Of a stretch of 33,997 nucleotides of DNA, positions 1-33,997 are shown piece after piece; positions within the stretch are counted from its first letter, which is position 1; each line of letters begins with the position of its first letter. The translations under genes were made by a program, and so were the position numbers. This DNA is from Deltaproteobacteria bacterium. Its GTDB lineage: Bacteria > Desulfobacterota > Desulfobacteria > Desulfobacterales > C00003060. Below the pieces are notes generated by a model that saw only the letters and a list, made by a program, of their open reading frames with translations, was not told where the DNA came from and searched no databases. The stretch is taken from assembly GCA_003647275.1 (NCBI GenBank), contig QMMN01000024.1, positions 1 through 33,997 on the forward strand, written 5' to 3'.

Positions 1-120
1 GAAGAGCATCGGAAAGCTGTGTGAGGGAGAACTTCATGCACAGTTTGATGAGGGGGAGCAGGATAGGCCCTCTGGATGTACCTGCATTGGGAGGTAGCTG
101 AACCTGTTCTCTACTCTACT
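1..120 (+). mobile_element. 3' end of a group II intron (domains V and VI), partial
   Basis: Bases 14-46 fold like intron domain V: AAGCTGTG (14-21) pairs with CACAGTTT (39-46), with the catalytic AGC triad at 15-17, a short bulge, and an upper stem TGAGG/CTTCA closed by a GAGA-type loop. The following GATGAGGGGG and the end CTCTACTCTACT (109-120) resemble the 3' ends of bacterial group II introns. GAGCAGG (56-62) can pair with CCTGTTC (103-109) as the domain VI region. The rest of the intron, and any reverse transcriptase, would lie left of the window. The upper stem is imperfect, so this may be a decayed copy. Confidence 0.6.
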
Positions 121-171
121 CAAAAACAACCATGAAGCACCATAACCGCTTCTTCTGACAAGATACTTTCT

Positions 172-1680
172 TTATAGATCCCGCTTTACAAGTTTCAACG
201 TTTTTGCAATGGCTTCGGCCGTTTGCTTGACAAACCGCTCAAGGTCCTTGCCTTCAAGGGGTTTTTCGGCGGTTGGAACGGCGTCCAGATCCTTGGGTCG
301 GACGAGGCGGGGGGCGTTTTGAAGGGCCTTCTTGGGGGTAATCTCAAATTCCGGGGGGAACCGATTTTCAAAATACATCTCCTGAAAACCAGCGAACTTT
401 AAGGCGTGGGCCGTGGCATCGAGTACAACCACATCGTTTTCACTTACAATGCCGCGCCCTTTTGCCGCTACCAGACCGGCCAGAGACTCACCCCCCTGGG
501 TACAGGCGATGTGGCCATTGCGGTTGGCTGTAAGCTGCCAGTCCATGATCGCCTGCTCCTCAACCTCTGCAAAGAAGATGGCCTGTTTTCCTGCCTTTTC
601 ATTGTATGTCTCCACCAGGTGAATCACGCGGGGCATGGAGACCGGATTTCCGATCATGGCGGCCTGGGCCACACTGGGCCGAACCTTGACTGGGACAAAA
701 CTGCGTTTTTCACGGTCTGGTTCTAAGTAATACCGGTAGACAGGATTGGCGTGAGTGGATTGCACCCCGATGATCTTTGGAAGCTGATTGATGACGCCAG
801 CCTCAAAGAACTTGAGAAAACCGCTGATGATGGCCGTTATGTTGCCGGCGTTTCCAATCGGCACCACCACGACCTTATGGCCCATGTCATAGTCAAAATC
901 CTGGGCGATTTCATAAGAATAGGACTCCTGGCCCCATATACGCCAGGCGTTCTTGGAGTTCAAAAGCGCCACATTGTATTGTTCGGAAAGCGCCTCCACC
1001 ACCTTCATGGCGTCGTCAAAGACACCCGGGATCTCAAAGACCACCGCGCCACTTCCAAGCGGTTGTGCTAGTTGTTGAGGTGTGACTTTTTTATGGGGAA
1101 GAAGCACGGCCGATTTAACCCGGGGCTGAAGATAGGCTGCATAGAGCGCGGCAGACGCAGAGGTATCCCCTGTAGAAGCGCAAACGGCCAACACATCGGA
1201 GAGCCTTCCTGAGTTAACCAGAAAATGAATATAGCTTAAGGCACTGGCCATGCCCCGGTCCTTAAAAGAGGCGCTCGGATTTTGGCCTTCGTTTTTGAAA
1301 TAAAACCGGGCACCTACCAGGTCCTGGAGGCATGGATTGGCCTCCACCATGGGGGTGTGCCCCTCGCCCAGGTAAACGATGGCATCAAGGGGCATCATTG
1401 GGCCAATGAACTCATGGTACCGATAAATCCCCTGAAGTGCCGGGATGTTTAGCATCCTGCGATAATCAAAGATCTGGTGCCATGTATCCCCTGGAATCTT
1501 CTTCAGCCGGTCAAAGACAAGGTCTGCAAGCAGCAGCACACTGCCGCACGCAGGACACGTATAAAGAAGCTGGCTGATGTCGTATTCTGCATGGCATCCC
1601 AGACATTGGTAGACAACGTGACCGCTTGGCTCAGGTATTAGGTATTGTTGGATATGGCTTGGAAAATCGTTGATTTTCAT
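172..1680 (-). CDS. thrC: Threonine synthase
   Basis: PLP-dependent enzyme that converts O-phosphohomoserine to threonine in the cytosol, the last step of threonine synthesis. An N-terminal zinc ribbon has Cys at about 26, 29, 42 and 45, as in the long archaeal/deltaproteobacterial type of threonine synthase. The PLP lysine lies in NPSASFKDRG (Lys about 140), and the phosphate-binding loop is the GNAGN region near 275. Length is about 502 aa, normal for the zinc-ribbon form. I chose the ATG at 1680; an in-frame GTG at 1692 would add four residues, and neither has a strong Shine-Dalgarno. The gene ends 51 bases from the intron 3' end. Its upstream side abuts the repeat arm that starts at 1697, so its promoter may lie in or beyond that element. 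Confidence 0.95.
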   Translation of the reverse strand: MKINDFPSHIQQYLIPEPSGHVVYQCLGCHAEYDISQLLYTCPACGSVLLLADLVFDRLKKIPGDTWHQIFDYRRMLNIPALQGIYRYHEFIGPMMPLDAIVYLGEGHTPMVEANPCLQDLVGARFYFKNEGQNPSASFKDRGMASALSYIHFLVNSGRLSDVLAVCASTGDTSASAALYAAYLQPRVKSAVLLPHKKVTPQQLAQPLGSGAVVFEIPGVFDDAMKVVEALSEQYNVALLNSKNAWRIWGQESYSYEIAQDFDYDMGHKVVVVPIGNAGNITAIISGFLKFFEAGVINQLPKIIGVQSTHANPVYRYYLEPDREKRSFVPVKVRPSVAQAAMIGNPVSMPRVIHLVETYNEKAGKQAIFFAEVEEQAIMDWQLTANRNGHIACTQGGESLAGLVAAKGRGIVSENDVVVLDATAHALKFAGFQEMYFENRFPPEFEITPKKALQNAPRLVRPKDLDAVPTAEKPLEGKDLERFVKQTAEAIAKTLKLVKRDL

Positions 1681-1696
1681 AATATTGATCACTGCC

Positions 1697-3451
<1,755 letters not shown>

Positions 3452-3479
3452 TTATTATTTAGTCAATGATTATTATTAC

Positions 3480-3508
3480 TTGACTTTATTCGAAATTTTT
3501 ATTATAAG
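3480..3508 (+). promoter_or_regulatory. Sigma70-type promoter for the cyclo-ligase gene
   Basis: TTGACT (3480-3485) and TATAAG (3503-3508) are separated by exactly 17 bp in an AT-rich stretch. The predicted start near 3515 gives a short leader with GGGAG just before the ATG at 3548. Confidence 0.65.
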
Positions 3509-3547
3509 TTATGATAAAATAAGATCTTTGGCAGAGGGAGACGCTTA

Positions 3548-4135
3548 ATGGAAGATATAAAAGCAAAAAAATCTGAAATTAGACGAAGCGCCCTTGCCCA
3601 GCGAGATGCCCTTTCGAATGAGGAGCGCGGCGAAAAGAGTGCGGCCATTATGGCCCGCTTATTTGACTTCGCCAATTTTCTGGAGGCCAGGATTGTCCTG
3701 TTTTATATGAGCCACAATAGCGAAGTGGATACTGAGCCCATGATCCGCAAGGCCTTGGAGCATGGGAAGACTGTTGCATTACCTTTGGTTGGTAAAAAAG
3801 AGGGACAAATTGTGCCTTTTAAGATTGATAACCTTGATCAGGACATACGGCCAGGCTATCGGGGAATCCGCGAGCCGATTCCGCAGCGGTGTAAGCAGAT
3901 TCCAGTTGAACAGATTAATCTGGCCATTATCCCGGGTATCGCCTTTGATGAACGTGGAGGACGCATTGGCCATGGCACGGGCTGCTATGACCGATTTATT
4001 CCCCAGCTTGATATCACTACAAGAAAAGTGGCCCTTGCTTTTGAGTGCCAGATTGTACCCCAGATCCCCATGGAGCCCCACGACCGCTACATCGATATTC
4101 TCATCACGGAAGAGCGCATCGTCTATAAGATTTGA
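3548..4135 (+). CDS. fau: 5-formyltetrahydrofolate cyclo-ligase family protein
   Basis: Predicted to convert 5-formyl-THF plus ATP to 5,10-methenyl-THF (folate one-carbon metabolism, cytosol). The length of 195 aa matches the family. The N-terminal basic segment (KKSEIRRSALAQRDAL) and the C-terminal nucleotide/folate motif GRIGHGTGCYDRFIPQ (family form GRxGxGxGYYDR) are both present. The Tyr-to-Cys change in GTGCYDR is a mild variant. Shine-Dalgarno GAGGGAG is well placed. The 3' end overlaps the convergent channel gene by 13 bp, so no separate terminator fits between them. Confidence 0.93.
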   Translation: MEDIKAKKSEIRRSALAQRDALSNEERGEKSAAIMARLFDFANFLEARIVLFYMSHNSEVDTEPMIRKALEHGKTVALPLVGKKEGQIVPFKIDNLDQDIRPGYRGIREPIPQRCKQIPVEQINLAIIPGIAFDERGGRIGHGTGCYDRFIPQLDITTRKVALAFECQIVPQIPMEPHDRYIDILITEERIVYKI

Positions 4136-5139
4136 CGTCCTGGATTTAAGAGCCTCTCGAGCTTTTCTAAGTTCTTCTTTTCCCCAATGGCGATGACCGT
4201 ATCGCCTGCCCCGAGCTTGGTTTGCGAAGAGGGGTTAAAGAGCATATCTCCTGCGGCTTTCTTCACGGCCACGATGATCAGATCGAGGTCTTTTCGGATG
4301 CCTGAGTCCTGTAAGGCCACATCGATTAATCTTGACGAAGGATGGACTGGCATCTCTTCCATCTGGATGTTGCGGCTGGTGTCCATCAAGGTCAACTCAA
4401 CGAAGTCGGTGACCGTGGGGCGCAGTATGGTTTGGGCCATTCGGTGAGCCCCCATGCGATATGGGCAAAGGACCTTGTTAGCACCGGCTGCAAGGAGCTT
4501 TCTTTCTGAGTGCTCTTCTCCTGCCCGGGCCATGATGAACAGGTCGGGATTGAGCTGCCGGGCACTCAGTGTGACATACACATTGTCGCTGTCAGTTTTC
4601 AATGCAGCCACCAACCCTCGTGCGCGTTCAACGCCCGCCCTGATCAGATTCTCTTCATCTGTGGCTTCACCGGGAATGTGGAGAATATTTCGTTCATTCA
4701 ACTTGGCGATCCTGGCCGGGTCTCTTTCAATGACGACGATATTGAGGGGTTTTGAGGCAAGGGCCTCGCAGATACTGCTTCCCACACGCCCATACCCACA
4801 AATAATGTAATGCCCTTTTTGTACACGGATTTTTTTTTTCAATTTACGCCTCCCCAGGATTTCCCTGATGCGACCCTCCACCATGAACTGGATGATGCTC
4901 CCTGCAAGATAAAAGACAAAACCCACGCCCAAGATAATAAGGACCATGGTAAAAATCCGTCCGGTCGAGGAAAGCCCTCGAACCTCGCTATATCCTACGG
5001 TGCTCAGGGTAATGACGGTCATGTACAGAGCGTCTATGAATGGCCAACCTTCTGTGACCATGTATCCGATGGTGCCACCCAGGAGCATTAGAACAAAAAT
5101 GAAAATGCCGATAATAATAGGATAGAAGGTTCGGTCCAA
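4123..5139 (-). CDS. Two-TM potassium channel with RCK (TrkA-N/TrkA-C) domains
   Basis: Inner-membrane ion channel subunit of the MthK/Kch type, expected to form tetramers gated by ligand binding to cytosolic RCK rings. TM1 is about residues 7-27, the pore helix and filter 33-52 (TLSTVGYSE), TM2 62-87. A Rossmann TrkA-N domain follows, with GYGRVGSS at 115-122, and a TrkA-C domain occupies about 250-335. The filter reads TVGYSE where TVGYGD is usual. The start at 5139 is a TTG, chosen because GGAGGT (5150-5145) lies 5 bases upstream and no in-frame ATG is near. Length of 338 aa is typical. It stands alone, divergent from the glycosyltransferase genes. Confidence 0.9.
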   Translation of the reverse strand: MDRTFYPIIIGIFIFVLMLLGGTIGYMVTEGWPFIDALYMTVITLSTVGYSEVRGLSSTGRIFTMVLIILGVGFVFYLAGSIIQFMVEGRIREILGRRKLKKKIRVQKGHYIICGYGRVGSSICEALASKPLNIVVIERDPARIAKLNERNILHIPGEATDEENLIRAGVERARGLVAALKTDSDNVYVTLSARQLNPDLFIMARAGEEHSERKLLAAGANKVLCPYRMGAHRMAQTILRPTVTDFVELTLMDTSRNIQMEEMPVHPSSRLIDVALQDSGIRKDLDLIIVAVKKAAGDMLFNPSSQTKLGAGDTVIAIGEKKNLEKLERLLNPGRQIL

Positions 5140-5159
5140 AATGTACCTCCAGATTCATT

Positions 5160-5188
5160 AGAATAAAGGGATTCTTTATAAAATTCAA
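5160..5188 (-). promoter_or_regulatory. Promoter for the potassium channel gene
   Basis: On the minus strand TTGAAT (5188-5183) and TATTCT (5165-5160) are 17 bp apart. The predicted start near 5153 lies just before the GGAGGT ribosome site at 5150-5145. Confidence 0.5.
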
Positions 5189-5202
5189 TACATTTTTGGA
5201 AG

Positions 5203-5231
5203 TTGCACTCCGTATGAAATTGATTTATAAG
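5203..5231 (+). promoter_or_regulatory. Promoter for the GT2 gene, implying a nearly leaderless mRNA
   Basis: TTGCAC (5203-5208) and TATAAG (5226-5231) are spaced by 17 bp. The predicted start (about 5237-5239) is only 3-5 bases before the ATG at 5242, and no Shine-Dalgarno precedes that ATG. Confidence 0.5.
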
Positions 5232-5241
5232 ACCGATAATT

Positions 5242-5931
5242 ATGAAGCTTTCCGTCATCATCCCAATCTATAATGAAAAAGCGACCATAAAGACCCTCCT
5301 TGACCGGATCGGACACGTCCGGCTTCCCGTAGAAAGGGAGATCATCATTGTTGATGATGGTTCCACAGACAGCACCCGGGACTTGCTGAGAGCCCTCCAA
5401 TCTCCAGGGGTTATTATCTGTTTTCACGAGAAAAACCAGGGCAAAGGGGCGGCAGTGAGAACCGGGCTTCACGTTGCTTCGGGCGATATTATCCTGATTC
5501 AGGACGGGGACTTGGAATATGATCCGGCCGACTATCCAAGGTTGATTCAACCCATCATGGACAGGAAAACACGGGTCGTTTATGGCTCCCGCATCTTGGG
5601 GAGAAGCAAGGCCTCCTATTTTCGGTACTACTGGGGAGGGCGTTTCCTTTCACTTCTCTCCAACCTTCTTTACGGGATTCACATCACTGATGAGCCCACC
5701 TGTTACAAGGTTTTTGATGCCATCCTTCTAAAGGGTCTGGACCTCAGGTGCAAGGGATTTGAGTTTTGTCCTGAGGTCACAGCCAAGGTGAGTCGTCTGG
5801 GCGAGTCCATCACCGAGGTGCCGATCTCCTATACCCCCCGCTCCATCCAGGAGGGTAAGAAGATCCGGTGGACTGATGGTCTGATGGCGATGTGGACCCT
5901 GTTTCGATACCGAAGGTGGAAACCGTCGTGA
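5242..5931 (+). CDS. GT2 glycosyltransferase, polyprenyl-phosphate mannose/glucose synthase-like (DPM1-like)
   Basis: Family 2 glycosyltransferase of 229 aa with a GT-A fold: N-terminal KLSVIIPIYNE, nucleotide-binding VDDGSTDST (DDG at 38-40), and the metal-binding QDGDLEYDP (DxD, 88-90). It has no C-terminal membrane segments, so it resembles the soluble catalytic unit of DPM1. Such enzymes move a sugar from a nucleotide donor to a polyprenyl phosphate at the inner face of the membrane. Two GT-C membrane enzymes that use such lipid-linked sugars follow directly, which supports this role. The sugar itself cannot be told from sequence. The promoter places transcription start almost on the ATG. 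Confidence 0.88.
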   Translation: MKLSVIIPIYNEKATIKTLLDRIGHVRLPVEREIIIVDDGSTDSTRDLLRALQSPGVIICFHEKNQGKGAAVRTGLHVASGDIILIQDGDLEYDPADYPRLIQPIMDRKTRVVYGSRILGRSKASYFRYYWGGRFLSLLSNLLYGIHITDEPTCYKVFDAILLKGLDLRCKGFEFCPEVTAKVSRLGESITEVPISYTPRSIQEGKKIRWTDGLMAMWTLFRYRRWKPS

Positions 5932-6101
5932 ATCGTGAATCAGATGCCGGATGGTCGTCAAAACATTCACGGTTGGATGCAAGCAGGCACAAGATATCAG
6001 GTATCGGTCATCAGGGGGCAGCCAGAAACGATTTGGCGCAAGGTTGCACGTAACCCGCCTGAGAAGAGCACTTTGTGTCCAAATAACGAATAACGAACGC
6101 A

Positions 6102-8051
6102 ATGACTCGCAAGACCTTTGAAAAGGTTAATTTGTCTGACCGCTGTATAGCCATTCTCCTCTTTGGCGTCTCCCTTGTCCTTCGTTTGATATACCTGGCC
6201 CAGATCCAGTCGCTTCCATTGACACATCACCTGGGTTTGGATGCTGCCTCCTATGATCGCCTTGCCAGGACCATTGCGAGTGGTGACTGGCTGGGCGACA
6301 AGATATTTTATCAGGCACCCCTGTACCCATACTTTTTGGCCATTTTGTACAAGAGTTTCGGGCATCACCTGAACCTGGTTCGATTGGTTCAATTGATCCT
6401 GGGGGCGTTCAACTGTGTGGTGATTGCCTGGATGGCTCGGAAGCTTTTTGACCGTAAGACCGCCATATGGGCAGGGGCGTTGATCGCGGGTTACGGGATC
6501 CTTGTCTTTTATGAGGGGGCCATCGGAAAGGATGGCATCAGCGTCTTGGTTACGGATCTTGCCCTTTTTGGTTTGGTCTGGAGCCTTGAAAGGCCTGTAT
6601 GGTACGGATGGTTCCTTTCCGGGGCGGCCCTGGGGTGTTCGATTCTGACGCGGGGAAACCTGATTCTCCTCCTCCCCTTCATCATCCTATGGATTGTGAT
6701 CGTGCTAAGAACGCATTCATTTCGAAGAATTTGCGGGGCCGTGGGTGCTCTGGTTGCCGGAACATCACTGTTTATTATCCCCGTGACGGTTCGCAATTAT
6801 ATCGTGGGCCAGGACTTTGTCGTGACGACTGCCCAGGCAGGGCAGAATTTTTATATTGGCAACAATCCCAGGGCCAGTGGTTTTTTTGAGAACCCAGCGC
6901 GTATCCGTCTTAATCCTGAGTATGAAGAGGCAGATTTTAGAGCAGAGGCCTTGCGCCGAACCCAGCGTGCGTTCATGAAACCCTCGGAGATTTCAAACTA
7001 CTGGTTCAAAGAAGGCATCCTGTTCATCCGCACACATCCGAAGAAGGCCCTGAGGCTCCTTTTAAGGAAAGCGGCCATGTTTTGGAACCATTTTGAGATT
7101 CCGGACAATTACAACTATTACTTTGTCCGGGAGAATGTCTTGACCCTGCGCATCCTTTTTCTCGGTTTCGGGATCATTGCCCCGCTGGGACTTTTTGGGC
7201 TGTTCCTTGCGCGTAAATCTCCCGGTACCTGGCTCTTTATCATCTTCATATTCGCTTACATGGCCTCCATCGTCCCGTTTCATATGGCCTCTCGCTATCG
7301 TCTCCCTGTTGTCCCGGTCCTCATCCTGTTTGCAGGGCATACCCTGGCCCGAGCTTTTGAAGCTGTTCGATCAAGGCACTTCAAGAAGATGATGCTTGGC
7401 TTGGTCCCTGTGGCCGCTATGGCTTTGCTGGTTAACTGGAAGGTGGTGGATGAAGCCAGCACGTTCAAGGCCCCTCTGACGGATCTGGGCATCATTGCCG
7501 CAGAAACAGGCGACCATGACAGGGCGATAGCCTACTATGAAAAAGCCCTGGATATAGATCCCCACTATGCACCAGCCCTTTATAACATGGGAAACGCCCT
7601 GGTTAATCAGGGTAAATTCGACCAGGCCGTGACGGCTTACCAGAAGGCCTTGCAGGCAGATCCCGAGTTTCTTATGGCCTATGAGAATCTTGGGAAGAGT
7701 TACATCCACATGGGGCAGTTTGAGGCAGCTCTCAACACCTTTCACAAGGCCTTGGCCCTGCGTCCTGACTTTGCCGAAGCCCTTGTTGGGGTGGGGATCG
7801 TCTATCATCGTATGGGCCAGTACCATAAGGCGGTTGAGGCTTATCATAAGGCAATCAGGCTTCAGCCAGACCTGGGCCAGGCCTATTACAACCTGGCCTG
7901 TGCTTATGCCAGGAACAGCCAGCTCGAGGAAGCTCGCAGGGCACTCAGCAAGGCGATCCAGTTGAACCCGAATTATGAAAAGCAGGCTAGAAGTGACACA
8001 GATTTGCAGGAAGTGAAAGCGCCTAAAGTATCTAACCCAGATCCGCCGTAG
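6102..8051 (+). CDS. GT-C membrane glycosyltransferase (PMT/GT39-like) with C-terminal TPR repeats
   Basis: Protein of 649 aa. Residues about 1-450 hold many hydrophobic segments. The first outer loop carries LDAASYDRLA and APLYPY, as in ArnT/PMT-type enzymes that use polyprenyl-phosphate sugars on the outer face of the inner membrane. Residues about 460-630 hold five TPR units (for example DHDRAIAYYEKALDIDPHYA). A GT-C core plus TPR tail is also the layout of eukaryotic TMTC O-mannosyltransferases, so protein glycosylation is a fair guess. No Shine-Dalgarno precedes the ATG, which directly follows an AATAACGAATAACGA satellite. The C-terminal KAPKVSN is encoded by a decayed repeat unit at 8017-8036, suggesting the reading frame was extended into a repeat element. 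Confidence 0.85.
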   Translation: MTRKTFEKVNLSDRCIAILLFGVSLVLRLIYLAQIQSLPLTHHLGLDAASYDRLARTIASGDWLGDKIFYQAPLYPYFLAILYKSFGHHLNLVRLVQLILGAFNCVVIAWMARKLFDRKTAIWAGALIAGYGILVFYEGAIGKDGISVLVTDLALFGLVWSLERPVWYGWFLSGAALGCSILTRGNLILLLPFIILWIVIVLRTHSFRRICGAVGALVAGTSLFIIPVTVRNYIVGQDFVVTTAQAGQNFYIGNNPRASGFFENPARIRLNPEYEEADFRAEALRRTQRAFMKPSEISNYWFKEGILFIRTHPKKALRLLLRKAAMFWNHFEIPDNYNYYFVRENVLTLRILFLGFGIIAPLGLFGLFLARKSPGTWLFIIFIFAYMASIVPFHMASRYRLPVVPVLILFAGHTLARAFEAVRSRHFKKMMLGLVPVAAMALLVNWKVVDEASTFKAPLTDLGIIAAETGDHDRAIAYYEKALDIDPHYAPALYNMGNALVNQGKFDQAVTAYQKALQADPEFLMAYENLGKSYIHMGQFEAALNTFHKALALRPDFAEALVGVGIVYHRMGQYHKAVEAYHKAIRLQPDLGQAYYNLACAYARNSQLEEARRALSKAIQLNPNYEKQARSDTDLQEVKAPKVSNPDPP

Positions 8052-8067
8052 GCGGAGAACTAAAAAA

Positions 8068-8286
8068 AGTGCCTAAGGTGTGAAGTGCCTAAATTGAGCT
8101 AAAGCCCGCCCTGGTGCGACATGTATGCAATACAATGCAGCGTGCTGATACTTCAAGATTGGGGCCTTGTAATATTCAGCATTTCACAACAGGTCTGGGC
8201 CAGGGTTATGGGATGCGCCTTTGTGCAACACATTTGAAGTGGGCAGAATACCTCAACTTTAGACACTTTCGTTCATTTTAAGCACT
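8068..8286. repeat. IVS-like element B, non-coding
   Basis: The left arm (8068-8104) has decayed AGTGCCTAA-type units; the right arm (8255-8286) has AACTTTAGACACTTT and related units in inverted order. About 150 bp of interior shows no ORF. It fills the space between the two GT-C genes and is the most diverged copy of the family. Confidence 0.6.
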
Positions 8287-8294
8287 CCAAGCTC

Positions 8295-10022
8295 ATGATC
8301 AATATCAAGAAAAACAAAACCGAACTGGCCGTTCTGGTCCTTCTAGGAATCATGGCCCTGACCTGTTTGCTCAGCCTCAGGGTCAAATCCCCAACGGTGG
8401 ACGAATTTGCTCATTTGCCGGCGGGTTATTACTACTGGAAGACTGGAGATTTCTCGCTCTACGGGAAGAATCCTCCCTTGATCAAACTTCTGTGTGCACT
8501 TCCCCTTTTGGCCATGAACATTTCCATGGATCCCGGTCTATCCTATGCGGATGCTGGTGATTGGCGTCCTTGGGTTTTTGGCACGCATTTCATGAGGGAA
8601 AATGCCGCTGCCTACGATATGATATTTTTCATTGGCAGACTTCCGGTCGTCCTTCTATCCCTGCTTCTTGGGTGGTATGTGTTTCGCTGGGCCCGTGAAC
8701 TGTACGGCCCAAAAGGGGGACTCCTTAGCCTTATCCTCTATACCTTCAGTCCCAACATACTGGCTCATTCTCGCTTGGTCACGACGGACGTCGGGTGTAC
8801 CTGTTTTATGTTCATGGCTGTGTACTATTATTGGCGGTCCTTTCAGCCTCAGAGACACAGGGCATGGATCGGCGCTGGCATATGTTTCGGTCTTGCCCTC
8901 CTGAGCAAGTTTACAGCCCTGTTACTCATTCCTGTCTTTGGTTTGCTGTTGCTTTTCTGGGCTTGGCGCGGAAAACAGGGCGAAAGTGCAGCAGCCGTTC
9001 CTGCGTTCAATCATAGGCTGCCGGTTTTTATCCAGCGTCTTTGGGACGGGGGTGTGCGCCTTTTCTGGATCATGGTGGTAGCCATTTTTATCACCAACCT
9101 TGGCTATGGCTTTCAGGGGAGCTTTAAGACATTGAGATCGATACCCCATGAGAGCCGATTTTACAAAAGACTGGCAGGGTCTCCTTTGAACAGCATCCCA
9201 ATTCCCCTTCCAGCAGCATATCTTCAGGGCCTTGACCAACAGAAGCTCGATGCAGAAAGAGGCGTTTTCTTGAACTATCTCAGGGGCAGGCTTTCAAACA
9301 GGGGATGGTGGTACTATTTTTTTTATGCATTTTTTGTTAAGACCCCGATCCCGTTGCATATCGGAATTATGGTCTCTATTGGGTGGGCATTCAGGCGTCG
9401 TCGGGTGACCGAGGCAGAAGCCTTTTTGATCCTTCCCGTCCTTGTGGTGCTCATCGTTTTTTCTTTTTTTAACCAGATCAATGTGGGATTACGGTATGTC
9501 CTGCCGATATTTCCCTTCCTCTTTGTCTGGCTCGGCCAACTCACCCAGCTGAATTTTCACAAGACTGTGCTACGCTGGAGCGCAGGGATCATTCTGGTTG
9601 GATATGTGGTTTCTTCTGTTTTGATTTTCCCGGATTACCTCGCCTATTTTAATGCCTTGGCAGGTGGGCCCGGCAAGGGTTACCGTCACCTTCTGGACTC
9701 AAATTTGGACTGGGGTCAGGACTTGAAAAGGTTGAAAAACTACATGGACAAGGCTGGGATAAAGGAGCTTGGGCTGGCCTATTTTGGCCATGTGGACCCA
9801 GAGATCTATGGGATCCATTACCATCTTATCGGAGAACACCCGGAGTCTGGAGACATTGCCGTGAGTGCCAATTACTTGTACGGCTTGCCATACGTTGTTA
9901 CCTATGGACATCGTCCCGTGTCAATTAGGCCTGGTACTTTCAACTGGCTTCACGCCTATCAGCCGAGGGCCCACATCGGCCATACCATCTTTGTCTATTC
10001 TATGATCCCGGAACAGAACTGA
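8295..10022 (+). CDS. GT-C membrane glycosyltransferase (PMT/ArnT-like)
   Basis: Integral membrane protein of 575 aa with about ten or more hydrophobic segments. After TM1 comes SPTVDEFAHLPAGYYYWKTG; the Asp-Glu pair matches the acidic motif of the first outer loop of PMT/ArnT enzymes, which binds metal and sugar phosphate. The GKNPPLIKLL segment is also typical. The C-terminal part has an outer loop with DSNLDWGQDLKRLKNYM, often seen in bacterial glycosyltransferase 39-type proteins. It likely takes a sugar from the polyprenyl-phosphate donor made by the upstream GT2; the acceptor is unknown. It follows element B, and its 3' end overlaps the convergent DUF3426 gene by 23 bp. Confidence 0.87.
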   Translation: MINIKKNKTELAVLVLLGIMALTCLLSLRVKSPTVDEFAHLPAGYYYWKTGDFSLYGKNPPLIKLLCALPLLAMNISMDPGLSYADAGDWRPWVFGTHFMRENAAAYDMIFFIGRLPVVLLSLLLGWYVFRWARELYGPKGGLLSLILYTFSPNILAHSRLVTTDVGCTCFMFMAVYYYWRSFQPQRHRAWIGAGICFGLALLSKFTALLLIPVFGLLLLFWAWRGKQGESAAAVPAFNHRLPVFIQRLWDGGVRLFWIMVVAIFITNLGYGFQGSFKTLRSIPHESRFYKRLAGSPLNSIPIPLPAAYLQGLDQQKLDAERGVFLNYLRGRLSNRGWWYYFFYAFFVKTPIPLHIGIMVSIGWAFRRRRVTEAEAFLILPVLVVLIVFSFFNQINVGLRYVLPIFPFLFVWLGQLTQLNFHKTVLRWSAGIILVGYVVSSVLIFPDYLAYFNALAGGPGKGYRHLLDSNLDWGQDLKRLKNYMDKAGIKELGLAYFGHVDPEIYGIHYHLIGEHPESGDIAVSANYLYGLPYVVTYGHRPVSIRPGTFNWLHAYQPRAHIGHTIFVYSMIPEQN

Positions 10023-11583
10023 CCACTTCAACACTAAATTCTTCTAAATCCTGAGGCAGATCAGAGAATACAATCATAAATGGAATCACCTTACCAGAAG
10101 GGACCTCGAAATTAGATTTTTGATCTCCGAATCTGTTGGCCAATCTTTTGTTGATGGCCGATTTATCCATGACTTCCAAGTCATTTTCTGACAGGACATT
10201 GCCACAGTATGCGGTTTTCTTTTGAACGGCTTTGCCCTCCTTTGAATAGAGAACCCCTTTTACCGTGATGAAGTTCCGAGCTTCAGGATAATCGTTTCTG
10301 ACTTTTCCGCTGATGACAAACAGCCTGCCGGCTGCCTTGTTTTCAACAAATTTCGTACTTATTAACTGATCCATAAGGGATATATGATAGCTGCCGGGAT
10401 CAATGGTCACGGACTCTGGTGCACCTGTCAGGGATTCCAGAAATGGTATCTTGACATCAAAAGCTTTCAAAAGACTGTAGGCACCAAAAGCCCCTCCCCC
10501 CAAAAGAACCAATATCAATGCACCCATGACCGGCATACTAAGGCGCTTCCGTGCCCCTGGTTCTTTCTCGGTCGTTGGGGGGGGCATGGGTTTTTCCTCG
10601 GCCTCTTTCGACTCCCCTTCTAATTCCTCTTTTGGCTCTTCCTGCTCTTCCTGCGCCTCGACCTCCTCAAGCGTGGCGCCCCTTTCCTCACCTTCAGGTG
10701 TTTCTTCTGGAGCCATCTCTTCTGTCTTGTCAGGTGTTTCTTCTACAGCGGTTTCTTGTTCCGGCCCGAGGTCTTCTAGGGCGATTTCTTCCTCTACAGC
10801 GATTTCCTCCTCATCAGGCAGTTTTTCCTCATCAGGTGTGGGTTCCTCAGTAGGGGTTTCTTCTTCCAGGCCGAAGTCTTCCAGGGAGATTTCTTCTTCG
10901 GCTTGAGTCTGTTCTGGCGCTGTTGTTTCTTCGGGCGAGGTTTCTTCTTCCAGGCTAAGATCTTCTAAGGTAATTTCTTCCTCATCAGGGGTTTCCTCAT
11001 CAGGCAGTTTTTTCTCATCAGGTGTGGGTTCCTCAGTAGGGGTTTCTTCTTCCAGGCCGAAGTCTTCCAGGGAGATTTCTTCTTCAGCTTGAGTCTGTTC
11101 TGGCGCTGTTGTTTCTTCGGGCGAGGTTTCTTCTTCCAGGCTAAGGTCTTCTAAGGTAATTTCTTCCTCATCAGGGGTTTCCTCATCAGGCAGTTTTTCC
11201 TCATCAGGTATGGGTTCCTCAGTAGGGGTTTCTTCTTCCAGGCCGAGGTCTTCTAAGGTAATTTCTTCCTCATCAGCGGGTTCTTCTTTAGACTCGGACA
11301 GATCAAAATCCAGAACCTCTTCAGGGGCTTCTTCTGCAACGCCTCCAGGCTCTTCAGCAGCTTGGTCGACTTCTGGTTCTGGAGAAGACACCGGGCCTTC
11401 TTCTGATTCGGGGCGATCAGCAGGTGCCTCTTCAAGTTCGAGTGCAGGCTCTTCCTCTGGAAGGGGTTTATAGACAGTAAACATATGGTGGCACTTGGAA
11501 CATTTGACCTTGGAGCCTGATTCCTTGATCACCTTTTCATCCAGATTGTACCTTGTCTTGCAGTTTTCGCAAGTTACGATCAT
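10000..11583 (-). CDS. MJ0042 zinc-ribbon, acidic-repeat, single-TM protein with DUF3426
   Basis: Protein of 527 aa in four parts. Residues 1-40 are an MJ0042-type zinc ribbon (Cys 5, 8, 28, 31). About 45-345 is very rich in Glu with repeated blocks such as EEITLEDLGLEEETPTEE. About 350-372 is one TM helix (MGALILVLLGGGAFGAYSLL). About 395-525 is a DUF3426 domain. Homologues often sit next to hpt or dnaJ genes in this group of bacteria; the function is unknown. The zinc ribbon should be cytosolic and DUF3426 periplasmic. The acidic part contains direct 186-bp repeats, so copy number may vary. It is last in a minus-strand run dnaJ-hpt-this gene with 10- and 16-bp gaps. Confidence 0.85.
   Translation of the reverse strand: MIVTCENCKTRYNLDEKVIKESGSKVKCSKCHHMFTVYKPLPEEEPALELEEAPADRPESEEGPVSSPEPEVDQAAEEPGGVAEEAPEEVLDFDLSESKEEPADEEEITLEDLGLEEETPTEEPIPDEEKLPDEETPDEEEITLEDLSLEEETSPEETTAPEQTQAEEEISLEDFGLEEETPTEEPTPDEKKLPDEETPDEEEITLEDLSLEEETSPEETTAPEQTQAEEEISLEDFGLEEETPTEEPTPDEEKLPDEEEIAVEEEIALEDLGPEQETAVEETPDKTEEMAPEETPEGEERGATLEEVEAQEEQEEPKEELEGESKEAEEKPMPPPTTEKEPGARKRLSMPVMGALILVLLGGGAFGAYSLLKAFDVKIPFLESLTGAPESVTIDPGSYHISLMDQLISTKFVENKAAGRLFVISGKVRNDYPEARNFITVKGVLYSKEGKAVQKKTAYCGNVLSENDLEVMDKSAINKRLANRFGDQKSNFEVPSGKVIPFMIVFSDLPQDLEEFSVEVVSSVPGS
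10801..11270 (-). repeat. Direct tandem repeat, 186-bp period, coding
   Basis: The block that starts with GGCAGTTTTT recurs at 10817, 11003 and 11189, exactly 186 bp (62 codons) apart, with only scattered changes. It codes for the Glu-rich segment of the DUF3426 protein, giving about two and a half copies. Confidence 0.85.
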
Positions 11584-11599
11584 GGTAGGTCCCTTTCGT

Positions 11600-12121
11600 T
11601 TACTGTTTTAGGTGGTAGATTTCCGGCAATGCACGATATTTTTGATCAAAGTCAAGACCGTATCCCACCAAGAATCCTTGATCAATCACATGTCCGACAT
11701 AATCGATGGGAACCTGCACTTGACGACGTTCAGTCTTGTCGATAAGGGTGCACACTTTAATGGATTTTGGATAAAACGGTTTCAGGTACTCCATTAGGAA
11801 GGCAACGGTTAAGCCAGAATCCACGATATCTTCAACGATAAGGACATCTCGATTTTTTACATCGAGCTCAATCTCTTTGGTTATCCGAACGTTTCCGGAA
11901 GATACGGTCCCACCGTCATAACTGGCTAGGCGGATAAAATCGATTTGGACATTCAAGGTGAGTTCCCGCACGAGGTCAGCTAAGAAGACAAAAACACCGT
12001 TTAGGACACCTATGATACAAAGTTCCTTTTCGGCATAGTCCTTTGATATCTGGTGCGCAAGGCTTTTTACTTTTTGTGCGATTTCAGCCCTGGACAATAC
12101 CGGGATCAATTGTTCCGGCAT
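11600..12121 (-). CDS. hpt: Hypoxanthine phosphoribosyltransferase
   Basis: Purine salvage enzyme that makes IMP (or GMP) from hypoxanthine (or guanine) and PRPP in the cytosol. The PRPP-binding motif is VLIVEDIVDSGLT (93-104, acidic pair Glu97-Asp98), and the flexible-loop region SYDGGTVSSGNVRI (67-80) is present. At 173 aa it has the usual length. It begins 10 bp after the dnaJ stop, so the two are probably cotranscribed. Confidence 0.95.
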   Translation of the reverse strand: MPEQLIPVLSRAEIAQKVKSLAHQISKDYAEKELCIIGVLNGVFVFLADLVRELTLNVQIDFIRLASYDGGTVSSGNVRITKEIELDVKNRDVLIVEDIVDSGLTVAFLMEYLKPFYPKSIKVCTLIDKTERRQVQVPIDYVGHVIDQGFLVGYGLDFDQKYRALPEIYHLKQ

Positions 12122-12131
12122 AAGTTCTACC

Positions 12132-13064
12132 TTAAAGCCCAGTTTCTGCCAATTCCTGAATCAGGGCCTTCTGTCTTTTATTCAAGCGTTTAGGCATTTT
12201 GACAAGAATACGCACGTACAGGTCCCCTCTGTGGCCCTTTTTCATTTCAGGGAGGCCATATCCCCTCAGGCGCATCTTGGTGTGATGCTGGGTCCCAGGG
12301 GGTATTTTCAGGTTCAAGTCTTTTCCATCCACAGTAGGAACCTGTATTTGCGTTCCCAAAAGGGCTTCGGCCAATTTGATTTCTCGGTCGATATAAAGAT
12401 CATGATCCACCCGACTAAACACGGGATCGTCAAGTACCTTGGCCTGGATATACAGGTCTCCTGGTGGTCCACCAAAGGCCCCGGGCTGCCCCTTGCCTGC
12501 CAGCCGTAGTTTTTTCCCGGTCACCATCCCTTTGGGGATCTTGACATTGATTTTTTTCTGTTGAGCCCCTTGCTCCAGGGCTATGGTCTTGCTGGTACCA
12601 TGGAGCACCTCTTCCAGGGTCAGAGGGAGCTCATATACAAGGTCTGATCCTTTGATTGGCGCCCTCTGGCCTGCTGTATAGGCAGTGAAAGGGTCACCTC
12701 CAAAACTAAATCCGAACTTACGACCGCGGCCAGCACCCCCCATAAAGATATTTGCAAAGCTGGTGTCGTCGAATCCAAATTCCCTGAAGATATCGCTGAA
12801 ATTGACGTTCCTGAATATGTCTTCCTGGGAGTAACGCTGGCGGAAACCAGAGGCCCCAAAGGCGTCATACTGCTTACGTTTCTCCTTGTCGCTTAACACT
12901 GCATAGGCCTCGCTGATTTTCTTGAACATTTCTTCGGCAGACTTATCTCCCTTGGTGCGATCTGGATGATATTTCATCGCGAGCTTGCGATAAGCTTTCT
13001 TGATTTCACTCTCGCTTGCGTTTTTATCAACACCTAAGATTTTATAGTAATTGTTCTCAGACAT
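12132..13064 (-). CDS. cbpA: DnaJ-class co-chaperone without zinc finger (CbpA type)
   Basis: Type II Hsp40 of 310 aa that stimulates DnaK ATPase and delivers unfolded clients. The J domain is residues 1-68 with HPD at 33-35 (KYHPDRT). A Gly/Phe-rich linker follows (about 85-130, FGFSFGG), then two beta-barrel substrate-binding domains and a short dimer end. The CxxCxGxG zinc motifs of DnaJ are absent, so it is the CbpA/DjlA-like class and not the main DnaJ. It is first in the dnaJ-hpt-DUF3426 unit, with a strong promoter upstream. Confidence 0.92.
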
Positions 13065-13123
13065 TTATCGATCCTGTTTCGAGGAACCATAGTACGAAAT
13101 ATAGAATTGTGATATATGTAATA

Positions 13124-13151
13124 AATATAACTAAGTCCCCTGTAATGTCAA
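13124..13151 (-). promoter_or_regulatory. Promoter for the dnaJ-hpt-DUF3426 unit
   Basis: On the minus strand a perfect TTGACA (13151-13146) is followed after 16 bp by TATATT (13129-13124), about 60 bp before the dnaJ start. It resembles a housekeeping promoter; no CIRCE element is seen. Confidence 0.65.
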
Positions 13152-13159
13152 GGAAATAA

Positions 13160-13345
13160 CAGGCCGTACAATAGGTTGACGGGCTCGCTTCCTGCCCCGC
13201 GAAACACTGCCGTAAGGTAAAAACCCCTGTCCTTTAGACTGGGCTCAAGGGGAGCTATACAAGGATTGTCTATCTTCCTTACCGAGGATGCGTAAGCCTG
13301 CGAAGCGACCCCCCGTGCTTCAGGGAGGGAAAGGCCTCAAAGATC
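13160..13345. repeat. Segment related to the hairpin elements, before birA
   Basis: GGGGAGCTAT near 13250, followed by a TCTATCTTCCTTACCG segment, matches GGGGAGCTAT near 16457 with TTATCTTCTTTACCGGG after it. The preceding GC-rich bases, ending in CAAGGGGAGC, also correspond. No ORF or clear terminal inverted repeats are seen here, so this is probably a fragment. Confidence 0.45.
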
Positions 13346-14173
13346 ATGAATCCATACCTTGATCAACGATTGCCAAATAGACTATCTCCGGATACCATTA
13401 AAGAGGGCCTCAGGACGCGCTGGCTTGGCCAGCAGACGATCTATTGTTTTAATGTGGTTGAATCAACAAACACAGAAGCGTATCGTCTGGGTCAAGAAGG
13501 TGCTCCAGAGGGGACATTGGTGGTCGCGGATGCCCAGAGCAAGGGCCGGGGCCGCCTGGGGCGCACCTGGGTTTCCCCTCCGGGAAGCGGGCTTTATCTT
13601 TCCTTCGTTTTAAAGCCCGACTGTCCTCCAGACTGGTTCCCAAGACTCACTTTAACGGCGGGCGTGGCCGTGGCTTCGGCAATCCAGCAAATGGGGACGA
13701 GACCTCAGCTCAAATGGCCAAACGATATCCTGATTGGTGATCGGAAGGTTGGGGGTATTTTGACCGAGGCTGTTTTCGATGAAAGACGAATCGGCTTTGC
13801 GATTCTTGGCATCGGCATCAACGTGAATACAAAACAGGACGAGCTTCCTATTTCCGTCAGAGATCTGGCGACCTCCCTCCGACTCGGCACGGGTAAACCG
13901 GTCTCCCGCATCTATCTCCTTCAAACCTTGCTGTACCAGTTCGAGCAATGGTATGAGTCTTTTTATACAGGAGCCTTTGACGCCATCCTTGAGACCTGGT
14001 GCGAATTTGACACGACACTGGGGAGAGGCGTTGAGGTGTTTCTCCCGGAGACCAGGCTTACAGGTGTGGCAGAAGCCCTGGGCTCGGACGGGACACTTTT
14101 GGTTCGAGACAAAATGGGGCGTCTGCACAGGATCGTGGCAGGGGATGTCGTACATTGCCGCCTGGAAGCGTGA
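13346..14173 (+). CDS. birA: Biotin--protein ligase, catalytic form without HTH
   Basis: Attaches biotin to the biotin carboxyl carrier protein through biotinyl-AMP. The ligand-binding loop is GRGRLGRTW (67-75), KWPND lies at 123-127, and the catalytic lysine is in GDRKVGGIL (134); a C-terminal SH3-like domain ends the protein. The length of 275 aa, together with an N-terminus that matches the linker just before the catalytic domain of E. coli BirA, shows that the DNA-binding winged helix is missing. It should therefore not act as a bio repressor. The space upstream is repeat-like and holds no HTH coding sequence. Confidence 0.92.
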   Translation: MNPYLDQRLPNRLSPDTIKEGLRTRWLGQQTIYCFNVVESTNTEAYRLGQEGAPEGTLVVADAQSKGRGRLGRTWVSPPGSGLYLSFVLKPDCPPDWFPRLTLTAGVAVASAIQQMGTRPQLKWPNDILIGDRKVGGILTEAVFDERRIGFAILGIGINVNTKQDELPISVRDLATSLRLGTGKPVSRIYLLQTLLYQFEQWYESFYTGAFDAILETWCEFDTTLGRGVEVFLPETRLTGVAEALGSDGTLLVRDKMGRLHRIVAGDVVHCRLEA

Positions 14174-14462
14174 ATGGTCATTGGTCATTTGTCACTGGTG
14201 AATCGTGTAATCGGATAACGAATAACGGATAACGAATTGGCGGTTCGAACACCTTGACGCTTCTATGTTTTTTGTGCTACGTGCAAGTCGCAGACCCAAT
14301 AGACCCAATGAACTAAGGTGAATCGCATATCGGACACGAAGTGAACCTTCAGCGCTAAACCGAATAACAGATACCGAATAACCAGTAACCAGCAACGCGC
14401 AGCCAGCAACCAATGACAAATGACTAATGACAAATGACGATAATTCAGAAAGGAGTCGTAAG
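14174..14462. repeat. Satellite block between birA and etfB
   Basis: The space begins with GGTCATTGGTCATTTGTCAC and ends with the reverse sense, CCAATGACAAATGACTAATG. Between them are several AATAACGA or GATAACGAATAACG words and CCAGTAACCAGCAAC. Long minus-strand frames through it are translations of the satellite and not genes. Confidence 0.6.
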
Positions 14463-15254
14463 GTGGATATTGTTGTTTTGCTCAAGCAGGTACCTGATAC
14501 GGAGACTTTGATTCAAATTGCTGATGACAAGGCTTCTATCAAGACAGAAGACGTAAAATGGGTCATCAATCCCTATGACGAGTTTGCCGTTGAAGAGGCG
14601 CTTCGAATCAAGGAGAAGCATGGAGGCGGCAAGGTGACAATCCTTACCATGGGACCTGAGCGAGCTGTGGAGTCCATCCGTACCGCATTGGCCATGGGGG
14701 CGGACGAAGGGATATTAATTGATGATCCAGCTGTCGAGGGGAGTGACGCACTGGGCACGGCCAAGGTGCTGGCGGCTGCCTTAAGAGAGACCAGCTACAA
14801 TCTCATCTTAGCAGGTCAGCGTGCGGTGGATGATGATGGCTACCAGGTTCCGGCTGCTGTGGCGGAGCAACTTGGGATTCCCCAGGTTTCGATGGTGATT
14901 AAGGAGGAGATCAGTGACGGGAGGATCTTGTGTGAGTGCACTGTTGAAGGAGGAACCGTGGTCGTTGAGACGGAACTGCCCGCCCTTCTTACCACCCAAA
15001 AGGGAATCAATGAACCTAGATATGCCTCCCTTCCAGGTATCATGAAGGCGAAAAAGAAGCCCTTGGTCAAAAAGACGCTGGCCGATCTCGGGGTAGATCC
15101 GAGCGAAGTGGGGGTGTCTGGTGCCAAATGTAAGGTGGTGACCCTTTCGTTTCCCCCTGAAAGGTCGCCTGGCAAGATCATTGAGGGGGAGGCCATAGAG
15201 GATAAGGCGGCTGAGCTGGTGAGATTACTCAGAGAAGAGGCCAAGGTTATTTAG
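14463..15254 (+). CDS. etfB: Electron transfer flavoprotein, beta subunit
   Basis: Small subunit of ETF (263 aa), which binds AMP and, with EtfA, carries electrons from acyl-CoA or other dehydrogenases. Starts as DIVVLLKQVPDTET; KWVINPYDEFAVEEALRIKE and LAGQRAVDDDGYQVPAAVAE are family hallmarks. I chose the GTG at 14463 because AAAGGAG lies 7 bp upstream and the family N-terminus begins there; an upstream ATG at 14427 would add 12 satellite-encoded residues. etfA follows 74 bp later. No dehydrogenase or ETF-quinone oxidoreductase gene is in view, so the partner is unknown. Confidence 0.95.
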   Translation: MDIVVLLKQVPDTETLIQIADDKASIKTEDVKWVINPYDEFAVEEALRIKEKHGGGKVTILTMGPERAVESIRTALAMGADEGILIDDPAVEGSDALGTAKVLAAALRETSYNLILAGQRAVDDDGYQVPAAVAEQLGIPQVSMVIKEEISDGRILCECTVEGGTVVVETELPALLTTQKGINEPRYASLPGIMKAKKKPLVKKTLADLGVDPSEVGVSGAKCKVVTLSFPPERSPGKIIEGEAIEDKAAELVRLLREEAKVI

Positions 15255-15328
15255 ATTTGGTGGCATGTATTCGTGAATCGTATGGCTGCGGATCCGGATA
15301 CCGAATAACGAGATGAGGAGAGATTAAT

Positions 15329-16297
15329 ATGGCACAAGGCGTTTTGGTATTTGCGGAACAGATTGACGGGAGCTTTCGCAAGGTGGCTTATGAGTCTCTA
15401 AGTGAAGGGAGGCGGCTGGCGGACGCCCTTGGCGAAACGCTAACAGGGGTCGTACTTGGTTCTGGGATAGAAGAGATTGCTGGAGAACTGGCAAAGTACG
15501 GGGCAGACACAATCCTGGTGGGTGATGATCCCGGCTTGGCTGACTACACCACAGACGCTTACACGAATGTACTTTTCGATATTGTCAAGGATAATGATCC
15601 CAGGATTTTACTGTTGGGTGCTTCAAGCCGGGGCAAAGATCTGTCTGCGCGGCTTACAGCCCGCCTGGGGAGTGGCCTTGCTATGGAATGCACCAGCTTG
15701 CGTCTCGATGGTGACAATCTGATCGCTACCCGGCCCATGTTTGGGGGCAAGATTCTTGCCGAGGTGGCCCTGGGAGGGACACCTCAGGTGGCAGCCATAC
15801 GTCCTAATGTCATGGAGATAATAGAAGTCGCAAAGGCCGCGGATGTGGAAAGGGTTGCAGTAAACACGGGTGTCGTCAAGACACGTGTTGTGGAAAAGAG
15901 GATAGAGACCGCCTCCAAGGTAGATCTCACTGAGGCCGATGTCATCGTGTCAGGTGGGCGCGGTATGGGAGGTCCTGACTTTAGCGTCCTTGAGGAACTG
16001 GCCGAGGTTTTGGGCGGTACGATAGGGGCATCAAGGTCTGCGGTCGATGAAGGCTGGCGCCCTCATTCGGACCAGGTAGGGCAAACAGGGAAGGTGGTCT
16101 CACCGAACCTTTATATCGCTTGCGGTATCTCTGGAGCCATTCAGCATCTGGCAGGCATGGGCACCTCTAAATGTATTGTAGCCATCAACAAGGATCCAGA
16201 GGCCCCAATCTTTAAAAGGGCGGATTATGGTATCGTGGAAGACCTCTTTAAGGTGGTTCCGGCCATAACAGCCGAATTGAAAAAACAGAAAGATTAG
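15329..16297 (+). CDS. etfA: Electron transfer flavoprotein, alpha subunit
   Basis: Large ETF subunit of 322 aa. The C-terminal FAD domain contains GQTGKVVSPNLYIACGISGA and INKDPEAPIFKRADYGIVED, the classic FAD-binding signature. The N-terminal domain pairs with EtfB. GAGGAG lies 8 bp before the ATG. The 74-bp gap after etfB includes one AATAACGA satellite word. A strong terminator follows at 16329. Confidence 0.96.
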   Translation: MAQGVLVFAEQIDGSFRKVAYESLSEGRRLADALGETLTGVVLGSGIEEIAGELAKYGADTILVGDDPGLADYTTDAYTNVLFDIVKDNDPRILLLGASSRGKDLSARLTARLGSGLAMECTSLRLDGDNLIATRPMFGGKILAEVALGGTPQVAAIRPNVMEIIEVAKAADVERVAVNTGVVKTRVVEKRIETASKVDLTEADVIVSGGRGMGGPDFSVLEELAEVLGGTIGASRSAVDEGWRPHSDQVGQTGKVVSPNLYIACGISGAIQHLAGMGTSKCIVAINKDPEAPIFKRADYGIVEDLFKVVPAITAELKKQKD

Positions 16298-16328
16298 CAA
16301 AGATTAGACCATTAGAAATGGCAATAAG

Positions 16329-16365
16329 GAGCAAGGCGACAACAGGGCCTTGCTCTTTGTTTTTT
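16329..16365 (+). terminator. Rho-independent terminator after etfA
   Basis: GAGCAAGGC (16329-16337) pairs perfectly with GCCTTGCTC (16347-16355), followed by TTTGTTTTTT. Confidence 0.88.
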
Positions 16366-16371
16366 GGGTAG

Positions 16372-16714
16372 AAGCTGTTTCAAAACCTTTTTCCTTGGTC
16401 TGTTTGGCCATTTTTGACCGGCCTGCTTCCCGCTACCCCCGACCATTAGGGCGGGGTCAAGGGGAGCTATTTCAAAATGTTTATCTTCTTTACCGGGAGG
16501 CCCTGCCCTTTAGTGCGGGCGGGGGCTTAAAGTTCTAAGCTCGCTTCGCTAAAATTGTAGCACGGAGTGCCTCTGTCCAAGGCGTTAGCCGCAACCCATG
16601 CGCTAACTCGGGCTAATGCCCTCAAACAGTTACAATTTTTTAACGCTTCGCTTCACTAAGAACTTTTGGCAAAAATGTCCAAAATGGAGTCGTCAAAGGG
16701 TTTTGAAACAGCTT
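16372..16714. repeat. Large hairpin element with perfect 16-bp ends
   Basis: AAGCTGTTTCAAAACC (16372-16387) is repeated perfectly in inverted sense at 16699-16714, and weaker pairing continues inward (CCATTTTT/AAAAATGT). A second inverted pair, AAAATTGTA near 16551 and TACAATTTT near 16631, frames a core with AGCACGGAGTG (16559) and CCTCAAACAGTT (16631). The core recurs at 32413-32464. The element has no ORF and sits right after the etf terminator, MITE-like. It occupies most of the 581-bp gap before rimO; the rest (16715-16878) is satellite-like with no gene. Confidence 0.65.
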
Positions 16715-16878
16715 GTAGTGTCGTCCATTGCCAAAATCGCAAAATCGGTTCATTGGTCTGGATAGCAAAAAAGATACAGGCAAAAGGAAAAAGGCCATTT
16801 TGTATGGCTTCCCTTGACTATTGACAACGGACCACGGACATTCCCCACGATTCACGATTAACAATCTACGGTTCAGAA

Positions 16879-18204
16879 ATGAAGATACACTTTGTCAGTT
16901 TAGGTTGTCCCAGAAACCTGGTGGACACCGAAATCATGCTTGGCCGACTCCTTGAGGCAGGCCATACGATCACCTCTGACGAATCAGAGGCAGACGCTGT
17001 TGTGGTGAACACGTGCAGTTTCATAGAGCCTGCTGTGAACGAGTCGATTGATGTCATCCTGGAAATGGGGGCATGGAAACAGCAATGCGATGGGCGGAGG
17101 CTTATTGTGGTGGGGTGCCTCCCTCAGCGTTACGGCATGGATCTCATCAAGGCCCTCCCCGAGGTGGATGTCTTTCTCGGCACCGGGGCCTTTGACCGCA
17201 TAGTTGGGGCGGCTGACGGGTCATTGAACGGGAGACGGGTCCTGTTGCCGCATCCCGGTTGCAGACCGGTCCAGGATTTATCCCGGCCAAGGTTCCGCAC
17301 GACTGCCTCGCATACGGCCTACCTGAAGATTGCCGAGGGGTGTTCAGGCCGATGTACTTACTGCATCATTCCAAAGCTGAGAGGTCGGCACAGAAGTCGT
17401 CCCATGGAACAGGTTCTGACTGAAGCCAGGTCACTTGCGGAGTCTGGGGTCACAGAGTTAATACTGGTGGCCCAAAACACCACGGCCTACGGGGAGGACC
17501 TGGGCCTGGGGTATGGCCTATCGCACCTTTTGGAGCGGCTGGCAGAGATTTCCGGGTTGGCATGGGTACGTGTGCTCTATGGGCATCCAGACGATATGAC
17601 TGACCCCATCATAGAGACGATTGCCCGCCATGACAGGCTCTGTTCGTATTTTGATATTCCGATCCAACATGCCAGCGAGCCGATTCTCAAAAGCATGGGG
17701 CGTCGTCACAACAGTGCGGACATCCTTGCACTATTTGAGCGCATCCGTAAAAAGGTGCCTGATGCCGTGCTGCGCACCACATTGATGGTGGGTTTTCCGG
17801 GCGAGTCCGACCATGATTTCGAATGTCTCCTTCATCTGATCGAAAGGGTTCGCTTTGATCATTTGGGTGCCTTTATCTATTCAAATGAAAAAGACCTTCC
17901 ATCGAGTGCTTTGAAAAATCATGTGCCGGATGAAGTAAAACAGGAGCGATTTGAACGCCTTATGTTCCGGCAACTCGAGATCTCAAGAGAGAACAATCAA
18001 AAATACGTGGGTAAGACCCTCCAGGTTCTTATAGAGGGCTCTGACGGAGAGACTGACTTTGCGTTGGAGGGCAGAACCTCCTTTCAAGCGCCGGACATCG
18101 ATGGCATGGTGTATATCAACAAAGGCGTTGCCGAGCCCGGGACTTTTGTTCATGTGCAGATTACTGAGGCCTACGAATATGACTTGGTAGGAGCCATTGT
18201 ATGA
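16879..18204 (+). CDS. rimO: Ribosomal protein uS12 methylthiotransferase
   Basis: Radical SAM enzyme with two 4Fe-4S clusters that methylthiolates an Asp of ribosomal protein S12. The N-terminal MTTase domain has Cys 10, 46 and 80 (SLGCPRN, NTCSFIEPA, VGCLPQRYG). The radical SAM motif CSGRCTYC holds Cys 155, 159 and 162. A TRAM domain ends the protein (441 aa). SFIEPAVNES separates RimO from MiaB. No Shine-Dalgarno precedes the ATG. The stop overlaps the next start (ATGA), so the two are translationally coupled. Confidence 0.96.
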   Translation: MKIHFVSLGCPRNLVDTEIMLGRLLEAGHTITSDESEADAVVVNTCSFIEPAVNESIDVILEMGAWKQQCDGRRLIVVGCLPQRYGMDLIKALPEVDVFLGTGAFDRIVGAADGSLNGRRVLLPHPGCRPVQDLSRPRFRTTASHTAYLKIAEGCSGRCTYCIIPKLRGRHRSRPMEQVLTEARSLAESGVTELILVAQNTTAYGEDLGLGYGLSHLLERLAEISGLAWVRVLYGHPDDMTDPIIETIARHDRLCSYFDIPIQHASEPILKSMGRRHNSADILALFERIRKKVPDAVLRTTLMVGFPGESDHDFECLLHLIERVRFDHLGAFIYSNEKDLPSSALKNHVPDEVKQERFERLMFRQLEISRENNQKYVGKTLQVLIEGSDGETDFALEGRTSFQAPDIDGMVYINKGVAEPGTFVHVQITEAYEYDLVGAIV

Positions 18205-19181
18205 TGGGGCTGAAAGAGCAAATCCTGGAATCGGTCCGGCAAGACCTCGTTGAAATTGAGGCCGCACTTACCGAGAACCTTAAACCTTATCTTCCTTTAG
18301 TCTCTCATATCGCCAAATATATTATGTTCAGCGGTGGCAAAAGGATGCGTCCACTTCTTATGGTACTTTCCGCACGGCTTTGTGGCTACAAGGGAAATTA
18401 TGATAAAACCCTGTCAATTGTGTTTGAGTACCTTCATGCCGCCACCCTGCTTCATGATGACTTGGTTGACGGCGCCGACATCCGACGCGGGAACCCCGTG
18501 GCCCATTCGATTTGGGGAAACCCGGCCACGGTTTTGGTTGGAGACTTCCTGTTGGCCCGATCCATTGCCATTGCGGCGCAAACAGGTTCTGTCGCAATTG
18601 TTGACATCCTGGCCCATACAACAGCTCAAATGTCTGAGGGAGAGATCCACCAACTGTTGAACCGGGGAGATCTTGCTGTCAAGGAGACAGAGTACATGGA
18701 GGTGATCAGGCGCAAGACGGCCTATCTCATTCAGGCCGCATGCCAAGTCGGGGCTTTGCTTGGAGAGGCACAACAGGAACAGGTGCAGGCATTGGCAGAC
18801 TATGGATATCACTTGGGGATTGCCTTTCAGATGGTTGATGATCTTCTCGATTATACAGCGAACACCAGGGTTCTCGGCAAGGCCACGGGAACAGATCTAA
18901 GGGAAGGAAAGCTCACGCTGCCTGTCATCTATGCGCTGAGTCGCGCCACAAAGGAAGACCGCAGACGCATGGAGACCATTATTCGAGATATGGATATGAC
19001 AGCGTCGGATTTTGATACCGTGCTAGGGCTGATCAAGAAGTACGGCGGCATCGCATATACCAGAGACCGCGCTCGGGAACACATTGATCAGGCCAAGAAA
19101 TCTCTGGATATATTCAGTGCCTCAAAGACACGAACCCTCTTGGAGCAGTTGGCCGATTATGCGTTAGCGCGTGAGATGTAA
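18201..19181 (+). CDS. ispB: Long-chain polyprenyl diphosphate synthase
   Basis: Trans-prenyltransferase (326 aa) that extends FPP/GPP with IPP to make the side chain of a respiratory quinone. First Asp-rich motif DDLVD (86-90) in LLHDDLVDGADIRRG; second motif DDLLD (213-217). The residues 4-5 positions before the first motif are small (Ala81, Thr82), which fits a long (C35-C40 or more) product; exact length cannot be read. It overlaps rimO by 4 bp. The product is probably a menaquinone chain in an anaerobe (inference). Confidence 0.93.
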   Translation: MMGLKEQILESVRQDLVEIEAALTENLKPYLPLVSHIAKYIMFSGGKRMRPLLMVLSARLCGYKGNYDKTLSIVFEYLHAATLLHDDLVDGADIRRGNPVAHSIWGNPATVLVGDFLLARSIAIAAQTGSVAIVDILAHTTAQMSEGEIHQLLNRGDLAVKETEYMEVIRRKTAYLIQAACQVGALLGEAQQEQVQALADYGYHLGIAFQMVDDLLDYTANTRVLGKATGTDLREGKLTLPVIYALSRATKEDRRRMETIIRDMDMTASDFDTVLGLIKKYGGIAYTRDRAREHIDQAKKSLDIFSASKTRTLLEQLADYALAREM

Positions 19182-19359
19182 TCGCTATTTGGGAAAGAGA
19201 TATCGTCTAAACGTTTAGCTATCAGCCGTCGGCTTTCAGTCATCAACAGGCAGTTGTCCAAACAGCCGTGCACCTGGCATGAGGGGGTGGCAAGGAGGCG
19301 TAAAAACAACTAAAGGTCGATTCAGGAAATGCCGATCCACCAGAAAAATGAAATATATA

Positions 19360-19388
19360 TTGACATCCGGCAAATATTATGATTTAAA
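19360..19388 (+). promoter_or_regulatory. Promoter of the leucine leader and leuA
   Basis: A perfect TTGACA (19360-19365) and TTTAAA (19383-19388) lie 17 bp apart. Predicted start is about 19395, some 20 bases before the leader peptide ATG. The preceding 19182-19359 has no gene. Confidence 0.6.
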
Positions 19389-19416
19389 TAAAACAAAATA
19401 CACACGGCGAGAATAG

Positions 19417-19488
19417 ATGATGCGTTTATTACTGCTTGAGCTTTTGCTTCTTCTTGGACTTCTTCAGGGAGGGGTCTGCTTGCGGTAA
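19417..19488 (+). CDS. leuL: leuA leader peptide
   Basis: A 23-codon ORF, ATG to TAA, starts MMRLLLLELLLLLGLL and has 12 Leu codons, ten of them within codons 4-13 and 15-16. Such a density of control codons just before a terminator and a leucine biosynthesis gene is the hallmark of a ribosome-mediated attenuator. Low charged tRNA-Leu would stall the ribosome on codons 4-16. A weak ribosome site (GGCGAGA) precedes it. The peptide itself likely has no other function. Confidence 0.88.
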   Translation: MMRLLLLELLLLLGLLQGGVCLR

Positions 19489-19550
19489 GCGACGCACAAT
19501 CCAGATAATGACGGGCCGCAGGCAGCACAACCTGCGGCCCTTTTTTTTTT
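19476..19550 (+). terminator. Leucine attenuator: antiterminator and terminator
   Basis: Terminator: GGGCCGCAGG (19513-19522), loop CAGCACAA, CCTGCGGCCC (19531-19540), then ten T. Antiterminator: CTGCTTGCGG (19476-19485, last codons of the leader) can pair over all 10 bases (one G-T) with CCGCAGGCAG (19516-19525), the 5' arm of the terminator. A ribosome that reaches the leader stop covers 19476-19485 and lets the terminator form; one stalled at Leu codons leaves it free and prevents termination. Confidence 0.88.
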
Positions 19551-19616
19551 GGGCCCATGGGATTGTGGCTTTTTAACTGCATATGCATTGGTACACACGA
19601 TAAGGAGGTGAGGAAA

Positions 19617-21275
19617 ATGGGGCTCGATTTCAGTGACGATGAAGGTGACCTTAGCAAGCTTACGAATGACTCGAATTTGCAAAAGAAACACAACCATAGG
19701 GAGGAACCAATGGAAAAAATCTTTATCTTTGATACCACATTAAGGGATGGTGAACAGGTTCCAGGGGCATGTCTTAACCCAAGAGAAAAGCTGGAGATCG
19801 CCTTGCAGCTTGCACGTTTGCAGGTAGATGCCATTGAGGCCGGGTTCCCGATCTCATCTCCAGGCGATTTTGAGGCCGTCAAAGCGATTGCTGAAAGGGT
19901 TAAAGGCCCTACCATTGTGGCACTTGCGCGTGCGGTTCACAAGGACATTGAAACGGCCTGGGAGGCCATAAAAAAGGCGGAAAAACCCCGCATTCACGTG
20001 TTTTTGGGGACCTCGGATATTCATATCCAGAAAAAATTTGGGCTTGACCGGGAAAAGGCCCTGGAGAGGGGCCTTGAGGCCTTGAAGTTCGCCAAATCCC
20101 TTTGCCCTGATGTAGAGTATTCTACTGAAGATGCCTCACGCTCAGACCCAGATTATCTCGTGCAGGTGGTGGAGCAGGTGATTGCTGCTGGTGCGACAGT
20201 CGTCAATATCCCGGACACGGTTGGCTATGCGGTTCCCCAGCAGTTTGGTCAGCTCATTGCTTATCTAAAGGCGAGGGTTTCAAACATCGACAAAATCGTA
20301 CTCAGTGTCCATTGCCATAATGATCTGGGGCTTGCCACGGCCAATACTTTAGCAGCCATAGAAAACGGAGCAAGGCAGGTGGAGTGTACCATGAACGGCC
20401 TTGGAGAAAGGGCGGGGAATGCTTCCTTAGAGGAGATTGTCATGGGAATTAAAACCCGGAAGGACTATTTCCGACTCCATACCACGATCAACACCCGAGA
20501 GATCATGAGGACCAGCAGGTTAGTTAGCCGCATGATGGGGATGCCGGTCCAGGCCAACAAGGCCATCGTAGGCTCAAATGCCTTTTCCCATTCTTCTGGC
20601 GTCCACCAAGATGGCATCCTCAAAGACCGAGCCACGTATGAAGTGATGCGCCCTGAAGAGGTGGGCATCACCGAACATACCATGGTCCTTACGGCAAGAT
20701 CGGGCAGACATGCCCTTAGACACAAGATCTCCGAGATGGGCTATGATCTTCAGGAACAGGAGTTTGAGGCGGTTTACAATCGGTTCCTTTCTGTTGCCGA
20801 CAAGAAAAAGCGGGTCTATGATGAAGATGTGGCTGTCATTGTCCAGGACGTGATCTTTGCCCATATAGATCACAGCAAGCTTTACAGCCTTGAATCATAC
20901 AAAGTGACCACGGGAAATGGAGAGGTTCCTGAGGCCCGGGTGAGACTCCGACGTGAGGACGTCATTTTTGAGGCGAGTACTCAGGGTGATGGGCCTATTG
21001 ACGCGATTTTTAAGGCGATTGACAAGATTGCGGGTGCTTATCACAGGCTTGAAGACTTTCAGGTCAAGGCTGTGACCGAGACCAAGGAGGCCATGGGCAT
21101 TGCTACTGTGCGGGTGTCTCGCGAGGGTTTTCGTGCTCTGGGTCGGGGGTCCAGCACAGATATCCTCAAGGCCAGTGCCAAGGCTTATGTGCAGGCCATC
21201 AACCGGCTTTACTGGTTGCTGCAGCGCAATTCTGAGGCTTGCCAATCGGAGAACGGCCTTTCCATCTCAAGATAG
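19617..21275 (+). CDS. leuA: 2-isopropylmalate synthase
   Basis: First enzyme of leucine synthesis: condenses acetyl-CoA and 2-oxoisovalerate. The catalytic TIM barrel begins IFIFDTTLRDGEQVPGA and has the metal-site HCHNDLGLATANTLAAIENGA split as HCHNDLG and NTLAAI motifs; the C-terminal LeuA allosteric domain (leucine feedback) is complete. Two starts are possible: ATG 19617 (552 aa) behind a perfect TAAGGAGGTGA 7 bp away, and ATG 19710 (521 aa) behind AGGGAGG. The second matches the usual family N-terminus; the first has the better ribosome site and adds 31 polar residues. Expression is controlled by the leader attenuator upstream. No other leu genes are next to it. Confidence 0.95.
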   Translation: MGLDFSDDEGDLSKLTNDSNLQKKHNHREEPMEKIFIFDTTLRDGEQVPGACLNPREKLEIALQLARLQVDAIEAGFPISSPGDFEAVKAIAERVKGPTIVALARAVHKDIETAWEAIKKAEKPRIHVFLGTSDIHIQKKFGLDREKALERGLEALKFAKSLCPDVEYSTEDASRSDPDYLVQVVEQVIAAGATVVNIPDTVGYAVPQQFGQLIAYLKARVSNIDKIVLSVHCHNDLGLATANTLAAIENGARQVECTMNGLGERAGNASLEEIVMGIKTRKDYFRLHTTINTREIMRTSRLVSRMMGMPVQANKAIVGSNAFSHSSGVHQDGILKDRATYEVMRPEEVGITEHTMVLTARSGRHALRHKISEMGYDLQEQEFEAVYNRFLSVADKKKRVYDEDVAVIVQDVIFAHIDHSKLYSLESYKVTTGNGEVPEARVRLRREDVIFEASTQGDGPIDAIFKAIDKIAGAYHRLEDFQVKAVTETKEAMGIATVRVSREGFRALGRGSSTDILKASAKAYVQAINRLYWLLQRNSEACQSENGLSISR

Positions 21276-21333
21276 ATCTGCCAGGCCTGCTACAGCATGA
21301 CTTCGAACCAAGGGGGGATTCCATTTTTTATCA

Positions 21334-21362
21334 TTGAAAAATTCCGTGATTCTCGCTATATA
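21334..21362 (+). promoter_or_regulatory. Promoter for the beta-helix lipoprotein gene
   Basis: TTGAAA (21334-21339) and TATATA (21357-21362) are 17 bp apart, about 200 bases before the ATG at 21564. The long leader holds a small CTCAC/GTGAG hairpin near 21457 but no riboswitch I recognise. Confidence 0.5.
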
Positions 21363-21563
21363 AAAAAACTTAAGTGCCTGAAAAATTCTGCGGCAGTAGA
21401 ACCAAATTTCACATGGATTGCATGATTGATTGAAGGCTTGAAGCGCATCTGTTATCTCACTTACGTGAGAAGGAGGCACTTGCCCAAAATCCAGTCGAAT
21501 TTTTTTGGGGTCCTTGCAAAGCAAGGATTCCGAATCAGAATAAATAGCTTGAGGTATAGATTT

Positions 21564-24320
21564 ATGAAGGGTTTTACTGCGAGAATTCCCCCCTTTTTCC
21601 TTTTTCATCTTGCCCTTTGTGGTTTCATATTCGCTGGGTGTGCCACGGTAGCTACGAAAAAGACCGCAATTACTCCTGAGATCACCCATTTGTTCAAGGG
21701 GACCTACAAGGTCGATCCATATCTAAAGACCCACATGCCCAGGACCGTGGCTGTCCTTCCTTTCGTGGATCAGTCTAGGGGCAAGCAGGGCGTTGAGCCC
21801 GTTCGCAGGGCATTTTACAACCATTTTAGTGTTCTCCCATACACAGATGTGGAACTTTACCGCGTGGATCGCCTTTTGGGGAAGGCAGGACTCACCGATC
21901 CTGAGGCCATTGCAGATACCCCACCCCAGAGACTGGGGGAGATCCTGAAGGTAGATGCTGTGATATTGGGCAATGTATCAAATTTTGACAAATTTTATGC
22001 CTTGCTCTATTCACAGGTGGCCGTGGGGGCAGAAATCAAGATGTTTGACACCAAGAGTGGACACATCCTGTGGAGCGGCAAACATGTGGCCCGGAAGCAC
22101 CAGGGGGGAGTTTCGGTTTCCCCGGTCGGGATCGTTGCCACCATTGTGGCAACTGCTATGAATATCCGGGATGTTCAACTCCTCAGGGCCTGCGATGATC
22201 TGTTCCGGGATATGGTCAAAACAATCCCGTCACCCACGATAGCCGAGGCGACCCGGCCTCCCATAATAACCCTTCTCACCCAGGACACAAAAGGCCTTCC
22301 CAAGAAGGCCGGAGATGAAATCAGGGTGGTTATTGAGGGAGATCCCAACATGCAGGCCAGCTTTGATATAGGGACCTTCAAGAAGGGGATTGACATGGTA
22401 GAGGTGGAGCCGGGTGGCTACCTGGGGACTTACAGGGTGGTGCCCGGAGACAACGTGGATGAGGCCATTGTTACAGGATATCTAACCGATGATTCAGGGA
22501 ACACGACGAGCTGGATCGATGCGGTAGGTACTGTGACGATCGATACCACCCCGCCAGAAAGTCCCAAGGGGCTGAGGGCCGTGGGCCGTGACGGCTTTGT
22601 GATTTTGGACTGGGCCAAGAATTCTGAAGCAGATCTTGCCGGCTACCGTATTTACCGAAGTAAAACACCCTTAACGGGGTTTGAGGCCCTGGGCAACACA
22701 GAGTTGAACCGCTATAAAGATAAAGATCTTTCCAACTTACAGAAGTATTACTACAAGGTATCGGCCAAGGATCGGGCCGGCAATGAAAGCAAAAGGACCG
22801 ATAGCGTGGTTGGGATGGCTGTAGCGCCCGGGCCCACGCCAGTTTCAGGGGCAGTTATAGAGGATACGACCTGGTATGCCGGGGCAAGCCCGTATGTGAT
22901 TGAAGGGCCCGTGACGATTAAGGATAAAGCCACGTTGACGATTGAGCCGGGCACGATTATTCAATCTAAGGGTAGCGGACTTCGGGTCGAGGGCCGTTTG
23001 CTTGCGCGTGGGGACCAGACACATCTTATTATCTTTGGTGGCCAGGATCATACCCCTTGGGAAGGGATATCTTTTTACAATGTCAAGGGTAAGGAAAATT
23101 GGGTTCGTTTCTGTCGAATCCGTGATGCCAATATAGCCATTTCCTGCCGCTCATCTTCGCCTGTGATAAGGGATTGCGAATTTACGGACAACACGGACGG
23201 CATCAGGGTGATGGACACATTTTCAGAACCTGAGATATGCGACAATACCATTCATAGGAATACTGGAACTGGGCTGATAGTGGTGGAAGGGGCGAGACCC
23301 ACGGTTGAAGGAAATATTGTCCGGGAAAACAGCAAAGGAGGGATCTTGATTGAAGGTGCAGCACCTACGGTCCTCCATAACACCATCGTTCAAAACGCAG
23401 GAGGGGGCATTCGTGTGGTTAAGAGCCAGGCCGAGATCAAGGAAAACAATATTTATGACAATGAACCCTATAATATGGTGGGTGCCATGTCAGGGGAGCC
23501 TGTCTGCGCGAAGGACAACTGGTGGGGAACCAAGAACGGACTTGATATCCTTTCACGAATAAAGGGGCGTATTGACATTGGCAGCATCCTGGATGGCCCC
23601 TATTCTGTGGGAAAGAGCATCGAATTACCCATTCTTCAGGGGCCATTGGGCGGCGAGATAAGGACTGATGGCTTTCTCACACTTTCTAACAGCCCATATA
23701 CTGTTGAAAAGGATTTAGTCATTGATGGTGGCGCCACGCTATACATTGAGCCGGGCGTCAGGCTGATGTTCGATCAAAACACTTCGGTCACTGTGAAAGA
23801 CGGAGGCATGGTGGCCCGGGGAAAAAGAGAGCAACCTATTGTTTTTACGTCGTCAGGTGCCTCACCTTCGGCTGGAGATTATTTGAGCGTGGTCCGTTTT
23901 ATTGCCCGGACCAAGGTCAATAGTTTTTTTGAATACTGTGTGATGGAACATGCTACCATTGCAGTTGACATCCACTTTGGGTCGCCTGATATATCTTATT
24001 GTTACATTGCGAACAACGCGCAAAGCGCCATTAAATGTCGAAACGATGCTGCACCCAAGATTTTTTATAACACGATTACAGGGAACCTGGGCACCGGCGG
24101 GATTGAGTGTGTGGGGATGTCAAGGCCAAAGATCAATCACAACAATATTGTCGACAATGCCGTAGGCATCCAGGCCTTTTCCACGATTTTGATAGATGGT
24201 CGATACAATTGGTGGGGTAAGGCCCAACCGGATAGTAGCCTAATTTGGGGAGAAGAGAACATTCAATTCAAGCCCTGGCTTGAGGCCCCGGAAGAGAAGG
24301 CATTTACAATTGATGATTGA
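21564..24320 (+). CDS. Lipoprotein: GNA1162-like domain, FN3 and right-handed beta-helix
   Basis: Large secreted lipoprotein of 918 aa from the ATG at 21564, chosen because a signal peptide with lipobox FAGC (Cys 26) starts there and GAGG lies upstream. Residues about 50-230 (RTVAVLPFVDQS to LFRDMVKTIPSP) resemble the DUF799/GNA1162 lipoprotein domain, related to the CsgG/TolB-N fold. About 330-420 is an FN3 module (SPKGLRAVGRDGFVILDW). The rest is a right-handed parallel beta-helix in two blocks with pectate-lyase/NosD-like repeats (IRDCEFTDNTDGIRV, NNWWG motifs). Likely outer membrane or surface, possibly glycan-binding or cleaving; no catalytic residues assigned. The stop lies in a GATGATTGAT satellite, before element C. 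Confidence 0.8.
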   Translation: MKGFTARIPPFFLFHLALCGFIFAGCATVATKKTAITPEITHLFKGTYKVDPYLKTHMPRTVAVLPFVDQSRGKQGVEPVRRAFYNHFSVLPYTDVELYRVDRLLGKAGLTDPEAIADTPPQRLGEILKVDAVILGNVSNFDKFYALLYSQVAVGAEIKMFDTKSGHILWSGKHVARKHQGGVSVSPVGIVATIVATAMNIRDVQLLRACDDLFRDMVKTIPSPTIAEATRPPIITLLTQDTKGLPKKAGDEIRVVIEGDPNMQASFDIGTFKKGIDMVEVEPGGYLGTYRVVPGDNVDEAIVTGYLTDDSGNTTSWIDAVGTVTIDTTPPESPKGLRAVGRDGFVILDWAKNSEADLAGYRIYRSKTPLTGFEALGNTELNRYKDKDLSNLQKYYYKVSAKDRAGNESKRTDSVVGMAVAPGPTPVSGAVIEDTTWYAGASPYVIEGPVTIKDKATLTIEPGTIIQSKGSGLRVEGRLLARGDQTHLIIFGGQDHTPWEGISFYNVKGKENWVRFCRIRDANIAISCRSSSPVIRDCEFTDNTDGIRVMDTFSEPEICDNTIHRNTGTGLIVVEGARPTVEGNIVRENSKGGILIEGAAPTVLHNTIVQNAGGGIRVVKSQAEIKENNIYDNEPYNMVGAMSGEPVCAKDNWWGTKNGLDILSRIKGRIDIGSILDGPYSVGKSIELPILQGPLGGEIRTDGFLTLSNSPYTVEKDLVIDGGATLYIEPGVRLMFDQNTSVTVKDGGMVARGKREQPIVFTSSGASPSAGDYLSVVRFIARTKVNSFFEYCVMEHATIAVDIHFGSPDISYCYIANNAQSAIKCRNDAAPKIFYNTITGNLGTGGIECVGMSRPKINHNNIVDNAVGIQAFSTILIDGRYNWWGKAQPDSSLIWGEENIQFKPWLEAPEEKAFTIDD

Positions 24321-24336
24321 TGATTGACAGTGGAGA

Positions 24337-24464
24337 AGTGAGCTAAAGTGTCTAAAGTGCCTAAAGTGAGCTAAAGTTGAGGACTTGAAGAAACTTTTTG
24401 TAAAGAATGGTTTTATTCCTTTAACTTTAGGCACTTTAGCTCACTTTAGTACACTTTAGGCACT
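24337..24464. repeat. IVS-like element C, non-coding
   Basis: Left arm 24337-24378 (units AGTGAGCTAA, AGTGTCTAA, AGTGCCTAA, AGTGAGCTAA, AGTT); right arm 24423-24464 with the same kinds of unit inverted. The 44-bp interior (GAGGACTTGAAGAAACTTTT...) is almost identical to that of element F. TTATTGACCAATGACC follows the right arm. Confidence 0.8.
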
Positions 24465-24501
24465 CCCTTATTGACCAATGACCAATGACTATTGACGAAC
24501 C

Positions 24502-25629
24502 ATGAATAGACGGCATTTCTTGAAATACATAGCCAGGAGCATCCTTGGCACTTCAGGGCTTTGGCTGTCCAGCAGGGGTATGGCGTGGGGAAAGTCAGCT
24601 TTTGACTATGCCCTGGAGGGACAAAACCTGATTGCGGCCAAGCGCTTTGCCGAGGCCATCGAGGTGCTGAAAGAAGCCATCCGTTTGGACTCGAAGAGCG
24701 ACTGGGCCCATGGCCTGCTCGGGCGTGCATACCACGGTCTTGACCAGAAAGCCGAAGCAGTGGCGGCCTTTAGGGAGGCGGTTCGGCTCAATCCCGCTGA
24801 CACCTATTCTCGGATGATGATTGAGATCATTACCCAGAAGCCGATACCCAGACTGAAGAGACCAGCACGTCCCCTTAGCCCTTTGGAAAAGGCGGCCAAG
24901 GTCGAGGAAGAAGTCATGCTCAACCAGCTTAGTCCTGAGGGGGGCCTTGCCTACCAGGTCAAACGTGTCGTGCTTGACCCTGGTCACGGCGGATTTGATT
25001 CAGGTGCAATTGGACCCACAGGCCTGAAGGAAAAGGAGGTAACCCTTGATCTTGCCTTGCGTCTCAGCCGAAGAATCTCTGAAAAGGGAAATATCAAATG
25101 CTTTTTGACACGCACCGGGGACTACTATATCCCCCTCAGTGAGCGTACGGTTATTGCCAACCAATACCAGGCTGATCTCTTTGTCAGCATCCACATCAAT
25201 GCCAATGAGAACCCAAAAGCACACGGGTGTGAGACCTACTATTGTTCGGAGAGGGCCTCCAGCAAGGAGGCGGCTCGGGTTGCAGCCTTTGAAAATGCAG
25301 TACTCAAGTACGATGAACCCTTTAAGAAAAGGCCTGGCTACATCGATATCGAGGAGATCCTTTTCAACTTTGAACGAAGGCTTTATTGGGAGGAGAGCGG
25401 CAAATTTGCCGGGACCTTCCAGGACTATTTTCAACAAACCCTGCCTTTTAAGAGTCGGGGCGTTCATTCAGCCAATTTTTTTGTGCTTCGGCGTGCAAAG
25501 ATGCCGTCGATCCTACTTGAGACCGGGTTTGTTTCAAATCGCGATGAAGAGGCCAAGCTGAAAAAGGCCTCGGTTCGAGAGGAGATCGCCGCTGCCGTGG
25601 TAAGGGGATTGTTGCATGGACGTGCATGA
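24502..25629 (+). CDS. N-acetylmuramoyl-L-alanine amidase (Amidase_3) with TPRs and a Tat-type signal
   Basis: Zinc amidase (375 aa) that cuts the bond between MurNAc and L-Ala of peptidoglycan. The N-terminus MNRRHFLK plus a hydrophobic stretch looks like a twin-arginine signal. Residues about 33-105 hold two TPR units; about 155-372 is the AmiC-like domain with zinc ligands in DPGHGG (His162), KEKEV (Glu179) and SIHINAN (His231), and the catalytic Glu in ILLETGF near 350. All key residues are present, so it should be active in the periplasm. No Shine-Dalgarno; the ATG follows an ATTGACGAACC satellite. It overlaps the next TPR gene by 14 bp. Confidence 0.92.
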   Translation: MNRRHFLKYIARSILGTSGLWLSSRGMAWGKSAFDYALEGQNLIAAKRFAEAIEVLKEAIRLDSKSDWAHGLLGRAYHGLDQKAEAVAAFREAVRLNPADTYSRMMIEIITQKPIPRLKRPARPLSPLEKAAKVEEEVMLNQLSPEGGLAYQVKRVVLDPGHGGFDSGAIGPTGLKEKEVTLDLALRLSRRISEKGNIKCFLTRTGDYYIPLSERTVIANQYQADLFVSIHINANENPKAHGCETYYCSERASSKEAARVAAFENAVLKYDEPFKKRPGYIDIEEILFNFERRLYWEESGKFAGTFQDYFQQTLPFKSRGVHSANFFVLRRAKMPSILLETGFVSNRDEEAKLKKASVREEIAAAVVRGLLHGRA

Positions 25630-26437
25630 CCTCATCTTTCAAGGAGCAGACTACCACTACAAGGGGGATCTCGACAAGGCCATTGCCAAGTTCCAAGCAG
25701 CCGTTAGAGTTGAACCCCAAAACGAGTATGCCCACAACCAGCTAGGCATCCTTTATGCCAAAAAAGAGCACTTTGATGCGGCCTTTGGTGAATTTCAGAA
25801 GGTCGTCCAGATCGATAGACGTAACACCTATGCTCTGTTGTGGCTTGGGATTCTTTACCTGAAACAAGGAAACCTTAACCAGGGTTTTGAAAAATTTCAG
25901 AGAATCATTGAAATCGACCCGGCCAATGCCGATGCTTATTATTTTTTGGGAGCGGTCTACAATTTTAGGCATAATACGGCTAGGGCGATCGAATATTTGA
26001 AAAAGGCCAGGGATGCTGATTCCGCCGAACCTGATACCCATTACCGACTGGCCCAGGCCTTTCATAACCTGGACATGACCGCCAATGCACTCTTGGAGTA
26101 TCAGCGTACATTGGCCCTGAAGCCGTCCCATACCAAGGCCATCAACGGCATCGGTTGGATCTATTACAACCGTGGCGACCGGGATGCAGCCATCTGCCAA
26201 TGGAAAAAGACCCTCAAGATAAATCCTAAGGACCGCGATGCGATCTTCAATCTGGCCAAGGCCTATAATGATCTGGCCTGGGAGGCCAGGAATCATAACA
26301 AGCTTGAGGCGGCAATTTTGTACTGGAAAAAGACCCTTGCGGTTGATCCTAAGAATAAGGCAGCCTTGCACTATCTCAAGAAATACGAGAATCGCGAGCC
26401 GGAAATCGGAAATCGGTTACGCAGCTCGTTACGGTAA
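25616..26437 (+). CDS. TPR repeat protein
   Basis: Protein of 273 aa made almost wholly of about seven TPR units (for example GDLDKAIAKFQAAVRVEPQNEY and its repeats). It has no signal peptide or membrane segment, so it is predicted to be a cytosolic scaffold. The start lies inside the 3' end of the amidase gene (14-bp overlap), which argues for translational coupling and a shared task in cell wall or envelope work. The specific partner cannot be inferred. Confidence 0.85.
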   Translation: MDVHDLIFQGADYHYKGDLDKAIAKFQAAVRVEPQNEYAHNQLGILYAKKEHFDAAFGEFQKVVQIDRRNTYALLWLGILYLKQGNLNQGFEKFQRIIEIDPANADAYYFLGAVYNFRHNTARAIEYLKKARDADSAEPDTHYRLAQAFHNLDMTANALLEYQRTLALKPSHTKAINGIGWIYYNRGDRDAAICQWKKTLKINPKDRDAIFNLAKAYNDLAWEARNHNKLEAAILYWKKTLAVDPKNKAALHYLKKYENREPEIGNRLRSSLR

Positions 26438-26607
26438 CCGGCAGCCGTCAGACGTAACGAGCTGTGAATAATGAACAACGAATAACGGGCAACACAGATT
26501 AAGACAGATTACACAGATGCTGCAGATTAAGGGCGTAGAAGTAGTTAGCACAGATTAATCAGCGTAATCAGCGTTAACGAATAACGAATAATGAAGAGGA
26601 GGGTATT
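26438..26607. repeat. Satellite block: ACAGATTA and AATAACGA words
   Basis: Near 26490-26580 there are repeated ACAGATTA and AATCAGCGT words, followed by AACGAATAACGAATAATG up to the ribosome site GAGGAGGG of the next gene. It has no ORF. Confidence 0.55.
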
Positions 26608-27495
26608 ATGAAAAAAAGAAAATTGGTCGTCATTGTTGCTGTTGCTCTGATGCTAATCCTCCCAGCAACAGAAGGCTTTGTGGCAGAATGGCAGGAGCTT
26701 TTGGAGCCAATTGGCCCCCATGGAAGCGTCAACTGGTCCCAGGGGATCATTACAGCCACGGGGATTGGGGCGCCGCCTGAAAAGTACTATGGGAAGCCCC
26801 AGGCCCGTCCCATGGCCCTTAGGGCAGCTCAGTTGGATGCTTACCGTAACCTGCTTGAAGTAACCAAAGGTGTAAGGGTCGACTCCACCACCCTGGTAAA
26901 AGACTACATGGTTGAAAGTGATGTGATCCGGTCACAGGTGAGTGGCATGGTTAAAGGGGCCCAGATCATCAAGAAGGAATATCTCTCAGATGGCACCGTG
27001 GAGGTGACTCTGGCGATAAAAATCCATGGGGGGTTTGCTCAACTGATACTTCCCCCGGACATTAAACAGGTTTCAGAGATAAAGACCATTTCCCCGTCAA
27101 CGCCAAAAGAAGAAAAGGGAGAAAAGACCTCTGGGTCTCCGGCGATTACACCGACCATCTATACCGGCCTTGTGGTGGATGCACGTGGGCTCGGCGGCCG
27201 GCCAGCCATGTCACCGAAGATTTTAGATGAAAATGGGCAGGAAGTTTATGGCTCGGCCTATGTAAGCCGAGAATTTGCGGTTCAGCAGGGTATGACCGGG
27301 TATGCCAGAGACCTGAGTGCAGCCCAGAGTAATCCGAGAGTGACCAATGATCCCTTGACGGTCAAGGGCCTGAGGACCGAAGGACAGGGGCGGTGCGATT
27401 TCGTCATTAGTAATGCGGATGCAGAAAAGATTCGAAGTGCTTCTGAAAATCTTTCGTTTTTGAAAAAGTGCCGGGTCATGGTTGTTCTGGATTGA
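26608..27495 (+). CDS. LPP20-like secreted protein
   Basis: Protein of 295 aa with a signal peptide (MKKRKLVVIVAVALMLILPA) but no lipobox Cys. Residues about 45-150 (ATGIGAPP, then ALRAAQLDAYRNLLEVTKGVRVDSTT) match the LPP20 pattern of lipoproteins such as Helicobacter LPP20 and Vibrio FlgP; the rest (about 180-295) includes YTGLVVDARGLGGRPAMSPKI, a feature of a conserved secreted family in Gram-negative bacteria. Likely periplasmic or outer-membrane associated; function unknown. GAGGAGGG lies before the ATG. The stop (GATTGA) is followed by element D. Confidence 0.75.
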   Translation: MKKRKLVVIVAVALMLILPATEGFVAEWQELLEPIGPHGSVNWSQGIITATGIGAPPEKYYGKPQARPMALRAAQLDAYRNLLEVTKGVRVDSTTLVKDYMVESDVIRSQVSGMVKGAQIIKKEYLSDGTVEVTLAIKIHGGFAQLILPPDIKQVSEIKTISPSTPKEEKGEKTSGSPAITPTIYTGLVVDARGLGGRPAMSPKILDENGQEVYGSAYVSREFAVQQGMTGYARDLSAAQSNPRVTNDPLTVKGLRTEGQGRCDFVISNADAEKIRSASENLSFLKKCRVMVVLD

Positions 27496-27511
27496 TCGGT
27501 GCTCGTGGAGA

Positions 27512-27652
27512 AGTGATCTAAAGTGCCTAAAGTGTCTAAAGTGAGCTAAAGTTAATGTGTACGCCTTCGGGTGGCCAGTCTTAAAAACAGGTTGCGTTGA
27601 AAGCGCATTCCTTAACTTTAGGCACTTTCAACTTTAGCTCACTTTAGACACT
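27512..27652. repeat. IVS-like element D, non-coding
   Basis: Left arm 27512-27553 (AGTGATCTAA, AGTGCCTAA, AGTGTCTAA, AGTGAGCTAA, AGTT) and right arm 27614-27652 in inverted sense enclose a 60-bp interior unlike C or F. ATTATTGACAAATAACG follows the right arm. Confidence 0.8.
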
Positions 27653-27715
27653 CCATTATTGACAAATAACGTATAACGAATAACGGATAACGAACCACAG
27701 GAGGTATGGATTATT

Positions 27716-28891
27716 ATGAAGATCAAGCATAACATAATGATCCCGATATTAGTAGGGATCTGGCTGACCACCATCTTTTCTCTACAGGGGTGTGCTCCTA
27801 AGGTGCGTCCTTCAGAAAGTGTCCTGGATACGCCTGAACATCACGTGCACAGCGGTATGAAACTCCTCAGGTTGGGCAAATACGATGATGCCCTACGTGA
27901 ATTTGAATTGGCCAAGGAGCTTGACCCAAAATTTTCACGGGCCTACGTTGGCTCTGGTTTGGTTTTTGGAAAGAAGGGTGATTTCAAACAGGGACTCGAA
28001 GATATGAAAAAGGGTATTGGCCTGGCCGAGACCAAAGAGGAAAAGGTTGATGCCAATGTGGGGCTGATACAATTGTATTTGTTAGGGAAGGAGTCTGCTC
28101 ACAAGGATTGGCTTAAGAAGGCCCAAGTGGCCTATCAAAGTGCCATCAACTTATTACCTGGATCATCTGCTGCTCACTACTATATGGGAGAGACATATAA
28201 AGAGGCTTTGAACTTTGAGAAGGCAAGCCAGCTTTTCAAGAAGGTTTTGGACATTAACGACGGCTATGTGGTTGAGGCAAATGATGCGTGGAAACTCATC
28301 CAGAAGATACAGAGAGCAGCACCCGGCACCAAGATTGGAAAAAAGATTGCGCTTGTTGATCAGATCACCCGGGCAGATATTGCAGCGCTTTTTGTCCAAG
28401 AACTCAAGATAGATGATCTCTTTGCAAAAAAGACGAAGGACTTTGATACGAGCTTTAAAAGTCCAGAGAAGGGGTTTGTGACCGAACGGGTGGTCAAGAC
28501 ACCAACAGCACTCGATATTGCAGATCACGTGCTAAAGACAGATATTGAGGCTGTGATTGCGCTGGGCATTAAAGGCATTGAACCGTATCCGGATCACACC
28601 TTCAAGCCCGATCAGAAGATTGCCCGGGCCGAGTATGCCATGATGATCGAAGACATCCTGATCAGGGTCACAGGGGATGAAAAACTCGCCACAAAATTCA
28701 TCGGCAGCCCCTCACCCTTTCCGGATTTAAGGGATGATTTACCGTACTATAATGCTGTGATGGTCTGCACCACACGAGGGATCATGAAGGCCAAGGACCT
28801 GACCACTGGCGAGTTTGATCCGATGGGGTCAGTTTCAGGGGCAGATGCCTTGCTTATCATACGGAAGCTAGAACCTCTGATAAATCGGTAA
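27716..28891 (+). CDS. TPR and S-layer-homology lipoprotein
   Basis: Lipoprotein of 391 aa: signal peptide with lipobox LQGC (Cys 26), TPR units at about 45-190 (LRLGKYDDALREFELAKELD), then a region ending in SLH-type motifs (IEPYPDHTFKPDQKIARAEYAMMI, here split: YPDHTFKP and IARAEYA; and a second FPDLRDDLPYYNAV). SLH domains bind cell-wall polymers or peptidoglycan. In a Gram-negative, an outer-membrane lipoprotein with SLH would link outer membrane and peptidoglycan. AGGAGG lies 11 bp before the ATG. Element D precedes it and element E follows. Confidence 0.82.
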   Translation: MKIKHNIMIPILVGIWLTTIFSLQGCAPKVRPSESVLDTPEHHVHSGMKLLRLGKYDDALREFELAKELDPKFSRAYVGSGLVFGKKGDFKQGLEDMKKGIGLAETKEEKVDANVGLIQLYLLGKESAHKDWLKKAQVAYQSAINLLPGSSAAHYYMGETYKEALNFEKASQLFKKVLDINDGYVVEANDAWKLIQKIQRAAPGTKIGKKIALVDQITRADIAALFVQELKIDDLFAKKTKDFDTSFKSPEKGFVTERVVKTPTALDIADHVLKTDIEAVIALGIKGIEPYPDHTFKPDQKIARAEYAMMIEDILIRVTGDEKLATKFIGSPSPFPDLRDDLPYYNAVMVCTTRGIMKAKDLTTGEFDPMGSVSGADALLIIRKLEPLINR

Positions 28892-28902
28892 TCGTGAAAG
28901 AA

Positions 28903-29030
28903 AGTGAGCTAAAGTGCCTAAAATGCCTAAAGTGAGCTAAAGTTGTGGAACTTGCCTTCGGCAAGAACAATTAAAATGGATAAAACTCCTTAACCTTAGG
29001 CACTTTCAACTTTAGTTCACTTTAGGCACT
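28903..29030. repeat. IVS-like element E, non-coding
   Basis: Left arm 28903-28944, right arm 28992-29030, same AGTGAGCTAA/AGTGCCTAA units. The interior holds its own hairpin CTTGCCTTCGGCAAG. Its right arm shares the odd unit GGCACTTTCAACTTTAG with element D. Confidence 0.8.
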
Positions 29031-29101
29031 TGTTTGAGCTAGATTTGATCTTACAAAATTTAAACTATCCCTTTTTGGTTCCGGTTTATCCGAGTTAGGT
29101 G

Positions 29102-30415
29102 ATGACAGACTTTAGAAAACATCTTATTTTGATTTTGCTCTTGCTGGGGTGTGCCAGTGGATTCAATGGGGCGTGGGCCCAGGATGCCCTCCGGCCCGAA
29201 GAGTCTGCCCCCCCAACCGACGCCCTCTCTCCGAACCAGCCCCCGGCCCAGAGGCTCTCTGAGCTTGCGTCCGGGTCGGAGGCTGGTCAAGCGGCCAGTG
29301 AGGATAGAACCATAGACGTCATTGGTACGGGCATCATTTATGGGGATGATGTGGCCAGAGCCAGGGATGAGGCGATTGCAGACGCCTTGCGGGGCGTGGT
29401 TGAAGAGGCGGTCGGCCTTGTGATCTCCCCAGCGTCGGTTGTGCAAAACTTTCAACTGTTGAGCGAACGGCTCTATGATCAGGCAGAGGCATTTATTCAC
29501 GACTACAAGGTCCTGACGGAGTCAAAATCTGGCCGACATTATCGGGTGGTGGTGCGAGCCACGATATTTATGAGTACGATTCGGGATAAACTTCAAAGTA
29601 TTGGTATCCTCATGATCCACAAGGAGATGCCGACGATCATGTTCTTTTTGTCCGAGCAGAACATTGGCGAACCTTCACCTCAATACTGGTGGGGACAAGG
29701 TTCTCCTAGTGCATATCGGTCGGTTACCGAAAATACGCTATCAGAGTACATGCGTAACAAGGATTTTATCATTGTGGACCGGACAGTCCGAGGCCCGGAT
29801 ATTGAGTTTGGGCCGGAATATATGGGGCCTGAGTTGAGCGATGACGCTGCGGTAATGCTGGGGAAGGCGTTTGGTGCTGATGTTGTTATAGCTGGAAAGG
29901 CCTTGGCCCGCTATAGCGGGAATGTCTTCCGTGGGGATATGCAGCCCATTCAGGCTACGGTGTCTGTACGTGCTATCAGGACAGACAGCGGGATGGCCAT
30001 TGCTTCATCTCAGGAAACCAGGGCCACGGTTCATTCGGATGGGAGGGTTGGTGGCACGGAAGCCCTCATCCTTTCTGCTTCAAGGGTGGCGCAGGATCTC
30101 ACAAGGCAAATCGTGGCCAACTGGCGCAAGGAGGCGAGACAGCCTGTTGTGGTGGAATTGGTTGTAAGGGGTATTAAAGAGTATGCCGATTTTGTCCGGT
30201 TCAGGGCGCATATTAGAAATGAAGTTCAGGGCGTCAAAAACATCTATCTGCGCAGTATCAGGGCTGGTGAGGCGAAAATGGATTTGGAATTTATGGGGAA
30301 TGCCGGGATTTTGGCAGATGAGTTGATGTTGCAGCGTTTTGAAAATTTGACAGTGAACATCCTTGAAGTTTCTGAAGAGGCGATAAAGCTTGAGCTGATA
30401 CCCCGCGACGATTGA
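29102..30415 (+). CDS. FlgT-like secreted protein
   Basis: Protein of 437 aa with a signal peptide: either a lipobox (LLGC, Cys 17) or cleavage after AWA. Residues about 65-160 (DVIGTGIIYGDDVARARDEAIADALRGVVEEAVG in outline) match the FlgT N-terminal/LPP20 pattern; about 175-340 resembles the FlgT middle domain with CsgG/TolB-N fold (VMLGKAFGADVVIAGKA); a further domain of the same type ends the protein. FlgT supports flagellar outer rings in Vibrio, but no flagellar genes are seen here. The ATG at 29102 has only a weak ribosome site. The stop lies in a GACGATTGAC satellite. Confidence 0.75.
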   Translation: MTDFRKHLILILLLLGCASGFNGAWAQDALRPEESAPPTDALSPNQPPAQRLSELASGSEAGQAASEDRTIDVIGTGIIYGDDVARARDEAIADALRGVVEEAVGLVISPASVVQNFQLLSERLYDQAEAFIHDYKVLTESKSGRHYRVVVRATIFMSTIRDKLQSIGILMIHKEMPTIMFFLSEQNIGEPSPQYWWGQGSPSAYRSVTENTLSEYMRNKDFIIVDRTVRGPDIEFGPEYMGPELSDDAAVMLGKAFGADVVIAGKALARYSGNVFRGDMQPIQATVSVRAIRTDSGMAIASSQETRATVHSDGRVGGTEALILSASRVAQDLTRQIVANWRKEARQPVVVELVVRGIKEYADFVRFRAHIRNEVQGVKNIYLRSIRAGEAKMDLEFMGNAGILADELMLQRFENLTVNILEVSEEAIKLELIPRDD

Positions 30416-30445
30416 CGATTGACGATTGACGATTGACCGCGGAGA
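30416..30445. repeat. GACGATT satellite at the stop codon of the FlgT-like gene
   Basis: GACGATT repeats in tandem from about 30408 to 30437, starting within the last codons (Asp-Asp-stop) of the upstream gene and ending just before element F. Confidence 0.75.
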
Positions 30446-30574
30446 AGTGAGCTAAAGTGAACTAAAGTGCCTAAAGTGAGCTAAAGTTGAGGACTTGAAG
30501 AAACTTTTTGTAAAAAATGGTTTTATTCCTTTAACTTTAGGCACTTTAGTTCACTTTAGCTCACTTTAGGCACT
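30446..30574. repeat. IVS-like element F, non-coding, near-identical to C
   Basis: Left arm 30446-30488 (AGTGAGCTAA, AGTGAACTAA, AGTGCCTAA, AGTGAGCTAA, AGTT); right arm 30533-30574. The outer three left units can pair without mismatch with the inner three right units, giving a 29-bp stem. The interior differs from C by one base. GTTATTGACCAATGAC follows. Confidence 0.85.
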
Positions 30575-30618
30575 CCGTTATTGACCAATGACAAATAACC
30601 AGCAACCGACAACGAGCA

Positions 30619-31386
30619 ATGAAACATAAATCTACTGTAATTCTCTTTGCCCTGGTTACACTGATTCTTCTCTCTGTGGCCGCAACAGGCCTTGCTGATG
30701 AACCTGAACTCGTTGAGGTGGAAGGTGGAGAGGCCGAGGTGACTCTGGTTGAGGGCAAAGCAGAACTCTTTCGCAAAAAAGAGGCATTAAGACAAACCCT
30801 GAGTGAAGGGGATTTGCTGCGCCACGGAGATTGCGTGACCACTGGAGATAGGACCAGAATCGAGTTGGCTATGCCCGATGGGAGCTTTCTGCGTTTTGAC
30901 GAGAAGACAACCTTTGAGTTGATTTCAGCAGGTTATGATCAAGAAGCAAAGCAGCGGGATATTGAGGTCCGCTTGGCGTTGGGCAAGACATGGGCAAAGG
31001 TTGCCGAGCTGGTGGGGGGCCGCGGAAGGTTTCAGGTTTCAGCCAAAAATGCAATTGCGGGTGTTCGGGGAACTACCTACCGAATGGACGTGAATCCGGA
31101 CTCTTCTGTTGTTGTCAAGGTTTACTGGGGACAAATCCATGTGAGCCCCCCCCCGAAAAGCATCAAACAGTCTGCGAGGGTTTCCAAACCAAAGAAGGTA
31201 GAAGGCCCTTATCCGGTTGAGGGCCCACATCCTGTTACACGGCAAGAATGGACCTATATTATCCGGGCCATGCACCAGATTGTTATCCGGCCGGACGGGA
31301 CGGCCTTAAAACCCTTTCGTTTTGATCCCAAGGTGGATGCTGATGACTGGGTCCGGTGGAACCAGATGCGCGACCGGATGCGATAG
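30619..31386 (+). CDS. FecR-domain secreted protein
   Basis: Protein of 255 aa with a signal peptide (cleavage after about residue 27, TGLADE) and a FecR domain at about 45-165 (GDCVTTGDRTRIELAMPDGS, LRFDEKTTFELIS, GVRGTTYRMDVNPDSSVVVKV). FecR domains are periplasmic beta domains, usually linked to sigma factors; here no sigma gene is near, so it is probably a stand-alone envelope protein. No Shine-Dalgarno; the ATG follows AACCGACAACGAGCA. pgsA starts 14 bp after its stop. Confidence 0.85.
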   Translation: MKHKSTVILFALVTLILLSVAATGLADEPELVEVEGGEAEVTLVEGKAELFRKKEALRQTLSEGDLLRHGDCVTTGDRTRIELAMPDGSFLRFDEKTTFELISAGYDQEAKQRDIEVRLALGKTWAKVAELVGGRGRFQVSAKNAIAGVRGTTYRMDVNPDSSVVVKVYWGQIHVSPPPKSIKQSARVSKPKKVEGPYPVEGPHPVTRQEWTYIIRAMHQIVIRPDGTALKPFRFDPKVDADDWVRWNQMRDRMR

Positions 31387-31400
31387 TGGTGAAGCATTCA

Positions 31401-31940
31401 ATGCCCATAAACCTTCCCAATACATTGACGCTTCTTCGCATCCTGTTGACGCCACTCTTTGCCATTTTTTTGATCAGACACCTCTTAGATTATGCCTTGT
31501 TGGTCTTTGCAATCGCTGCAGTAAGCGATGGTGTGGATGGGCTTGTGGCCCGTCTGTTTCGTCAGAAGACCACGCTGGGGACCTATTTGGATCCGGCTGC
31601 CGACAAGCTATTATTGGCAACCGCGTTTGTGACCTTAGGGGTTAAGGAACTGATTCCGAGTTGGCTGGTTGTCATTGTTATCACACGGGATGTTCTGATC
31701 CTGTTTGGCGTTGCTCTTTTTATTATAACAGGTCACAAGTTTGAACCGAGGCCATCCATCCTTAGCAAAATAACGACCGTGGCACAGGTGATTAGTGTAC
31801 TTTCGGTTCTGGTGGGCTGCCAGGTGCCGAAAATAGCTCAGGTTCAATTGCCGCTGTTCTGGTTTGCGGCCGGTATGACCATGGTTTCTGGATTTCAATA
31901 TATCTATAGAGGTCTGAATATTCTCCAGGAAGAATCGTGA
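31401..31940 (+). CDS. pgsA: CDP-diacylglycerol--glycerol-3-phosphate 3-phosphatidyltransferase
   Basis: Integral inner-membrane enzyme that makes phosphatidylglycerol phosphate. The CDP-alcohol phosphatidyltransferase motif D-x2-DG-x2-AR-x8-G-x3-D-x3-D is complete: SDGVDGLVARLF, then GTYLDPAADK. About five TM helices; N-terminus NLPNTLTLLRILLTPLF. I chose the ATG at 31401 (179 aa); upstream in-frame starts overlap the fecR gene and add non-conserved residues. It follows fecR by 14 bp and is probably cotranscribed with it. Confidence 0.93.
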   Translation: MPINLPNTLTLLRILLTPLFAIFLIRHLLDYALLVFAIAAVSDGVDGLVARLFRQKTTLGTYLDPAADKLLLATAFVTLGVKELIPSWLVVIVITRDVLILFGVALFIITGHKFEPRPSILSKITTVAQVISVLSVLVGCQVPKIAQVQLPLFWFAAGMTMVSGFQYIYRGLNILQEES

Positions 31941-31988
31941 CAATGGCGGCTGTATCTGGTTTGTCTGAGTGAGGACCGCCTATTTTTC

Positions 31989-32017
31989 TTGACACTGTTT
32001 GCAATCCTTGATAGCGA
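31989..32017 (+). promoter_or_regulatory. Possible tRNA-Val promoter
   Basis: A perfect TTGACA lies at 31989-31994; a weak -10 (TAGCGA, 17 bp later) ends 11 bases before the tRNA. The -10 is poor, so this is tentative. Confidence 0.35.
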
Positions 32018-32028
32018 AAAAAACATAC

Positions 32029-32103
32029 AGGCACGTAGCTCAGGGGGAGAGCGCTACCCTGACACGGTAGAGGTCACGAGTTCAAATCTCGTCGTGCCTA
32101 CCA
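32029..32103 (+). tRNA. tRNA-Val (anticodon GAC)
   Basis: Complete cloverleaf: acceptor AGGCACG/CGTGCCT, D arm GCTCAGGGGGAGAGC, anticodon arm CTACC-CTGACAC-GGTAG with GAC at the anticodon, T arm ACGAG-TTCAAAT-CTCGT, discriminator A and encoded CCA (32101-32103). Confidence 0.96.
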
Positions 32104-32113
32104 GCAGAATCAA

Positions 32114-32146
32114 GGGGTTGTGGCATCAGCCACAAGCCTTTTTTCG
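32114..32146 (+). terminator. Terminator after tRNA-Val
   Basis: TTGTGGC and GCCACAA form a 7-bp stem (extended by GG/CC past one mismatch) around ATCA, followed by a run of six T. Confidence 0.8.
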
Positions 32147-32334
32147 TTTTGGTCTCTGTTTGTTTCAAAAACCGCATTTTCCAACCTTCAAGCTGCCTCT
32201 TGATTCCTCGGTCTTATCAACAGGCATATACGTTCAGGGTGACAGTAGGACTTGAACGCCCTAACTAACGCTAAATGAACTTGATACGCTCCTTTCTACA
32301 TCACCCTATCCCGTCGGCCTTTCAGCATCTCTTC

Positions 32335-32604
32335 GAGACCTTTGAAAAACCCCTTTTCACTCCTATTTATATGAACTTTTTGACCCATGCACGGGCTTGC
32401 TTACTAAATCCCAGCACGGAGTGAAGCTTTGCGCTCAAACTCGGCCTAACGGCCTCAAACAGTTCAGGATTTGCCCACTAAAGTGGGCCGCTTGCCCCGT
32501 TAAATTTCCCGAAGGGAACCCTATTTAACGGGGTGAACTTCGCCCGGATGGGTACCCCAAAAAGTTCATAATGGCCGCTCAAAGGGGTTATGCAAAGATC
32601 TCTC
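32335..32604. repeat. Large hairpin element, second copy
   Basis: The ends are about 50-bp imperfect inverted repeats: GAGACCTTTG...TATGAACTTTTTG (32335-32382) against CAAAAAGTTCATA...AAAGATCTCTC (32559-32604). Inside lie the core shared with 16559-16631 (AGCACGGAGTG ... CCTCAAACAGTT, 32413-32464), a perfect dyad GCCCACT-AA-AGTGGGC (32473-32488), and CCCCGTTAAAT/ATTTAACGGGG (32495-32533). There is no convincing ORF. The flanking parts of the 756-bp gap (32147-32334 and 32605-32758) show no gene or recognised RNA. Confidence 0.65.
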
Positions 32605-32758
32605 TTAAGGGGGATGATGGTCAATATACTTGTGACCTGACCGCGCAGCTCAATGCCTGTCTCAAAGCAGCACCTATCTTCCAAGGGGTACTGATATTTA
32701 CGCCCTGGTTTTGCTGGTCGGATAACGCAAAGCTACCATATATTGTGATGACTTTTCC

Positions 32759-32788
32759 TTGACAAATAAGTTCATCTTTTTCTATGTT
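32759..32788 (+). promoter_or_regulatory. Promoter for the TPR/CsgG-like lipoprotein
   Basis: TTGACA (32759-32764) and TATGTT (32783-32788) are 18 bp apart, about 70 bp before the ATG at 32860, which has AAAGGAGGAAG as ribosome site. Confidence 0.55.
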
Positions 32789-32859
32789 ATTCCTACCAAA
32801 AGGCTCTGATTATCTTCGGTTTTATTCCCCCCTGCACCCCCACTGAAAGGAGGAAGACC

Positions 32860-33997
32860 ATGTTAAAAAAGGAGTCCGTTATTTTGGGAGTCTTATGCCT
32901 GGGGCTTGTATTTTTGTCCGGTTGTAGCCTTATGAAGGCTGAAATGAAGCTGAGCCTACAGAGATACGATGAGGCCATACCGCTTTTTAAGGAGTATCTT
33001 GCTGATAAGCCCGACTCAGTTGAGGCAAGGAGCAGACTGGGTTTCGCCTGCTTAAAAACTGGCCGCTTGGACGAAGCCATTGCAGAATTTAAGACAGTAC
33101 TTAAGGCTGAACCCGGAGAACCTTACTCCGTGCTGTATTTGGGACTGGCTTATTTGAACAAAGGTGAGCTCGGTAAAACCATTGAAGTATGGCAGGGTTA
33201 CAGGGACAAGAAGAAGCCACTGGTTGAAGAGGAAATCAAGCGCCAGTTGACCCTGCTGCGAATTGCTGAAAGCCAGCGCCTGGCCAAAAAGGCCTTGATG
33301 GAAGAAGAAAAGCTCAAGGCCGTCAAGCCGGAGGCCAATACGATTGCGGTTTGTTACTATCAGGACCTTTCCCCGGACAAGAGCCTGCGGGCCTTCCAGA
33401 AAGGCCTGGCAGCCATGGTAATAACGGATTTGTCCAAGATTAAGTCCATTAAAGTCGTCGAGCGCTTGCGGCTACAGGCCCTTTTGGAGGAAATGAAGCT
33501 CGGTCAGACCGGTATCGTGGACGAGCGTACCGCGCCCAGGGTGGGCAGGTTGCTGGGGGCTGAAAATCTTATTGTGGGAAACTTGTTGGCAGGTAGCATT
33601 GAGGTAAACACTTCCGTTGTGGGGAACATAAATGGTACGGCATCGGTCTCCGTGGAAAAAGAGAAATTTTACGAATTACCTGGCGTCATCGTGCGGGATG
33701 TGGCCAAGATCCTGGGTATTGACTTAACCCCCGAAGAAGTTAAGGCGATTGGTGTGCCGCATACCACTGTCTATAAGGCCTTTATCTACTTCGGCAAAGC
33801 CCTGGACGCCCTGGATGCGGGCAAATGGCAAGAGGCCAAGAACCTGTTCGATATGGCCTTGAAGGAAGATCCTAAATTCGCTCTGGCCGGAGAAGGGAGT
33901 GATTCTTGTCCCGGAGCTGACTCTCCGGATATTTCAGGGCTTAGTCGTATGGCACCATCTACAGTCGAGGCCGCCATTAGTGCAGCCCGGGCTGCAC
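32860..33997 (+). CDS. TPR and CsgG-like lipoprotein, 3' end outside the window
   Basis: Open to the right edge (379 codons seen). Signal peptide with lipobox LSGC (Cys 22). TPR units at about 28-125 (RYDEAIPLFKEYLADKPDSV, GRLDEAIAEFKTVLKAEPGE). About 155-290 is a CsgG/TolB-N-like domain: TIAVCYYQDLSPDKSLRAFQ, IKVVERLRLQALLEEMKLGQ, TAPRVGRLLGAENLIVGNLL. Another TPR-like segment follows (FGKALDALDAGKWQEAKNLF). CsgG-type lipoproteins form outer-membrane assemblies; the fusion with TPRs is found in envelope proteins of unknown role. AAAGGAGG lies before the ATG. It is the third CsgG-fold candidate in this region. Confidence 0.85.
   Translation, partial: MLKKESVILGVLCLGLVFLSGCSLMKAEMKLSLQRYDEAIPLFKEYLADKPDSVEARSRLGFACLKTGRLDEAIAEFKTVLKAEPGEPYSVLYLGLAYLNKGELGKTIEVWQGYRDKKKPLVEEEIKRQLTLLRIAESQRLAKKALMEEEKLKAVKPEANTIAVCYYQDLSPDKSLRAFQKGLAAMVITDLSKIKSIKVVERLRLQALLEEMKLGQTGIVDERTAPRVGRLLGAENLIVGNLLAGSIEVNTSVVGNINGTASVSVEKEKFYELPGVIVRDVAKILGIDLTPEEVKAIGVPHTTVYKAFIYFGKALDALDAGKWQEAKNLFDMALKEDPKFALAGEGSDSCPGADSPDISGLSRMAPSTVEAAISAARAA

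Follow-up and report, generated by a model that had tools for sequence, protein, structure and literature searches.

FlgP- and FlgT-type ring proteins have been studied as flagellar parts, the former in the basal disk or H-ring of Campylobacter and Vibrio and the latter in the LPHT ring of Vibrio. The amidase AmiC is known to contain an AMIN domain. An insertion between the helix and strand 2 of the SHS2 domain correlates with ring formation (PMC12222027). Treponema pallidum Tp0624, the closest structure to the LPP20-type protein described below, is monomeric in solution (PMC5104382). Literature searches on the gene combination reported here found no published description. The window, i.e., the whole stretch of 33,997 nucleotides that was analyzed, is an entire contig, its right end at 33997 being the contig end. 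The envelope genes at 21564-31386 are clustered far beyond chance, and their status as a conserved gene module is well supported. All the protein-coding genes of the window described here are on the + strand.

Envelope genes of the window

The first gene (21564..24320) encodes a 918 aa lipoprotein with GNA1162-like, fibronectin-like and right-handed beta-helix parts. The GNA1162-like domain (Pfam, 5.5e-15; 55.9 bits vs a cut-off of 25.9; profile positions 6-150 of 185) and a lipobox, FAGC, recognized by eye, place the protein in the GNA1162 family. The preliminary description was correct in naming this domain, but it makes up only the N-terminal part of the protein; the beta-helix is matched at 2.9e-35 (Pfam, Beta_helix). 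The same three-part architecture is found again beside the LPP20-type gene in relatives. The second gene (24502..25629) encodes a Tat-exported N-acetylmuramoyl-L-alanine amidase (RRHFLK motif) in which TPRs are combined with an Amidase_3 domain (Pfam, 5.3e-54) that has the H/E/H/E residues. The gene overlapping it (25616..26437) encodes a TPR protein (Pfam TPR families). It had been overlooked; the families named earlier, LPP20 excepted, are borne out by Pfam. Comparison of N-termini shows a signal peptide in relatives of this TPR protein that is seemingly absent in this genus.

The next gene (26608..27495) encodes a FlgP/LPP20-type protein with a second, Tp0624 D2-like domain. The Pfam LPP20 match is under the cut-off (23.1 vs 25.9 bits). 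The SHS2-type LPP20 domain is nevertheless recognizable by profile, with FlgP matches of 2e-6 to 1e-12: a profile of the LPP20-type relatives matched PDB FlgP chains at 2e-6 (Vibrio) and 1.2e-12 (chain 9hmf_C), and Tp0624 was likewise matched by profile. The predicted structure (pLDDT 81) matched 5jir in Foldseek at 3.4e-12 over 274 columns. A FlgP-type fold of the modelled protein is supported. Between its SHS2 helix and strand 2 the protein has a segment equal in length to that of Vibrio and related FlgP chains, to which it aligns without gaps; in the AF2 monomer, the part corresponding to the ring-forming part of FlgP is predicted as short helices with no beta-hairpin. A signal peptide is present, and a conserved lipobox Cys is absent from the protein and its aligned relatives.

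The lipoprotein encoded next (27716..28891; Pfam, SLH 5.2e-8 plus TPR) combines TPRs with three SLH-like repeats. Cys26 is invariant among 22 aligned sequences of this lipoprotein, and TRAD/ARAE motifs are conserved in the SLH repeats. It had been proposed to be the anchor of the assembly. The repeats are there, but no CsaB pyruvyl transferase was found in this genome (a draft, 96% complete) and none was over the cut-off in 60 relatives. This makes it doubtful that a pyruvylated wall polymer serves as the anchoring point, and canonical SCWP anchoring via CsaB was rejected.

The FlgT-like protein (29099..30415) matches FlgT_N at 2e-7 (Pfam, 31.9 bits over a cut-off of 28.8), and its model matches Vibrio FlgT (8z5n_0 and 3w1e) at 1.6e-11 and 9.5e-11 over 400-428 columns in Foldseek. 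The model thus supports a three-domain, full FlgT-type fold; it is also similar to the CsgG and PelC folds. The last gene of the set encodes a periplasmic protein with a FecR domain (30619..31386; Pfam, 4.2e-14).

Downstream is pgsA (31356..31940, likely start 31401; Pfam, CDP-OH_P_transf 1.1e-30), a housekeeping gene that is a syntenic neighbor and not a proposed component of the module. pgsA, tRNA-Val (32029-32103) and ~750 bp of additional sequence separate the FecR gene from a gene for a TPR/partial CsgG-like lipoprotein (32860..33996), which is cut by the contig end. Its CsgG match (Pfam, 2.9e-11) is confined to positions 23-112 of the 210 in the profile. Because the second half of the domain is missing, and with the gene lying apart from the rest, the pore suggested for this protein is unsupported, and from its sequence the predicted product is unlikely to form a CsgG-type pore. 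Even its membership in the module is doubtful. The gene is absent beside pgsA in two congeners (loci L032 and L125), and firm membership, having no support from congeners, was rejected. Syntrophales and other families do have CsgG-like lipoproteins within the cluster. An outlying TPR-CsgG/CsgG/FlgT locus type was seen twice, in one case next to a different CDP-alcohol transferase gene (L208) and in the other divergent from an LPP-type gene (L207).

Conservation of the gene set and its relation to flagella

Conservation was analyzed in a sample of 198 genomes across the phylum, with p-values that ignore shared ancestry. The LPP20-type and SLH genes co-occur in 31 genomes vs 8.9 expected (p 3e-18), and the LPP20-type and FlgT genes in 42 vs 22 expected (p 1.5e-12), shared ancestry being ignored in both tests. 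In 27 of the 31 genomes the LPP20-type and SLH genes are no more than ~5 kb apart, and in 23 FlgT is within ~10 kb. The set suspected to be a unit thus co-occurs and stays clustered in relatives; its genes are neither unlinked nor scattered, and it is a real, conserved unit.

The order seen in the window, AMI-TPR-LPP-SLH-FlgT-FecR-pgsA, is also found in Desulfonauticus and related loci (L087, L088, L090), where the divergent FlgT-like proteins are assigned by position and resemblance only because they have no Pfam match. The same envelope set is present in three housekeeping contexts (ispB/cimA...pgsA; mutL-miaA...valS; CHASE2-SpoIID...FecR), and pgsA is 3' of FlgT/FecR in many relatives. SpoIID, CHASE2 cyclase, Crp and CsgG proteins are added to the module in other lineages; Pfam matches in relatives bear out CHASE2, Guanylate_cyc, cNMP_binding and SpoIID. 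Wall-cutting partners are frequent but inconstant, with an amidase gene in 13 of 87 loci and SpoIID in 15. Extra candidate partners of ~605, 310 and 885 aa in Syntrophales were identified by eye as mutL, miaA and valS. FlgT itself, present in 97 of the 198 genomes, has a far wider spread than the module. Most families of this order have it at ispB-FlgT-pgsA, without LPP20-type or SLH genes, and the FlgT of the window clusters with FlgTs of this type (97/99 support).

No flagellar genes were recognized at the module loci examined. The phrase "without flagella or curli" used in the preliminary description holds for the window, which has no flagellar genes, and for curli, which were rejected because no match to curlin repeats (PF07012) was found in this genome. 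It does not extend to flagella in the genome as a whole: FlgI is encoded on another contig (C2, 107181-108269) inside a seemingly typical flg run. FlgI is found in 15 of the 31 genomes carrying LPP20-type and SLH genes and is missing from the other 16, several of which are at least 99% complete. Over the 198 genomes, LPP20-type genes occur together with FlgI less often than expected (17 vs 24.8; p 0.01, ignoring shared ancestry). The module is independent of flagella, and its being kept together in many sulfate reducers and related bacteria, many flagellum-free ones among them, suggests a separate envelope assembly.

Possible functions of the module

The favored explanation, with about even chances of being right, is that 21564-31386 is one functional module whose products form a non-flagellar outer-membrane and periplasmic scaffold engaging remodelled peptidoglycan. 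The FlgP/LPP20-type and FlgT-type subunits would form this scaffold beneath the outer membrane. Lipoproteins anchored in the outer membrane (GNA1162/beta-helix and TPR-SLH; CsgG-like elsewhere) would link it to that membrane and to glycan, and the amidase, plus SpoIID in relatives, would trim peptidoglycan where the scaffold contacts the wall. A peptidoglycan link through these enzymes is plausible. The state of the scaffold would be reported by FecR, together with a CHASE2 cyclase and a Crp-type regulator that lie beside the module in relatives. In favor of the scaffold are the recurring gene order, the three housekeeping contexts, the co-occurrence, the lack of FlgI in about half of the carriers, and the fold matches with the gap-free FlgP alignment; against it are the helices predicted in the AF2 monomer, the monomeric state of Tp0624, the wide spread of FlgT and the inconstant amidase and SpoIID. 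A broader reading is of a ring-based non-flagellar envelope machine, common in the phylum and possibly extending to spirochaetes. It would cut peptidoglycan with enzymes of its own, carry a CHASE2/cAMP-type sensor and share a pool of ring proteins with flagellar FlgP/FlgT. This reading is tentative and on balance improbable.

Without any ring, the proteins could act as regulators of peptidoglycan remodelling, LpoB/NlpI-like outer-membrane proteins reaching through the wall and switching amidase- and SpoIID-type enzymes on or off. Amidase_3 and SpoIID neighbors in several lineages are consistent with this, as are the resemblance of the TPR lipoproteins to NlpI, a weak match of the FlgT profile to LpoB (E 0.08) and a paralogue (L112) that reaches Pfam LpoB at the cut-off. 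However, many LPP-SLH-FlgT loci have neither amidase nor SpoIID and the best fold for FlgT is full-length flagellar FlgT, not LpoB; this explanation is considered unlikely. If the module instead exported a surface polymer or protein, CsgG-like and GNA1162-like lipoproteins could make the outer-membrane pore and the FlgP/FlgT proteins its collar, which would fit the clustered CsgG-like lipoproteins of other families and the CsgG and PelC likeness of the FlgT model. Such a channel is a poor prospect, given the half-domain CsgG match and detached gene of the window and neighborhoods with no recurring substrate gene or inner-membrane export component.

Unrelated envelope genes might also simply stay beside housekeeping genes with no common function, since pgsA, mutL, miaA and valS are common neighbors too. 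Yet the housekeeping context varies by lineage while the envelope set is kept, and the phyletic co-occurrence of LPP20-type and SLH genes exceeds mere adjacency, leaving passive synteny little credence. Least probable is an accessory ring of the flagellum encoded outside the flagellar cluster. The FlgP- and FlgT-type folds and the flagellar genes of this genome would suit it, but the distribution of FlgI largely refutes it, and a flagellar role was rejected as the main explanation. Under the preferred reading, a non-flagellar scaffold, the module would be an envelope structure of sulfate reducers and syntrophs, apparently undescribed in the literature searched. FlgP/FlgT-type proteins held together in flagellum-free genomes are a place to seek non-flagellar uses of these folds.

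Comparison with known systems

The window amidase shares an Amidase_3 catalytic domain and Tat export with AmiA/AmiC but has a TPR N-terminus instead of AMIN and is below the equivalog cut-offs. Domains of CsgG and of GNA1162-type lipoproteins are found in the window and recur beside the module, the former only as a half-length match in a genome with no curlin repeats, the latter fused to FnIII and beta-helix parts. Compared with the FlgP of the basal disk or H-ring, the LPP20-type protein has the SHS2/LPP20-type domain with a helix-strand 2 insert of equal length, but it carries an extra Tp0624-D2-like domain, has no lipobox and is unlinked to flagella. Vibrio FlgT is matched along the full length of its three-domain fold, although identity is low (11-13%) and the relatives here also occur in flagellum-free genomes with envelope-gene neighbors. 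The D1-D2 pair of Tp0624 (D1-D2-OmpA) matches the LPP20-type protein over the 274 columns, whereas the OmpA-like D3 is missing from the latter. Although the matches are far under the family cut-offs and the window proteins are not lipoproteins, the FlgT-like protein matches leptospiral LipL46 along its length (6.6e-12) and the FecR protein matches LipL45 (7.9e-15). The module offers a working context for relatives of Tp0624, LipL46 and LipL45.

Gene order in the window and in relatives

The window is one complete contig (C24) of a 3.0 Mb draft genome (G000), and its relatives indicate a Desulfobacterales neighbourhood. All genes from 21564 to the contig end lie on the + strand. Pfam confirms a GNA1162-like protein with a beta-helix (GNA, 21564..24320), an Amidase_3 protein with TPR (AMI, 24502..25629), a TPR protein (TPR, 25616..26437), an SLH protein with TPR (SLH, 27716..28891), a FlgT_N protein (FlgT, 29099..30415), a FecR protein (30619..31386) and a TPR protein with CsgG (32860..33996). 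The LPP20 match of the FlgP/LPP20-type protein (LPP, 26608..27495) is sub-threshold; a profile of its relatives (n=28) retrieved FlgP chains and Treponema Tp0624 from the PDB. Downstream of FecR are pgsA (31356..31940), tRNA-Val, and then the CsgG-like gene, truncated at the contig end.

Gene order was compared in 80 LPP-bearing loci from named genomes, with 20 added regions, mostly picked through a FlgT search, and 39 around LPP matches in phylum-sampled genomes; neighbour genes were labelled with profiles built in this analysis. The window genus has GNA-AMI-TPR-LPP-SLH-FlgT-FecR-pgsA. Desulfonauticus-type loci again show AMI-TPR-LPP-SLH-FlgT'-FecR-pgsA, with SpoIID ahead, FlgT' being a short divergent protein that is matched by no Pfam model. 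Other Desulfobacterales carry a CHASE2 cyclase, SpoIID and Crp ahead of LPP-(SLH)-FecR, and one further family has mutL-miaA-LPP-SLH-FlgT-CsgG-FecR-pgsA. The Syntrophales order is FlgT-CsgG-CsgG/FnIII-small protein-GNA-LPP-mutL-miaA-SLH-valS, and that of distant families FlgT-GNA1162-CsgG-SLH-LPP. The preliminary description had made its proposal depend on co-occurrence of these genes in other genomes, and this is borne out: the envelope set recurs across lineages while its neighbours vary. In the relatives' loci L057 (5290-9885) and L042 (464-4758), a CHASE2 cyclase, SpoIID/TPR, a Crp-type regulator and a DUF4384 protein adjoin the module.

Several of the envelope genes are separated by gaps of roughly 200 bp, mostly occupied by a repeated palindromic element; the spacing is therefore no argument against co-transcription. 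A gene for a 23S_rRNA_IVP four-helix bundle (1751-2131, - strand, within 1697-2161) has inverted arms on either side, built of short AGTGnnCTAA units, and versions of the same arms without an ORF occur in the envelope-cluster gaps at 24335-24489, 27510-27670, 28902-29030 and 30444-30599. There are 113 partial matches genome-wide. The pattern suggests a family of repeats in which some members carry a gene and others are empty. Elsewhere in the window, the contig start (12-119) has an Rfam match to a group II intron (48.3 bits), and a 186-nt unit is repeated three times in tandem at 10808-11365, within an ORF (10000-11583, - strand) encoding a very acidic protein.

Co-occurrence and the flagella question

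Among 87 LPP-anchored loci, each at least 9 kb long, with some genomes counted twice and contigs broken, the genes found near LPP were SLH (56), GNA-type (41), FlgT (34), FecR (29), CsgG (20), SpoIID (15), amidase (13) and CHASE2 (13). Of 198 genomes sampled evenly across the phylum, 45 carry LPP, 39 SLH, 97 FlgT and 109 the flagellar marker FlgI. LPP and SLH occur together in 31 genomes, versus 8.9 expected (Fisher p 3.2e-18), and LPP and FlgT in 42, versus 22 expected (p 1.5e-12), both values being uncorrected for shared ancestry. The 31 joint carriers of LPP and SLH are distributed over about 18 families. When positions were compared by eye, LPP and SLH were no more than about 5 kb apart in 27 of these 31, and FlgT was within about 10 kb of one or the other in 23. 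We regard the clustering, with high confidence, as genuine and widespread.

In a tree of 47 FlgT sequences, the window FlgT clusters with same-order FlgT from ispB-FlgT-pgsA loci (97/99 support). FlgT in this order is thus more widely distributed than the module and can persist without it.

The preliminary description placed the cluster in a setting without flagella. This does not hold for the organism, whose genome has FlgI inside an flg run. The module itself is nevertheless unlikely to be a flagellar part, because FlgI is missing from 16 of the 31 genomes with LPP and SLH, and LPP is if anything rarer alongside FlgI (p 0.01, 198-genome sample).

SLH, CsgG-like and TPR partners

To judge from their motifs, the SLH repeats are intact, and the protein has an invariant lipobox Cys. 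The usual SLH ligand, however, is made by the enzyme CsaB, and a search for this enzyme did not find it in the draft genome. Membership of the CsgG-like gene in the module is doubtful, since its product covers half of the CsgG domain and no counterpart downstream of pgsA was found in congeners. The window genome has a second CsgG-like/FlgT-like pair (locus L112, contig C66, 9766-11705), and CsgG-FlgT pairs are repeatedly found in several paralogous loci. The TPR protein (25616-26437) seems to have no signal peptide at its start in the window genus; one is present in relatives of other families.

Predicted folds and the nature of the module

The most economical reading, which we would accept about as readily as doubt, is that the products of the module form one envelope assembly. 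A role as peptidoglycan regulator and a role as export channel both come behind the single assembly.

Below the NCBIfam cut-off, the FlgT-like protein resembles LipL46 and the FecR protein LipL45, both of Leptospira. For the LPP predicted model (pLDDT 81), the first match is Tp0624, covering its two N-terminal domains (3.4e-12); the next matches, to 9hmf (a flagellar scaffold entry from Campylobacter) and to Lpp20 of H. pylori, are weak. No function is known for the D1-D2 pair of Tp0624, which has been reported from nearly 50 proteins that have no OmpA part (PMC5104382). In the FlgP family, an insertion after the SHS2 helix correlates with ring formation (PMC12222027). The window LPP has this stretch at full length, but the monomer model builds helices there, which leaves ring formation by LPP only a possibility. 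The FlgT predicted model (pLDDT 85) shares its fold with the Vibrio ring FlgT, which it matches across 400 columns.
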